This document shows, one piece after another, positions 1 to 58,997 of a stretch of 58,997 nt of DNA. The DNA is from Aestuariivirga sp. GTDB lineage: Bacteria > Pseudomonadota > Alphaproteobacteria > Rhizobiales > Aestuariivirgaceae. The stretch lies in the NCBI GenBank assembly GCA_030680855.1, contig JAUXUN010000081.1, forward strand, positions 1 through 58,997, given 5' to 3'. A model generated the notes under the pieces. The model ran no database searches and was not told the DNA's origin. It saw only the letters and a list, made by a program, of their open reading frames with translations. Numbering within the stretch: the stretch's first letter is position 1; each line of letters opens with the position of its first letter. A program made the translations under genes and the position numbers.

Positions 1-1
1 G

Positions 2-517
2 AACAATGCGGCAATTGCCACGCAGGCATTCCGCGATTCCGGTGCGGCGCGCGTGGCCATTCTCGATGTGGATTTTCACCACGGCAATGGCACGCAGGAT
101 ATTTTCTATGACCGCAGTGACGTGCTGTTCTGTTCGCTGCATGGAGAGCCGGAAACAGCCTATCCTTATTTCCTTGGCTTCAAGGATGAGACGGGGGCCG
201 GTAAAGGTGAAGGCTTCAATTTCAACTATCCGCTGCCTGAGGGATGCACTTACGAAAAGTGGAGCAAGGCGCTGGGCCAGGCTTGCGGGAAAATCAAAAG
301 CTTTGCGCCCGATGCGCTGGTGGTTTCCCTTGGCGTTGATACCTACGAAAAGGATCCCATCAGCTATTTCAAACTGAAGTCGGAGGATTTCCGCGACTAT
401 GGGCGGCGCATTGCCAAGCTGAAGCTGCCGACGCTGTTCGTCATGGAGGGCGGCTATGCCATTGAGGCCATCGGGGTGAACACGGTGAATGTGCTGGAAG
501 GCTTCCTTGATGCGTGA
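2..517 (+). CDS. Histone-deacetylase-like acetylpolyamine amidohydrolase, C-terminal part (5' end outside window)
   Basis: The frame is open from the first bases, so the gene starts upstream; 171 residues are visible. The stretch DVDFHHGNGTQDIFY is the metal-site and active-site block of the arginase/deacetylase superfamily (Asp and His ligands of zinc). A later SLGVDTYEKDP block supplies another metal ligand. Bacterial members of this class remove acetyl groups from acetylated polyamines or other small amides in the cytoplasm. Its stop overlaps the start of the next gene (an amine dehydrogenase) by 8 bases, which implies one operon and suggests that deacetylation supplies a free amine for oxidation. 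The substrate is inferred from context only; a protein or acetoin-related role cannot be excluded. Confidence 0.85.
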   Translation, partial: NNAAIATQAFRDSGAARVAILDVDFHHGNGTQDIFYDRSDVLFCSLHGEPETAYPYFLGFKDETGAGKGEGFNFNYPLPEGCTYEKWSKALGQACGKIKSFAPDALVVSLGVDTYEKDPISYFKLKSEDFRDYGRRIAKLKLPTLFVMEGGYAIEAIGVNTVNVLEGFLDA

Positions 518-2576
518 CCCGCGCTATAACGTGCTTTTCGAGCCGGTGAAGATCGGGCCGGTGACGGCGAAAAACCGGTTTTACCAGGTGCCGCATTGCA
601 ATGGCGGTGGCTATCGGGACCCCACTGCCGCGGCTGAAATGCGCCGGGTGAAATCGGAAGGGGGCTGGGGGGTGATTTTCACCGAGCAGGTGGAAATCCA
701 TCATTCATCGGAGATCACGCCTTTCATTGAGCTGCGCATCTGGGACGAGGACGACATGCCTGGCCTCACGAAGATGGCCGAGGCCATTCATTCAAACGGG
801 GCGCTGGCAGGCATTGAGCTGGCTTACAGCGGAACCAATGGCCCCAATCTCTATACGCGCGAAGTGCCCATGGGGCCGATGCACAGCCCGATCCTGACGT
901 TTACCAGCGATCCGGTGCAGGCCCGCGCCATGGACAAGGAGGACATCCGGAACCTGCGCCACTGGCACAAGCTGGCTTACCGCCGCGCCAAGCGCGCAGG
1001 CTACGACATCATGTGCCTTTATGGCGCCCATGGCTTCGGCATTCTGCAGCACTTCCTGTCGCGGCGGACCAATCAACGCGGCGATGAATATGGCGGGCCG
1101 CTGGAGAACCGGGCGCGGCTGCTGAAGGAATTGCTCAGCGATGCGCGCGACGAGGTAGGCGACAGTTGCGCCGTGGCGGTGCGGCTTTCGCTTGATGAAA
1201 TGGCGGGCGAGCAGGGATTTTCCAATGCGGAGCTGCGCGATCTCATCGGCCTGCATGCGGAGCTTCCCGATATCTGGGATTTTGCCCATGGCACCTGGGA
1301 GGCCTGTTCGGGCACTTCGCGCTTCAAGCCGGAAGGCGCACAGGAGGATTTGATCCGGGGGATCAAGCAACTCACATCAAAGCCCGTGGTGGGCGTGGGG
1401 CGCTTCACCTCGCCGGACCTCATGGTGCGGCAGATCAAGCAGGGCATATTGGATTTCATTGGCGCGGCGCGGCCCTCCATTGCCGATCCGTTTTTGCCCA
1501 ACAAGATTGACGAAGGCCGGGTCGAGGATATCCGCGAATGCATCGGCTGCAATATCTGCGTGACGGGAGACATGACGGGTTCCTTGTCGCGCTGCACGCA
1601 GAATTCATCCTTCATGGAGGAGTGGCGGAAAGGCTGGCATCCTGAGCGGAGCAAGTCGAAGGCGACGGACGCGAAGGTGCTGGTGGTGGGGGCAGGACCG
1701 GCGGGGCTTTCCGCCGCACACAAGCTGGGACTGCGCGGCTATGAGGTGGCGCTGGCCGAGGCCGGCACCGAGCTTGGCGGGCGGGTGGCGCGGGAATGCC
1801 GCCTGCCAGGGCTTTCCGCTTGGGGACGGGTGCGGGATTACCGCGCGGGCCAGATCGGCAAAATGAGCAATGTGAATGTTTACCGCGACTCGAAACTCTC
1901 CGCCGATGACATCCAGGAATTTGGTTTTGAGCATGTGGCCATTGCAACGGGCGCCACATGGCGGCGTGACGGCCTTGCCCGCTACAATCTTCTGCCGATT
2001 GCCATTGATGCGGCAATGCCGGTGTTCACGCCTGACGACTTGATGGAGGGCCAACGGCCCTCCGGCCACGTGGTGATCTATGATGACGACCATTACTACA
2101 TGGGCAGTGTGCTGGCCGAACTTCTGGTGCAGAACGGCAATCGCGTGACCTTCATAACTCCATCCGCCAAGGTGGCGGAATGGAGCTTCAACACCCTGGA
2201 GCAGGGATTGATTCAATCACGGCTGCTTGAGCTCGGTGTCGAGGTGCGGGTGACGCGCGCCGTGACCGAGGTAAAGGCTGGCGGTGTTGCCGCAAGCTGC
2301 GCTTATACAGGGCGGGTGGAGGACATCGCCTGCGAAGCGGTGCTGATGGTGACGTCGCGGCTGCCCAATGAATCGCTGATGCTTGATCTCACGGCGCGAG
2401 CTGCCGCTTGGGCGGACAATGGCATTCAATCGGTGAAGGCCATCGGTGATGCACAGGCGCCGGCGGCCATTGCCTGGGCCACCTATGCGGGGCACCGTTA
2501 TGCGGAGGAGTTTGACATGCCCGACATCGGTGATGCATTGCCATTCAAACGGGAAGTTGCGGGGTTAAAGAACTGA
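510..2576 (+). CDS. Trimethylamine/histamine dehydrogenase-family iron-sulfur flavoprotein
   Basis: 688 residues, close to the size of trimethylamine dehydrogenase (TMADH) and histamine dehydrogenase. The N-terminal FMN TIM barrel spans about residues 1-340. A 4Fe-4S motif has Cys344, Cys347, Cys350 and Cys362, and a Rossmann domain starts near residue 395 (VLVVGAGPAGLSAA). Cys30 in QVPHC matches the 6-S-cysteinyl-FMN attachment site of TMADH; Tyr171, His174 and Asp257 match its catalytic residues. The substrate bowl differs: TMADH Tyr60, Trp264 and Trp355 read here as Gln60, Trp256 and Asp354. As I recall, Gln/Trp/Asp is the set in histamine dehydrogenase, which also takes agmatine and diamines. 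A primary or diamine substrate is therefore likelier than trimethylamine. The ATG at 510 was chosen because it overlaps the upstream stop and begins MRDPRYNVLFEP, the family N-terminus. Expected electron acceptor: an ETF-like protein (inference). Confidence 0.9.
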   Translation: MRDPRYNVLFEPVKIGPVTAKNRFYQVPHCNGGGYRDPTAAAEMRRVKSEGGWGVIFTEQVEIHHSSEITPFIELRIWDEDDMPGLTKMAEAIHSNGALAGIELAYSGTNGPNLYTREVPMGPMHSPILTFTSDPVQARAMDKEDIRNLRHWHKLAYRRAKRAGYDIMCLYGAHGFGILQHFLSRRTNQRGDEYGGPLENRARLLKELLSDARDEVGDSCAVAVRLSLDEMAGEQGFSNAELRDLIGLHAELPDIWDFAHGTWEACSGTSRFKPEGAQEDLIRGIKQLTSKPVVGVGRFTSPDLMVRQIKQGILDFIGAARPSIADPFLPNKIDEGRVEDIRECIGCNICVTGDMTGSLSRCTQNSSFMEEWRKGWHPERSKSKATDAKVLVVGAGPAGLSAAHKLGLRGYEVALAEAGTELGGRVARECRLPGLSAWGRVRDYRAGQIGKMSNVNVYRDSKLSADDIQEFGFEHVAIATGATWRRDGLARYNLLPIAIDAAMPVFTPDDLMEGQRPSGHVVIYDDDHYYMGSVLAELLVQNGNRVTFITPSAKVAEWSFNTLEQGLIQSRLLELGVEVRVTRAVTEVKAGGVAASCAYTGRVEDIACEAVLMVTSRLPNESLMLDLTARAAAWADNGIQSVKAIGDAQAPAAIAWATYAGHRYAEEFDMPDIGDALPFKREVAGLKN

Positions 2577-2577
2577 G

Positions 2578-3465
2578 ATGGGCAAACTGACTGTGGCCAT
2601 TACGCAAATGGCATCGGAAAATGACTGGAAGAAGAATTGCGACAAAGCGGAGAAGCTGGTGCGCGATGCGGCCAGGCAAGGGGCGCAGCTCATCCTCCTC
2701 CAGGAATTATTTGATGGCGATTATTTCTGCATTGAACAGCACACACGGTTTTTCAAGAATGCCCACGAGATAGAGCATCATCCCACGGTGGCGCGCTTTA
2801 TGGCGCTTGCAAAGGAACTTGGCGTGGTGCTTCCGATCAGTGTTTTTGAGCGCGCCGGCCAAGCCCACTACAATACAACGGTGATGGCGGATGCTGACGG
2901 CAAACGCCTTGGCGTCTACCGCAAGTCACATATCCCTGACGGGCGCGGCTATCAGGAGAAATTTTATTTCTCGCCGGGGGATACGGGCTTCAAGGTTTGG
3001 GACACGGCGGCGGGCAAGGTGGGGCTGGGCATTTGCTGGGACCAGTGGTTCCCGGAATGTGCCCGGATCATGGCGCTGATGGGAGCGGAAATCCTGCTTT
3101 ATCCCACTGCCATTGGTTCGGAACCTGGCGATCCTTCCTATGACTCCAGCAATCACTGGCAGAACACCATGCGGGGCCATGCGGCGGCCAACATCATGCC
3201 GCTGGCCGCTTCCAACCGGGTGGGGCGGGAAGTGGCGCCTGACGGGCGGGCCGACACGTTCTATGGCCGGTCCTTCATCTCCGACCAACAGGGCGAAAAA
3301 TTAACTGAGATGGACCGGGTGGAAGAAGGGGTGCGGCTGCAGAGCTTTGACCTGGCGGCGATTGGCGAATTGCGCCGGACCTGGGGGGTGTTCCGTGACC
3401 GGAGGCCCGAACTTTATGGCAGTCTCTTGTCAATTGATGGTAAATTGCGCTTTCCCGCCACATAG
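2578..3465 (+). CDS. aguB: N-carbamoylputrescine amidase-like nitrilase-family hydrolase
   Basis: 295 residues, the normal size for AguB. The nitrilase triad is visible: Glu43 (LLQEL), Lys116 (YRKSHIP) and Cys153 (GICWDQWFPE). The block RGYQEKFYFSPGD is typical of the N-carbamoylputrescine amidase subgroup, which hydrolyses N-carbamoylputrescine to putrescine, CO2 and ammonia in the second half of the agmatine route. The ATG lies one base after the preceding stop, so it is cotranscribed with the amine dehydrogenase. No agmatine deiminase (AguA) is visible in the window, so either it lies elsewhere or this enzyme acts on another carbamoyl amide. The family call is firm; the exact substrate is inferred. 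Confidence 0.85.
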   Translation: MGKLTVAITQMASENDWKKNCDKAEKLVRDAARQGAQLILLQELFDGDYFCIEQHTRFFKNAHEIEHHPTVARFMALAKELGVVLPISVFERAGQAHYNTTVMADADGKRLGVYRKSHIPDGRGYQEKFYFSPGDTGFKVWDTAAGKVGLGICWDQWFPECARIMALMGAEILLYPTAIGSEPGDPSYDSSNHWQNTMRGHAAANIMPLAASNRVGREVAPDGRADTFYGRSFISDQQGEKLTEMDRVEEGVRLQSFDLAAIGELRRTWGVFRDRRPELYGSLLSIDGKLRFPAT

Positions 3466-3516
3466 TTAGCTGGATTGCGACAATCCGGCGCCGTATTCCC
3501 CGCCTAGCCTGGCTCC

Positions 3517-3942
3517 ATGGAGAAACCGGGTTTTCTCATTCAGCACTTCATGATCGCGGCCCTGCTTGCCGCCATTGGCATCGTCGTCCTTGCTGGCCAA
3601 TCCCACGCGGGCAACCGCTATTGCATCTATTACCCGGAAGATCCCAACTGCTATGAGGCGCTCTACGGACAGCGCGGCATTTCGCAATCGCCTGGCGAAG
3701 ATGACGGGCAATTTGACGATGGCAATTTCTACTTTCAGCCACCTCCGCCACGCCCGCGGGCCAAGTCTGCCACGTCGTGCCAAAACATTGGCCGGGCGTT
3801 GCGGCAGCATGGCTATCGCCAGGTGCGACCGGTGGATTGCGGTGGCGTGGATTACAAGTACGTGGCCTATCTCGGCTACCAGCGCTACCTGCTGCGGGTG
3901 AACAGCCGCAACGGCGCGATTGTTCACGAAATCAATTATTGA
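3517..3942 (+). CDS. Small exported protein of unknown function
   Basis: 141 residues. An N-terminal hydrophobic segment (about residues 11-27) ends in GQSHAGN, which looks like a signal peptide cleaved after Ala. The mature part has paired cysteines (YCIYYPEDPNCYEA near the start, then two more in TSCQNIG and VDCGG), a proline-rich linker and a C-terminal tyrosine-rich segment ending NGAIVHEINY. Four cysteines in an exported protein suggest disulfides. I do not recognise the family. Its last 11 bases overlap the 3' end of the convergent amidase gene, leaving no room for a terminator between them. Confidence 0.7.
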   Translation: MEKPGFLIQHFMIAALLAAIGIVVLAGQSHAGNRYCIYYPEDPNCYEALYGQRGISQSPGEDDGQFDDGNFYFQPPPPRPRAKSATSCQNIGRALRQHGYRQVRPVDCGGVDYKYVAYLGYQRYLLRVNSRNGAIVHEINY

Positions 3943-5374
3943 GAACTGGCCGCTTTTCCCTGGTTGTGTACCAGCCGCCAAGGGCTTTTTCGTAAGCGAG
4001 CCCGGCGCGGAAGACGCGGGCATCATCCCAGGTGCGGCCGACGATTTGAATGCCGGTGGGAACGCCTTGCGATGTATGGCCTGAGGGAACGGCCAGCACC
4101 GGGCAATTGTGCAGCATGTTGAACTGGGCTGTCATGACCCAGCCATATTCGGCATCGGCTTTCCTGCCGTTGATGGTGAAAGTCTGGTCCCAGGGATCAT
4201 GGCCGGCCTTCACGGCGGCGAGATTGTTGGTGGGGCAGACCAGGACATCGTGGGCTGCAAGGATTGGCCCCAGTGTCTGGTACATGGTGTTGATGCGCTC
4301 CCACGTCTTGTGCACATCATTGATCTGCGTGTTCCTTTCCACGGCGTCGGCCATTTTCAAGGCATAGTCGGTCATCAGGTGGGCGCTCTGCTCGCGGTGC
4401 CAAACTGTCTGCCGGCCGAAATGCATGGCGTTGTACCAATGGAAGCAATCTAGGTCGACTTGCGGGGTCCAGCCGAGTTCAACTCCATTGACCTCGGCGC
4501 CGAGGCCGCGGAGCACGGCAAGGGCGGCCAACGTATTCATGCGCACTTCCGGATCCAGTTCGACATAACCGAAATCAAGCGAATAGGCGATCTTCATGCC
4601 CCTGATGCTTTCAGCTTTCGTGGGAAGCTTCACACGGTTGCGGAGCGAGTCGTGATCGAGCGGATGCGGGCCTGATGTCACGTTCTGCATCAGGGCCGCA
4701 TCCGCGATGGTCCGGGTCATGGGGCCGCAATGGTTGAAGCGGTCAAAATTTGCCGGCGGCCCATCGGGATTGCGCCCGTGCGGCGGCTTGTAGCCCACGA
4801 CGCCACAGGCGGAAGCGGGGATGCGGATGGAGCCGCCGATGTCGGTTCCCGTCGCAAGCGTTGTGAAGCCCGCAGCCAATGCCGCACCCGAACCGCCGGA
4901 AGAGCCGCCGGGGCCGTAGTCGAGGTTCCAGGGATTTCGCGTGATACCCCAAATCCGTGAATGGGTGACACCGGAGAGGCAAAATTCCGGCGTCGTGGTG
5001 CGGCCAAAAATGATGGCGCCGGCTTTTTCCAGGCGCGCGATCTGGGGATCGGAATGATCATCAATGTTGTTGGCGAAGATCAATGAACCATGGGTGGTGC
5101 GCCTGCCTTTCACGCGTTGCGCATCCTTGACCAGCAAGGGAATGCCTTCCAGGGCGCGTGGCCTGAAGCCGCGTTTCGCATAGAGTTGTTCTGCTGCCTT
5201 TGCCTTGGCCAGGGCTTCATCGAAATAGCAGTCGGCGAGGCAGTTTATTTTTTCGTTCAGCTTCTGGCTGCGCGCCATCAGTGCCTTGAGCAGTTCGACG
5301 GGCGAGACCTTGCGGGCCTTGAACAGTTTCAGAAGCTCCGTTGCAGAGGCATAGGCCAGATCAACATTGGTCAT
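3932..5374 (-). CDS. Amidase signature family hydrolase
   Basis: 480 residues. The Ser-cisSer-Lys triad of the amidase signature family is visible: Lys83 (LLVKD), Ser158 in the GPGGSSGGSGAALAAG block, and nucleophile Ser182 (TDIGGSIRIP). The enzyme hydrolyses a carboxylic amide to acid and ammonia in the cytoplasm. An upstream extension of the open frame is possible, but the start ATG at 5374 gives MTNVDLAYASATELL, the usual amidase N-terminus. It is divergent from the SDR gene, 60 bases apart, and sits among polyamine genes, so an omega-amide or guanidino-derived amide is a reasonable but unproven substrate. Confidence 0.88.
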   Translation of the reverse strand: MTNVDLAYASATELLKLFKARKVSPVELLKALMARSQKLNEKINCLADCYFDEALAKAKAAEQLYAKRGFRPRALEGIPLLVKDAQRVKGRRTTHGSLIFANNIDDHSDPQIARLEKAGAIIFGRTTTPEFCLSGVTHSRIWGITRNPWNLDYGPGGSSGGSGAALAAGFTTLATGTDIGGSIRIPASACGVVGYKPPHGRNPDGPPANFDRFNHCGPMTRTIADAALMQNVTSGPHPLDHDSLRNRVKLPTKAESIRGMKIAYSLDFGYVELDPEVRMNTLAALAVLRGLGAEVNGVELGWTPQVDLDCFHWYNAMHFGRQTVWHREQSAHLMTDYALKMADAVERNTQINDVHKTWERINTMYQTLGPILAAHDVLVCPTNNLAAVKAGHDPWDQTFTINGRKADAEYGWVMTAQFNMLHNCPVLAVPSGHTSQGVPTGIQIVGRTWDDARVFRAGLAYEKALGGWYTTREKRPVLNN

Positions 5375-5434
5375 AGACAATTTCCACGGATTGGAGTTAG
5401 GCAGGAGTTTGAACCATAATGAGGGAACTAGTCC

Positions 5435-6178
5435 ATGGCCGGGAAGCTTGAGGGTCGCGTTGCATTGGTCACTTCGGCGGGGCAGGGCATTGGCCGGGCC
5501 TCGGCCATTGCGCTGGCGCGGGAGGGGGCAAAGGTTTTTGCCACCGACATCAGGGAAGATTTTTTTGCGGACATTTCGAAGAAACATCCCGGCATCACGG
5601 GCTTTGGGCTCAATGTTCTGGAGCAGCCGGCGGTGGATGCGGCTTTAAAGCGCACCGGCGCCATCGACATCCTGTTCAACTGCTCGGGCTTTGTGCACAA
5701 CGGCACGGTGCTGGACTGCGAGGAGAAGGATTGGGACTTCTCTTTCGACCTGAACGTGAAGGCCCATTACCGGATGATCAAAGCCTATCTGCCGGGGATG
5801 CTGGCGAAGGGCAAGGGCAATGTCATCAACATGGCGTCGGTTGCCTCTTCGGTGAAGGGAGCGCCCAACCGTTTTGTCTATGGCGCCAGCAAAGCAGCGG
5901 TTATTGGCCTCACCAAGGCCTTGGCGATAGATTTCGTGGCCAAGGGCATCCGCTGCAATTGCATTTGCCCGGGAACGGTGGAAACGCCGTCGCTTTATGA
6001 CCGGATGCGGGCCCAGGGTGATGTTGAAAAGGCCAAAGCCGCCTTTATCGCACGGCAACCCATGGGGCGCATGGCGCAGCCTGAAGAAATAGCGGAGATG
6101 GTTGTTTATCTGGCAAGCGACGACACGGCCTTCATAACCGGGCAGGCGCTTGTCATCGATGGCGGCTGGTCGATTTAA
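5435..6178 (+). CDS. Short-chain dehydrogenase similar to BDH2/DHRS6
   Basis: 247 residues, classical SDR size. The NAD-binding turn is TSAGQGIG (residues 13-20) and the catalytic residues are Ser136, Tyr149 and Lys153 (YGASK). Whole blocks match what I remember of human BDH2/DHRS6: FVHNGTVLDCEEKDWDFS, SVASSVKG, GIRCNCICPGTVETPSL and VIDGGWS. That enzyme was named 3-hydroxybutyrate dehydrogenase type 2 and was later reported as a 4-oxo-L-proline reductase. An NAD-dependent oxidation or reduction of a small oxo acid in the cytoplasm is expected. A Shine-Dalgarno-like gaggg precedes the ATG by 8 bases. The SDR family is certain; the specific substrate is open. Confidence 0.9.
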   Translation: MAGKLEGRVALVTSAGQGIGRASAIALAREGAKVFATDIREDFFADISKKHPGITGFGLNVLEQPAVDAALKRTGAIDILFNCSGFVHNGTVLDCEEKDWDFSFDLNVKAHYRMIKAYLPGMLAKGKGNVINMASVASSVKGAPNRFVYGASKAAVIGLTKALAIDFVAKGIRCNCICPGTVETPSLYDRMRAQGDVEKAKAAFIARQPMGRMAQPEEIAEMVVYLASDDTAFITGQALVIDGGWSI

Positions 6179-6268
6179 GCTTCCGCAACTGCCCCATTGG
6201 CAAGCCGAAAAATTCCCCATAGGATAGTATTTTAATCGTCTGGAACAAGACGAAGGGGAGAAGCTTAA

Positions 6269-7366
6269 TTGGCAATTGGCAAGGCTGCCATTGAGGCAGT
6301 CGGCGTTACAAAGATATTCCAAAGCTCGGGCCAGGACAGCCTCAAGGCCCTGGACAATGTTTCCGTCACGATTGGCGAAAACGAGTTTTTCACCCTTCTC
6401 GGCCCTTCGGGCTGCGGGAAAACTACCCTGTTGCGGCTGATTGCCGGGTTTGATTTTCCAACCGATGGGCAAATCCTGCTGCATGGGCAGGATATCGCGC
6501 AGCTGCCGCCGTTCCAGCGGCCGGTCAATACGGTCTTTCAGAACTACGCCCTGTTTCCCCATATGACGGTTGGCCAGAACATCGGCTTTGGCCTGGAAAT
6601 GCAGGGCAAGCCCAAGGCGCAGGTTGAGGCACGGGTGGCTGAGATGCTGCGACTGGTGCAGATGGAAGAGCTCAAGAACCGACGGACCAGCCAGATTTCT
6701 GGTGGCCAGCAACAGCGCGTGGCGCTGGCGCGGGCCCTTGCGCCGGAACCCAAGGTCCTGCTCCTTGATGAGCCGCTTTCGGCGCTTGACTACAAGCTGC
6801 GCAAGGAAATGCAGATCGAGCTAAAGCGCCTGCAGAATGAAACGGGAATTACCTTCATTTTCGTGACGCATGACCAGGAAGAAGCGCTGACCATGTCAGA
6901 CCGCATTGCGGTGATTTCAAAAGGCAAAATTCTGCAAGTGGGATCCCCCCGCGACATCTATGACCGGCCGGCGGTGCGCTTTGTGGCCAATTTCATTGGC
7001 GAAACCAATTTCCTTGAAGGCAAAGTTGTTTCAACCGCTAAAGGTCAGGCCAAGATTGCGCTTGATGCGGGCACTACGATTGCTGCGTCGCTGGGCGAAG
7101 GTGCCAAGCCATCGGGCAAGGTGACGGTTGTGGTGCGTCCGGAACATGCAAGCGTTGTTGCGTCATCTGGCAAGGCGACACTTTTGGGCAAGCTCGAAAA
7201 CATCGTCTATTTCGGTACGGACACCCATTACCATGTGAAGCTGAACGGAGGCGGCGAGTTCACTGTCCGCCACCAGAATGTCCATGCAGGCGCCCTGGCT
7301 TTTGAAAAAGGCGACAAGGTGGGCGTGCTGTTTGGCGCCGATGCGGCCCGCGTGTTGAGGGATTGA
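6269..7366 (+). CDS. potA: Spermidine/putrescine-type ABC transporter, ATP-binding subunit
   Basis: 365 residues. Walker A is GPSGCGKTT (near residue 48), the signature is ISGGQQQR, Walker B is [12 protein letters not shown] and the switch histidine is in THDQEEA. A C-terminal TOBE-type region follows from about residue 245. This is the PotA class that energises polyamine uptake. The start is a TTG at 6269 preceded by GAAGGGGAG at 6252-6260, an unusual start but well placed. Its TGA overlaps the potB ATG by one base (TGATG). It is the first gene of the potABCD operon; the 90 bases upstream show no obvious operator. Confidence 0.92.
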
Positions 7367-8289
7367 TGGCAACGCCGCGCGAAATCGCCATTGCGGCGGA
7401 ACGGCGGGACATCCGCAACAGGTGGCTTCTTTCTTCACCCGCCTTGCTCATCATCGCCCTTGCGGCAGTCGGCCCCCTGTTCGTGATGCTGCTCTATTCC
7501 TTCATGCTCAAGGGTGACTACGGCGACGTAAAGCCCTGGCAGTTCTCGGGTGACGGCTGGTTCGGGGTTTTCCTGCAGCGGGACATTTTCGATGACACGC
7601 TGACCGTTGCCGATGCCCACATCACTATTTTCTGGCGCTCGGTCAAGTTGTCGCTGATGACGACGCTGGCAACACTTTTCCTCGGATTTCCGACTGCCTA
7701 TTTCATTGCAACGCGACCGCCGCAACGGCGCGACATCTGGCTTTTCCTGGTGACCATTCCGTTCTGGACCAACATCCTGATCCGGACTTTCGCCATGCAG
7801 GAGGTGATCCGCAACGAAGGCATCGTCAACAGTGTCATGGTCTGGCTGGGGCTGATCAGCGCGCCGGTGCAGATCATGTACACGGACTGGGCCATCCTGT
7901 TTGGCATGGCCTATGTCTATCTGCCGCTGATGGTGCTGCCTTTATACGCCAGCATGGAGAAGATTGATTTCCGGCTGGTGGAAGCCGGCTATGATCTCTA
8001 TGCCACGCGGCTCCAGGTTCTCCGGCGCATCATCATTCCCCTGGTAAAGCCCGGCATCATTGCCGGCTCCATCCTTGTCTTCATCCCGTCGCTTGGCGCC
8101 TATGTGACGCCGCGGGTGCTCGGCGGCGGCAAAAACATGATGCTCGGCAATCTCATCGAGCTGCAGTTCGGGCAGGGGCGTAACTGGCCGCTGGGTGCGG
8201 CGCTGTCCATCACGCTGATGATCATCGTCACCCTTGCTTTGCTCGTCTATGTGCGAAATGCCTCCAAAACCGGAGGCGGCCATGGCTAG
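7366..8289 (+). CDS. potB: Spermidine/putrescine-type ABC transporter, permease
   Basis: 307 residues with about six hydrophobic membrane segments. The first is LLSSPALLIIALAAVGPLF. The BPD permease EAA-like loop appears as EAGYDLYATRLQVLRRIIIPLVKPGI. It forms the membrane channel with the next gene product. The ATG at 7366 overlaps the potA stop by one base; a TTG one codon earlier is also in frame but less likely. The soluble N-terminus before the first helix (REIAIAAERRDIRNR) is typical for PotB-class proteins. Confidence 0.92.
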   Translation: MATPREIAIAAERRDIRNRWLLSSPALLIIALAAVGPLFVMLLYSFMLKGDYGDVKPWQFSGDGWFGVFLQRDIFDDTLTVADAHITIFWRSVKLSLMTTLATLFLGFPTAYFIATRPPQRRDIWLFLVTIPFWTNILIRTFAMQEVIRNEGIVNSVMVWLGLISAPVQIMYTDWAILFGMAYVYLPLMVLPLYASMEKIDFRLVEAGYDLYATRLQVLRRIIIPLVKPGIIAGSILVFIPSLGAYVTPRVLGGGKNMMLGNLIELQFGQGRNWPLGAALSITLMIIVTLALLVYVRNASKTGGGHG

Positions 8290-9082
8290 GACATTTTCCG
8301 TCAGGACGCAGCCGGGCTTCACCTTCATTGCGATGCTGTGTTTCTTCCTGCTTTACCTGCCGATCGCCACGCTTGTGGTCTACGCCTTCAATTCGGGACA
8401 GTCGGTTGCGATCTGGGAGGGGTTTTCATTCCGGTGGTTCGAGTCGGCTTGGAACAACCGGGCAGTCCAGGAAGCCTCAATTCGCTCGATTTTCATCGCC
8501 ACGTTTGCGGCAATCGTGGCAACGTTTGTGGCAACAATGGCGGCGCTCGCCACCACGCGGACGGCGCCCTATCCCGGCCTTACCTTCAAATACGCCTTCA
8601 TCAACCAGCCTCTGATGGTGCCCGAAATCGTCACGGCCGTTGCCCTGCTCATCGTTTTCTCGCGCATCAAGGTGTGGACCGGGTATTCCGGCATTGCCTA
8701 TCTGCTTGCCGCCCATACGGCCTTCTGCATTCCCTTTGCCTACCTGCCCATCCGGGCGCGGCTGGAAAACATGGACCTGACGCTGGAAAGGGCCGCCGCC
8801 GACCTCTACGCAACCCCTTGGAATGCCTTCAAACGCGTGACTTTGCCGCTTCTGTGGCCTGGCATCATCGCCGGGTTCATGCTGGCCTTCGTGATTTCGC
8901 TTGACGATGTGGTAATAACGGAGTTCGTGAAATCGGGCGGGCAGGAAACCCTGCCGACTTACATGCTGGGGCAGTTGCGCCGTATCGTGACGCCCGAAAT
9001 CAACGCGATTGCAACGGTGTTCCTGCTGATATCGGTCGCATTCGTGACAATGTTCTTCATAATCAACCGCAAGAAACCATGA
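8282..9082 (+). CDS. potC: Spermidine/putrescine-type ABC transporter, permease
   Basis: 266 residues, six predicted membrane segments and the EAA loop ERAAADLYATPWNAFKRVTLPLLWPGI, as in PotC. The C-terminal pattern SLDDVVITEFVKSGGQETLPTYM is very typical of PotC/PotI. The ATG at 8282 overlaps the potB 3' end by 8 bases; a longer open frame begins at 8234 but would overlap more and adds a non-family leader. It acts as a heterodimer with PotB in the inner membrane. Confidence 0.92.
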   Translation: MARTFSVRTQPGFTFIAMLCFFLLYLPIATLVVYAFNSGQSVAIWEGFSFRWFESAWNNRAVQEASIRSIFIATFAAIVATFVATMAALATTRTAPYPGLTFKYAFINQPLMVPEIVTAVALLIVFSRIKVWTGYSGIAYLLAAHTAFCIPFAYLPIRARLENMDLTLERAAADLYATPWNAFKRVTLPLLWPGIIAGFMLAFVISLDDVVITEFVKSGGQETLPTYMLGQLRRIVTPEINAIATVFLLISVAFVTMFFIINRKKP

Positions 9083-9108
9083 TGCGTACAACAAGGAGGA
9101 AGACGACC

Positions 9109-10143
9109 ATGAAATGGAAACTGACAGCGGTGCTCGCGGGCGCCGCACTATTCGCCGCGGCGGGTGCAGCGCACGCCGAAGGCGAACTCAACATCTACAA
9201 CTGGGGCAACTACACCAGCCCGGAGATGATCAAAAAGTTCGAGGAAGCCTACAAGGTCAAAGTCACGATCACCGATTATGATTCCAATGACACGGCTCTC
9301 GCCAAGGTCCGCGCCGGCGGCCACGGTTTTGACATTGTCGTGCCTTCGGCTAACTACGTGCCGATCTGGGTCAAGGAAGGATTGCTGCTGGAGTCGCGCC
9401 CTGACCAGATGGAAAACTTCAAGAATGTCGATGACCGCTGGGTGAACGTCGACTGGGATCCGGGCCGGCATTATTCGGTTCCGTGGCAGTGGGGCCTGAC
9501 CGGCTCGACGGTTGATACGTCGGTCTACAAGGGCGACATCAACACTTCGGCCATCTGGCTTGACCCACCGCCAGAACTGGTGGGCAAGATCAATGTGGCG
9601 CCGGAAATGAATGACGTCATGTTCGCTACCATCCGTTATATGGGCGGCCAATGGTGCACGGACGACAAGGAACTCCTGAAGAAGGTGCGCGACAAGCTGC
9701 TTGAGGCGAAGCCGAAGTGGATCGCCATGGATTACGGCACCATCGAAAAATTCGCCAGCCGCGACTATGCCGCCGCGTATTACTGGAATGGCGCTGCCAT
9801 GCGTTCGCGCGAGCAAAACCCGGATGTGCGCTTTGGCTATCCCAAGGAAGGCTTCCCCTTCTTCATGGACAGTGCAGCCATTCTCAAGGACGCAAAAAAT
9901 CCGGACAATGCCAAGCTGTTCCTGAACTTCGTCATGGATCCGGAAAATGCCGCGATGCTCTCGAACTTTGCCAAATACGCAAATGGCATCAAGGGATCGG
10001 ATGCGTTCATGGATCCGGCGATGAAGGATGCGCCTGAACTGAACGTTCCGGCGGAATTCCAGGCGGCGGGTGAATTTCTTCAGTCCTGCGCGCCGGAAGT
10101 TACGGACATCTATACGAGGATCTGGACGGAACTCCTGAAGTAA
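9109..10143 (+). CDS. potD: Polyamine-type periplasmic substrate-binding protein (first of two)
   Basis: 344 residues. A signal peptide (MKWKLTAVLAGAAL...AHA) is probably cleaved after residue 23. The mature protein starts EGELNIYNWGNYTSP, the PotD/PotF family opening, and has the KEGFPFFMDSAAILKDA region holding the ligand Asp. The start at 9109 is fixed by AAGGAGG at 9093-9099, one of the strongest ribosome sites in the window, as expected for a highly expressed binding protein; the open frame extends to 9079. It shares most of its sequence with the next gene but differs around the ligand site (WQWGLTGSTVDTS, YYWNGAAMRSRE), so its ligand may differ. A hairpin follows it. Confidence 0.92.
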   Translation: MKWKLTAVLAGAALFAAAGAAHAEGELNIYNWGNYTSPEMIKKFEEAYKVKVTITDYDSNDTALAKVRAGGHGFDIVVPSANYVPIWVKEGLLLESRPDQMENFKNVDDRWVNVDWDPGRHYSVPWQWGLTGSTVDTSVYKGDINTSAIWLDPPPELVGKINVAPEMNDVMFATIRYMGGQWCTDDKELLKKVRDKLLEAKPKWIAMDYGTIEKFASRDYAAAYYWNGAAMRSREQNPDVRFGYPKEGFPFFMDSAAILKDAKNPDNAKLFLNFVMDPENAAMLSNFAKYANGIKGSDAFMDPAMKDAPELNVPAEFQAAGEFLQSCAPEVTDIYTRIWTELLK

Positions 10144-10158
10144 CGAAACCTGCATGCG

Positions 10159-10189
10159 GCAGCCCCCGGTGCTTAGCACAGGGGGCTGC
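10159..10189 (+). terminator. Hairpin between the two binding-protein genes
   Basis: GCAGCCCCC (10159-10167) pairs with GGGGGCTGC (10181-10189), and inside the loop GTGC (10169-10172) pairs with GCAC (10176-10179). The result is a 13-bp stem with one mismatch, starting 15 bases after the potD stop and followed by TGTGTTTT. It could terminate most transcripts after potD or stabilise the upstream mRNA end. Confidence 0.65.
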
Positions 10190-10290
10190 TGTGTTTTCGG
10201 GGCCCAGTTTGATTTCATTCGTATTTTTGGCCATAGTTCTTGCCAGCGGTCCCAAAGAGCAAGATTCATGAAACAGAGAGGAACACAGCC

Positions 10291-11325
10291 ATGAAATTCA
10301 AACTAGCGGCGGCGCTGACAGGATTTGCCATGTTCGCCGGCCTTGGCCAGGCGCAGGCGGAAGGCGAACTGCATATTTACAACTGGGGCGACTATACCAG
10401 CCCCGAACTCATCACGAAGTTCGAGAGGCAATTCGACGTCAAGGTGACAATCACCGACTACGACGCGAATGATACGGCGATCGCAAAAGTAAGAGCCGGC
10501 GGCCACGGTTTCGATGTCGCGATGCCATCGGCGAACTACGTTCCGATCTGGATCGAGGAGGGCCTGCTGCTGGAGTCAAGGCCGGACCAGATGGGGAATT
10601 TCAAGAACATGGACCCGCGCTGGGTCGATGTGCCCTTCGATCCCGGCCGCCATTACACGGTGCCCTGGCAATGGGGCACCAATGGCATTCTCGTCAATAC
10701 AAAGTTCTACAAGGGCGATCCCAATACCTCCGCCATTTTCCTCGACCCACCGGATGAGTTGAAAGGCAAGATCAATGTCGTCCCCGAAATGGGCGAGGTC
10801 ATGCATCTGGCCATTGAGTATGTGGGCGGCGAGCCCTGCACTGCAGACAGGGAGGTGTTGACGAAGGTCCGCGACAAGCTCATGGCGGCCAAGCCAAGCT
10901 GGATTTCCATGGACTACGCCAATCCGGATAAATATGCCAAGGAAGACATAGCTGCCGGCGTCAACTGGAACGGCTGGTCGTTCCGCGCACGCCTATTAAA
11001 CAGCAATCTCGTCTATGGTTTTCCCAAGGAAGGCTTTCCGATTTTCATGGACAGTGTTGTAGTCCTGAAAGACGCCAAGAATGTGGAGAACGCCAAATTG
11101 TTCCAGAATTTTATCATGGATCCGGAGAATGCCGCGATGATCTCCGCCTTTGCGCGCTATAACAATGGCATCAAGGGTTCCGAAAAATTCATGCCGGAAG
11201 ATATGAAGACGGCGCCCGAGGTGAACATCCCGGAGGACGTCATGGCCCATGGCTCGTTCACGCCAACATGCCCGCCGGAAGTGACGGAAATCTATACGAA
11301 GATATGGACTGAGTTGATGAAGTGA
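10291..11325 (+). CDS. Polyamine-type periplasmic substrate-binding protein (second, tandem paralogue)
   Basis: 344 residues, exactly the length of the preceding paralogue. The signal peptide [15 protein letters not shown]...AQA is likely cleaved after residue 23. The mature start is [15 protein letters not shown]. By eye roughly two thirds of positions match the first copy. Differences cluster in the cleft: [13 protein letters not shown] versus WQWGLTGSTVDTS, and [13 protein letters not shown] versus YYWNGAAMRSRE. The conserved Asp in [14 protein letters not shown] remains. The start at 10291 follows AGAGAGGAA; a longer frame from 10240 lacks family character. No second set of membrane subunits is present, so it probably docks on the same PotABC. 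Confidence 0.9.
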
Positions 11326-11338
11326 TAGTTCCATCCTT

Positions 11339-11368
11339 GCCCCGGCGGGAAACTGCCGGGGCTTTTTT
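11339..11368 (+). terminator. Rho-independent terminator of the pot operon
   Basis: GCCCCGGC (11339-11346) pairs perfectly with GCCGGGGC (11355-11362) around an 8-base loop and is followed directly by TTTTTTA (11363-11369). It lies 14 bases after the stop of the second binding-protein gene and marks the end of that transcription unit. Confidence 0.93.
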
Positions 11369-11385
11369 ATTGTCCGGGAAACACC

Positions 11386-12591
11386 ATGCCCTCATTCAAA
11401 AACTCCGATACGCGCCTGCCCATCATGGAAGGTTCGCCGCCAAGCCTGGTTCCGCCGAAGATGGATTGGGACAGGCCGCCGTGGAACCGCTGGTCGTTCC
11501 AGCATGTCAGGGAAATTTTGCCGACGGTCGAGATCTGGCGTGGCAGCGGGCCGGTGCGCGCCTTGCCGCGAGCAGATGCCGATCTGGATAATCTGGCGGT
11601 TGTCGATGCTGCCGGCGCTTCGATCCCGCTGATGGGATTTCTTGACGAGACCTATACGGACGGCTTTCTGGTTCTGAAGAACGGCGCCATTTCCTACGAA
11701 CGTTACTTCAATGGCATGGATTACCGCACGCTGCATCTCTCGCAATCAATGACGAAGTCATTTGTTGGCATGGTGGCGGGCATTCTGATCGGGCGGGGGC
11801 AGCTTGACGTGAGTGCCCCGGTTACAACTTATTTGCCCGAGCTTGAGCAAACGGGCTGGCGCGGAGCCACGCTGCAGCAGGTGCTCAGCATGACCACGGG
11901 CACACGTTTTTCCGAGGAATACACCAATCCCAATTCGGATATCGGGCAATTGGATGTTGCCTCGGGCTGGAAACCGGTTCCGCCCGACAGCGATGCCAGT
12001 TTCAAATGGCCGCGCCATATGTGGGAGCTCATCACCGGATTGGCCGAGATGACCCGGCCCCATGGCGAGCTGTTTTCCTACCGCTCCATCGAAACCGATG
12101 TGTTGGCATTTTGCATGGAGCGGGTGACCGGCAAGCGCCTGCCGCAGCTTCTGTCGGAGGAGCTGTGGCAGAAAATAGGAATGGAGGAGAGCGCCTGCAT
12201 CACCGTGGACAGCGCGGGCTTTGCGCTGGCTGACGGCGGGCTCAACGCCACACTGCGCGATTATGGGCGCTTCGGGCAGATGGTTCTGGAGCATGGCTCG
12301 GGCGTCGTTCCGGCTTCGTGGATTGAAGCGACGCGCAGCGGCGACCACGGCATTTTCAAAGAGCCCTACACATTTTCAATCCCGCACGGGGCCTACAAGA
12401 ACCAGTTCTGGATCGAGGACCCGACATCACGGGCCATTCTGGCGAAGGGGGTGTTCGGGCAATTGATCTATGTGAACTGGGATTACAACATGGTGGTGGT
12501 CAAGCTTTCGAGCTGGCCGGATTTTCTCAACCGCCCCTTTGACGTCGCCACCTTCAGGGTGGTGCATGCGATCGGCAAGGCGCTGGGTTGA
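11386..12591 (+). CDS. Serine hydrolase of the beta-lactamase class C/NylB fold
   Basis: 401 residues. The active-site motif SxxK is Ser121-Met-Thr-Lys124 (LSQSMTKSF), and the second motif Tyr is Tyr232 in SYRSIETDVLAF. This YRSxETDVL pattern is typical of 6-aminohexanoate-oligomer hydrolase (NylB)-like and esterase members rather than true beta-lactamases. No signal peptide is visible, so it is probably cytoplasmic. It starts 18 bases after the pot terminator, with only a weak ribosome site. A second in-frame ATG (residue 14, MEGSPPSL) may be the real start. Its natural amide or ester substrate is unknown; linear amides of amino-alkanoates would suit the neighbourhood, but that is inference. 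Confidence 0.85.
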   Translation: MPSFKNSDTRLPIMEGSPPSLVPPKMDWDRPPWNRWSFQHVREILPTVEIWRGSGPVRALPRADADLDNLAVVDAAGASIPLMGFLDETYTDGFLVLKNGAISYERYFNGMDYRTLHLSQSMTKSFVGMVAGILIGRGQLDVSAPVTTYLPELEQTGWRGATLQQVLSMTTGTRFSEEYTNPNSDIGQLDVASGWKPVPPDSDASFKWPRHMWELITGLAEMTRPHGELFSYRSIETDVLAFCMERVTGKRLPQLLSEELWQKIGMEESACITVDSAGFALADGGLNATLRDYGRFGQMVLEHGSGVVPASWIEATRSGDHGIFKEPYTFSIPHGAYKNQFWIEDPTSRAILAKGVFGQLIYVNWDYNMVVVKLSSWPDFLNRPFDVATFRVVHAIGKALG

Positions 12592-12674
12592 GCCCGCAAA
12601 CTTGGGATTGTTGCAAAACTGAAGAAATTGGTTTGTATTGAATTGGGCATGGGCAAAATCGAGGGAATAAACAC

Positions 12675-13634
12675 ATGATCTGGCGCCAGCTTTTTCTCTC
12701 AACCGCACTTCTCACCTTGCTTGCGGGATCGGCCCAGGCTGAGGCGCAGAGGGTCACGCTGCTCAGTTTCAACATGTGGGGTGCGGGCGCCAACGAGCAA
12801 AAACCCATTGATGAAACGGTTGCGGTGATCAAGGCCTCGGGCGCGGATATCATCGGCGTGCAGGAAACCGTGCCCGAGCCCGACCCGTGCACCGCCGATG
12901 TGTGCGCCGCCACAGGCAACAGCCGCGCCAAGGATGTTGCCGCGGCCCTCGGCTACCACTACCACGAATTCGAGCACAATACGGACAACCACTGGGCGGA
13001 TGCGGTCATCAGCAGGTTTCCCTTCGGAAAGGAAACGCCCAATGGAGTTGGCGTTGAGATTGACATGAACGGGCGCAAGGTTGTGGCCTACAGCATGAAT
13101 CTCGATGATGCGCCGTATCAGCCCTATCAATTGCTCAATATCGAATACGGCGATTCGCCATTCCTGAGAACGGCGGATGAGACTATCAAGGCGGCGAGTG
13201 AAACGCGCGGCAAGGCGCTGGCACTGCTGCTTGCAGACATCAAATCCATGACTGATGCGGGAGCGCAGTTTGTGATGGGAGATTTCAACGAACCCAGCCA
13301 TTTGGACTGGACGGAGAAGGCCGCCGCTGCGGGACGCCACCCGCTGGCGGTTGAGTATCCCACCACCAAGGCTGTCGAGGCGGAAGGCTTTGTGGATACG
13401 TTCCGTGTGGCGTTTCCCGATGAGATGGCCAAGCCCGGCGTAACGTGGACTCCAACCAGCGAGCCGACGGACCCGGAAGATCACCATGACCGGATCGATT
13501 TTGTTTTTGCAAAAGCCAAGAACCTGAAAGTGATTTCCGCCGGCATCGTGGGTGAAAAGGCGCCGGAAGCCGATCTCGTTGTGACCCCATGGCCATCGGA
13601 CCACCGGGCCAGCATGGCGGTTGTTGAGTTCTAA
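12675..13634 (+). CDS. Exported endonuclease/exonuclease/phosphatase (EEP) family protein
   Basis: 319 residues with a signal peptide (about residues 1-22, ending AQAEA). EEP-fold motifs are visible: Asn in LSFNMWG, metal-binding Glu in IIGVQET, the GDFNEPSHLDW catalytic block, the HHDRIDFVF block, and a C-terminal SDHRA with the catalytic His. Members cleave phosphodiester or phosphomonoester bonds in nucleic acids, lipids or sphingomyelin; which one applies here cannot be seen. It ends 4 bases before the convergent hutU stop, with no terminator between them. Expression is probably separate from the pot genes because of the 83-base gap upstream. Confidence 0.87.
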   Translation: MIWRQLFLSTALLTLLAGSAQAEAQRVTLLSFNMWGAGANEQKPIDETVAVIKASGADIIGVQETVPEPDPCTADVCAATGNSRAKDVAAALGYHYHEFEHNTDNHWADAVISRFPFGKETPNGVGVEIDMNGRKVVAYSMNLDDAPYQPYQLLNIEYGDSPFLRTADETIKAASETRGKALALLLADIKSMTDAGAQFVMGDFNEPSHLDWTEKAAAAGRHPLAVEYPTTKAVEAEGFVDTFRVAFPDEMAKPGVTWTPTSEPTDPEDHHDRIDFVFAKAKNLKVISAGIVGEKAPEADLVVTPWPSDHRASMAVVEF

Positions 13635-13637
13635 TTC

Positions 13638-15299
13638 TTAAATCGTAATTCCTGGCAGCTTCAGGCCCTGTTCCCTGGCGCAATCCCTGGCGATGTCGTA
13701 GCCGGCGTCGGCGTGGCGCATGACGCCGGTTGCTGGGTCGTTCCACAAGACGCATTCCAGCCTGCGGGCTGCGTCAAAGGTGCCGTCGGCGACGACGACC
13801 ATGCCGGCATGCTGCGAATAACCGATGCCGACGCCGCCGCCGTGATGGATTGAAACCCAGGTGGCGCCGGAGGCGGTGTTGAGCAGGGCGTTGAGCAACG
13901 GCCAATCAGACACGGTATCGGAGCCATCGAGCATGGCTTCGGTTTCGCGGTTGGGGGAAGCGACGGAGCCTGAATCGAGGTGGTCACGGCCGATGACGAT
14001 GGGGGCTTCGACTTCGCCGTTCCTCACCATTTCATTGAAAGCCAGCCCCAGGCGGTGGCGCTGGCCGAGGCCGACCCAGCAGATGCGGGCGGGCAGGCCC
14101 TGGAAGGCGATGCGTTCACGCGCCATGTCGAGCCAGTTGTGCAGGTGCCTGTCGTCGGGGATGAGTTCCTTGACACGCTGGTCGGTCCTGTAAATGTCTT
14201 CCGGATTGCCGGAAAGTGCAGCCCAGCGGAAGGGCCCGATGCCACGGCAGAACAGCGGGCGGATATAGGCGGGCACAAAACCGGGAAAATCGAAAGCATC
14301 CTTCAGGCCCATTTCAAAAGCCATCTGGCGGATGTTGTTGCCATAATCGAGGGTGGGGATGCCGGCTTCCTGGAAATCAAGCATGGCCTGCACGTGGATT
14401 TTCATGGAGGCCATGGCGGCTGCCTTTACCGCTTGCGGATTTGAAACGCGCTTGTCTTCCCATTGGGCCAAGGTCCAGCCAATGGGCAGGTAGCCATTTA
14501 CCGGGTCATGGGCGGAGGTCTGGTCGGTGACCGCATCCGGCCTGATGCCGCGCTTGACCATGTCGGGGAGAATTTCGGCCGCATTGCCGAGAACGCCAAC
14601 CGAGATCGGCTTTGGCGAGCGCTTGATCATTTCGATGGCTTCATCGACGGACCGGGCCTGCGTGTCGAGGTAGCGGGTGCGGAGCCGCATGTCGATGCGC
14701 GAGGGCTGGCATTCGATGGCGACCATGGAGGCACCGGCCATGGTGGCGGCCAAGGGTTGCGCGCCGCCCATGCCGCCGAGGCCAGCGGTCAAGAACCATT
14801 TGCCCTTCAGATTGCCGCCATAGTGCTTGCGTCCTACTTCGGCGAAGGTTTCGTAGGTGCCCTGGACGATGCCCTGGGTGCCGATGTAGATCCAGGACCC
14901 CGCCGTCATCTGGCCGTACATCATCAGGCCCTTTTTATCGAGCTCGTTGAAATGATCCCAAGTGCCCCAATGGGGCACGATGTTGGAATTGGCGATGAGC
15001 ACGCGGGGGGCGTCCTTATGGGTGCGGAAGATGCCGACTGGCTTGCCGGACTGCACCAGCAGGGTTTCATCATCTTCGAGGGAGCGGAGGCTGGCCACGA
15101 TCCGGTCGTATGCTTCCCAGTTGCGCGCGGCCCTGCCGATGCCGCCATACACCACGAGTTCCTCGGGGCGTTCGGCCACGTTCGCGTCGAGATTGTTCAT
15201 CAGCATGCGCAAGGGGGCTTCGGTGAGCCAGGACTTGGCACTGAGGGTTGTTCCGGTGGCGGCACGGATGACCCGGGTGTTGTCGCGGCGGCTGTTCAT
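13638..15299 (-). CDS. hutU: Urocanate hydratase
   Basis: 553 residues, the normal length. The tightly bound NAD+ site includes [17 protein letters not shown], and the conserved cysteine lies in [10 protein letters not shown]. It converts urocanate to 4-imidazolone-5-propionate, step 2 of histidine degradation. The start ATG at 15299 overlaps the hutC stop (ATGA) and gives [13 protein letters not shown], as in other HutU proteins; the longer frame to 15401 lies inside hutC. It is last in the hutI-hutC-hutU unit and should be repressed by HutC. Confidence 0.96.
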
Positions 15300-16024
15300 A
15301 AGGGCTTTCCTTGGGCATTGGTTTTGTAGCGGCTGTGCAGGCCGTAGCGGCTGGCGGGATAGATGAGGGTGGCCACGGTGACGACCTGGCCCTGGTTCCA
15401 ACTCCGGCGATGGAGTGCAAGGCAGGGTTCATTAGGCTTTATGTCCAGGAGTTCCTGCTGGGCTGCATCGGGCAGCAGGGCCCTGACGGCGTGTTCCAGT
15501 TCATCAACGGGAACGGTATTCAGCAGATAGGCCGTGGGCGTTTGCTTGGTAAAACTCTGGATGAGGAAGTCTGGGGCAATCTGGGGGTTCACCCAGCGGT
15601 TCTCGAGCTGGACCGGCACGCCGTTTTCCTCATGGACAATGGCGAGATGGAACAGGTTCTGGGGGGATTTCCACTCAAACTCTTCGGTGAGAATTGGGTT
15701 GGCGGTTATCTTTTCACGGGTGATCAGGCGCGAGGAGTATTTATGGCCGCGGGCGGCGATTTCCTCCGCGATATTGCGGAGTTCCATCAGGCTGGTGCGG
15801 GCGGTCTGTTCCTTGACAAAGGTGCCGACGCCGGGAACCCGGGCGAGGTAGCCATCGGCGGAGAGCTCACGCAGGGCCCGGTTGGCGGTCATGCGGCTGA
15901 TGCCGAAGCTTTCGACGAGCTCGTTTTCCGAGGGTACGCGTGAGCCGGCGGCCCAGGTGCCGGACAGGATATTATCCAGGATATGCTCCTTCACCTGCAT
16001 GTAGAGGGGCTGCATCTGGTTCAC
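15296..16024 (-). CDS. hutC: Histidine utilisation repressor, GntR/UTRA family
   Basis: 242 residues. An N-terminal winged helix-turn-helix (about 5-75, with [25 protein letters not shown]) is followed by a UTRA effector domain (about 90-235). HutC represses hut genes until urocanate binds. The start is the GTG at 16024, preceded by AAAGGA 8 bases upstream and overlapping the hutI stop; an in-frame ATG sits at 16015. Its position between hutI and hutU puts it under its own control, as in other proteobacteria. Confidence 0.95.
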
Positions 16025-17208
16025 GGCAGGGTTCCTTTGATGATCTCGCCATTCCGGATGACGGCGGCGAGGGGATTAAACCCCAGGGGGTAGGCGAGAT
16101 CGCCAGGGCGTTTGACGTCCCACAAGGCGAGATCGGCCTTCTGGCCCACGGCGATGGTGCCCCGGTCCTTGAGGCCAAGGGCGCGGGCGGCATTGGCGGT
16201 GACGCCCAAGAGCGCCTCTTCCGGGGTGAGGCCGAAAAGGACGCAGGCCATGTTCATGGTGGCGAGCAGGGAATGGACGGGGGAGGAGCCGGGGTTGAGA
16301 TCGGTGGCGATGGCAACGGGGACCTTGTGCCTGCGGAGCTCCGCCACCGGCGGGGCCTGCTTTTCGCGCAGGTAATAGAAGGCGCCGGGGAGCAGCACGG
16401 CCACGGTGCCGGACTTGGAAATAGATTCGACTCCCTCCTCATCCAGATATTCGATGTGATCGACGGACAGGGCCTTGAAGCGGGCCGCCATTTTCGCTCC
16501 GCCCAGATTGGAGAGCTGTTCGGCATGCAGTTTCACCGGCAGGTTGAAGGCCCTTGCCGCCTTGAATACGGTTCGGGTTTCCTCGACGGAAAAGGCAATT
16601 CCCTCACAGAATGCGTCAACCGCATCGGCGAGCCCCTCCCCGGCAACTCTGGGAAGAGCCTGATCGCAGACAATTTTGAGGTAGGCTTCATGGTCTTCCC
16701 TGAATTCATGGGGGAAGGTATGGGCGCCGAGAAAGGTGGTTTTCACGTCCACCGGGCGCAGGGTGCCAAGCGTTCTGGCCACCTTGAGCATCTTGACTTC
16801 GGTCTCAACATCGAGGCCGTAGCCCGACTTGATTTCAATGGTGGTGACCCCTTCGGCCAAAAGCGATTCGAGTCGACGCAATGCGGATTCGAGTAGCTCC
16901 GCTTCACTGGCCGCACGGGTAGCGCGCACGGTGGACATGATGCCGCCGCCCGCCGTGGCAATGTCAGCATAGGTGGCGCCATTGAGGCGCTGCTCGAATT
17001 CAGCGGCGCGGTTGCCGCCATAAACCAGATGAGTGTGACAATCGATGAGGCCGGGGGTGAGCAGTCTGCCACCGCAATCAATTGTAGTGCCTTTGGGGGT
17101 GTCGGGTCCTACCGATTTTATGACACCCTTTTCGATCAGGACCGCGCCCTTCTCAATGAGGCCGTAGCCGTTGACCATGGTGGCGATGGAAAGATTGGTG
17201 AGGTGCAC
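16021..17208 (-). CDS. hutI: Imidazolonepropionase
   Basis: 395 residues from the GTG at 17208, which follows a CAGGGA ribosome site; the open frame runs to 17424 but would cross the operator and the divergent gene. Amidohydrolase metal ligands are seen in [10 protein letters not shown], with the substrate loop [24 protein letters not shown]; later ligands are HAEQLS and [10 protein letters not shown]. It opens the imidazolone ring to N-formimino-L-glutamate, step 3 of the pathway. First gene of the leftward hut operon. Confidence 0.95.
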
Positions 17209-17232
17209 GTGGATTCCCTGCTTGTATAGTGT

Positions 17233-17242
17233 TGTATATACA
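17233..17242. promoter_or_regulatory. HutC-type operator palindrome between divergent hut genes
   Basis: TGTATATACA is a perfect 10-base palindrome inside the 48-base gap between hutI and hutF. A second half-site, CTTGTATAGT, lies at 17221-17230. HutC boxes in other bacteria are built around TTGTATA-type inverted halves, and position and sequence both fit. It probably controls both divergent units at once. No clear -35/-10 pair could be assigned in either direction. Confidence 0.75.
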
Positions 17243-17256
17243 GTATGCTCGCAAGC

Positions 17257-18618
17257 ATGATCCAAGGCAAGTTCCGTTTCACATCGGCTCTCACTTCTTC
17301 CGGCTGGCAGAAGGACGTGGCTGTTGTTGTCGATCAAAACGGGATGATTGAAAATATTGAGACCGACGCGAAAGATGGAACTCCGATCAGGGGCATCGCC
17401 ATCCCCGCCGCTCCCAATGTTCATTCACATGCGCATCAACGATTGATGGTGGGACTGGCGGAACGGGCGGGTCCGGGGGCTGACAGTTTCTGGACCTGGC
17501 GCGAGGCGATGTATGGCTTTGCGCTGAAGCTTTCGCCCGATGATCTTGAAGCGGTTGCGGCGCAGGCCTATGTTGAAATGCTGAAGGCGGGCTTTTCCTG
17601 CGTGGGGGAATTCCAGTATCTGCATCACCAGCCTGACGGCTCGCCATACGATGAGCCCGCTGAAATGTCTTTGCGCTGCATCTCGGCGGCGGAACAGGCA
17701 GGCATAGCCATTACCATGCTGCCGACGCTTTACAATTACTCCGGATTTGGCGGGCAGGCCTCGACTGTGGGGCAACGGCGCTTTGTCAATGGCGCGGAGC
17801 GGTTTCTGGAAATCTACGGCACATTGAAAGCTGTTTGCAAAGCCAGCCCGCTGCGGCGGCTTGGGATATCACCCCACAGCCTGCGGGCGGTGACGCCGGA
17901 CCTTTTGAAAACCGTGCTGAATGGCATTACGGATGATGCCCGGGTGCATATTCACGTGGCCGAGCAAACCAAGGAAGTGGACGATTGCGTGGCCTGGTCG
18001 GGCAAACGACCGGTTGAATTCCTCCTCGACCAGTTTGATGTTTCCAGCCGCTGGTGCGCCATTCATGCGACCCATATGACGGGGAACGAAACCCAGAGGC
18101 TGGCAAAGTCCGGGGTGATTGCGGGGCTGTGCCCCACGACTGAAGCCAATCTCGGGGACGGCATATTTCAGGCGAACAGTTTCAAGAAGCAGGGCGGGGC
18201 CGTTGCCATTGGCAGTGACAGCCAGATCACGATCTCGCCGGCGGAAGACCTGCGGATGCTGGAATATTCGCAACGGCTGCGGGACCGGACGCGCAATGCA
18301 CTGGCTTCCGGGGCCGGGGCCTCGACGGGGCGCAGCTTGCTTGATGCCATTCTTAAAGGCGGAGCCGCCTGCCTTGATCAGCCCATGGGAGTGATTGCCG
18401 TGGGCAAGCGCTGCGACATCACAGTTCTGGCCGACGGGCATCCCGCCATGATCGGACGCGAAGGCGATGCGGCTCTCGACACCTGGATTTTTTCTGCCGG
18501 GAATGCCGCGGTGAAAGATGTGATTGTCGGCGGGTCGCATCTGGTGAAGGACCGCCGGCATATCGACGAAGACCGCATTCAAGAGAAATTTACTGAAACC
18601 GTGAGGCGTTTGTCATGA
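17257..18618 (+). CDS. hutF: Formimidoylglutamate deiminase
   Basis: 453 residues from the ATG at 17257; another in-frame ATG at 17245 would lie two bases after the operator palindrome. Neither has a visible Shine-Dalgarno sequence. Amidohydrolase metal ligands are in [11 protein letters not shown], with further ligands in HIHVAEQ, the HATHM region and SDSQIT. HutF deiminates formiminoglutamate to N-formylglutamate and ammonia, the two-step branch of histidine degradation that then needs HutG. It overlaps hutH by four bases. Confidence 0.92.
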
Positions 18619-20153
18619 AGATTGCCATTGGTGAAACGGCGATTACGCTGGAACAGGCGCGGGCTACATTGGCTGGGCCTATCACTGTTTCGCTTTCGCC
18701 CAAGGCACGCGAGCTCATTGTCAAAAGCGCTGAAACCGTTGCGCGGCTGCTGAAGACAGGCGACGCAATTTATGGCGTGAACACGGGCTTTGGAAAACTG
18801 GCAAAAACGCGGATTGCGGCGGAAGACCTGTCAAAGCTGCAGGTCAATATCGTGCGCTCGCATGCGGCGGGGGTTGGTGCGCCCCTGGACGAGGGCGTGG
18901 TGCGGCTCATCATGCTGCTCAAGATCAACGCGCTTTCGCAGGGGGCCTCGGGCATCTCGCTGGCGGCGATGAAAACGCTGGTTGCCTTGCTGAACGCAGA
19001 TGCTTTGCCGGTTGTTCCGGGGCAGGGTTCGGTTGGTGCATCCGGCGATCTGGCGCCGCTGGCGCATTTGAGCCTTGTGCTGATTGGCGAAGGCGAAGTC
19101 CTCCACAAGGGTAAGCGCCTGAGCGGGGCAAAGGGATTGGCGACGGCTGGTGTTGGGCCGGTTGCCCTGGTGGGACCGAAGGAAGGGCTTGCCCTTCTCA
19201 ACGGTACGCAGGTTTCAACGGCGCTCGCCCTTTCCGGATTGATTGCGGCGGAGCGCAACGCGGCGGCGGCCATTCTGGCAGGCGCATTGTCGATTGACGC
19301 GGTCATGGGCTCCGACACCCCGTTTGATCCCCGCATCCATGCACTACGGCCCCATCCTGGGCAGATTCTTGCGGCTTCTCACTATCGCCGCCTGCTGGCG
19401 GGCAGCGCTATTCGCGCCTCGCATCTGGTTAATGATGAGCGGGTGCAGGATCCCTATTCCTTCCGCTGCCAGCCGCAGGTGATGGGGGCGTGCCTCGACA
19501 TGCTGGCCAATGCGGCGCGTACATTGATGATTGAAGCCAATGGGGTTTCCGACAATCCGCTGGTGTTTGCGGAAGACGGTGCTGTGCTGTCCGGCGGCAA
19601 TTTCCATGCGGAGCCGGTGGCCTTTGCCGCCGACATGATTGCCATTGCCATTGCGGAAATGGGCTCGCTCTCTGAACGGCGCATGGCGGCGCTGATTGAT
19701 TCCTCGATCTCGCTGCTGCCGCCTTTTCTCATCCGCAATCCGGGGCTCAATTCCGGCTTCATGATCCCGCAATGCACGGCGGCAGCGCTGATGAGCGAGA
19801 ACAAGCAGATGTCGCATCCCGCTTCGGTTGATTCAGCGCCTACTTCTGCCAATCAGGAAGATCACGTGAGCATGGCAACGCATGGGGCGCGCAGGCTAAG
19901 GCCGATGAACGCCAATCTGGCGCGGATCGTGGCCATTGAACTTATGGCCTCGGTGGAAGGCATTGATTTCCGGCGACCGCTTAAGTCATCGAAGCCGCTG
20001 GAGGAGGCGCACAAGCTGGTGCGTTCCAAAGCCGCCAGCCGGGAACAGGATAGAGAATTTTCAACGGACATTGAGGCCATTGCCCGCATGATTGAGCGCG
20101 GAGAGTATCAACCCCTCGTGCCCATGCTTCTCAGCGATCTCGGCTGTGCCTAG
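18615..20153 (+). CDS. hutH: Histidine ammonia-lyase
   Basis: 512 residues, normal length. The Ala142-Ser143-Gly144 triplet in [14 protein letters not shown] forms the MIO electrophile by self-cyclisation; Tyr53 in IYGVNTGFG is the catalytic base. It deaminates histidine to trans-urocanate, step 1 of the pathway, and urocanate is also the HutC inducer. The start overlaps the hutF stop (ATGA). Its 3' end overlaps the convergent ABC permease gene by four bases, so no terminator separates them. Confidence 0.97.
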
Positions 20154-20911
20154 TTTTTCAAGCGATAACCGGTCCTGAATATCCATGCCACGATGGTGAG
20201 GCAGGCGGCCAGAAAAGCCGCAATAGCCAACAGGCTGTAGCCAATGCTGACATCCGAATGGCCGAAGAAGCTCCAGCGAAAGCCACTGACAAGATAGACC
20301 ACCGGGTTGAACAGGCTGACCGTCTGCCAGATGGGCGGCAGCATGTTGATGGAATAGAAACTGCCGCCGAGGAAGGTGAGCGGGGTGATGACCAGCAGGG
20401 GAATGAGCTGCAACTTCTCAAAGCCGTCGGCCCAGATTCCGATGATGAATCCGAAGAGGCTGAAGGTCACGGCGGTCAGCACAAGGAATAGCAGCATCCA
20501 GAAGGGATGCAGGATTTGCAGGGGAACAAAGAATGCGGCGGTTGCCAGAATGACGAGGCCCAGGACGATGGACTTGGTGGCGGCGGCGCCCACATAGGCG
20601 ATGACGATTTCCAGGTAGGATACGGGAGCCGAGAGCAGCTCAAAGATAGTCCCGACAAAGCGCGGGAAATAAATGCCGAACGAGGCATTGGCTATGCTCT
20701 GGGTGAGCAGCGACAGCATGATCAGGCCCGGCACGATGAAGGAGCCGTAGTTGATGCCGTCAATTTCCTGGATGCGCGAGCCGATGGCGGCGCCAAAAAC
20801 CACGAAATAGAGCGAAGTTGATATGACCGGCGAGACAAGGCTCTGGGTCAGGGTGCGGAAGAAGCGCGCCATTTCGAAGATATAGATTGCCCTTACGGCA
20901 TTGAAATTCAT
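20150..20911 (-). CDS. yadH: ABC-2 type exporter permease, YadH-like
   Basis: 253 residues with about six membrane segments. The N-terminal block [35 protein letters not shown] is split here only by helix 1 and resembles YadH. The motif [17 protein letters not shown] before the last helices is the ABC-2 signature. The start overlaps the stop of the ATPase gene (ATGA), so the two form one exporter. The substrate is unknown; relatives are linked to drug, lipid or polysaccharide export. Confidence 0.88.
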
Positions 20912-21834
20912 GACGGCTTCCTCACCAGGCTCACGAATATTTCCTCAAGCGAGCTTTGCTTGGTTTCCATGTCCTTGAACTTGATTTTTGCGGTGTGCAG
21001 ATCTTCAAGCAGGGCGGCGATGCCTGTCTTGTTGCCCTGTGAATCATAGGTGTGGGTGATTTCCGTGCCTTCGCCATTGAGCTCAAGCCCATATTTGGCG
21101 AGGGCTTTCGGAATGCTCTTGATGGCGCGGTCGAGATGCAGGGTGACCTGCTTCTTGCCGAGCTTGGCCATCAGGGCCTTCTTGCCCTCAACCAGGATGA
21201 TCTCGCCCTTGTTGATGACGCCGATGCGGTCGGCCATTTCCTCGGCCTCATCAATGTAATGGGTGGTGAGGATGATGGTGACGCCGGTTTTTCTGAGATC
21301 GCGCACGAGCTGCCACATGTCGCGGCGAAGCTCCACGTCCACCCCGGCCGTCGGTTCATCGAGGAACAGGATTTTTGGCTCGTGGGACAGGGCCTTGGCG
21401 ATCAGCACCCGGCGTTTCATGCCGCCGGAGAGCTGCATGATTTTGCTGTCCTTCTTGTCCCAGAGAGAAAGTGCCTTGAGGGTTTTCTCAATATGGGCGG
21501 GGTTGGGCGAGAGGCCAAAGAGGCCACGGCTGAAATTAACCGTTGCCCAGACGGTTTCAAAGGCGTCGGTGGTCAGCTCCTGGGGCACAAGGCCGATAAG
21601 GGAGCGGGCGGCGCGGAAATCCGTGACAATGTCATGGCCGTTGGCCAAGACCTTGCCGGCGCTGGCATTGACGATCCCGCAGATAATGCTGATGAGGGTG
21701 GTCTTGCCCGCCCCATTGGGGCCGAGAAGGGCGAAAATCTCGCCCTGCCTGATCTCAAGATTGATGTCTTTCAGGGCCTGAAAGCCTGACTTGTAGGTCT
21801 TTGAAAGGGAGGACACGGAAATTGCGGATGACAT
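20908..21834 (-). CDS. yadG: ABC exporter ATP-binding protein, YadG-like
   Basis: 308 residues. Walker A is GPNGAGKTT, the signature LSGGMKRR, Walker [13 protein letters not shown] and the switch [14 protein letters not shown], all typical of the CcmA/YadG class. The ATG at 21834 ([18 protein letters not shown]) was preferred to the longer frame to 21879 because it begins at the family start. It is divergent from the RND efflux genes with a 187-base gap in which I see only short near-palindromes. Confidence 0.9.
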
Positions 21835-22021
21835 TGTGTCCAAATAGGGGCTGAGAGTTGGAAAGGCAAGGTGCCGCAAGCCCTGACCGCCGGGATTTTA
21901 TTTGGCGCAGGAACGGTTTTTGGGATACACAAATTCGTGAATGCCGGACGGAATTCCGGGCTTTAGCCGTCTTGAGTAGGTTATGCTGTTGGCGGCATGG
22001 TACTCGGGGAGTGGTAGTCAT

Positions 22022-23116
22022 TTGAAAAAATCGACGGCGGCAGCGGTTCTCCTTTTGGCCCTCGGGGGGGCTGCCTATTGGCTGCAGGCCGACGGCCAGC
22101 TTAAATCCTTGTGGCCCGGAGCATCGGTGGCGCCAGTACAGCCTGCAGCTGGCGGCGGGAGCAAGCGCGCGGCCTCATCGGTGGAAGTGGCAACGGCAAA
22201 AGAGGGCCAGCTCAGCGACGATATTGCCGCGATCGGTTCGCTGGTGTCGGAAGAATCAGTTGATATCGCGTCTGAGACGAATGGCCGGATCGTGGAGATC
22301 CTGTTTGCCGATGGCGCACAAGTCAATGCGGGCGATGTGTTGTTCCGGCTCGACGATACGCTGGTCAAGGCCGTCGTGACCGATGCGGAAGCCAGGCTTG
22401 CACTGGCAAAAACCATTGTCGAGCGCAATGCCGCGCTGCTCAAATCCAGGAATATCGCGCAAAGCGTTGTCGACCAGTCCAACACCGAACTCACGCTTGC
22501 CGAAAGCGCCCTGGCGCTCGCCAAGGTGCAGCTCGGTAAACTGACGATCCGTGCCCCCTTTAGTGGCCGGGCGGGATTTCGCGGCGTGTCCATAGGCGCC
22601 TATGTGCAGGCCGGCGCGCCGCTCGTGCATGTGGAAAAAATCGATCTGTTGAAGGCGGCCTTCAGCGTTCCGGAACTGAACTACGCCCAGCTCTCACTTG
22701 GCCAGAGCATCATGGTGAGCGCCGACGCGGTGCCGGGTGAAACTTTCGAGGCAAAGATTTCAGCGATCGACCCGCTGCTGGACATCAACGGCCGGGCGCT
22801 CCGGGTGCGGGCCGATCTTGACAATTCCGCCGACAAGCTGCGGCCCGGCATGCTGATACGCGTCAGCGTTCGCGGGCCCTCACGCTCATCGGTGATGGTG
22901 CCGGAGGCTGCCATTGTTCCGCGCAGCAGTGGCGCGGTGGTGTTTGTCGCCGCAGGTGAAAAGGCGGCAGAAACAAAAGTGCGCACCGGAAAGCGCGTTG
23001 ACGGCGCCGTCGAGATCATTGAGGGACTGAAGGCAGGCACACAGGTGGTTACCGCCGGAAACGCGCGGCTGTCGGACGGAGCGGCCATCGCCATCGTCCC
23101 GCCGGCAAGCAATTGA
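22022..23116 (+). CDS. RND efflux periplasmic adaptor (membrane fusion protein)
   Basis: 364 residues from a TTG at 22022 with GGGGAG at 22006-22011. This start gives MKKSTAAAVLLLALGGAAYWL, a clean inner-membrane anchor; an ATG at 21983 would add a poor leader. The barrel-sandwich lipoyl halves are around GRIVEILFADGAQVNAGDVLFRLDD and GKLTIRAPFSGRAGF, flanking an alpha-hairpin of about residues 100-165. A beta-barrel domain follows. It links the inner-membrane RND pump to an outer-membrane channel not found in the window. The pump gene starts 7 bases downstream. Confidence 0.92.
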   Translation: MKKSTAAAVLLLALGGAAYWLQADGQLKSLWPGASVAPVQPAAGGGSKRAASSVEVATAKEGQLSDDIAAIGSLVSEESVDIASETNGRIVEILFADGAQVNAGDVLFRLDDTLVKAVVTDAEARLALAKTIVERNAALLKSRNIAQSVVDQSNTELTLAESALALAKVQLGKLTIRAPFSGRAGFRGVSIGAYVQAGAPLVHVEKIDLLKAAFSVPELNYAQLSLGQSIMVSADAVPGETFEAKISAIDPLLDINGRALRVRADLDNSADKLRPGMLIRVSVRGPSRSSVMVPEAAIVPRSSGAVVFVAAGEKAAETKVRTGKRVDGAVEIIEGLKAGTQVVTAGNARLSDGAAIAIVPPASN

Positions 23117-23123
23117 GACGGCG

Positions 23124-26100
23124 ATGACCCTTCCCGAGCTCTGCATAAGGAGACCGGTTTTTGCTACGGTGCTGAGCCTGATCCTCGTGCTGATAGGCCT
23201 CATGGCGTTCAGCCGGCTGACGATCCGCGAATATCCCAACATCGACGAGCCGCAGGTTTCGGTATCAACCGGTTATAACGGCGCATCGGCGGAAATCATC
23301 GAAACCCAGGTGACGCAGGTGCTCGAAGGTTCTCTGGCCGGGATCGAGGGCATCGACACGATTGAATCCACCTCGCGGGCGGAATCGAGCCGGATCACCA
23401 TCCGCTTCAGGGCGGGCGTCAGCATCGATTCGGCCACCAGCGATGTGCGCGACCGGGTGAGCCGGGTGCGCCGCCAGCTTCCCGATGAAATCGACGAGCC
23501 AAACATATCCAAGGTTGAGGCTGACGCGCAGGCCATTATCTTCCTGGTGCTGCGCTCCACCGGCATGTCGGCCCTTGAGCTCACGGATTACGTGGACCGT
23601 TTCGTGGCCGACCGGTTCAAAAATCTCGACGGCGTGGCCGACGTTTCGGTGAATGGCGAGCGGCGCTATGTCATGCGGGTCTGGCTCGATCCGGGAAAAC
23701 TCGCGGGCTACGGCGTCACGGTGCAGGACGTCGAACAGGCGATCCGTTCGCAGAACGCCGAAATCCCGGCAGGCCGGGTGGAAAGCAAGGACCGCGAGTT
23801 CACCGTGCTGTCGCGCACTTCGCTTGGCACGGCCGCGGAATTCGCGCGGGTGACGCTCAAGGCGGCGGGGGGCCTGCAGGTTTCGCTCGGTGATGTGGCC
23901 AAGGTTGAACTCGGAACGGCGGATGTCCGGCGCGAGAGCCGCTATGACGGGCAGACGGCCATCTCGATTGGCATCGTGAAGCAGGCAGTTGCCAATCCGC
24001 TTGACGTGGCAATTGCGGTCAACCGCGTGCTGCCAACGATCAACGCGTCAATGCCGGAAGGAACCTCTATTGAGGCCGGCTTTGACTCGACGGTGTTTAT
24101 CGACCGGTCGATCAAGAATGTGTTCATTACAATTCTTGAGGCGGCTGGGCTGGTCATTCTCATCATCCTTTTGTTCCTGCACTCCTTCCGGGCGGCGATC
24201 ATCCCGGTGGTCACCATCCCGGTTTCGCTCCTCACCGCCTTTGTCATCATGTATGCCACCGGCGTTACGATCAATACCTTGACCCTGCTGGCTTTCGTGC
24301 TGGCCATCGGGCTCGTGGTGGATGACGCCATCGTCATGCTTGAGAACATTTACCGCCATGTGGAAGAGGGCATGAAGCCTTTCAACGCGGCGATCAGAGG
24401 GGCGCGGGAAGTGGGCTTTGCCGTCGTTGCCATGACGATGACGCTGGCTGCGGTCTATGCCCCCATAGCTTTCACGCCAGGGCGCACGGGCCGCCTGTTC
24501 ATGGAATTCGCGGTGACTCTGGCTGGCGCCGTGGTGGTTTCGGGCTTTGTCGCCCTGACGCTGACGCCCATGATGTCATCAAAACTCCTGAAACATTCGG
24601 AGCGCGAGAATTTTTTCGCCCGTTTTGTGGAGAAGCTGCTGAAAAACCTGGATGCTGGATATCAGCGGACATTGCGCCAAGTGCTGCGGCTGCGCTGGAT
24701 GGTGATGCTTGCCGCCCTTGGCGTCGCTGGCGTTGGCGGCCTGCTGCTCGCCCAGCTCAAATCAGAACTCTCGCCCACGGAGGACCGGGGCGTCGTCATG
24801 GTTTCGGGAAATACGCCGGAAGGGTCAAGTTTTGCCTACACACAGCGCTATGCGAGGCATGTGGAAGCACTGCTTCGGGATATTCCCGACCTGCGTTCGG
24901 CGCTGTTGATTGTCGGGGCCGGAGAGGTAACGCGGATGATGTCTTTCGCGCGCCTGAAGGACTGGAGCGAACGCACGGTCAGCCAGCAGGAAACCGTGCA
25001 GAAGCTGCAGCCGAAGCTCCGGGCCATTGCTGGCATCCAGGCTTCGGCCTCCAATCCCGCCTCATTAGGGGTGCGCGGCTTCGGCAAGCCGATGCAGTTC
25101 GTCATCCAGTCGTCAGCCTCCTATGAAGAACTCAACGGGATTGCCAGCAAGCTGGTGGAAAAGCTCAAGGACAATCCGGGCCTTGCCGACCTCGACACGG
25201 ATCTGCGGCTCAACAAGCCGGAAGTGCGGATTGAAATTGACCGGGCACGGGCCGCCGACCTCGGCCTTGACGTGACGGTGATCGGGCGCACCCTGGAAAC
25301 GCTGCTCGGCGGGCGCAATGTCAGCACCTTTGAAATTGGCAGCGAGCAATATGACGTGACGGTGGCGCTGCCGGTGGCGGACCGCACCTCGACCGAAACG
25401 CTTTCCCGCATTTTCGTGCGCAGCGTTTCGGGCGAAATGGTGCAGCTTTCCAACGTAGTGACGGCGCGCGAGGCGGTGGCGCCGCGCGACCTCAGGCGTT
25501 TCAACCAGCTTAGGGCCATCACCATCGAGGCCAATCTTTCGCCGGGTTACACGCTGGGCGAGGCGATCAGCGCCTTCAATGCGGCAGCCCAGGAGGTTTT
25601 GCCCGACAATGTGGTGACCGATCTTACGGGGCAGGCGCGCGAGCTGCGCGATTCAAGCTCGAACCTGGCGCTGGTTTTCGTACTGGCGCTGGCCTTCATC
25701 TACCTCGTGCTCTCGGCCCAGTTTGAAAGCTTCCGTGATCCGGTGATGATCATGTTGAGCGTGCCGCTTTCCATGACGGGGGCGCTTGCGGCGCTCTATT
25801 TCACGGGCGGCACCTTGAACGTCTATTCGCAGATCGGGCTGGTGACGCTTATCGGGCTCATTACCAAGCACGGCATCCTCATCGTTGATTTTGCCAACCG
25901 GATGCAGGAGGAAGGGCGCACACGGCTTGATGCCATCGTCGAAGGGGCCACGCTGCGGCTGCGGCCCATCCTCATGACCACTTTCGCCATGGTGCTGGGC
26001 GCGGTGCCACTTGTGCTGGCTTCTGGCGCCGGTGCGGAAAGCCGCATGCAGATTGGCTGGGTGATTGTTGGCGGCATGACGCTTGGCACGGTGCTAACGC

Positions 26101-26216
26101 TGTTCGTAGTGCCATGCGCCTACGCCATCATGGGGCGGCAACATGTTGGCCCGGCGCTTGAAGAAACCAAGCCCGAACTGCGTTTCGCAAAACCAATTTC
26201 GAAGGCGGCGGAGTAG
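23124..26216 (+). CDS. RND multidrug-type efflux transporter
   Basis: 1030 residues, normal for an AcrB/MexF-type proton antiporter. The first helix is PVFATVLSLILVLIGLMAF, large periplasmic loops follow helices 1 and 7, and helix 4 carries the proton-relay aspartates in LAIGLVVDDAIVMLENIYRH. The C-terminal half repeats the fold (SAQFESFRDPVMIMLSVPLS...LITKHGILIVDFAN). No outer-membrane factor or TetR/LysR regulator adjoins it, so it probably uses a shared TolC. Substrates are not predictable. Confidence 0.95.
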   Translation: MTLPELCIRRPVFATVLSLILVLIGLMAFSRLTIREYPNIDEPQVSVSTGYNGASAEIIETQVTQVLEGSLAGIEGIDTIESTSRAESSRITIRFRAGVSIDSATSDVRDRVSRVRRQLPDEIDEPNISKVEADAQAIIFLVLRSTGMSALELTDYVDRFVADRFKNLDGVADVSVNGERRYVMRVWLDPGKLAGYGVTVQDVEQAIRSQNAEIPAGRVESKDREFTVLSRTSLGTAAEFARVTLKAAGGLQVSLGDVAKVELGTADVRRESRYDGQTAISIGIVKQAVANPLDVAIAVNRVLPTINASMPEGTSIEAGFDSTVFIDRSIKNVFITILEAAGLVILIILLFLHSFRAAIIPVVTIPVSLLTAFVIMYATGVTINTLTLLAFVLAIGLVVDDAIVMLENIYRHVEEGMKPFNAAIRGAREVGFAVVAMTMTLAAVYAPIAFTPGRTGRLFMEFAVTLAGAVVVSGFVALTLTPMMSSKLLKHSERENFFARFVEKLLKNLDAGYQRTLRQVLRLRWMVMLAALGVAGVGGLLLAQLKSELSPTEDRGVVMVSGNTPEGSSFAYTQRYARHVEALLRDIPDLRSALLIVGAGEVTRMMSFARLKDWSERTVSQQETVQKLQPKLRAIAGIQASASNPASLGVRGFGKPMQFVIQSSASYEELNGIASKLVEKLKDNPGLADLDTDLRLNKPEVRIEIDRARAADLGLDVTVIGRTLETLLGGRNVSTFEIGSEQYDVTVALPVADRTSTETLSRIFVRSVSGEMVQLSNVVTAREAVAPRDLRRFNQLRAITIEANLSPGYTLGEAISAFNAAAQEVLPDNVVTDLTGQARELRDSSSNLALVFVLALAFIYLVLSAQFESFRDPVMIMLSVPLSMTGALAALYFTGGTLNVYSQIGLVTLIGLITKHGILIVDFANRMQEEGRTRLDAIVEGATLRLRPILMTTFAMVLGAVPLVLASGAGAESRMQIGWVIVGGMTLGTVLTLFVVPCAYAIMGRQHVGPALEETKPELRFAKPISKAAE

Positions 26217-26251
26217 GTGCGAACTGCGGGTTCTGTAGAGGTCCGGGGGAT

Positions 26252-26713
26252 TTACCCCTGACAGACATCGACCCATTCCGCGCCAATCAGCTCTGCCATG
26301 CGGATGGGATTGATGCGGAGCGCGCTGTTGGTTGAACCCGCCGCCGGCACGACTTCGTCAAAGGCTTTCAGCGAGACATCGCAATAGACGGGGAGCGCTG
26401 TAGCCAGGCCAAAGGGGCTTACCCCGCCCACCGGGTGGCCAGTCACCGCCAGCACCTCTTCGGGACTGAGCATGCGGGCTTTGCCGCCGAAGGCTGCCCT
26501 GGCCTTTTTGTTGTCGATGCGGGCATCGCCGCGGGTGACCACCACGAGGTTCCGGTCGCCCACCCGGAGCGACAGGGTCTTGGCGATCTGGCCGTGCGTG
26601 ACGCCGTGGCCTTCGGCGGCGAGCGCCACGGTGGCGCTGCTGGCTTCCAGTTCGATAATGGCAATGTCGGGGGCCTTCTCGGCCAGAAACGCCCGGACAG
26701 ACTCTAAGCTCAT
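26252..26713 (-). CDS. YbaK/EbsC-family aminoacyl-tRNA deacylase
   Basis: 153 residues. The YbaK fold is indicated by VTHGQIAKTLSLRVGDRNLVVV, the GGVSPFG loop and the SLKAFDEVVPAAGSTNSALRI block. Members hydrolyse misacylated Cys-tRNA or Ala-tRNA (trans-editing). It is convergent with the RND gene, 35 bases apart; a small GGGG/CCCC hairpin spans its stop codon. It appears to stand alone in its transcription unit. Confidence 0.9.
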   Translation of the reverse strand: MSLESVRAFLAEKAPDIAIIELEASSATVALAAEGHGVTHGQIAKTLSLRVGDRNLVVVTRGDARIDNKKARAAFGGKARMLSPEEVLAVTGHPVGGVSPFGLATALPVYCDVSLKAFDEVVPAAGSTNSALRINPIRMAELIGAEWVDVCQG

Positions 26714-26891
26714 GTGAACAGCCTTTCTTCAGAGTCAAGAATTAGCCCACCCGTGTGGCCGTTCAAGATGAAAAGACTTTAGGCACAGGGAGATAACCGG
26801 GTTCCTGAATTGTGCCTTCTTGCGTTGCAATTACAGCCATCCAATTTTGCCTGGTAACAAATCGTAACCGTCTCGCACAAGGAGGACTCCC

Positions 26892-27452
26892 ATGCGCAAG
26901 CTCAAGGCCGGCATCGTCATTAGCACCACGCGCGCCTCCCGCTTTGGCCATAAGCCGGCGGAATGGGTCAAAAGCATCGCCGCCGAGCGCAGCGACATGG
27001 CCGTCGAAATACTGGACCTGCGCGACTATCCGATGCGCTTCTTCGATGAAGTGGCCCAGCGCTGGCAGAAGAAAGTTGCCGAATTCGACGGCTTCGTCTT
27101 TGTGGCGGCAGAGTACAACCACGGCATTCCCGCGGTTCTGATGAACGCCCTCGACTATGCCTATCCGGAATGGAACAAGAAGGCTGCTGCCCTGGTAGGC
27201 TACGGCGCGGTGGGCGGTTCGCGCGCGGTCGAACAGTTGCGGCTGATCGCGGCGGAGCTGCAATTGGCCACCATTCGCACCGGCGTTTATATCCAGGGTG
27301 CCGATTTCATGGCAGCGCTGAAGGACGGGAAGAACCTCAAGGAGATCGCCTATCTCCAGCAGGGCGTCAGAGACATGCTCGACCAGTTGGCCTGGTGGAC
27401 CACAGCGCTCAAAACGGCACGCCAGCGAGATGCATTGTCGGCGGCCGCCTAG
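26892..27452 (+). CDS. NADPH-dependent FMN reductase family protein
   Basis: 186 residues, flavodoxin-like fold. The block EYNHGIPAVLMNALDYAYPEW, with the flavin-binding and dimer-contact residues, is diagnostic of the FMN_red/azoreductase group. CAAGGAGGA lies just before the ATG, so translation should be strong. It may reduce flavin, quinone or chromate; the substrate is not evident. The 178-base upstream gap contains no recognised operator, only a direct TAAC repeat near 26850. Confidence 0.9.
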   Translation: MRKLKAGIVISTTRASRFGHKPAEWVKSIAAERSDMAVEILDLRDYPMRFFDEVAQRWQKKVAEFDGFVFVAAEYNHGIPAVLMNALDYAYPEWNKKAAALVGYGAVGGSRAVEQLRLIAAELQLATIRTGVYIQGADFMAALKDGKNLKEIAYLQQGVRDMLDQLAWWTTALKTARQRDALSAAA

Positions 27453-27582
27453 CCTCTTGTCAGTCACATCGGCTGGCTTGTTTCAGATCAATGATCCGAC
27501 ACAAAAATTCCGACATAAGCGACGGAAATCGCGGGCAGGCGTGTCTAATTATTGTTGAGCACCATTGAAACTGATTTGAGCC

Positions 27583-28137
27583 ATGCCTGTTGCCGCCAGA
27601 ACAAGATATGACACTGTTGCCCTGAGCCTGCATTGGCTTATCGCCACGCTGCTGATCTTCATGCTCTTTTTTGGCGATGAACTCATGGAAGCGGAAGATG
27701 GCGGCAGCACGTTTGGACCCTCGCTGCATGTTTCGGTAGGCAGTGCCATTCTCTTGCTCAGCGTATTCCGTCTCATTTGGCGCCTGAACAATCCACCGCC
27801 CGTCTGTCCCGCCAGCATGGCTCCATGGGAACGGACGGCATCTTCGGTGACGCACCTGCTCTTCTATGTCCTGCTGATCAGCATCCCGCTGACAGGCTGG
27901 TTCGCTACGCCGAAGTTCCTCAGTGAGGAAGGCGTGATGGCGGGCCTCACGGTTTTCGGCGTATTCCCGCTGCCGGGCGCACCAAGCCTCAGCCTTCCCA
28001 TGAAGGGCCTTCACGAGATCGGCTCGAACCTCGGCATTGTGCTGCTGGCGCTGCATGTGCTTGCCGTCCTCAAGCACCCCTTCGTCAACCGGGATGACGT
28101 GTTGCGCCGCATGCTGCCCATCGGGCGGAGCGGCTAG
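27583..28137 (+). CDS. Cytochrome b561 family protein
   Basis: 184 residues with four predicted membrane helices. Candidate heme-b histidines are in LSLHWLIA (helix 1), SLHVSVGSAILL (helix 2), THLLFYVLL (helix 3) and the helix-4 block LHEIGSNLGIVLLALHVLAV. This is the prokaryotic b561/CybB type that passes electrons within the inner membrane, often from superoxide or a quinol. A short palindrome GATCAATGATC lies about 90 bases upstream. It overlaps the convergent small gene by four bases. Confidence 0.9.
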   Translation: MPVAARTRYDTVALSLHWLIATLLIFMLFFGDELMEAEDGGSTFGPSLHVSVGSAILLLSVFRLIWRLNNPPPVCPASMAPWERTASSVTHLLFYVLLISIPLTGWFATPKFLSEEGVMAGLTVFGVFPLPGAPSLSLPMKGLHEIGSNLGIVLLALHVLAVLKHPFVNRDDVLRRMLPIGRSG

Positions 28138-28394
28138 CTTCCGGGCAGTTTTTTAGGTGGCGGTGCGGGACAGTTGTGGCGCGGCAGGGGGATCTGCTCG
28201 TAAGGGTTATCGGCGCGTGCCACGGGTCCCATGGGGCAATCGGGAGAAGGCAGCGGCTTTGCCTCGGGCACGGCATCCAGAAAAGCCTTGGCTGGCGGAA
28301 ATTCGCTGCGCCAGTCATCCTCATGGCCTTCCCAGTTCATGGCGAGGACCGGTTGCGCCGTGGCAAGCAGGGCGATGATGGTAAGCATCCTCAT
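28134..28394 (-). CDS. Small exported proline-rich protein of unknown function
   Basis: 86 residues from the ATG at 28394; another ATG is two codons further in (28388). A short signal peptide MRMLTIIALLATAQPVLA precedes a mature part beginning MNWEGHEDDW, with two cysteines (SPDCPMG and RHNCPAPP) and a proline-rich tail PPPKKLPGS. I do not recognise the family. A longer frame to 28430 lacks signal-peptide character. Coding status is supported by the clean signal peptide but remains unproven. Confidence 0.6.
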   Translation of the reverse strand: MRMLTIIALLATAQPVLAMNWEGHEDDWRSEFPPAKAFLDAVPEAKPLPSPDCPMGPVARADNPYEQIPLPRHNCPAPPPKKLPGS

Positions 28395-28471
28395 GGGCCG
28401 AGTATAGGGCTGGCCGCGTTTCAAATCCACGGTTTACAACCGTCAATCCTGCTATCGCCAAGCAGCCGCTG

Positions 28472-30379
28472 CTAAGCCTTAGTAAGGCGCTTCTGTTTTG
28501 CCAGATAGTCAACGATGGTGTCGGCCGCCTGTTCGGCTGAGAGTTTCGCTGTATCGAGTGAAATTTCAGGATCTTCCGGGGTTTCATAGGCGGAGGAAAT
28601 GCCGGTAAAGTTCTTGATCTCGCCGCGCCGCGCCTTGGCGTAAAGGCCTTTCACGTCGCGTTTCTCGGCTTCGGCAAGCGTGGTGTTCACGAAGATTTCA
28701 ACGAACTCGCCCTTCTCCACGCTTTCCCTTGCCATCAAACGCTCGGCGCGGAAGGGGGAGATGAATGAGACAAGCACGATCAAGCCGGCATCGACCATGA
28801 GCTTCGAGACTTCCGCCACGCGGCGGATGTTTTCAACCCGGTCGGCATCGGTGAAGCCCAAATCGCGATTGAGGCCGTGGCGCACGTTGTCGCCATCGAG
28901 CAGATAGGTCATGTGGCCGAGCGCATGGAGCTTTTTTTCCACCAGATTGGCAATAGTGGATTTTCCCGAACCAGAAAGGCCGGTGAACCACAGCACGGTT
29001 GGCTTTTGCTTGGCCTGGCTGGCGCGCGCCACCTTGTTCACGTCGACGGCTTGCCAATGGATGTTGGAGGCACGGCGCAGCGCGAAATGAATGAGGCCCA
29101 TGCCGACGGTTGAGTTGGTGAAGCGATCAATGATGATGAAGCTGCCGAGGTGGCGGTTCTCGGCGTAGGTGGTGAAGGCGATGGGGCCGTCGAGCTCCAA
29201 ATTGCATACGCCGATTTCATTGAGCGTGAGCGTCTTGGCCGCCACATGCTCCATGGTGTTGACGTTCACCTTGTATTTGAGGGAATCAAGCGTGCCGGGA
29301 ACCTGGCGGTTGCCAGTCTTGATGACATAGGGGCGGCCCGGCAGCATGGGTTCGTCACCCATCCACAACACCTCGACCTCAAACTGGTCCGACACTTCGA
29401 TGGGGTCTGCCGCATTGCAGATGACATCGCCGCGGCTGACATCGATTTCAGTGGTGAGAGTGATGGTGAGTGACTGGCCCGCGACACCAACCGGCAAGTC
29501 ACCATTGTAAGTGACGACGCGGTCGACGATGGCGGTCTTGGCCGAGGGCAAAACCTTGATCTGATCGCCGGGGCGCACCGCGCCGCTGGCAATGGTGCCG
29601 GAAAAGCCGCGGAAATTCTGGTCCGGGCGGTTCACCCATTGCACGGGCAGGCGGAAGGCCCTCGTCGCCAGATCATCGTCAACCGGCACGGTTTCGAGGT
29701 GCGCCATCAATGTGGGGCCGTGATACCAGGGCATGGCGGCGGAGGGCTCGACGACATTGTCGCCGGCAAGGGCGGAGAGCGGAATGCAAGTGATGTTGTC
29801 GGCGCCGATGCTTTTGGCGAAGGCGCGGTAATCGGCTTCGATGTCGGTGAAAACTTTCTGGTCATAGTTCATCAGGTCCATCTTGTTGATGGCGATGACG
29901 AGATGGCGGATGCCCAAGAGGGTTGCGATGAAGGTGTGGCGGCGGGTCTGGGTGAGTACGCCCTTACGCGCATCGATGAGAATGACAGCGAGATCGGCAG
30001 TTGAAGCGCCGGTTGCCATGTTGCGGGTATACTGTTCATGGCCAGGTGTGTCGGCGACGATGAATTTGCGCTTGTTGGTGGTGAAGGCGCGGTAGGCTAC
30101 GTCGATGGTGATGCCCTGCTCGCGTTCGGCGGCGAGGCCATCCACGAGAAGCGCGAAATCGAGATTGCCGCCCTGGGTTCCCATTTTCCTGGAGTCGGCT
30201 TCAAGGGCGAGGAGTTGATCTTCAAACAGCATCTTGGCTTCGTAGAGCAGCCGGCCGATGAGGGTTGACTTGCCATCATCGACGGAGCCGCAGGTGATGA
30301 AGCGCAGGAGATCCTTGTTCTCCTGGGTCTTCAGGTAGGATTCAACATTGCCACCTTCAAATTCGATGAACCGGGACAT
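28472..30379 (-). CDS. cysNC: Bifunctional sulfate adenylyltransferase subunit 1/adenylylsulfate kinase
   Basis: 635 residues. The N-terminal EF-Tu-like GTPase has P-loop GSVDDGKST (residues 31-39), DTPGHEQY and NKMDL; the C-terminal APS kinase has P-loop GLSGSGKST near residue 470 and [11 protein letters not shown]. With CysD it makes adenylylsulfate at the cost of GTP and phosphorylates it to PAPS. The fused CysN-CysC form is common in rhizobia (NodQ type). It overlaps the cysD stop by one base. No cysH or cysI is adjacent, so downstream reduction or sulfotransfer is encoded elsewhere. Confidence 0.96.
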
Positions 30380-31299
30380 CAGAAATATCCCTCCTGCTTT
30401 TTCTTTTCCATCGAAGCGGCCTGGTCCTTGTCGATGACGCGGCCCTGGCGCTCGGAGGAGGTGGCCACCAGCATTTCCTCGATGATGTCGAGAAGCGAGG
30501 TGGCGTTACTATCAATCGCGCCGGTCAGGGGATAGCAGCCAAGGGTGCGGAAGCGGATGTTGCGCATCTCCGGATTTTCGCCGGGGTTCAGGCGCATGCG
30601 TTCATCATCCACCATTATCATCTGGCCGTCGCGCCAGACGATGGGGCGGGGGGCGGCGAAATAGAGCGGCACGATGGGAATGTTCTCGATATGGATATAT
30701 TGCCAGATGTCGAGTTCGGTCCAGTTCGAGAGCGGGAACACGCGGATCGATTCGCCCTTGTTCTTGCGGGCGTTGTAGAGGTTCCAGAGTTCGGGGCGCT
30801 GGTTCTTGGGGTCCCAGCGATGCCTGGTGTCACGGAAAGAAAAAATGCGCTCCTTGGCGCGGGATTTTTCCTCGTCGCGGCGGGCCCCGCCGAAGGCTGC
30901 ATCGAAGCCATATTTGTCGAGGGCCTGCTTCAGGCCATCGGTTTTCATGATCTGGGTGTGGAGCGCCGAGCCGTGGTCGAAGGGGTTTACGTCCTTATCG
31001 ATGCCATCGGGATTCACATAGACGATGAGATCGAGGCCGAGGCGCCTGGCGGTTTCATCGCGCAGCGAAATCATGTCGCGGAATTTCCAGCGGGTATCCA
31101 CATGCATCAGGGGGAATGGCGGCTTGGCGGGATAAAAGGCCTTCATGGCGAGATGCAGCATGACGGCTGAATCCTTGCCCACGGAATAGAGCATCACCGG
31201 CTTTTCGCATTCGGCGGCGACTTCGCGGATGATGTGGATTGATTCCGCCTCGAGGCGTTCGAGATGGGTCAATTTCCTGAGGGCAGGGGCCTGCGGCAT
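30379..31299 (-). CDS. cysD: Sulfate adenylyltransferase subunit 2
   Basis: 306 residues. PP-loop ATP pyrophosphatase motif [18 protein letters not shown] near residue 40, and the conserved region [22 protein letters not shown]. It catalyses AMP transfer from ATP to sulfate with CysN. First gene of the cysD-cysNC operon; its 105-base upstream gap is shared with the divergent XRE-cupin regulator gene, which might read either side. Confidence 0.96.
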
Positions 31300-31404
31300 T
31301 TCGCTATCCTTGTTCGGGCGGGTTTATGGCGGTGTCTTTGTGCAAAGGCAAGGTGGGACTTGCCCAGATATGGGCTTCGGGTTAGTGCTTTAAGAGGGGG
31401 GCCG

Positions 31405-32067
31405 ATGAAAAATCCATCACCAAAAAAACCGGCGGCCAAGAGGGGCGCGCCCAAACTTCCCTACCAGGAGCCGCATCTGGGCGCTGCGGCGCGGGGCAAG
31501 CTGCTGGAGGAAGCCATTGGGCGTGAAGTGCGCGGATTCCGGGAAAAACTTGGCATCACGATTTCGGAGCTTGCCAAGGCGGCCGACATGTCGGCCGGGA
31601 TGCTGTCGAAGATCGAGAATGGCGCCACCTCGCCATCACTTGGCTCGCTGCAGGCCCTGGGCAAGGCCCTGCAGGTGCCGGTCACAGCGCTGTTCCGGGG
31701 TTTTGAGGAAATCCGGGATGCGTCCTTCGTGAAGGCTGGACAGGGCCTGACCATTGAGCGGCGCGGCACGCGGGCAGGGCACCAATACCAGTTGCTGGGC
31801 CACAGCCCACATGGGGCGGTGATGGTCGAGCCCTACATGATCACGCTCACCGCCCAGTCGGACGTGTTCCCCACATTCCAGCATGGCGGACTCGAGATGC
31901 TCTACATGCTGGAGGGCAATGTGGTTTACCGCCATGGCGACAAGACCTATGACATGCACCCCGGCGACACCCTGTTTTTCGACGCCGATGTTCCGCACGG
32001 GCCGGAGGAGCTGAAAAAGCTCCCGGCGCGTTATTTAAGCGTGATCAGCTACCGGCGGGATGATTAA
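31405..32067 (+). CDS. XRE-family regulator with C-terminal cupin domain
   Basis: 220 residues. Residues about 45-100 form a helix-turn-helix (REKLGITISELAKAADMSAGMLSKIENG), and about 145-215 form a cupin sensor domain (GLEMLYMLEGNVVYRHGDKTYDMHPGDTLFFDADVPHGP). The N-terminus is a basic lysine/proline tail. The ATG at 31405 follows AGAGGGGGG; the longer frame from 31264 overlaps cysD and is unlikely. Such regulators often govern polyamine, amino-acid or aldehyde catabolism. The target is unknown; cysD (divergent) and the N-methylglutamate genes downstream are candidates. Confidence 0.9.
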   Translation: MKNPSPKKPAAKRGAPKLPYQEPHLGAAARGKLLEEAIGREVRGFREKLGITISELAKAADMSAGMLSKIENGATSPSLGSLQALGKALQVPVTALFRGFEEIRDASFVKAGQGLTIERRGTRAGHQYQLLGHSPHGAVMVEPYMITLTAQSDVFPTFQHGGLEMLYMLEGNVVYRHGDKTYDMHPGDTLFFDADVPHGPEELKKLPARYLSVISYRRDD

Positions 32068-32075
32068 TTGACAAA

Positions 32076-32103
32076 GTAGCTACCGGTAGCTACCGGTAGC
32101 TAC
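32076..32103. promoter_or_regulatory. Repeated palindrome upstream of toxin-antitoxin genes
   Basis: Twenty-eight bases consist of overlapping copies of the perfect palindrome GTAGCTACCGGTAGCTAC at a 10-base period, i.e. about one DNA turn. A consensus TTGACA (-35) lies immediately before it at 32068-32073. The antitoxin ATG is 10 bases after it with no Shine-Dalgarno. This is the expected place for autoregulation by the antitoxin/toxin complex. Confidence 0.7.
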
Positions 32104-32112
32104 ATTGCTCTC

Positions 32113-32379
32113 ATGGGTATTTCTGTTAAGGAAGCCAAGAACCGCCTGTCCGAACTTCTGCATCGCGCGGAGTCGGGGGAGAGAGTGGTTGTAACGCGTG
32201 ACGGCGTGCCAGTGGTTGACCTCGTTCCGCACGCGCCAAAAAAGGGCGGATTAAACCTTGAGGCCCTGCGCGCCTACAAGAAATTGCATGGCATTGACAG
32301 AGTCGTTGAATTCATCCCGGATGACTTCGATGACCCTATGCCTGCGGATTTTCTCGTCCGGCCCCTGCCAAAGGCATGA
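32113..32379 (+). CDS. Type II antitoxin, Phd/YefM family
   Basis: 88 residues. ISVKEAKNRLSELLHRAESGERVVVTRDGVPVVDLVP is split over the usual Phd/YefM DNA-binding and dimerisation region; the acidic C-terminal part (FIPDDFDDPMPADF) should wrap the toxin. It has no visible ribosome site and may be leaderless or depend on a very short leader. The toxin gene overlaps its stop by four bases. Confidence 0.9.
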   Translation: MGISVKEAKNRLSELLHRAESGERVVVTRDGVPVVDLVPHAPKKGGLNLEALRAYKKLHGIDRVVEFIPDDFDDPMPADFLVRPLPKA

Positions 32380-32762
32380 AGCTGCTCATAGATACACATT
32401 TTGTCATACTTCTCGCAGATGACTGGATTGACCAATCGGCGCACCCAAATCGGGACATTATCCTTCATGAGAGTTCCGAAGTTTTTGTAAGCGTGGCAAG
32501 TCTATGGGAGGTTGAAATCAAGTCTCGCATTGGCAAGCTCCCACTGAAGGACCCAGTACGGAACTGGTCGGGCATGCTTGAAAATGCCGGAGCCCGTATC
32601 CTGCCTGTCGAATTGCAACACGTCGTCGCAGACATTGGCCCTGAGCCAGAAATAAATGATCCCTTTGACCGGTTGTTGCCGAGTACTTGCGCAGCGGAAA
32701 AATTCAGGCTTGTCACCGTCGACCGGGCGTTAGTAGATCACCCTCTTGCGTGGCGTGGTTAA
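32376..32762 (+). CDS. vapC: Type II toxin, PIN-domain ribonuclease (VapC-like)
   Basis: 128 residues. PIN acidic residues are visible: Asp6 in LLIDTHF, Glu in SLWEVEIKSRIGKL, and Asp in NDPFDRLL with a further Asp in VTVDRALVDHP. The NDPFDRLL block is typical of the VapC subgroup paired with Phd-like antitoxins. It should cut RNA, often tRNA or rRNA, when the antitoxin is degraded. It appears complete. The pair sits between the XRE-cupin gene and the methylamine operon. Confidence 0.9.
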   Translation: MKLLIDTHFVILLADDWIDQSAHPNRDIILHESSEVFVSVASLWEVEIKSRIGKLPLKDPVRNWSGMLENAGARILPVELQHVVADIGPEPEINDPFDRLLPSTCAAEKFRLVTVDRALVDHPLAWRG

Positions 32763-32802
32763 TCCATGTCATTCCTCTTGTGAAAAAATAATTCCTAGTA
32801 GT

Positions 32803-32830
32803 TGATAATGCTGTAATGCCCTGATACAGT
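32803..32830 (+). promoter_or_regulatory. Possible sigma-70-type promoter for the methylamine operon
   Basis: TTGATA (32803-32808) and TACAGT (32825-32830) are separated by 16 bases in the AT-richer gap before mgsA. The palindrome CAGCGCTG follows at about 32835, and AGGAGAGG (32847-32854) provides the ribosome site. Weak match; reported because it is the only plausible pair in the gap. Confidence 0.3.
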
Positions 32831-32863
32831 CTTTCAGCGCTGTTTCAGGAGAGGTTTTTTGTC

Positions 32864-33766
32864 ATGTGCGGCATTGTCGGTCTTTATCTCAAGAACCCCA
32901 AATTGAAGCCCAAACTGGGCAAAATGTTCAAGCCCATGATCATCGAGATGACCAATCGCGGGCCGGATTCGGCGGGCGTTGCGATTTACCGCAATCCAGT
33001 GAAAAAGACCCAAACGAAATTTTCGCTAGCCCATGATGATGCCAATTATGACTGGAAGAAAATTGATGTGGGCCTGGAGAAAGCACTGAAATGCGACTGC
33101 ACGGTGAAGAAGATCGGCAATCACTGCATATTGGTGACGACGGGTAAGGAGCCTGCAGTCATTGCCTGGCTGAAAGCCCATCATCCGCAGGTGCGCGTTG
33201 TGGGGTCCGGCCACACGATTGAGATTTTCAAGGAAGTGGGCCTGCCTGCCAATGTCTATGACAAGTTTGATCTCGACGAAGCGGCGGGCACGCACATCAT
33301 CGGCCACACCCGCATGGCAACGGAAAGTGCGGTGACCACGGCGGGTTCACATCCCTTTGCAACGGGGGCCGACCTTTGCCTTGTCCACAATGGATCGCTC
33401 TCCAATCATAACCGCCTGCGCGAAAGCTTGCGCAAGGAGGGCATGGATTTCCAGACCGAGAACGACACGGAGGTGGCGGCCGCTTACATGACCTCTAAAC
33501 TGCGCGGCGGGGCCACGCTGAAGGAAGCGCTGGAAGACGGGCTTCGCGATCTCGACGGTTTTTATACTTTTCTGGTTGGGACCGCTGACGGCTTTGCCGT
33601 GGTGCGCGATCCCATCGCCTGCAAGCATGCGGTGATGGCGGAGACCGACGACTGGGTGGCGATGGCGACGGAATACCGCGCCATTGCGCATTTGCCCGGC
33701 GCCGATAACGCGAAGATTTGGGAACCGGAACCGACCATCGTCTACACTTGGGGCGGACACGCATGA
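32864..33766 (+). CDS. mgsA: N-methylglutamate synthase subunit A (class II glutamine amidotransferase, GlxB-like)
   Basis: 300 residues. After Met removal Cys2 (MCGIVG) is the N-terminal nucleophile; TNRGPDSAG, IGHTRMATES and LVHNGSLSNH are the class II glutaminase motifs. It corresponds to the amidotransferase part of glutamate synthase. In the N-methylglutamate pathway it acts on gamma-glutamylmethylamide, delivering methylamine to 2-oxoglutarate. The role is assigned because mgsB, mgsC, gmaS and mgdABCD follow. The start overlaps nothing and has AGGAGAGG upstream; the stop overlaps mgsB by four bases. Confidence 0.92.
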   Translation: MCGIVGLYLKNPKLKPKLGKMFKPMIIEMTNRGPDSAGVAIYRNPVKKTQTKFSLAHDDANYDWKKIDVGLEKALKCDCTVKKIGNHCILVTTGKEPAVIAWLKAHHPQVRVVGSGHTIEIFKEVGLPANVYDKFDLDEAAGTHIIGHTRMATESAVTTAGSHPFATGADLCLVHNGSLSNHNRLRESLRKEGMDFQTENDTEVAAAYMTSKLRGGATLKEALEDGLRDLDGFYTFLVGTADGFAVVRDPIACKHAVMAETDDWVAMATEYRAIAHLPGADNAKIWEPEPTIVYTWGGHA

Positions 33767-34446
33767 ACGAGCTTGATCTTCACGAGGTTGGGGTGCGGGG
33801 AATCAACTCGCAACTTCTCAGCCTGCCCAAGAACACCAATGAAAAACATTGGGTCATTCACAATCCCAAGGGCCAGCACTCCATTGCGGTGGGCCTTGAT
33901 GCGCCGCTGCAGATCGATATCAGGGGCCATGTGGGCTTCTATTGCGGCGGCATGAACAGCCACGCGGAGTTGACCATTCACGGCCATGCGGGCGTGGGAA
34001 CGGCTGAAAACATGATGTCCGGTGTGGTCTGGGTGAAAGGCAACTCATCGGAATCGGCAGGCGCTACGGGCAATGGCGGGTTGCTGGTGATTGAAGGCGA
34101 TGCCTCGTCACGCTGCGGCATTTCGATGAAGGGCATTGATATCGTGGTGGGCGGTTCGGTCGGCCACATGTCGGCTTTCATGGCGCAGCGCGGCAATCTG
34201 ATTGTCTGTGGCGATGCAGGCGATGCGCTGGGTGATTCCATTTACGAGGCACGGCTTTACGTGAAAGGCAAGGTGGCAAGCCTTGGGGCCGATTGTATCG
34301 AGAAGGAAATGCAGGCGGAACACCTGGCCGATTTGGAGCGTCTGCTGAAGGCCGCCAACCGCAAGGAAAAACCATCGGATTTCCGCCGCTATGGCTCGGC
34401 GCGCAAGCTTTACAATTTCAGCGTCGATCACGCGGACGCATACTGA
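33763..34446 (+). CDS. mgsB: N-methylglutamate synthase subunit B (GltB C-terminal beta-helix domain, GlxC-like)
   Basis: 227 residues. The protein is a right-handed beta-helix of glycine-rich repeats (GHVGFYCGGMNSHAEL, GHAGVGTAENMMSG, GGSVGHMSAF, GDAGDALGDSIYEARLYV), equivalent to the C-terminal domain of the large glutamate synthase subunit. It contributes a structural part of the channel between subunits. The ATG at 33763 overlaps the mgsA stop; the longer frame from 33718 does not start as the family does. Confidence 0.92.
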   Translation: MNELDLHEVGVRGINSQLLSLPKNTNEKHWVIHNPKGQHSIAVGLDAPLQIDIRGHVGFYCGGMNSHAELTIHGHAGVGTAENMMSGVVWVKGNSSESAGATGNGGLLVIEGDASSRCGISMKGIDIVVGGSVGHMSAFMAQRGNLIVCGDAGDALGDSIYEARLYVKGKVASLGADCIEKEMQAEHLADLERLLKAANRKEKPSDFRRYGSARKLYNFSVDHADAY

Positions 34447-34453
34447 GGACAAC

Positions 34454-35779
34454 ATGGATAAAACCCCCCGCACGCTGCCGCGCAAATCAGCAACCTTTGA
34501 CGACTACACGCTTTCTGAAATCCGCCGGGCCGCAAGCACCGGCATTTATGATATTCGCGGGGGCGGCGCAAAGCGCAGGCTGCCGCATTTCGATGACCTG
34601 CTGTTTTTGGGCGCATCCATCTCGCGTTATCCGCTTGAAGGCTACCGGGAAAAATGCGGCACCAATGTCGTGCTCGGCACACGCTTTGCCACGAAGCCGA
34701 TTGAACTGAAGATTCCAATCACCATTGCGGGCATGAGTTTTGGCTCTCTTTCGGCGCAGGCCAAGGAAGCGCTGGGGCGTGGGGCAACCATTGCCGGAAC
34801 CTCCACCACCACGGGCGATGGCGGCATGACACCGGAAGAGCGCGGGCAATCCAAAACATTGGTTTATCAATACCTGCCATCGCGCTACGGGATGAATCCT
34901 GAAGATCTGCGCAAGGCCGATGCGATTGAAATCGTCATCGGCCAGGGCGCAAAGCCCGGCGGCGGCGGCATGTTGCTGGGTCAGAAAATTTCCGACCGGG
35001 TGGCGGCCATGCGCTGCCTGCCGAAAGGCATCGACCAGCGTTCGGCCTGCCGCCATCCGGACTGGACAGGCCCTGATGACCTTGAAATCAAGATCAATGA
35101 ACTCCGCGAAATCACCAATTGGGAAAAGCCCATCTATGTGAAGATCGGCGGAGCCCGGCCCTATTACGATGTGGCTTTGGCGGTGAAGTCCGGGGCTGAT
35201 GTTGTGGTGCTGGATGGCATGCAGGGCGGCACGGCGGCGACCCAGGAAGTGTTTATCGAGCATGTGGGCCAGCCGACATTGGCCTGCATCCGCCCGGCGG
35301 TCCGCGCCTTGCAGGAACTTAACATGCACCGCAAGGTGCAGCTCATCGTCTCTGGCGGCATCAGGAATGGCGCCGATGTGGCAAAGGCCCTGGCGCTTGG
35401 CGTGGATGCCGTGTCGATCGGCACGGCAGCCCTTGTGGCGCTGGGCGACAATGACCCGCATTATGAGACAGAATATAATGAGCTTGGCACAACGGCGGGC
35501 TCCTATGACGACTGGCATGAGGGGCGTGATCCCGCCGGCATTACCACGCAGGACCCGGAGCTGACCAAGCGGCTTGATCCGGTGAAGGCTGGCAGGCGTC
35601 TTTCCAATTACCTGAAAGTCATGACGCTGGAGGCACAGACCATCGCGCGGGCCAATGGCAAAAGCCATGTGCATAACCTTGAGCCTGAAGACCTCTGCGC
35701 GCTCACGGTGGAAGCCGCGGCCATGGCGCAGGTCCCCCTTGCAGGAACAGACTGGATTCCGGGCCGGGGCGGGTATTAA
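34454..35779 (+). CDS. mgsC: N-methylglutamate synthase subunit C (FMN synthase domain, GlxD-like)
   Basis: 441 residues. The FMN-binding glutamate synthase barrel is shown by PITIAGMSFGSLSAQAKEALG, EIVIGQGAKPGGGGMLLGQK, VVLDGMQGGTAATQEVF and the SGGIRNGADVAKALALGVDAVSIGTAAL block. It reduces the imine formed from 2-oxoglutarate and methylamine to N-methylglutamate. The start ATG at 34454 is 7 bases after mgsB with GAGGA upstream; a longer frame lies inside mgsB. Confidence 0.93.
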   Translation: MDKTPRTLPRKSATFDDYTLSEIRRAASTGIYDIRGGGAKRRLPHFDDLLFLGASISRYPLEGYREKCGTNVVLGTRFATKPIELKIPITIAGMSFGSLSAQAKEALGRGATIAGTSTTTGDGGMTPEERGQSKTLVYQYLPSRYGMNPEDLRKADAIEIVIGQGAKPGGGGMLLGQKISDRVAAMRCLPKGIDQRSACRHPDWTGPDDLEIKINELREITNWEKPIYVKIGGARPYYDVALAVKSGADVVVLDGMQGGTAATQEVFIEHVGQPTLACIRPAVRALQELNMHRKVQLIVSGGIRNGADVAKALALGVDAVSIGTAALVALGDNDPHYETEYNELGTTAGSYDDWHEGRDPAGITTQDPELTKRLDPVKAGRRLSNYLKVMTLEAQTIARANGKSHVHNLEPEDLCALTVEAAAMAQVPLAGTDWIPGRGGY

Positions 35780-35805
35780 GATGGTGCCTTCTTGAGGGGA
35801 TCATC

Positions 35806-36417
35806 ATGACACTGTCGGCGCTGGTTATTTTTTTCGTGGCTGAATTCGTGTTTGCGGTTACGCCGGGGCAAAGTGTGGCGGCCTTGGTGGCGCGGGTGAT
35901 CAACCGGGGCTGGCGGAGTGTGCTGCCGTTTCTCAGCGCCATGTGGCTGGGTGAAATCATCTGGCTTACCTGCGCGGTAGCGGGCCTGAGCCACATCGCG
36001 CAAACTTTCCACGAGGCCTTTGTCGTTCTCAAATACCTTGGTGCGGCCTACCTGTTTTATCTCGCTTACAGGATGTGGACGGCGCGCATTGACGAGAAAG
36101 AAACCACTCTGCCAAAGAGCGAAAGGCCGGCACGCATGTTTTTTGCCGGGATGGCGGTTACGCTGGGAAACCCGAAGCTCATGATTTTTTATGTGGCATT
36201 CCTGCCGTCAATCATTGATCTGGCTGCAGTGACGCCATTTATTTGGCTGGAATTGACGCTAACCTTGGGTCTTGCCCTGATCGCGGGTGATTTCGTTTGG
36301 ATTTTCCTGGCTTCGCAGGCGCGGCGCTGGCTGAAAAGCCCACGCGCGGTGAAGCTGGCCAACCGCGCTGGCGCCGCGGTGATGGGCGGGGCGGCGACGG
36401 TAATTGCAGCGGAATGA
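35806..36417 (+). CDS. LysE/RhtB-family amino-acid exporter
   Basis: 203 residues, about six membrane helices. The N-terminal FAVTPGQSVAALVARVINRGW motif (PGP/PGQ region) and the GNPKLMIFYVAFLPSII block are typical of LysE/RhtB. It is inserted between mgsC and gmaS with gaps of 26 and 31 bases, so it is very likely cotranscribed. It could export an amino acid or a pathway intermediate such as gamma-glutamylmethylamide, or a toxic analogue; this is inference. It is not part of the core methylamine pathway. Confidence 0.88.
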   Translation: MTLSALVIFFVAEFVFAVTPGQSVAALVARVINRGWRSVLPFLSAMWLGEIIWLTCAVAGLSHIAQTFHEAFVVLKYLGAAYLFYLAYRMWTARIDEKETTLPKSERPARMFFAGMAVTLGNPKLMIFYVAFLPSIIDLAAVTPFIWLELTLTLGLALIAGDFVWIFLASQARRWLKSPRAVKLANRAGAAVMGGAATVIAAE

Positions 36418-36448
36418 AATTTAAAAACCATAATCGGGAGTGAAATTA

Positions 36449-37756
36449 ATGGCCGGGGAACTCGAAGCATATGCCAAGAAGAACAAGGTAAAGTTCTTCC
36501 TGTTCAATTTCACCGACCTGTTCGGTACGCAGCGCGCCAAGCTCGTGCCTGCCGAAGCGGCAACGCGGATGCAGAAGGCGGGTGCGGGTTTTGCGGGCTT
36601 TGCCACCTGGCTTGACCAGACACCGGCGCATCCGGATATCCTCGTGATGCCGGATCCCAATGCGATCATTCCATTGCCGTGGCGGCCGGAGGTGGCCTGG
36701 GTTGCGGGCGATCCGTGGATGAGCGGCAAGCCGCTGGAACAGGCGCCGCGCCATGCGCTGAAGAAGGCCATGGAGAAAACCGCCAAGAGCAATCTCAAAT
36801 TGATGGCGGGCGTCGAGCCCGAGTTTTTCCTGATCAATGCGGATGGCACGCAGATTTCCGATGGCCGGGATACGCAGGAAAAGCCCTGTTATGATCAGGC
36901 GGCGATCATGCGGCGGCTTGATGTGATCACCGAGATTTCCTCGACGATGATTGAATTGGGCTGGGGACCCTACCAGAACGACCATGAGGACGCCAATGGC
37001 CAGTTTGAGATCAACTGGAATTTCAACGACGCGCTGACGACGGCGGACCAACTTGCCTTCTTCAAGTTCATGGTGAAGAGCATTGCCGAAAAGCATGGGC
37101 TGCGCGCCACCTTCATGCCCAAGCCCTTCATCAATCTCACGGGCAGCGGCTGCCATGTGCATCTCTCGATGTGGGACAATGCGCGCAAGAAGAACCTGTT
37201 TGACGATGCCAAGGACGAGATGGGCCTTTCGCCCATGGCCTACAACTTCCTGGGCGGTTTGATTCATCATGCGGAATCGCTGGTGGCGGTCACCAATCCC
37301 ACGGTGAACTCCTACAAGCGCATCAATGCGCCGCGGACGATCTCGGGGGCCACATGGTCGCCAAACACGGTGACCTTCGGCGGCAATAACCGGACGCACA
37401 TGGTGCGCATTCCCGATGCAGGGCGCACCGAGTTCCGCCTGCCGGACAACGCGGCCAATCCCTACCTGATGCTGGCCTCCATCCTTGCGGCGGGCATGCA
37501 TGGCATCGAGGCGAAGATGGATCCGGGCAAGCGCCTTGACATCGACATGTATGCGGAAGGCCATACGGTGAAAAACGCCAAAAAGCTGCCGCTAAACCTG
37601 CTCGATGCGCTGCGCAATTTTGAAAAGGACACTTACTTGCGTGAGGCTCTGGGGGCTGAAGTATCGTCGGCCTATCTCAAGCTCAAGCATGCGGAATGGA
37701 ACCAGTATTGCCGTCACCTCACGCAATGGGAGCGGGACACGACGCTGGATTGTTAG
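36449..37756 (+). CDS. gmaS: Gamma-glutamylmethylamide synthetase (glutamine synthetase family)
   Basis: 435 residues. Glutamine-synthetase motifs are present: FFLFNFTDLFGTQRAKLVP near the start, the metal block GVEPEFFL, NGQFEINWNF, GSGCHVHLSM and the ATP/glutamate site NRTHMVRIPDAGRTEFRLPDN. This is the GlnT-like class used to ligate methylamine to glutamate. Methylamine rather than ammonia is inferred from the surrounding mgs and mgd genes. The ATG at 36449 has GGGAG 8 bases upstream; an in-frame GTG at 36440 lies within that ribosome site. Confidence 0.93.
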   Translation: MAGELEAYAKKNKVKFFLFNFTDLFGTQRAKLVPAEAATRMQKAGAGFAGFATWLDQTPAHPDILVMPDPNAIIPLPWRPEVAWVAGDPWMSGKPLEQAPRHALKKAMEKTAKSNLKLMAGVEPEFFLINADGTQISDGRDTQEKPCYDQAAIMRRLDVITEISSTMIELGWGPYQNDHEDANGQFEINWNFNDALTTADQLAFFKFMVKSIAEKHGLRATFMPKPFINLTGSGCHVHLSMWDNARKKNLFDDAKDEMGLSPMAYNFLGGLIHHAESLVAVTNPTVNSYKRINAPRTISGATWSPNTVTFGGNNRTHMVRIPDAGRTEFRLPDNAANPYLMLASILAAGMHGIEAKMDPGKRLDIDMYAEGHTVKNAKKLPLNLLDALRNFEKDTYLREALGAEVSSAYLKLKHAEWNQYCRHLTQWERDTTLDC

Positions 37757-37764
37757 ACATCATC

Positions 37765-37842
37765 TCTCCATGGTCGCACATGATGCGACCACCCGGACTT
37801 GGGCAAAGGGCTGGGTGGTCGGGTCAAGCCCGACCATGGAGA
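37765..37842. repeat. Palindromic intergenic repeat between gmaS and mgdA
   Basis: TCTCCATGGTCG (37765-37776) pairs perfectly with CGACCATGGAGA (37831-37842); inside, GACCACCC (37787-37794) pairs with GGGTGGTC (37813-37820). The core GGTCGGGTCAAGCCCGACC is itself an inverted repeat. This resembles the mobile palindromic repeats of Hyphomicrobiales and lies inside the operon. Confidence 0.8.
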
Positions 37843-37858
37843 AAAAGAAAAGCCTGAA

Positions 37859-39109
37859 ATGAAATACTCCGTCTTCTCACTGCTCAAGAACACGCTGTCA
37901 GGCCACAAGAAGTGGCCGGCGGCGTGGCGCGATCCGCAGCCCAAGCAGGATTATGACGTGATCATCATCGGCGGCGGCGGGCATGGGCTGGCCACCGCCT
38001 ATTACCTGGCGAAAGTGCATGGCATCAGCAATGTGGCGGTGCTGGAAAAGTCCTGGCTGGGCTCGGGGAATGTCGGGCGCAACACGACGATCATCCGCTC
38101 CAACTACATGCTGCCGGGGAACAATCCGTTCTACGAATGGTCGATGAAACTTTGGGAGGGGCTGGAACAGGATTTCAACTTCAACGCCATGGTTTCGCAG
38201 CGCGGCGTCTTGAACCTCTGCCATACGGACCCGCAGCGCGATGCCTTCGCGCGGCGCGGCAATGCCATGCGCATCGACGGGGTGGATGCGGAGCTGCTCG
38301 ATAGGGAACGGGTGCGCGAGATGTATCCTTTCCTTGATTTCAACAATGCGCGTTTTCCGATCAAGGGCGGCATATTGCAAAGGCGCGGCGGCACGGTGCG
38401 CCATGATGCAGTGGCCTGGGGCTATGCGCGGGGAGCCGATTCACGCGGTGTTGACATTATCCAGAACTGTGAAGTCACCGGCATCAAGACGGTGAAAGGC
38501 AAGGTTATGGGCGTTCAGACCAGCCGGGGATTCATCGGCTGCAAGAAGCTTGGGCTTGCGGCGGCGGGAAATTCCTCGGAGGTGGCCGCCATGGCGGGCC
38601 TGAAGCTGCCCATTGAAAGCCATGTGCTGCAGGCCTTCGTGTCGGAAGGATTGAAGCCATACATTGATGGTGTTGTGACCTTCGGTGCCGGTCACTTCTA
38701 TGTTTCGCAATCCGACAAGGGCGGGCTGGTGTTTGGCGGCGATATCGACGGCTACAATTCCTATGCGCGGCGCGGCAACCTGCCGATGGTGGAACATGTG
38801 ATCGAGGCGGGCGTAGCCATGATCCCCGGCCTGGCGCGGGTGCGGGTGCTGCGCTCCTGGGGCGGGATCATGGACATGTCGATGGATGGCTCGCCGATCA
38901 TCGACAGGACGCCGATTGACGGGCTCTATCTCAATGCGGGCTGGTGCTATGGCGGCTTCAAGGCCACGCCGGCCTCGGGCTGGTGCTTCGCCCATACGAT
39001 CGCCAAGGGCGCACCGCACAAGCTGAACGCGGCTTACCGTCTTGACCGCTTCCGCCGGGGCTGCATGATCGATGAAAAGGGGCAGGGCGCTTCGCCCAAT
39101 TTGCATTGA
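37859..39109 (+). CDS. mgdA: N-methylglutamate dehydrogenase subunit A (sarcosine oxidase beta-like)
   Basis: 416 residues, normal for SoxB. The FAD-binding site YDVIIIGGGGHGLATAYYLA starts near residue 33, followed by GNVGRNTTIIRSNY (SoxB flavin region) and the C-terminal LYLNAGWCYGGFKATPASGW. It oxidises N-methylglutamate to glutamate within the MgdABCD complex. The assignment over plain sarcosine oxidase rests on mgsABC and gmaS upstream. The ATG at 37859 excludes an in-frame extension that runs into the repeat element. Confidence 0.9.
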   Translation: MKYSVFSLLKNTLSGHKKWPAAWRDPQPKQDYDVIIIGGGGHGLATAYYLAKVHGISNVAVLEKSWLGSGNVGRNTTIIRSNYMLPGNNPFYEWSMKLWEGLEQDFNFNAMVSQRGVLNLCHTDPQRDAFARRGNAMRIDGVDAELLDRERVREMYPFLDFNNARFPIKGGILQRRGGTVRHDAVAWGYARGADSRGVDIIQNCEVTGIKTVKGKVMGVQTSRGFIGCKKLGLAAAGNSSEVAAMAGLKLPIESHVLQAFVSEGLKPYIDGVVTFGAGHFYVSQSDKGGLVFGGDIDGYNSYARRGNLPMVEHVIEAGVAMIPGLARVRVLRSWGGIMDMSMDGSPIIDRTPIDGLYLNAGWCYGGFKATPASGWCFAHTIAKGAPHKLNAAYRLDRFRRGCMIDEKGQGASPNLH

Positions 39110-39128
39110 TGGAAAGTTCCACAAAATT

Positions 39129-39233
39129 CCTCACCCTGAGGCGCTCGATCCAAAGGACCGAGCCTCGAAGGGCCTTGCGTCGGAACTTGCGGCGATCCTT
39201 CGAGGGCCGCTTCGCGGCCACCTCAGGATGAGG
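39129..39233. repeat. Palindromic intergenic repeat between mgdA and mgdB
   Basis: The ends are CCTCACCCTGAGG (39129-39141) and CCTCAGGATGAGG (39221-39233), inverted with one mismatch. The middle holds GCCTCGAAGGG and its inverse TCCTTCGAGGGC. This arrangement is characteristic of the Hyphomicrobiales CCTCA-type intergenic palindromes. It fills nearly the whole gap, so mgdB is read through it. Confidence 0.85.
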
Positions 39234-39241
39234 GAAGAATT

Positions 39242-39523
39242 ATGCTTGTAAAATGCCCCCATTGCGGAACACGTCCCGTGGAAGAATTTACCTTCAACGG
39301 TGATGCTTCGGTGCAGCGGCCCGCGTCGAATGATCCCAAGTCGATGGATCAGTGGTTTGACTATGTTTACCTGCGCGACAATCCCAAGGGCCGCTTCGAC
39401 GAATACGCCCATCATTCCAGCGGCTGCCGGGCCTGGCTGGTGGTGACCCGCGATACGCAGAGCCATGAAATTTTCAACGTGGTAACGGCGCGGGACTATG
39501 CGAAGAAGCGGGTGGCGCCATGA
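39242..39523 (+). CDS. mgdB: N-methylglutamate dehydrogenase subunit B (sarcosine oxidase delta-like)
   Basis: 93 residues. The zinc-ribbon-like start MLVKCPHCGTRPVEEF with a later His-His...Cys (YAHHSSGCRAW) matches SoxD, the small zinc-containing subunit. The start lies 8 bases after the repeat, and the ribosome site (GAGGGAAGA) is partly provided by the repeat end. It overlaps mgdC by four bases. Confidence 0.92.
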   Translation: MLVKCPHCGTRPVEEFTFNGDASVQRPASNDPKSMDQWFDYVYLRDNPKGRFDEYAHHSSGCRAWLVVTRDTQSHEIFNVVTARDYAKKRVAP

Positions 39524-42438
39524 CCGGTTTTCGTCTGGACAGGGGCGGGCTGATTGACCGCACGGCACCGCTGGATTTCATCTTTGACGGCAAGGCATTC
39601 ACCGGATTTGCCGGTGATACTCTCGCTTCCGCGCTGATTGCCAATGATGTGCATCTCATGGGGCGCTCGTTCAAATATCACCGGCCGCGCGGGGTCATTT
39701 CGGCGGGCAGTTCGGAGCCCAATGCGCTGGTGGAACTGCGCGAAGGTGCGCGCAAGGAAGCGAACACGCGCGCCACGATGATCGAGCTTTATGATGGCCT
39801 GGTGGCGCGGAGCCAGAACCGCTGGCCATCGCTTGGTTTTGATATCGGCGCGTTGAACTCGCTGGCATCAGCGATGTTCGTGGCGGGCTTCTATTACAAG
39901 ACCTTCATGTGGCCCAAGAGCTTCTGGGAAAAGATCTATGAGCCCATCATACGCAAGGCGGCGGGATTAGGGACGGCGTCCAAGGAAGCGGACCCGGACA
40001 AGTATGAAAAGGCCTATGCGCATTGTGATTTTCTGGTTGTGGGCTCCGGCCCGACTGGATTGATGGCGGCGCTGACGGCTGCACGATCCGGCGCGCGCGT
40101 CATTCTTGCCGATGAAAGTGCGGCACTTGGCGGTTCGCTGCTCAATGAGAATGAAGAGATTGGCGGCATGTCAGGGTATGCTTGGGCCATGGCTGGGATT
40201 GCCGAGCTCAGCGCCATGCCCAATGTCATTGTGATGCCGCGCACGACGATTTTCGGCTGGTATGACGGCAATATTTTTGGTGCGGTCGAGCGGGTGAATG
40301 ACCACGTGCTGGAACCCAGCCCTTACGAGCCCCGGCAGCGTTACTGGCGAATCATGGCCAAACGCGCGGTGATGGCGACGGGGGCGGAGGAACGCCCCAT
40401 CGTGTTCGGCGGCAATGATGTGCCGGGCGTGATGACTGCTGGCGCCTTGCGGACCTATGCCAACCGCTATGCGGCGGCGGCGGGCAAATCGGTTGTGGTG
40501 TTTACCAACAATAATTCAGGTTACCACACGGCGCGCGACATGAAGACCCATGGCGTGCATGTGGAAGTCATCATTGACTCGCGCAAGGAGTCTGCGGCGG
40601 ATTCGAGCGGTATTCCGGTTATTCGCGGCGGTGCGATTGTTAATGTCAGGGGCGGCAAGCGGGTGAGCGGGGTTGAACTCGCCGATCACCGGATGGTCCC
40701 TTGCGATGCGGTTGCCATGTCGGGCGGCTGGAGCCCCATCGTCAATCTGATGTGCCATCGCGGGGCGAAGCCCAAATGGGATGAGCGCATCGCCAGCTTT
40801 GTGCCGCCTGATGTTGGTGGTGGCTTCGTCGCGGCGGGTTCGGCGGCGGGCCGGATGCTGCTGTCGGAATGCCTGGCCGATGGGGCGCGGGCCGGCACAT
40901 TGAAGGGCAAGACGCCCTCCATTCCCAAATGCCGGGATGAGGCATTCGCCGTCACGCCCCTTTGGTGGGTTAAGGAATCAACCGGCAAGGCCTTTGTCGA
41001 TTACCAGAATGATTCCACGGCGAAGGATTTGCCGCTGGCGGCACAGGAGGGCTACCGTGATATCGAGCTCGCCAAGCGCTACACCACGGCGGGGATGGCG
41101 ACAGACCAGGGCAAGCTCGGCAATGTGAATGCCATTGCCATCCTGGCGGAAGCCACGGGCCGCAGCATGGACCAGGTGGGCACCACCACATTCCGGCCCT
41201 ATTACACGCCGGTTTCGTTTGGTGCGCTTGCCGGGCCCTTTGTCGGGCGTCATTTCCAGCCGGTTCGCAAGACGCCGCTGCATGACTGGGCGGATGAGCT
41301 TGGCGCGGTTTTTGTCGAAACCGGATTGTGGATGCGTTCGTCGTGGTTTCCGCAGGAAGGTGAGGATTGGCTGTCCAGCGCCTCGCGCGAGGTCTTGGCG
41401 ACACGCCAGCGGGTTGGCCTGTGTGACGTTTCAACCCTTGGCAAGATCGATGTGCAGGGGAAAGACGCGGCGGAATTTCTCAACCGGCTCTATTGCAACA
41501 CCTTCAGCACGCTCGATGTGGGCAAGGCGCGTTATGGCCTGATGCTGCGTGAGGACGGAATTGTGTTTGACGATGGCACGACGTCGCGGCTGGCACCCGA
41601 TCATTTCCTGATGACGACGACCACGGCCAACGCGGCCCGCGTCATGAGCCACATGGAATTTTGCCATCAGGCCCATTGGCCGGAACTTGACGTTCAGTAT
41701 GTTTCGGTCACGGAACAATGGGCCCAGATGGCGATTGCCGGGCCAAAAGCGCGGGCCACGTTGCAGAAGATCGTTGACAAGGTAACGCTGGATGACACGG
41801 GCTTTCCCTATCTGGTGGCGAAAGAGATCAGCATTCTCGGCGGCATGACGGCACGGCTGTTCCGCATTTCATTTTCGGGCGAGCATGCCTATGAGCTGGC
41901 GGTGCCGGCGGATTACGGAAATCTCGTGGCGCGCGCGATCATGCAGGCGGGCGAGGAATTCGGCATTGCGCCCTATGGCATTGAGGCGCTGTCGATCATG
42001 CGCATCGAGAAGGGCCATGTGGCGGGCGGTGAGCTTAACGGCACGACAACGGCGGCTGATCTCGGTTTGGGCAAAATGATGTCGTCAAAGAAGGACTATA
42101 TCGGGCGCATGATGGCGGCGCGTGAAGGCCTCACGGACAAGAACCGGCAATGCGTTGTGGGAATCAGGCCCTTTGACGTTGCCGACAAGATCCGTTCGGG
42201 CTCGCATATCTTGAAAAAAGATGATGCGCCGTCGATGGCGGCGGACCAGGGCTATGTTTCATCCGTGGCCTGGTCGCCCATGCTGAATATGTGGCTGGGG
42301 CTGGCGCTGCTTTCGAATGGCCGCGAGCGACATGGCGAAGTGGTGAAAATTTTTGATGGCGTCCGCAACATCCATATGTTTGGCGTGATCTGCGATCCCA
42401 TGCATTACGACAGGGAGAACAAAAAACTCCATGCCTGA
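39520..42438 (+). CDS. mgdC: N-methylglutamate dehydrogenase subunit C (sarcosine oxidase alpha-like)
   Basis: 972 residues. In order: a ferredoxin-like N-terminal domain without cluster cysteines (about 1-95, RPRGVISAGSSEPNALVEL), an NAD/FAD-type Rossmann domain (from about 165, FLVVGSGPTGLMAALTAARSG), and a GcvT-like tetrahydrofolate domain (about 590-970). The last passes the methyl carbon to tetrahydrofolate as methylene-THF. The ATG at 39520 overlaps the mgdB stop; mgdD overlaps its end by 8 bases. Confidence 0.93.
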   Translation: MTGFRLDRGGLIDRTAPLDFIFDGKAFTGFAGDTLASALIANDVHLMGRSFKYHRPRGVISAGSSEPNALVELREGARKEANTRATMIELYDGLVARSQNRWPSLGFDIGALNSLASAMFVAGFYYKTFMWPKSFWEKIYEPIIRKAAGLGTASKEADPDKYEKAYAHCDFLVVGSGPTGLMAALTAARSGARVILADESAALGGSLLNENEEIGGMSGYAWAMAGIAELSAMPNVIVMPRTTIFGWYDGNIFGAVERVNDHVLEPSPYEPRQRYWRIMAKRAVMATGAEERPIVFGGNDVPGVMTAGALRTYANRYAAAAGKSVVVFTNNNSGYHTARDMKTHGVHVEVIIDSRKESAADSSGIPVIRGGAIVNVRGGKRVSGVELADHRMVPCDAVAMSGGWSPIVNLMCHRGAKPKWDERIASFVPPDVGGGFVAAGSAAGRMLLSECLADGARAGTLKGKTPSIPKCRDEAFAVTPLWWVKESTGKAFVDYQNDSTAKDLPLAAQEGYRDIELAKRYTTAGMATDQGKLGNVNAIAILAEATGRSMDQVGTTTFRPYYTPVSFGALAGPFVGRHFQPVRKTPLHDWADELGAVFVETGLWMRSSWFPQEGEDWLSSASREVLATRQRVGLCDVSTLGKIDVQGKDAAEFLNRLYCNTFSTLDVGKARYGLMLREDGIVFDDGTTSRLAPDHFLMTTTTANAARVMSHMEFCHQAHWPELDVQYVSVTEQWAQMAIAGPKARATLQKIVDKVTLDDTGFPYLVAKEISILGGMTARLFRISFSGEHAYELAVPADYGNLVARAIMQAGEEFGIAPYGIEALSIMRIEKGHVAGGELNGTTTAADLGLGKMMSSKKDYIGRMMAAREGLTDKNRQCVVGIRPFDVADKIRSGSHILKKDDAPSMAADQGYVSSVAWSPMLNMWLGLALLSNGRERHGEVVKIFDGVRNIHMFGVICDPMHYDRENKKLHA

Positions 42439-42970
42439 GATTTTTCAAAGGGCCTCGCCGCTGGCCGACATCGCCATCCAGGGCCGCTTCGGCGCTGATC
42501 ACGGCGCGCCGGGTGTGACACTTTCGGTGCGGCATCCCGCGCTTATCGTTACTGTGATCGCGCGTAAGGGCAAGGCGAAGACGCTAGCCGAGGCTCTGAA
42601 AAACTGGCGCGGAGCTACGGTGCAGTGGGCGGGGGCGGAGCAGTATTTTGTTCTGGACAGGCCGTTTGACGAGGTGCGCAAAAAACTGGATGGCCTCGCC
42701 TCCTGTTCCGATCAAAGCCATGGCCGGGTGATCATCCGGATTGAGGGACCGAAAGTACGCCAGGTCCTATGCAAGGGCACGCCGGTTGACCTGCATGAGA
42801 GCGAATTCGAGATCGGCAAGAGTGTGCTGACGCAAATGGCCCATGTGGGTGTGCATCTCACGCGCGTGGAGCGGGACGCATTCGAGCTGTCGGTGTTTCG
42901 CGGATTCTCCGAAAGCTTCTGGGAATGGCTGACGGAACAGGCGGAAGAATTCGGGTATCAGGTGATTTGA
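42431..42970 (+). CDS. mgdD: N-methylglutamate dehydrogenase subunit D (sarcosine oxidase gamma-like)
   Basis: 179 residues, the usual SoxG length; a GcvT-like fold without catalytic residues, ending VFRGFSESFWEWLTEQAEEFGYQVI, typical of the family. It completes the heterotetrameric dehydrogenase. The start overlaps mgdC by 8 bases. A palindromic repeat begins four bases after its stop and is probably the 3' end structure of the operon. Confidence 0.9.
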   Translation: MPEIFQRASPLADIAIQGRFGADHGAPGVTLSVRHPALIVTVIARKGKAKTLAEALKNWRGATVQWAGAEQYFVLDRPFDEVRKKLDGLASCSDQSHGRVIIRIEGPKVRQVLCKGTPVDLHESEFEIGKSVLTQMAHVGVHLTRVERDAFELSVFRGFSESFWEWLTEQAEEFGYQVI

Positions 42971-42973
42971 AAT

Positions 42974-43080
42974 CCCTCATGCTGAGGTGCGAGTGGGCAA
43001 AGCCCGCGAACCTCGAAGCACCTGTGTCCGCCTCCGCCAACCCTTCGAGGCTCTGCTCCGCAGAACGCCTCAGGGTGAGG
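42974..43080. repeat. Palindromic repeat between mgdD and the convergent aminotransferase
   Basis: The ends CCCTCATGCTGAGGTGC and CGCCTCAGGGTGAGG are inverted copies; inside, AACCTCGAAG is mirrored by CTTCGAGGCT. It is the same type as the 39129 element but with a divergent centre. Its right end overlaps the last codons and the stop (43070-43072) of the convergent aminotransferase gene. Confidence 0.85.
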
Positions 43081-44254
43081 TCTGCAATGCGCTGGCAAGC
43101 CGCGCAATTCTCTTGCAAGCCTCGATGATTTGCGTTTCATCGACCGTCAGCGCCACGCGCACGTGGCCGGCGCCGCCGGCGCCGAAGCTTTCGCCGGGCA
43201 TGGTGACGACGTTTTCGTTAGCCAGCAGTTTTCGTGCGAAGTCTTCGCCGCTAAGTCCCGTCTTGCGCACATCGACCATGACGAACATGCCGCCTTCGGG
43301 CATGCGGGCGGAAATGTTTTTGGCGCCTTTCAATCCGGCGACCAGGGCGCGGGCGCGGCGCTCGTAGCTCTGCTTCATGGCGTCCACCTCGGGGAAGTGG
43401 TTGGCAATCGCAAAGGCTGCGGCATCTTCGAGGAAGGCCTGCGAGCCGAAGAGCATGGTTTCGGTGAGCGGCAGTGCGGCCTCAATGAAGTCCTCGGAGG
43501 CCGCCAGCCAGCCGCAGCGGAAGCCGGGCATGGCATGGGATTTTGAGAGCGACGAGACAACGATGGTGCGCTTTTCCAGGCGTGGCTCATCGAAGGGCGA
43601 GGCGAACACGGTGTTGCCATAGGTCATGGTGGCGTAGACTTCGTCGGAGATGATCCACAGGTCATGGCGCTCGCAGACATCGCCGATCTGGGCAATGGTT
43701 TCGCGCGTCAGCACGGCCCCGGTGGGGTTGCTTGGCGTGTTGAGCAGAAGAGCGCGGGTTTTCGGCGTGATGGCGCGTTCGAGATCGGCGGCCTTGAGAT
43801 GGAAACCATTGTCGGGATCAACGCCCACGGGAACGGAGATGCCGCCCGCCGCGGCGATGACACCTTCATAAGTGGCGTAGTAGGGATCGGCCATCAAGAC
43901 TTCGTCGCCCAGTTCAACGGTCGCCTGCAGGGCCACGAACAGGGCGGTTTGCGTGCCGGGCAGGAAGATGAATTGCTGGGTGCTGATTTGGCGGCCGGTG
44001 CTTTTGGTATATTGCGCCGAGAGCCCGTCAAGGAGATCGCATTCACCGCGGCTGGCGGCGTATTTGTAGCGCCCGGCGCGCATCCGGCTGTTCACCACAT
44101 CCATGATCGACGTGGGGGTAGGCGCATCGGGCTCGCCGATAGAGAGGAATATCAGGTCTTCGCCGGCGGCGGCGCGGCGCTTGCCTTCGATGTGCACGGC
44201 CCATTTATCGGAGCCGAGGCCGCTGAGGCGCTGGGTGATGGATGCGAGTTTCAT
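43070..44254 (-). CDS. Class I/II aminotransferase, AruH-like (arginine:pyruvate transaminase candidate)
   Basis: 394 residues. The PLP lysine is in SSLSKSHAMPGFRCGW; other fold-type I motifs are NTPSNPTGAVL, DEVYATMTY and the C-terminal EGGMFVMVDVRKTGLSGEDFA with GHVRVAL. The last two blocks closely resemble remembered Pseudomonas AruH, which transaminates arginine to 5-guanidino-2-oxopentanoate. An AruI-like decarboxylase is encoded 5.8 kb upstream in the same direction. Its final residues TSP and the stop codon are supplied by the palindromic repeat. The aminotransferase call is firm; arginine specificity is tentative. Confidence 0.88.
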   Translation of the reverse strand: MKLASITQRLSGLGSDKWAVHIEGKRRAAAGEDLIFLSIGEPDAPTPTSIMDVVNSRMRAGRYKYAASRGECDLLDGLSAQYTKSTGRQISTQQFIFLPGTQTALFVALQATVELGDEVLMADPYYATYEGVIAAAGGISVPVGVDPDNGFHLKAADLERAITPKTRALLLNTPSNPTGAVLTRETIAQIGDVCERHDLWIISDEVYATMTYGNTVFASPFDEPRLEKRTIVVSSLSKSHAMPGFRCGWLAASEDFIEAALPLTETMLFGSQAFLEDAAAFAIANHFPEVDAMKQSYERRARALVAGLKGAKNISARMPEGGMFVMVDVRKTGLSGEDFARKLLANENVVTMPGESFGAGGAGHVRVALTVDETQIIEACKRIARLASALQTSP

Positions 44255-44275
44255 GGGCGCCTTCTAGCCGAGCCT

Positions 44276-44686
44276 TCAGGCATCGTCGAGGGATGGCCCG
44301 ACCCTGCCGTCATGGGAGATATGCAAATAGGCTGATTTGGAAAGTTCCTGAAATTCCGGCGTGGTGACGGCAAGCACCGGGCAGGCCTTGCCGTAAAGCG
44401 TTTCGGCCACGGCAGCTCCGATGGCGAGGTTGATATCGGGCTGCACCAGGATGATTCCGGCGGGTGCTGTACCAAGCCTGATGGCTTCGGCCAGGCCGCC
44501 GGGAGCGCTGCCGGAACCCCGGCTTTCCAACATCATCAGGATTTTGCCTTTGAGGCTTTGGCCCTTCTGCGGGTGGTGAATGTCGATAATGGTTCCGCTG
44601 CGGGGATCGAAAGCGCCCCAGAAACTCAGGGGTTCATCGAGCAGAAGGACGGGGCCTTGGGCTACGCCTGCATGAAGCACGGTCAT
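44276..44686 (-). CDS. Aconitase X small subunit (swivel domain)
   Basis: 136 residues. LSFWGAFDPRSGTIIDIHHPQKGQSL and MLESRGSGSAPGGLAEAIRLGTAP are the DUF126/swivel-domain signatures that complete the aconitase X active site with the large subunit. In bacteria such two-subunit aconitase X proteins were shown to dehydrate cis-3-hydroxy-L-proline; archaeal ones dehydrate phosphomevalonate. The ATG at 44686 overlaps the large-subunit stop (ATGA). It precedes the aminotransferase by 21 bases. Confidence 0.88.
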   Translation of the reverse strand: MTVLHAGVAQGPVLLLDEPLSFWGAFDPRSGTIIDIHHPQKGQSLKGKILMMLESRGSGSAPGGLAEAIRLGTAPAGIILVQPDINLAIGAAVAETLYGKACPVLAVTTPEFQELSKSAYLHISHDGRVGPSLDDA

Positions 44687-45900
44687 GGATTTGACCACAG
44701 ATCAGGGTCGCGCCAGACCGCGCCAAACACGGCACTTTCGACACATTCCTTCAAGCTGCCGAAACAGACTTCGACGCCCAGCATTCCGGGCGCGTAATAG
44801 GCCCATTTCGCCGCATTGGTCATGACCCGGCCCTTGAGACCTTGAATTTTTGGCAAGTAATAGGTGCAGACATCGACGGGTATGGTGACGCCTGCATCCT
44901 GCAAATCCTTGAGCCAGCCTTTGGCGATGAGCATTTCGCGGATGCCGCGGCTGGTGGAAATATATGTTGTCGTTTTCACCTTGCGCCCATTCAGCAGCTT
45001 TACGAGCTCGGCAAATTCGGAAAGTGAAAAATGCGGGGTTCCGAGAGCAACCGCATCGAGCGGGCCATCGTTGAAGGCTGAAAGTTCACGGTGGGCGGCT
45101 TTCAGGTGGTCAGTTGTGACTTCGTAGGTCTCGCCAATCCTGAACACCGTATTCAACGTCGGCGCTTCAGGCGTTACGCCTACGACATGCAGCAGTTCCA
45201 CGCCGCCTGAGGCAGCGCTTGCGGCGCATAGGGCCTTGAGCTGATCGGTGCTGGTTTCTTTCGGAACACCGGAAATTGCCGGAATGCGGCGGCCCGCCTT
45301 ACGGCCCACGACATGGCCGAGGAGATGAAAGAAAATGTCCTGGCGTTTCCAAGCATCGGGAATGGATGCGCAGGAGAAATGGATATCTGCCATGCGGCCC
45401 TCATCGGTGTGGAGCCCGGCGAAAGGGGCAAGGCCGGTGATGGCGCAGGCCACGTCGAGGTAATCGCCATATTTATTGGTGCGGGCGCCGACGGCAGAAT
45501 TGTAGAAGGCCACAGCGTTGGATTCGCCCACGGCAATGTGATCACCAAACTTTGGGCCGCCGGCGAGTTGATAGGGCGCGCAGGTCCAGGTGGGTTTGCA
45601 GCCGAGCTTGGCATAGAGCTCCATCAACTCATGGGCACCCCGCACCATTTCGGGATCGGAACGTTCGGGCCTGAGGCCGCCGTCATCGGGGCTGGCAACG
45701 CTGTTGTTGGTCCAGGCGGGCACGGAAAGTTTTGCGCCATGCTCAAGAAGAAACTTCACGAAATCAACGTGGGATTGCCCGGTGTAAAAGCAGGCATCGA
45801 CATGGGCAAAGCTGATGGGAATGAGACGGGGTGCGCCCATGATGCGGGCGGCCTGCTCCACCAGCTGCAGGGCAAGCTGGTGGGCCCTGCTATCAGCCAT
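44683..45900 (-). CDS. Aconitase X large (catalytic) subunit
   Basis: 405 residues. ISFAHVDACFYTGQSHVDFVKFL, the TNNSVASPDDGG block and ESNAVAFYNSAVGARTNKYGD are characteristic of the AcnX catalytic domain (DUF521), an iron-sulfur dehydratase. As the small subunit is a separate gene, the enzyme should be a heteromer of the type II kind. A cis-3-hydroxyproline dehydratase role is the best guess for an alphaproteobacterium. Its start overlaps the 3' end of the upstream acyltransferase gene by 8 bases, an odd functional pairing. Confidence 0.88.
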   Translation of the reverse strand: MADSRAHQLALQLVEQAARIMGAPRLIPISFAHVDACFYTGQSHVDFVKFLLEHGAKLSVPAWTNNSVASPDDGGLRPERSDPEMVRGAHELMELYAKLGCKPTWTCAPYQLAGGPKFGDHIAVGESNAVAFYNSAVGARTNKYGDYLDVACAITGLAPFAGLHTDEGRMADIHFSCASIPDAWKRQDIFFHLLGHVVGRKAGRRIPAISGVPKETSTDQLKALCAASAASGGVELLHVVGVTPEAPTLNTVFRIGETYEVTTDHLKAAHRELSAFNDGPLDAVALGTPHFSLSEFAELVKLLNGRKVKTTTYISTSRGIREMLIAKGWLKDLQDAGVTIPVDVCTYYLPKIQGLKGRVMTNAAKWAYYAPGMLGVEVCFGSLKECVESAVFGAVWRDPDLWSNP

Positions 45901-48900
45901 TGGCCCCCTCGTTGGAGATGCGGGTCAAGGTCATATAGTCGGTCTTGCCGGAGCCGAGGAGCGGGATTTCATCGAGATGCACCAGGACTTTTGGAATCAT
46001 GAGGTCGGAAGCGCCGCGGCTTCTCAGGCCTTCGGCAATCACGGCGCGCTCAGGCTGGGCCATGGTGGTGAAGAGGATCAACTGCTCGCCTTTTTTCTCG
46101 TCGGGAATGGCAACGGCGGCAAAATTCTCGCCGGGGAAGGCTTCCAGCAGCTTTGTTTCAACGGCGGTGAGCGAGACCATTTCGCCGGCAATTTTCGAGA
46201 ATCGCTTGGCCCGGCCGAGAATGGTGACGAAGCGGTGCTCGTCGACTTCCACGATATCGCCTGTGTCATACCAGCCCTCGGGCGGGGCTTCGATGACGCC
46301 GGGATTATCGGCGCGCAAATAGCCCAGCATCACGTTGGGGCCTTTCACGAACAGCCTTCCGCCCGTGGCTATGCCTTCGACGGGTTCCAGGCGGTATTCG
46401 ATCTGGTCCAACAGCCTTCCCACACTGCCGGAACGATTGTGCATGGGCGTGTTGATGGAGATGACGGGCGAGCATTCAGTGGCGCCATAGCCTTCGAGGA
46501 TGCGGTGGCCGAATTTCTCCATCCACACTTCGCGGGTCTCCTGCTTCACCCGTTCGGCGCCGGAGACGATCAGGCGCATGCTGAAGAAATCATAGGGGTT
46601 GGCGGTGCGGGCGTAGCCGGCGAGGAACGTATCGGTTCCATAAAGCACGGTAGCGTTCGTGTCATAGCAGAGCTCCGGCACGATCTTGTAATGGAGCGGC
46701 GAGGGATAGAAGAAACTGTAAACGCCGGAGAGGACCGGAAGCAGGGTGCCGCCCAGCAGACCAAAGGCATGGAACATGGGCATGGCGTTGAACACAATGT
46801 CCTGGGCGCTGAAGCCGATGCGGGCGGCGGCCTGGAGCCGGTTTGCATTGAGATTGCGGTGCGAGAGAACCACGCCCTTGGGAACGCCTTCCGAGCCCGA
46901 GGTGAAGAGAATAATCGCGGCGCTATCCGGATCCTTGCTGGCCTTGGAGAGCCAGAGCGCCGTGCGGGAGAAAAACCTGGCGAACAGGCCGTAGAGCTTG
47001 TCGCGCTTGCCGACATTCTCGCGCACGTCTTCGAGATAGATGATCTGGCAATTCTTGGAGAGGATGGCGATATCGCCTTCCATTTCCGCCGCCTCGATGA
47101 ATTTGCGCGATGACACAATGGTGGTAACCTGGGCCGCAATGCAGGCCGCCGACATGTTCAGGGCACCGGTCGAGAAATTCAGCATGGCGGGCACCCGGCC
47201 AAAGGCCTGCAGGCCAAACAGCGTGAGCAAAGCGCCAATGGCATTGGGCAGGAGAACGCCCACGGTTTTCTGCTTGGGCGTGAGCCTGGCGATCTTGCGG
47301 CCAAGAATGAAGCTGCCCATGATCACCCGGTTATAGGCAATGGGCTGGCGATTGATGTCTTCAACGATCTTGCGGCCGCCGCCATGGGTGGCGCGGGCGT
47401 CAATCAGGGCCTCAAACAGGGTCTGGTCGGCATTGGAGGTGGAGAACACCATGTCGGTCATCACATCATAAAGCTTGTCGGCCTGGTATTCGCGCAGGCG
47501 CGAGCCGCGCAGTTCGGGGGGCGCATCAAATTTCACCGGCGGCAGGAAGGTAATGGTGATTTTTGGAAACCAGCGCTGGCGCAGCTTGCCGCGCATGCTC
47601 GAGAATTTTGAGAATTGCGCGCCATCAATGCGCACGGGCAGAACCTTGGCATCGGCCATCTGGGCAATGGCGCCGGGACCCTCATAAACCTTCATCAGGG
47701 TGCCGGTAACGGTGATGCGGCCCTCGGGGAAAATCACCACGCGCTTGCCCTTCTTCACGGCCTCGACGAGAGTGCGGAGCGACAGGGCGTTACCAGGATC
47801 AATGGGGGCCAGGTCAAACAGCGCGAAGGCAGGCTTCACCCACCAGCGTTTTGCCATGTAGGAATTGATGGCAAAGGTGGTGCGGTCGGGCAGGAACGCC
47901 GAGAGCAGGGGGCCATCCAGAAATGACGTATGATTGGCAACGATCACCGCGCGGCGGCCAGCTGCCTTGTAGTTCTCAAGCCCCCTTACCTCGACGCGGT
48001 AGAGCAGGCGGAACAGCTGCCGGGCAAAATTTGCCAGGGTTTCCTGGGGCAGCAGAAAGCAGATCCAGATGGCCGCCACCGCATTGGCAAGCCCCAAGCA
48101 GAGGAACAGGCCCCGTGCCGAGATGAATTGCAGGAGGATCACCGAGGTCACTGTGGCGGAAATCATGAAGATTGCGTTGATGAGGTTATTGGCGGCAATG
48201 ACGCGCGAGCGCTTGGGCGGCGAGGCCCGGGTCTGCATGATGGCATTGAGCGGCACCGCATAGATGCCGCCGAAGAAGGCAGTGAAAAACAGGTCAAAGG
48301 TTACACGCCAGCTTGACCAGTCTGAAAAGAATATGCTGACGCCGTTGAGCGTGGTTCCGGCCAGCCTGGCGTTGACTTGGCCTGCGGCGAAATAGAGATC
48401 GATGAGGAACACCGTCATCATGATGGCGGCCACGGGTACATATTTTGCCGAAACCTCGCCCTTGAGGAGAAGGTTGGTGATCATGGAGCCCAAGCCAATG
48501 CCGATAGTGAAGGTGGCAATGAAGGCATTGGCAACGTCCTCGTTGGCGAGCAGGATTTCCTTGGTGAAAACCGGAAACTGCACGAGCAGGACGGTGCCCA
48601 CGAACCAGAACCACGAGGCCCCGATGACAGCCCAGAACACGTCATGGCGTTCGCGGGCGTAGCCCACAAGCTTTGCGGTCTGCCTGAAAACATTCCAGTC
48701 AATGTCAAGGTCAGGCGTGGTCGAAGGGGCGGAGGGCATGCGGGTTGTGGCATACCAGGCGGCGACGGCCAGAAGGATCAGCGCGCCCGAGAGGACTTGC
48801 CTGCCGCCGGTCTCCAGCACAAGAAAGCCGCCGAACATGGTGCCGAGAAGAATGGTGACGAAGGTTCCCATTTCGATCAAGGCATTGCCGGCGATAACCT

Positions 48901-49327
48901 CTTCACGCTTCAGGTATTGCGGCAGGATTCCGTATTTGATGGGACCGAAAAAGGCCGCGAGGCTGCCGGCGAAAAACAGCACCATGAGGTCGAGATAGGG
49001 GTTGTCGAGCCACAGGGCCCCGGCGCCGAACGCCATGGCGGCAATTTCGACGAGCTTCACGCGCTGGGCGATGAAGGCTTTGTCGAACTTGTCAGCAAAC
49101 TGGCCGGCGATGGCCGAGAAGAGAAAATAGGGCAGGATGAACAGGGCGGTTCCGGCCTGGACGAACAGCGTGGCGTTCCAGCCGTGGTTTACGGCGAGGT
49201 CGAAGGTGATGAGGATGGTGATGGCGTTGCGCAGGCCGTTGTCATTGAAGGCGCCGATGCCTTGGGCCACGAAGAGCGGCAGGAAGCGTCTTGTTGTGAG
49301 GAGAGAAAACTGGCTCGCATGGTTCAT
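45893..49327 (-). CDS. Fused lysophospholipid transporter/acyltransferase/acyl-ACP synthetase (LplT-Aas-like)
   Basis: 1144 residues in three parts. About 1-425 is an MFS transporter (LplT-like, starting FLPLFVAQGIGAFNDNGLRNA). About 440-630 is a PlsC-type acyltransferase with HTSFLD (His466, Asp471) and FPEGR (533-537). About 650-1144 is an AMP-binding acyl-ligase with TSGSEGVPKG (809-818) and GYGATECSP. The protein should flip lysophospholipids inward and re-acylate them using acyl-ACP formed in place. The start ATG at 49327 is preceded by a possible LexA box. Confidence 0.93.
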   Translation of the reverse strand: MNHASQFSLLTTRRFLPLFVAQGIGAFNDNGLRNAITILITFDLAVNHGWNATLFVQAGTALFILPYFLFSAIAGQFADKFDKAFIAQRVKLVEIAAMAFGAGALWLDNPYLDLMVLFFAGSLAAFFGPIKYGILPQYLKREEVIAGNALIEMGTFVTILLGTMFGGFLVLETGGRQVLSGALILLAVAAWYATTRMPSAPSTTPDLDIDWNVFRQTAKLVGYARERHDVFWAVIGASWFWFVGTVLLVQFPVFTKEILLANEDVANAFIATFTIGIGLGSMITNLLLKGEVSAKYVPVAAIMMTVFLIDLYFAAGQVNARLAGTTLNGVSIFFSDWSSWRVTFDLFFTAFFGGIYAVPLNAIMQTRASPPKRSRVIAANNLINAIFMISATVTSVILLQFISARGLFLCLGLANAVAAIWICFLLPQETLANFARQLFRLLYRVEVRGLENYKAAGRRAVIVANHTSFLDGPLLSAFLPDRTTFAINSYMAKRWWVKPAFALFDLAPIDPGNALSLRTLVEAVKKGKRVVIFPEGRITVTGTLMKVYEGPGAIAQMADAKVLPVRIDGAQFSKFSSMRGKLRQRWFPKITITFLPPVKFDAPPELRGSRLREYQADKLYDVMTDMVFSTSNADQTLFEALIDARATHGGGRKIVEDINRQPIAYNRVIMGSFILGRKIARLTPKQKTVGVLLPNAIGALLTLFGLQAFGRVPAMLNFSTGALNMSAACIAAQVTTIVSSRKFIEAAEMEGDIAILSKNCQIIYLEDVRENVGKRDKLYGLFARFFSRTALWLSKASKDPDSAAIILFTSGSEGVPKGVVLSHRNLNANRLQAAARIGFSAQDIVFNAMPMFHAFGLLGGTLLPVLSGVYSFFYPSPLHYKIVPELCYDTNATVLYGTDTFLAGYARTANPYDFFSMRLIVSGAERVKQETREVWMEKFGHRILEGYGATECSPVISINTPMHNRSGSVGRLLDQIEYRLEPVEGIATGGRLFVKGPNVMLGYLRADNPGVIEAPPEGWYDTGDIVEVDEHRFVTILGRAKRFSKIAGEMVSLTAVETKLLEAFPGENFAAVAIPDEKKGEQLILFTTMAQPERAVIAEGLRSRGASDLMIPKVLVHLDEIPLLGSGKTDYMTLTRISNEGANG

Positions 49328-49352
49328 AAGTAAAATCCTAGAATAAGAATTT

Positions 49353-49367
49353 GTTCTTTTTATGTTC
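49353..49367 (-). promoter_or_regulatory. Candidate alphaproteobacterial LexA box (GTTC-N7-GTTC)
   Basis: GTTC (49353-49356), seven bases TTTTTAT, then GTTC (49364-49367) matches the direct-repeat LexA site of alphaproteobacteria exactly. It lies 26-40 bases before the LplT-Aas start, in an unusually AT-rich 48-base gap. With only eight fixed bases, one or two matches are expected by chance in this window. Confidence 0.3.
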
Positions 49368-49375
49368 TCTTCGAC

Positions 49376-50044
49376 TCACCGCTGCAATAGATGGCCGATC
49401 AGGCGAAAACTATCCAGATGATTATTGCAGGTGTGAAAAGCCCCGGCCCGTTCCAACTCCGTCAAACGGGCAGAATCAGTGCTGAAACCAATGAAATTTA
49501 CGCCATTTGAAAGGCCCGCCTCCACATCGCTTGGGTTGTCGCCGATGTAGACGATGCGGTTGCTTGGAAGGCCGGTTGTGGCCAGGGCGCGGGCCAGAAT
49601 CTCGCGTTTGTGTCCGCCGCCATCGGCCCCGCGGGCATGGTCAGACACATGATCCCAGAGCCCGGCATCTTTCAGGCGAAGTTCGGCGGCGCCGAGGAGA
49701 TTGGCCGTGGCAATGCCCGTTCGCAGGCTGCCCTCAAGCTTCTGCAAAAGCTCCGGCGCGCCGGGGATGGCAACGGTTTCAATCGTGCCGTCTGCCAACT
49801 GCAGTTTGAGAACGTCCAGGTAATCGGCGACGACTTCGGCGTGCTCATGCTCCGGCAAGCCATGGCGCGCGAGGATTTCGGCAATGATGTTTTCGTCGTT
49901 GCGAATGGCATAGGAATTCCAGTCGCGGGAAATGCCTTTCAGGCCATAGCGCCGTTCAAAGGGAAGAAAGAAGGCGTCTTCCTCGGCGCGCGTGAGTTCG
50001 AGAAGCACGCCATCGACATCAAAAATTACCGCCGCATCAGCCAT
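49376..50044 (-). CDS. HAD-superfamily phosphatase (phosphoglycolate phosphatase-like)
   Basis: 222 residues. Motif I is FDVDGVLLE (nucleophile Asp9), motif II TGIATAN, and motif IV YIGDNPSDVEAG. A helical cap of about residues 15-85 fits subfamily IA. It dephosphorylates a small phosphorylated metabolite; the substrate is not visible. The start overlaps the ThDP-enzyme gene by 8 bases, so it is last in the dpp-linked run before a 48-base gap. Confidence 0.88.
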   Translation of the reverse strand: MADAAVIFDVDGVLLELTRAEEDAFFLPFERRYGLKGISRDWNSYAIRNDENIIAEILARHGLPEHEHAEVVADYLDVLKLQLADGTIETVAIPGAPELLQKLEGSLRTGIATANLLGAAELRLKDAGLWDHVSDHARGADGGGHKREILARALATTGLPSNRIVYIGDNPSDVEAGLSNGVNFIGFSTDSARLTELERAGAFHTCNNHLDSFRLIGHLLQR

Positions 50045-51614
50045 TGACCATGGCGGGGGTCATTTCAATGAAGGTGGGGCCACCGGCATTGAGGGCCGCC
50101 TTGATAGCGCTGGCCAAGGCTTTCAGCGAGGCGGGCTTTTCGGCGTAGCAGCCATAGGCCTTGGCCAGCATCTGGAAATCCGGATTCTTCAAGGTGACGG
50201 CGTTTGGCTGGATGCCCTTGCTCACCATGTCATCGCGGATCTGGCCCAGGGCATTGTTGTTCCACATGAGGATGACCACCGGCAATTTGTGTTCGGCGGC
50301 GGTCCCCAGCTCATTGATGGTGAACTGAATGCCGTAATCGCCGATCATGATGGCCACGGGTTTTTTGCCGACGCCGAACTTTGCGCCGATGCCGGCGGGC
50401 AGGCCGAAGCCCAAGGTGCCGAAGCCTACGGGATGAAGCCAGGTGCGCGGCACATACATGGGGAAAATAATGTTTGCAGCATAGGCGATCTGGGTCATGT
50501 CAGAAGCGATCACCGTGTCTTCCGGCAGGGCTTCGCGGATGGTGCCCAGAACCTTGCTGAGCATGATGCGGAGAGCGTCATCCTCGCCCTTGGCAAATTT
50601 GAGTTTTGGTTGCGCGGGCTTCGCCGTGATCAGCGGGGCAAGGGCTTCCAGAGTTTCGTTTGCATCGCCGAGGATGGGAATTTCCGCGGAATGAGGTCTC
50701 GCAATGGCGGCGGGATCGATATCAACGCGGATCAGGTTTTTATCAACGACGACCTGGGTATCCCAGAAATCGGTTTCGGAAAGCTCGGTGCCGACGGCGA
50801 GAACACAGTCGCTGGTTTGCAGCATTTTTTGAATCTGCGGGTTGCCCATGCAATAGCCGAGGCAGAGCGGGTGATCAGCGCGCACCGCACCCTTGCCCGC
50901 CGTGGTGGTGAGAATGGCGCAACCCAGTTTTTCGGCGATTTGTACCGCCGCGTGGCCCGCATCCAGTGCGCCACCGCCCAAGAGGATGACGGGAGTCTTT
51001 GCGCCGTTGAGTTTTCTGGCCGCGGCGGCGATCAGGATTCTTGAGGGCGATGGTTTGGTGAGAAGCGAACGGGCCGTCCAGCCATCGCCCGCCGGCATTT
51101 GCAAAACATCCAGCGGAATTTCGAGATAGGCGGGGCGCGGCCGGGCCGAGGCAAAATTGGCGAAGGCGCGAGCGATGCAATCACGCACGTCACGCGCCGT
51201 ATAGGCGCGCATGGCAAGGCTGGTGACGGTGGCGGCGGCGGCACGCTGGTCCAGCATTTCATGGAGGCGGCCACGGCCCTGTGCGGCATCGCCGATATCA
51301 AGAGCGGTGGAAATCACCAGCACGTTGCTGGAGTCGGACCAAGCCTGGCCCACGGGCGTCAGGATGTTCAAGAGGCCGGGGCCGGTGATGGTGAAGCACA
51401 CGCCGGGCTTGCCGGTGGCCCTGGCATAACCATCGGCCATGAAGCCAGCGCCCTGTTCGTGGCGCACCAGCACATGCTTGATTTTCGAACGTGGCAGGGC
51501 GCGGTACATTTCCACATTGTGCACGCCGGGAATGCCGAAGATCGTATCGACGCCGTAAGCTTCAAGCAGGCCCACAAGGGCTTCGCCGGTTGAAAGTTCA
51601 GGACGCGATGACAT
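50037..51614 (-). CDS. Thiamine-diphosphate enzyme, AruI-like (5-guanidino-2-oxopentanoate decarboxylase candidate)
   Basis: 525 residues in the acetolactate-synthase fold: N domain 1-165 with catalytic Glu in RHEQGAGFMADGYAR, middle domain about 190-320, and C domain about 370-515. The N-terminus (GEALVGLLEAYGVDTIFGIPGVHNVEMYR) and NNNALGQIRDDM resemble remembered AruI, which decarboxylates the keto acid of arginine. The ThDP motif begins GDY (IMIGDYGIQF) rather than the standard GDG, while the closing NN remains. It starts one base after dppF, so it is probably cotranscribed with the dipeptide importer. The fold is certain; the substrate is tentative. Confidence 0.88.
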   Translation of the reverse strand: MSSRPELSTGEALVGLLEAYGVDTIFGIPGVHNVEMYRALPRSKIKHVLVRHEQGAGFMADGYARATGKPGVCFTITGPGLLNILTPVGQAWSDSSNVLVISTALDIGDAAQGRGRLHEMLDQRAAAATVTSLAMRAYTARDVRDCIARAFANFASARPRPAYLEIPLDVLQMPAGDGWTARSLLTKPSPSRILIAAAARKLNGAKTPVILLGGGALDAGHAAVQIAEKLGCAILTTTAGKGAVRADHPLCLGYCMGNPQIQKMLQTSDCVLAVGTELSETDFWDTQVVVDKNLIRVDIDPAAIARPHSAEIPILGDANETLEALAPLITAKPAQPKLKFAKGEDDALRIMLSKVLGTIREALPEDTVIASDMTQIAYAANIIFPMYVPRTWLHPVGFGTLGFGLPAGIGAKFGVGKKPVAIMIGDYGIQFTINELGTAAEHKLPVVILMWNNNALGQIRDDMVSKGIQPNAVTLKNPDFQMLAKAYGCYAEKPASLKALASAIKAALNAGGPTFIEMTPAMVNG

Positions 51615-51615
51615 T

Positions 51616-52602
51616 TCAGGCCGCCTTTGAAGTCGAGGTGGGTGGGTTCACCGCGTGACATGCCACAAGACTGTTGTCATGGGCAAGGAGGGCGGGATTG
51701 AGCCTGTTGCATGGCTCGAAGGCGACGGGGCAGCGGGGATGGAAGGTGCAGCCCGGTGGTGGTGCCAGGGGGGAAGGCAGTTCGCCCTTCAGCACGATGC
51801 GCTCACGCTTTCGCACGGGGTCAGGAGTTGGCGTGGCCGATAGCAGGGCCTTGGTATAGGGATGCTGCGGGTTGCTGAAAACCGTGTCGCGCGTACCCTG
51901 CTCCACCACGCGGCCCAGATACATCACCATCAGCTCATCGGCAATGTGCCTCACCACGGAAAGATCATGGCTGATGAAGAGATAGGCGAGGTTGTGCTTT
52001 TCCTGAAGGTCGGCGAGGAGATTGAGAACCTGAGCCTGAATGGAGATATCGAGAGCCGAGACCGGTTCATCGAGAACGAGAATTTCGGGGTCGAGCATCA
52101 GGGCGCGGGCAATGGCGATGCGCTGGCGCTGGCCGCCGGAAAACATGTGGGGGTAGCGATCATAATGTTCCGGGCGGAGACCCACGCTTTTCATCATGGC
52201 GCGGGCCTTTTCCTGGCGCTCGGTTTTTGGTGCTTTCGTGTTGACCAGCAAAGGTTCCTCCAGAATGGCGCCGATTTTCTGCCGGGGGTTCAGGGAGCCA
52301 TAGGGGTTCTGAAAAACGATTTGCACTTTGGGGCGCAGGGTGCGCAGGGTTTTCCGGGTTGCGCCGACTATATTTTGACCCGCGATGTTGAGCGTGCCGG
52401 AGGTAGGCAATTCAATCATGGTGACAAGGCGGGCGAGGGTGGATTTTCCACAGCCGGATTCGCCAACGACGGCGAGTGTCTTGCCGCGCTCCAGGGTGAA
52501 GCTGGCGCCATCGACGGCTTTCAGGACGGCGGCTTCCTTGAAGGCGCCGCGCGAGACGCTGTAGTAACGGGTGAGGTTTTGGGCATTCAGGACCTGGTTC
52601 AT
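51616..52602 (-). CDS. dppF: Dipeptide ABC transporter ATP-binding protein
   Basis: 328 residues. Walker [10 protein letters not shown], signature [15 protein letters not shown], Walker [13 protein letters not shown] and switch [12 protein letters not shown]. The C-terminal oligopeptide-HPY region carries cysteines in [15 protein letters not shown], a possible iron-sulfur site of this family. It pairs with DppD and overlaps its stop by four bases. Confidence 0.93.
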
Positions 52603-53555
52603 GCGGCAACCTTTCCCAGCGGATAGTGACAGAGGGCGCCATAATTCATAACGGGTTGCGTGGTCCGGCAGAGGTCCGTTGCATAAAGGCAGCGCGGCGA
52701 AAACAGGCAGCCCACCGGGCGGTCAAACTGTCCGGGCACCACGCCCGGGATGGAGGGCAGGCGGCGCGCGTGGGCCCGCTCGGGCAGGGCCGCCAGCAGG
52801 GCTGCCGTGTAGGGATGGCGCGGCGTGGCAAAAAGATCTTTGACGGGCTGCTCCTCGACCTTTTGGCCGGCGTATTGCACGCTCACCCGTTCCGCTGTTT
52901 CAGCGACAACACCCATGGAATGGGTGATGAGGACCAATGCCATACCGGTTTCCTTTTGCAGGCGCACCAGAAGCTCCAGTATCTGTGCCTGTATGGTGAC
53001 ATCAAGCGCGGTGGTGGGTTCGTCGGCAATGAGCAGCTTGGGCTTGCAGGCCAGCGCCATGGCAATCATCACGCGCTGGCTCATGCCGCCGGAAAGCTGA
53101 TGCGGGAAAGACGAGAGGCGGGTTTCGGGGGCGGGAATTCCAACTTCCTCGAGAAGTTCTATGGCGCGTTTGCGGCGCGCCTGCTTGTCCATGTCGAGAT
53201 GGGTTTGCAAGGCTTCCATGAGCTGGAAACCCACGGTGAAGCAGGGATTGAGGCTCGACATGGGCTCCTGGAAAATCATCGCCATGTCCTTGCCGGTGAT
53301 CTTGCGGCGGTCGGCGGGGGTGATGTTCAGAAGATCGCGGCCGTCAAAATCGATCTTGTCGGCGGTGACCTTTGCCGTCCACGGCAGAAGACCCATGACG
53401 GCGAGCATGGCGACGGACTTGCCGGAACCGGATTCCCCGACGATGGCCAGTACCTCGCGTGGATCCACGGACATGGACACATTGTCCACGGCGCGGAAGA
53501 GGCCGCTGGCGGTCTTGAATTCAACGGTCAAGTTCTTGATGTCGAGCAGCGGCAT
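52599..53555 (-). CDS. dppD: Dipeptide ABC transporter ATP-binding protein
   Basis: 318 residues. Walker [10 protein letters not shown], signature [15 protein letters not shown], Walker [13 protein letters not shown], switch [11 protein letters not shown]-terminal cysteines lie in [15 protein letters not shown]. It is separated from the upstream unknown gene by 40 bases. It forms the ATPase heterodimer with DppF. Confidence 0.93.
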
Positions 53556-53595
53556 GCGGGTTGTTTTTCCCTTGGTTTACCCTATATTCATGGGA

Positions 53596-54276
53596 CTATG
53601 ATAACTTGTGCTTTCGTCTCCCAGGAGGCTTTGATGTCCGGACCGATCGTTCCGATTTCTTGAAGATAAGCTTCATCTCCTCCCTGGCCTGCAACAGCAG
53701 TTTGCCGGCGCGGGTTTCATTCTCCGTGAGATCAAGCCCCTGCCTGCCGGCGAAGGCCGACAGGTCAGCGAGGGCGGCTTCGCCCAGGATTTTCTGGGTT
53801 TCCACAATCTGCAGGAGATGGCCGATAATGCGGCGCTTCTCCGATGGGGTCTGACTGATGAAATAGGGATCACGCAGGTCGGCGGTCAGCAGGTTCGATT
53901 GCCTGGCGGTGCGGTAGTACTGCACCACGGAGTGGATCACTTCCGCCGGCAATATCGAAAGGTCGTCCTTCACCGAGTCAAAAACAAAATCCGTGTCGTC
54001 GGCAGTGGCGAATGGGGTTTCCTGGGCCATGGCATATTCCGCATCCTCCCTGGTCAGCTGGCGCCGGTTTGCCACGATGCCCGCCAGGATTTCGGAATGC
54101 AACGCCACTACGATATCAAGAACGCGCTGGTCGCGCAGCCGTTCCTCGGCATGGCGCAGGGCTTCGCGTTCCGATATCTCGCGCCGGCGGTCGTGGCGCG
54201 AGGCGAGATACCAGGTCACGACGCCCACAAATGCGGCGGCGATTGTTCCGAGCGCACTGATGACGGCATCCTGCAT
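53596..54276 (-). CDS. Membrane-anchored protein of unknown function inside the dpp operon
   Basis: 226 residues. One N-terminal membrane helix (about 5-24, ISALGTIAAAFVGVVTWYLA) is followed by a charged, probably coiled-coil stretch (RHDRRREISEREALRHAEERL) and a helical cytoplasmic domain with a basic tail (KPPGRRKHKLS). I do not recognise the family. The ATG at 54276 follows GGAG and lies 4 bases after the dppC stop, so it is cotranscribed between dppC and dppD. It is not a known subunit of dipeptide transporters; an accessory or regulatory role is conceivable. The longer frame to 54327 overlaps dppC. Confidence 0.75.
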   Translation of the reverse strand: MQDAVISALGTIAAAFVGVVTWYLASRHDRRREISEREALRHAEERLRDQRVLDIVVALHSEILAGIVANRRQLTREDAEYAMAQETPFATADDTDFVFDSVKDDLSILPAEVIHSVVQYYRTARQSNLLTADLRDPYFISQTPSEKRRIIGHLLQIVETQKILGEAALADLSAFAGRQGLDLTENETRAGKLLLQAREEMKLIFKKSERSVRTSKPPGRRKHKLS

Positions 54277-54280
54277 CGCC

Positions 54281-55186
54281 TCAACTCCTCCGAAGGCGCG
54301 GGTCGAGGGCGTCACGCAGTCCATCACCCATCAGATTGATTGCAAGCACGGTGATCAGAATGGCAAGGCCCGGCATGGTGACAACCCACCAGGCGCGGGT
54401 GACGTATTCGCGCGCATCCGCCAGCATGGTGCCCCATTCCGGCGTGGGCGGCTGGGCTCCCATGCCGAGGAAACCCAGGGCGGCGGCGGCGAGAATGGCA
54501 TCGGAAAACGACAGCGCCGCCTGCACGATGAGCGGACCCATGCAGTTCGGCAAAATGGTAACCAGCATCAGCCTGATATTGCCGACACCGGCAACCCTGG
54601 CAGCCGTCACGTAGTCCTTACCCATCTCCGACATTACTGCGGCGCGCGTCAGGCGCACGTAATGCGGCTGCTGGATGAGGGCGATGGCAATCATGGCGTT
54701 GGTGAGGCTCGGCCCCAGAAGCGCCACCAGCACCAGCGCCAGCAGCAAGCTGGGGAAGGACAGGAACACGTCCATCACCCGCATTACGGCATTGTCGAAG
54801 GCGCCGCGGAAGAAACCTGTCAGGAGGCCGATGGTCACGCCAAGGAGCATCGAAATGGTCACCACGATGACGCCGATAAACAGCGAATAGCGGCTGCCAT
54901 AGATCAGGCGGGAGAGGATGTCGCGGCCCACCGCATCGGTGCCAAGAATGAAGCGTGGGTCAGCACCTTCCTGCCAGAAGGGCGGCTTGAGAAAGGCATC
55001 ACGGTATTGTTCCTGCGGCAGGTAGGGCGCCACGGCATCGGCAAAAATGGCAATGAGGCACACGGCGACAAAGACCACCAAACCGGCAACGGCACCCCTG
55101 CTCTCGCTGAAATAGTCCCAGAATTCGGAGAGCAGGGCCATCTTGCCGCCCTTACGCGCATCGCTGACGATGACCGCATCGCTCAT
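54281..55186 (-). CDS. dppC: Dipeptide ABC transporter permease
   Basis: 301 residues from the ATG at 55186 (MSDAVIVSDARKGGK). An N-terminal helix (GLVVFVAVCLIAIFADAVAPYL) precedes the OppC-type region DAVGRDILSRLIYGSRYSLF, five further helices and the EAA-like loop TAARVAGVGNIRLMLVTILPN. It forms the channel with DppB, whose stop is 4 bases upstream. Confidence 0.93.
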   Translation of the reverse strand: MSDAVIVSDARKGGKMALLSEFWDYFSESRGAVAGLVVFVAVCLIAIFADAVAPYLPQEQYRDAFLKPPFWQEGADPRFILGTDAVGRDILSRLIYGSRYSLFIGVIVVTISMLLGVTIGLLTGFFRGAFDNAVMRVMDVFLSFPSLLLALVLVALLGPSLTNAMIAIALIQQPHYVRLTRAAVMSEMGKDYVTAARVAGVGNIRLMLVTILPNCMGPLIVQAALSFSDAILAAAALGFLGMGAQPPTPEWGTMLADAREYVTRAWWVVTMPGLAILITVLAINLMGDGLRDALDPRLRRS

Positions 55187-55190
55187 CGCA

Positions 55191-56201
55191 TCAGCTCCTG
55201 TACCGGATGCGTGGATCGGTGAGGCCATAGAGCAGGTCCACGATGAGGTTGACGACCATGACGACACCGGCAATTAGCAGCAGTCCGCCCTGCACCGATG
55301 GATAATCGCGGCGCGATATCGCATCGATCATCCATTTGCCGACCCCCGGCCAGGAGAAGATCGTTTCGGTCAGGATGGCGCCTGCCAGCAGTGTTCCGAC
55401 CTGAAGGCCAATGGTGGTGATCACCGGAATGAGGGCGTTGCGCAGGGCATGGATTCCGACCACGCGAACGGTCGAGAGCCCCTTGGCCCGCGCGGTGCGC
55501 ACATAGTCGTCGCCCAGCACCTCAAGCATGGCGGAGCGGGTCTGGCGGGCAATCACGCCAAGCGGAATGGTTCCGAGCACGATGGTGGGAAGAATGAGAT
55601 GGCGGGCCGCCGACTTGAACGCGCCCGCCTGCCCGGAAATGAGGCTGTCGATCAGCATGAAGCCGGTTACCGGCTGGAAGAAATAGGTGAGAGCAATCCG
55701 GCCGGAAACCGGCGTCCATTGCAGCGTCACGGAAAACAGGATGATGAGCAGCAGGCCCCACCAGAAGATAGGCATGGAAAAACCGATGAGGGCGGTGCCC
55801 ATCACCGAGTGATCGAAAACAGTGCCGCGGCGCACCGCCGCCAGGACGCCGGCCGGAATGCCAAGCACAATTGCGAAAATGACAGCGCAGAGCGAAAGCT
55901 CAATGGTGGCGGGAAACAGCGTCAAGAATTCCTGCGCTACAGGGATCTTGGTTTTCAGCGATATTCCCAGGTCACCCTGCAACAATTTCCACAGATAGCC
56001 GAGATACTGCTCCCAGAGCGGGCGGTCGAAGCCGAGCAGTTTCAACAGGGCGGCGTGGCGCTCGGGCGTCAGCGAGCGTTCGCCAGCCATGAGCAGCACG
56101 GGGTCGCCCGGCAGCATGCGGATAAAACCGAATGACACGATTGAGATGCCGATAAAGGTCGGAATCAGCAGCAGTATGCGGGACAGCAGGAAGCGCAGCA
56201 T
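55191..56201 (-). CDS. dppB: Dipeptide ABC transporter permease
   Basis: 336 residues. First helix ILLLIPTFIGISIVSFGFIRMLPGDP, then the OppB-type block GFDRPLWEQYLGYLWKLLQGDLGIS and the EAA loop RTARAKGLSTVRVVGIHALRNALIPV. No clear Shine-Dalgarno is seen; a strong hairpin lies just upstream between dppA and dppB. Confidence 0.93.
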   Translation of the reverse strand: MLRFLLSRILLLIPTFIGISIVSFGFIRMLPGDPVLLMAGERSLTPERHAALLKLLGFDRPLWEQYLGYLWKLLQGDLGISLKTKIPVAQEFLTLFPATIELSLCAVIFAIVLGIPAGVLAAVRRGTVFDHSVMGTALIGFSMPIFWWGLLLIILFSVTLQWTPVSGRIALTYFFQPVTGFMLIDSLISGQAGAFKSAARHLILPTIVLGTIPLGVIARQTRSAMLEVLGDDYVRTARAKGLSTVRVVGIHALRNALIPVITTIGLQVGTLLAGAILTETIFSWPGVGKWMIDAISRRDYPSVQGGLLLIAGVVMVVNLIVDLLYGLTDPRIRYRS

Positions 56202-56216
56202 GGCATTTGAGGGAGA

Positions 56217-56236
56217 GGCGGCCCCTCAGGGCCGCC
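56217..56236 (-). terminator. Intercistronic hairpin between dppA and dppB
   Basis: GGCGGCCC (56217-56224) pairs perfectly with GGGCCGCC (56229-56236) around a 4-base loop. No T-run follows in the direction of transcription, so it probably protects the dppA mRNA end or partly attenuates, giving more binding protein than permease. Confidence 0.6.
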
Positions 56237-56250
56237 ACTTCCAGCATTGC

Positions 56251-57849
56251 TTATTCGGAGATGTCGACGCCGTCGAAGCGGTGTGACCCCAGCGGATCCA
56301 TCTTGTAGTTCATGACTTTCTTGCTCATCGGCATGAACACAACCGAGTGGGCGATGGTGGCCCAGGGCGCCTGTTCCTTGAAGACTGCCTGGGCTTCACG
56401 ATAGACCGGCTCGCGGGCATCGTTGTTGGGAAGCACCTTGGCCTTCTGGATCAAATCCTCGAAGGGCTGATAGCACCACTGGGCCCGGTTGGATCCGCCA
56501 ACCGCCGAGCAGCCGAGCAGCACCGCGAGGAAATTGTCCGGATCGCCATTGTCGCCGGTCCAGCCAAGCAGCACCGCACCATCACGGTCCTTGGCCTTCG
56601 AGCGCTCAAGATATTCGCCCCACTCATAGGAGACAATCTCGACCTCGACACCGACCTTGGAGAAGTCGGCCTGGATCAATTCAGCCATCTTACGGGCGTC
56701 CGGATTGTAGGGACGCTGAACGGGCATGGCCCAGACCTTCATCTTGAGGCCGGAAACGCCAGCATCAGCAAGCATCTTCTTCGAGGCGTCAGGATCATAG
56801 GGATCATCCTGCACGTCATTGTTGTAGGACCACATGGTGGGCGGGATGGGGTTCTTGGCCGCGGCGCCCGCACCCTGGAACACGGCATCGAGGATCGCCT
56901 GCTTGTTGATCGCCATGTTGAGCGCCTTCCTCACTTTCGGATTGTCGAAAGGTGCCTGCGTGGCGTTGTAGGCGAGATAGCCCACGTTCAGGCCTTCCTG
57001 TTCCATGACCTGAAGATTGGGGTCAGCCTGGAGGCTGGCAATGTCGGCAGGGCTCGGGTAGGGAGCCACATGGCACTCGCCCGCTTTCAGCTTCTGGGTC
57101 CGCACCGATGCATCGGTGGTGATGGCGAAGACCAGATCGTCAATCGGCTGCTTGCCGTCCCAATAGTCGGGATGCGCCTTGTAGCGGATCACCGCGTCTT
57201 TCTGGTAGTCGACAAACATGAAGGGTCCGGTGCCGACCGGCTGCTGGTTGATCATGTCCTTCTTGCCATCGGCCTCGAGCTTTGCGGCGTATTCGGCCGA
57301 CAGGATCGATGCGAAGTCCATGGTCATATTGGCGATGAAGGGCGCCTCGGGACGGTTCAACACGAACTTCACTGTGTTGTCGTCGACTTTCACGATATCC
57401 TTGAGCAGCGCCGTCATGTCCATGCCATCGAAATATTCCCAGGCGATGCCGGCGGTGTACTGATTCCACGGATGGTCTTTCTTCCATTGGCGCGCGAATG
57501 AGAAAATCACGTCGTCGGCGTTGAAGTCACGGGTTGGCGTAAACGAGGAAGTGGTATGAAACTTGACGCCCTTGCGGAGATTGAAAGTGATTTCCATGCC
57601 ATCAGCAGAAACTTCCCAGCTTTCGGCGAGGCCCGGAACCACATTGGTTGTACCCCGGTCCATCTGTACCAGACTGTTATAGAGCGGTTTCGACGAGGCG
57701 TTAAACGTTGTGCCTGCCGTATAGGGTGCCGGATCGAAACCTTCGGGCGAGCCTTCCGAGCAGTAGACCAGCGTTTTTGACTGGGCGCTGCCTACTGCGA
57801 GCATCGTGCTCATCAGTAACGCGGCACCAAACAATTTAGTGGATTTCAT
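56251..57849 (-). CDS. dppA: Dipeptide-binding periplasmic protein
   Basis: 532 residues. Signal peptide 1-24 (ending VGSAQS). The mature start KTLVYCSEGSPEGFDPAPYTAG and TTNVVPGLAESWEVS follow E. coli DppA closely. SBP family 5 blocks VGTGPFMF and FDNPKVRKALNMAINKQAIL are present. It captures dipeptides (in some species also heme or delta-aminolevulinate) for DppBCDF. First gene of the operon; the ATG at 57849 follows a GGGAGACAG ribosome site. An inverted repeat lies about 100 bases upstream. Confidence 0.95.
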   Translation of the reverse strand: MKSTKLFGAALLMSTMLAVGSAQSKTLVYCSEGSPEGFDPAPYTAGTTFNASSKPLYNSLVQMDRGTTNVVPGLAESWEVSADGMEITFNLRKGVKFHTTSSFTPTRDFNADDVIFSFARQWKKDHPWNQYTAGIAWEYFDGMDMTALLKDIVKVDDNTVKFVLNRPEAPFIANMTMDFASILSAEYAAKLEADGKKDMINQQPVGTGPFMFVDYQKDAVIRYKAHPDYWDGKQPIDDLVFAITTDASVRTQKLKAGECHVAPYPSPADIASLQADPNLQVMEQEGLNVGYLAYNATQAPFDNPKVRKALNMAINKQAILDAVFQGAGAAAKNPIPPTMWSYNNDVQDDPYDPDASKKMLADAGVSGLKMKVWAMPVQRPYNPDARKMAELIQADFSKVGVEVEIVSYEWGEYLERSKAKDRDGAVLLGWTGDNGDPDNFLAVLLGCSAVGGSNRAQWCYQPFEDLIQKAKVLPNNDAREPVYREAQAVFKEQAPWATIAHSVVFMPMSKKVMNYKMDPLGSHRFDGVDISE

Positions 57850-57944
57850 AGTCTGTCTCCCTTACTTTTTTTAGACACCCGAACGGGCGTTGACGCACTT
57901 AAGCACGTTTTTTCCGATTGATCAAAATCCTGTTTTTGGCCGAG

Positions 57945-57963
57945 GTAAATCAATCTGATTTAC
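57945..57963. promoter_or_regulatory. Perfect inverted repeat between dppA and the PhyH gene
   Basis: GTAAATCA (57945-57952), spacer ATC, TGATTTAC (57956-57963). It sits 43 bases before the PhyH-type gene and 96 before dppA, in an AT-rich 156-base divergent gap. A TTGATCAA palindrome lies at 57918-57925. The form suits a dimeric repressor such as a GntR-type protein; the regulator is not identified. Confidence 0.6.
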
Positions 57964-58005
57964 TTATTATTAGCGCCATGCTGAAAACGGACAGGGAGTG
58001 CCGAC

Positions 58006-58818
58006 ATGATAAAACCGACAGTTCCAGCCGAAACAATCGCGGCTTTTGAGCGCGATGGGGCCGTGGCCCTCAGGGGCTATTTTTCCGACTGGGTTGAGGT
58101 TTTGCGGGCAGGGATCGCGCGCAACATGGCCGAGCCCGGCGCCGATGTGAAAATCTACAAGGGCAAGGACGGTGGCGGGCGCTTCTTCGGCGATTACTGC
58201 AACTGGGACCGGATTCCGGAATACAAGGATTTCATTTTCAACTCGCCGGCGGCGGCAATGGGACGGCAATTGATGGGTACGAAAACGGCGCGGCTGTTCC
58301 ACGAGCATGTGCTGGTGAAGGAGGCGAGCGCCGGGGTTGCCACGCCCTGGCACCAGGACCAGCCCTATTACTGCGTGGACGGCAATGACACTGTATCCTT
58401 GTGGATTCCGCTGGATCCGGTGCCGCGCGACCGGACCCTGGAATTCGTTGCGGGCTCGCACAAGTGGGGCAAGTATTTCAGGCCGGAGCGCTTCGACAAG
58501 ACGCCGCTCAATGAAAATGACGGGCTTGAGGAAGTGCCCGACATCAACGGCAACCGTGACAGCTTCAACGTGATCGGCTGGGCGCTTGAGCCGGGCGATG
58601 CGGTGGCCTTCAACTACAAGACGCTGCATGGCGCGCCGGCCAATAATTCGGCGAGCCAGCAGCGCCGGGCGTTTTCGCTGCGCTTGCTTGGCGATGACGC
58701 GCGCTTTGCGCGGCGCGAGGGCGTGAAGACCTCGCCGCCATTTCGCGGCGTGACGCTGGCCCATGGCGCGGTGATGGATGGGCCGGAGTTTCCGGTTTTG
58801 GTGGAAGAGACAAATTAA
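58006..58818 (+). CDS. Phytanoyl-CoA dioxygenase (PhyH)-family oxygenase
   Basis: 270 residues. Fe(II) ligands are His116 and Asp118 (PWHQDQPYY) and His208 (TLHGAPANN); Arg221 is placed to bind 2-oxoglutarate. The double-stranded beta-helix fold spans about 90-230. It should hydroxylate a small organic substrate using O2 and 2-oxoglutarate. It is divergent from dppA and shares the gap with the inverted repeat. The substrate is unknown; relatives act on ectoine, amino acids or phosphonates. A CCCC/GGGG hairpin at 58847-58858 follows the stop. Confidence 0.88.
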   Translation: MIKPTVPAETIAAFERDGAVALRGYFSDWVEVLRAGIARNMAEPGADVKIYKGKDGGGRFFGDYCNWDRIPEYKDFIFNSPAAAMGRQLMGTKTARLFHEHVLVKEASAGVATPWHQDQPYYCVDGNDTVSLWIPLDPVPRDRTLEFVAGSHKWGKYFRPERFDKTPLNENDGLEEVPDINGNRDSFNVIGWALEPGDAVAFNYKTLHGAPANNSASQQRRAFSLRLLGDDARFARREGVKTSPPFRGVTLAHGAVMDGPEFPVLVEETN

Positions 58819-58942
58819 TCAGTATAAAGATCATAATTTTCTCCCTCCCCGCAAGGGGCAGGGGAATCGCATATGGGCGATTTGGGGTTGCGGATCAGCG
58901 CGGAAGGGATTCAGTAGGGTTGCAGTTTGAAGGAGAACTGCG

Positions 58943-58997
58943 ATGGCCTGTCTTGAGAGTTGTTTTGGCAAATTGAGTGATCCACGCGCCGGTAATA
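58943..58997 (+). CDS. ISAs1-type transposase, N-terminal fragment at window edge
   Basis: Only 18 residues are visible: MACLESCFGKLSDPRAGN. The SDPRAGN motif after a short helical start is the opening of ISAs1-family DDE transposases with their N-terminal associated domain. AGGAG at 58931-58935 gives a well-placed ribosome site. The gene continues beyond the window, so completeness is unknown. The element's left end probably lies between the PhyH stop (58818) and here, perhaps near GGGGAATCGCATATGG at 58861. Confidence 0.7.
   Translation, partial: MACLESCFGKLSDPRAGN

Follow-up and report, generated by a model that had tools for sequence, protein, structure and literature searches.

The flavoprotein gene at one end of our window, the 58,997-nucleotide stretch of Aestuariivirga DNA analyzed here, encodes an ordinary member of the histamine dehydrogenase (HDH) family with one testable oddity: the aspartate of the catalytic triad is missing. 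We hold it slightly better than even that the product is a histamine dehydrogenase of the EC 1.4.9.1 type, feeding an imidazoleacetate route and probably also taking putrescine or agmatine. We propose that a flavoprotein binding 6-S-cysteinyl-FMN, a 4Fe-4S center, and ADP would hold a primary amine in a pocket of Gln60, Trp263, and Asp354 and oxidize it to an imine, which would hydrolyze to an aldehyde and ammonia. The electrons would leave through the 4Fe-4S center, as in trimethylamine dehydrogenase (TMADH). Histamine is the most likely physiological substrate; its aldehyde would be converted to imidazoleacetate and then degraded by a set of FMO, RidA, DUF1028, and ArgE proteins (here, the FMO set) encoded on another contig of this genome, C54. 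Agmatine is a probable side substrate, as is putrescine, which the flanking enzymes ApaH and AguB release. Catalysis would proceed without the triad Asp, presumably by the Tyr171-His174 pair only.

TABLE 1 Features of the window and the basis of each assignment
Feature	Position	Strand	Basis
ApaH (acetylpolyamine amidohydrolase), C-terminal part, residues about 173-343	2-517	+	PF00850; 6phr, 9gkz, 3q9b (query, the full-length orthologue of genome G007)
HDH-clade flavoprotein, 688 aa	510-2576	+	Frame, PDB matches, tree, alignment
AguB/CPA (N-carbamoylputrescine amidase)	2578-3465	+	TIGR03381, 443 bits (cut-off 410); 5h8i
Amidase (amidase-signature family), start not settled	3932-5422	-	Best NCBIfam 348 bits, under cut-off of 506
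SDR-family oxidoreductase	5435-6178	+	Best model under its cut-off
PotABC-type ABC transporter	6269-9082	+	TIGR01187 over cut-off; PotB model under its cut-off
 ATPase	6269-7366	+	
 First permease	7363-8289	+	
 Second permease	about 8282-9082	+	Assigned without family scan
Two tandem PotD/PotF-like substrate-binding proteins	9079-10143, 10240-11325	+	First under PotF cut-off; second by likeness to first
hutU, hutC, hutI, hutF, hutH	13638-20153	-, -, -, +, +	Each over NCBIfam cut-off
Genes resembling an N-methylglutamate-type pathway	32.9-42.4 kb		
5-Guanidino-2-oxopentanoate decarboxylase family protein	50040-51614		

The open frame of 688 codons plus a stop lies where the preliminary description had placed the gene. 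An alternative in-frame ATG at 489 is possible; we favor the start at 510, because M1 there aligns with M1 of the Rhizobium HDH. The best PDB match was 6de6, the HDH of Rhizobium sp. 4-9 (1065 bits; 65.7% identity over 686 residues), and the second was 3k30, the HDH of Nocardioides simplex (897 bits; 59.6% identity). Identity to Methylophilus TMADH (1djn/2tmd) was 40.1%. In a paper on nicotine, the accessible part of PMC5500553 gives Pno as 48% and 46% identical to the two HDHs. Our tree grouped the window protein and 6de6 within a set of 95 rows (99, starred), and the next to join was 3k30 (93). By this position, the protein belongs to the HDH clade of the TMADH family and is bracketed by two characterized HDHs; to have called it histamine dehydrogenase-like was, if anything, an understatement.

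We found that the 6-S-cysteinyl FMN cysteine and all four 4Fe-4S cysteines are present in the alignment. As had been proposed, Cys30, Tyr171, and His174 align with TMADH Cys30, Tyr169, and His172, and Cys344, Cys347, Cys350, and Cys362 align with TMADH Cys345, Cys348, Cys351, and Cys364. The substrate bowl had been given as Gln60, Trp256, and Asp354 and read as HDH-like rather than TMADH-like. That reading holds for Gln60, which aligns with TMADH Tyr60, and for Asp354, whose counterpart in N. simplex HDH is the published Asp358. Trp256 had to be replaced: it aligns with TMADH Trp254, and the bowl Trp is Trp263, which aligns with TMADH Trp264, N. simplex Trp267, and Rhizobium Trp263. Asp257 was likewise misassigned as the catalytic Asp, since TMADH Asp267 and N. 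simplex Asp270 align with Cys266. Because Trp256 and Asp257 are invariant in 112/112 aligned rows, they are uninformative on substrate. The Gln60/Trp263/Asp354 set is present in 107 of these rows. The window protein lacks the aromatic bowl of TMADH (Tyr60/Trp264/Trp355), Trp263 alone being common to both, with TMADH Trp355 itself falling in an alignment gap. At the positions listed in the accessible part of PMC10180351, the window protein is identical to Rhizobium HDH at 15 of 16 in the substrate tunnel, the 16th (567) being ambiguous in the alignment, and to N. simplex HDH at 7 of 8 in the histamine site (Q60, I69, F72, E74, N110, F176, W263, and D354 in the window protein), the eighth being Phe for Tyr. 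At the position of the catalytic Asp (Asp270 in N. simplex, Asp265 in Rhizobium), the window protein has Ala265-Cys266 and no Asp.

FMO, RidA, DUF1028, and an ArgE-like M20 protein are encoded together on contig C54 (locus L134), with identities to the queries of 74%, 67%, 52%, and 55%, respectively. At least two of these four tail genes lie within the HDH locus in 44 of 67 Asp265 loci, and in 34 of the 46 that extend at least 9 kb on both sides; none was found in 14/67. The FMO set was linked to HDH in 0/8 loci of the window protein's clade, only 4 of which have at least 9 kb on both sides. An Ala265 HDH in genome G043 (locus L155) sits among FMO, RidA, DUF1028, ArgE, and Pot genes. The aldehyde dehydrogenase (ALDH) of the clusters has no close homologue in the window's own genome (best, 41-43% identity). 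Six aldehyde dehydrogenases are present there; another one could replace the cluster ALDH, and the six could serve a histamine or a putrescine route. A link to the hut genes had also been suggested. These genes are indeed present, about 11 kb downstream, but the functional link is weak on mechanism, because the Hut pathway takes histidine, not histamine. The FMO set on C54 is the likelier partner of HDH.

The neighbors named earlier, a deacetylase and a carbamoylputrescine amidase, both match solved homologues, and their close packing was confirmed: the deacetylase gene runs to 517, past the flavoprotein start codon at 510, and a single base separates the stop at 2576 from the amidase ATG at 2578. 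The N-terminal part of ApaH lies at a contig edge elsewhere in this genome (C43:3-653), so the window must begin at a contig break inside this gene. AguB is identical to the plant enzyme MtCPA at 15 of 17 pocket positions examined, including the Glu48/Lys121/Cys158 triad and Glu187 and also Tyr54, Tyr130, Glu132, Trp159, Trp162, Ala183, Ile184, Asp190, and Trp277; it differs at two (Pro128 to Arg and Cys276 to Thr). The roles of the MtCPA pocket residues are those given in the accessible part of PMC4812014. AguB is the fixed neighbor of HDH in the window protein's own clade. It is adjacent to HDH in 8/9 Ala265 loci versus 1/67 Asp265 loci. At an identity of at least 76%, AguB was found in each of the 21 genus genomes that carry HDH versus 5 of the 16 without HDH; it is on a different contig from HDH in G005, G023, G024, and G028.

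The chief rival is a putrescine (diamine) dehydrogenase, which we regard as possible and distinctly less probable than a histamine dehydrogenase. The flavoprotein would oxidize putrescine to 4-aminobutanal; the Pot transporter would import acetyl- and carbamoylputrescine, and ApaH and AguB would free putrescine from them. HDH is packed tightly with two enzymes that share putrescine as a product, AguB is distributed as described above, and N. simplex HDH oxidizes putrescine at 30% of its histamine rate, according to the accessible part of PMC10180351. However, the pocket of the window protein is almost residue for residue that in which Rhizobium HDH holds histamine, and the main side activities of that enzyme are given in the same text as agmatine (10% of the histamine rate) and 1,3-diaminopropane (13%). 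Furthermore, the ApaH-AguB pair also occurs in genomes without an HDH match at E 1e-100 (G002, at locus L154; G017; and G021). Thus, the pair needs no HDH.

We compared occurrence across 69 genomes of the family and 37 of the genus, with each table ordered as both, HDH only, partner only, and neither. HDH versus FMO gave 23/8/1/37 in the family (Fisher 1.3e-10) and 17/4/1/15 in the genus (6.7e-6), and HDH versus AguB gave 22/9/5/33 (1.2e-6) and 21/0/5/11 (5.1e-6), values that overstate independence, since the genomes are related. Two of the counted FMO copies (G001 and G030) contain stop codons. HDH lacks a close FMO in four genomes of the genus (G012, G015, G025, and G034), and G012, G025, and G034 are 99-100% complete. 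Because HDH tracks AguB as strongly as FMO, co-occurrence does not decide between histamine and putrescine, a choice that lies beyond what sequence can settle. AguA was considered as the source of carbamoylputrescine and rejected: the agmatine deiminase family has no PF04371 match in the window's own genome and was associated neither with HDH (12/19/12/26, p 0.62) nor with AguB.

That result also counts against an agmatine dehydrogenase, an improbable reading in which 4-guanidinobutanal would be formed and would join the arginine transaminase route. Both known HDHs take agmatine as a side substrate, according to the accessible part of PMC10180351, and the window encodes a 5-guanidino-2-oxopentanoate decarboxylase family protein. 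However, the 10% rate quoted above is that of the nearest characterized enzyme.

We judged it very unlikely that the window protein is a catalytically weakened or repurposed homologue. There is no acid in Ala265-Cys266, and the accessible part of PMC10180351 assigns the triad role in Rhizobium HDH to Asp265 and describes it as intolerant of substitution, with no active clone found that had another residue there. However, dN/dS was 0.09-0.18 (NG86; window gene versus six relatives), and the clade is under purifying selection. The Asp loss is common to this clade, in which the other active-site residues are kept. The orthologue of Aestuariivirga litoralis (L047) likewise carries Ala265. Residue 265 is D, E, A, or N in HDH-type relatives, and both Glu265 (L084 and L086) and Ala265 (L155) occur in loci with tail genes. 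Because residue 265 varies among the 112 aligned rows (D 74, A 26, E 6, N 3, and K 3), we did not count the triad Asp as defining for HDH. On the tree, Ala265 involves at least three changes. Among 117 rows, including the window protein and references, 75/75 with Arg129 have an acid at 265, and 27/27 with Ala265 have Leu129. A tight Asp265-Arg129 salt bridge was rejected, since Arg129 is absent from six Asp265 rows and the same split between acidic and non-acidic lineages appears in 12 other columns among the 457 that are well conserved. A plain mutual-information scan of the alignment returned mostly clade structure, and clade history explains much of the 265/129 coupling.

The least probable alternative is that the protein oxidizes di- or trimethylamine and supplies the pathway of the N-methylglutamate-type genes in the window. 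The preliminary description gives Gln60 for dimethylamine dehydrogenase as well; against this alternative stand the TMADH identity of only 40%, the tree position inside the HDH group, and two paralogues in the same genome (L003 and L004) that have the TMADH-like Tyr60, though neither keeps the bowl Trp.

More speculatively, a joint reading would combine a genus-wide HDH lineage without the Asp, a derived Asp265-Arg129 pair, and an HDH built into an ApaH-AguB operon; we consider it doubtful as a whole. The ancestral residue 265 may have been non-acidic (Gly in N. simplex; Ala or Asn in the window clade), and Asp265, later Arg129, may have arisen on the line to Rhizobium HDH. The intolerance of Asp265 to substitution there may reflect the derived contact with Arg129, not catalysis. 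The operon may act as one unit that releases and oxidizes amines, whether acetylated, carbamoylated, or free, and the genes for the imidazole tail would lie elsewhere. Possibly the unit also handles N-acetylhistamine, which was not mentioned among the matches listed in a literature search on that compound.

HDH is used in food-safety assays, in which agmatine and diamines interfere, as described in the accessible part of PMC10180351. A natural HDH lineage without Asp265 and Arg129 that keeps the tunnel residues allows a direct test of the role of the Asp and may have altered specificity. The linkage of HDH to the FMO set suggests how Alphaproteobacteria complete HDH-type histamine degradation. 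In a thin search, genomic context was absent from the titles among the matches listed for "histamine dehydrogenase."

The window protein shares Cys30, Gln60, Ile69, Phe72, Glu74, Asn110, Tyr171, His174, Phe176, Trp263, Cys266, and Asp354 with Rhizobium HDH and departs from it by Asp265 to Ala, Arg129 to Leu, Met63 to Ile, Ala186 to Arg, and Leu258 to Phe. In N. simplex HDH, Asp270 and Tyr181 stand in the places of Cys266 and Phe176. TMADH has the covalent FMN Cys, the 4Fe-4S cysteines, and the Tyr-His pair in common with the window protein but differs from it in the bowl and in having Asp267 for Cys266. Beyond the enzyme itself, we read the FMO set, from its gene order, as the putative counterpart of Pseudomonas HinF-L-H-G, with HDH presumably replacing the HinC aminotransferase. 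A TIGR04046 search found no Pseudomonas among the matching control genomes. In the accessible part of PMC8231116, the Pseudomonas Hin pathway (HinACDFLHGK) carries histamine to imidazoleacetate, after which the hinFLHG operon acts, with hinG annotated as a hydrolase and with a LysR regulator. In Mesorhizobium and Rhodobacterales, many HDH loci resemble it in showing LysR, ALDH, and the FMO set. Whereas the Pseudomonas pathway starts with the aminotransferase HinC and the permease HinA, these loci have HDH instead, often with Pot-type transporters.

The flavoprotein gene starts before the upstream frame has ended at 517, and a single base separates its own stop from the following ATG at 2578. 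A PDB sequence search with the protein returned the Rhizobium sp. histamine dehydrogenase (HDH) 6de6 first (1065 bits) and the N. simplex HDH 3k30 second (897 bits), followed by the Oxidored_FMN domain protein 6l6j and then trimethylamine dehydrogenase (TMADH); identities in our alignment were 65.7%, 59.6%, 47.8%, and 40.1%, respectively. Its Pfam domains are Oxidored_FMN and a pyridine-nucleotide-disulphide-like domain, and no NCBIfam model was above cut-off among the matches listed (best 25 of 43). The protein was aligned with 112 relatives, each spanning at least about 600 residues, and with four reference chains; L001 among the relatives is the window's own gene, and some genes appear twice, from two collections. 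Removal of contained copies left 103 rows, counting the window and references. In a maximum likelihood tree (quick method, SH-aLRT support, midpoint root), the window fell in a 17-row set (support 100) nested in a 95-row set (99) that also contains 6de6, with 3k30 the next to join (93). Thus, the window protein is bracketed by two characterized histamine dehydrogenases, on a tree that is uncertain at its root and long branches, among them 3k30, L115, and L067. We are nearly certain that it is a member of the HDH clade.

The own-genome paralogue L002 lies in a separate three-row set, and L003 and L004 lie further out; the FMN of L004 is probably non-covalent because Ala replaces the expected Cys30. 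Four other TMADH-family paralogues (L147 to L150), 59-60% identical to the window protein, combine the HDH pocket Gln60/Trp263/Asp354 with Lys in place of the catalytic His174, and an FMO gene adjoins two of the four.

The preliminary description read a Gln/Trp/Asp substrate signature, with Trp256 as the bowl Trp, and aligned Asp257 with TMADH. Those two residues align with TMADH Trp254-Asp255, invariant in all 112 rows. Therefore, a signature of this kind does exist, but Trp263 (TMADH Trp264) supplies its Trp, and the catalytic Asp is absent, Cys266 standing opposite TMADH Asp267. TMADH Cys30, Tyr60, Tyr169, His172, and Arg222 correspond to Cys30, Gln60, Tyr171, His174, and Arg225, and Cys345/348/351/364 to Cys344/347/350/362. 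TMADH Trp355 is opposite a gap, and window Asp354 shares a column with N. simplex Asp358.

The Rhizobium HDH active site, in the available text of PMC10180351, consists of Gln60, Glu74, Phe72, Tyr171, His174, Arg225, Trp263, and Asp265, with Tyr171-His174-Asp265 named as the triad; the active clones recovered from its library at Asp265, as from certain other libraries, were unsubstituted. The window protein has Ala265-Cys266 at this place. Position 265 holds Asp in 74 of the 112 rows, Ala in 26, Glu in 6, Asn in 3, and Lys in 3; position 266 holds Cys in 106. Ala265 runs all through the window's clade (16 of the 17 rows in its tree set, the remaining one having Asn265) except for an Asn branch, occurs outside it in L080 and L115, and requires at least three changes on the tree, counting well-supported branches. 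Arg129 is paired with an acidic residue 265 in each of the 75 rows that carry it, and Ala265 with Leu129 in each of 27 rows, window included; six Asp265 rows lack Arg129, and 12 further columns show the same split. Positions 265 and 129 of N. simplex HDH are occupied by Gly and Ala, respectively, so a non-acidic residue 265 may be the older state. The window's clade is under purifying selection, with dN/dS of 0.09-0.18 in six pairs (NG86; dS near 1 in four of the six) and 0.07-0.08 in two pairs by YN00. The Asp-less active site is a peculiarity that deserves experiment.

Coordinates of the genes discussed (window positions unless a locus or contig is named)
Feature	Location	Strand	Remark
HDH-clade flavoprotein	510-2576	+	688 open codons
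Acetylpolyamine amidohydrolase (ApaH) gene	1-517		cut by contig end
Remainder of ApaH gene	G000:C43:3-653		at edge of contig C43
N-methylglutamate methylamine pathway-like genes	32864-42438	+	family matches
TPP enzyme	50040-51614	-	above 5-guanidino-2-oxopentanoate decarboxylase model cut-off
Paralogue L004	G000:C25:30907-32919		own-genome TMADH paralogue
Paralogue L147	L147 9307-11358		Lys at His174 position
Paralogue L148	L148 8299-10350		Lys at His174 position
Paralogue L149	L149 8032-10089		Lys at His174 position
Paralogue L150	L150 8175-10229		Lys at His174 position
HpaB-like flavin monooxygenase	L134 19-1317		directly before FMO-RidA-DUF1028

A full-length orthologue (from G007) of the upstream gene matches the acetylpolyamine amidohydrolases 6phr, 9gkz, and 3q9b. 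The downstream gene (AguB) is above the TIGR03381 cut-off (443 versus 410 bits) and matches the plant N-carbamoylputrescine amidohydrolase 5h8i, with which it shares 15 of 17 pocket positions, triad and Glu187 included (roles as given in the available text of PMC4812014). Putrescine would be the product of both enzymes. The ApaH-AguB pair is also present in genomes that gave no HDH match, namely G002 (L154) and, judged by gene coordinates, G017 and G021, so HDH looks inserted between the two. Farther downstream are an amidase gene and an SDR gene, followed by a Pot-type transporter and the hut genes; hut genes adjoin ApaH-HDH-AguB (among genes searched for) at L032 and L102, Asn265 variants that are possibly one gene from two collections. 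The agmatine deiminase family PF04371 had no match in the window's genome. The reaction represented by the TPP enzyme's model belongs to the arginine transaminase route, which leads to 4-guanidinobutanal. The methylamine pathway-like genes encode glutamine-amidotransferase-like, FwdC-like, and GltB-like proteins, a type III glutamine synthetase (TIGR03105), and SoxB-like (TIGR01373) and SoxA-like (TIGR01372) proteins, the three models all above cut-off.

We surveyed 80 HDH loci on named genome contigs (the best 80 of at least 591) for FMO, RidA, DUF1028, and ArgE, the tail genes of a proposed imidazoleacetate route. Within these 80, at least two tail genes accompany 44/67 Asp265 and 2/3 Glu265 loci, often together with LysR, ALDH, and Pot genes, and 14/67 Asp265 loci have none. 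None of the nine Ala265 loci among the 80 has any, with at least 9 kb on both sides in just four; AguB is adjacent in eight and ApaH in three. The single Asn265 locus of this best 80 adjoins both ApaH and AguB, without tail genes. At L155 (G043), an Ala265 HDH lies amid all four and Pot genes. The window's genome carries the four on contig C54, preceded by an HpaB-like gene, as also in G014 (L161); its product is possibly a second ring hydroxylase.

Presence across genomes was scored at identities of at least 64% for HDH (any residue at 265), 63% for FMO, and 76% for AguB, counting FMO copies with stops (G001, G030) and partial or broken HDH copies (G005, G015, G028, G056). Among 69 family genomes, 23 have both HDH and FMO, 8 HDH only, 1 FMO only, and 37 neither (17, 4, 1, and 15 within the genus). 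For HDH and AguB, the corresponding numbers are 22, 9, 5, and 33 (21, 0, 5, and 11). HDH co-occurs with FMO and also with AguB; therefore, co-occurrence does not discriminate between histamine and putrescine. We lean slightly toward histamine as the main substrate. Against it, loci of the window's own clade show no tail gene linked to HDH, FMO is missing from some near-complete genomes that have HDH, the window's genome lacks a close counterpart of the cluster ALDH (best 41-43%), and change at Asp265 was not tolerated in Rhizobium HDH (PMC10180351, available text). Putrescine is rather unlikely as the main substrate yet a serious rival because of the operon with ApaH and AguB and the co-occurrence with AguB.

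On plasmids of Caballeronia and Mycolicibacterium, the four tail genes lie together, and on an Acetobacter plasmid they are more loosely grouped, with ALDH; no HDH is annotated in the stretches examined. On a Roseateles plasmid they occur with an HDH, and RidA, DUF1028, and ArgE lie about 9 kb past that gene; a Shinella plasmid stretch has HDH, RidA, DUF1028, and ArgE with no FMO-like gene annotated, in PLSDB gene tables that are incomplete. In P. putida and P. aeruginosa, according to the available text of PMC8231116, HinC and HinD take histamine to imidazoleacetate, HinFLHG continue to aspartate, and HinK is the LysR regulator; hinG is listed there as a probable peptidic-bond hydrolase and hinF, hinL, and hinH as hypothetical. 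The order FMO-RidA-DUF1028-ArgE fits F-L-H-G. PA5393-PA5391 presumably encode the FMO, RidA, and DUF1028 families.
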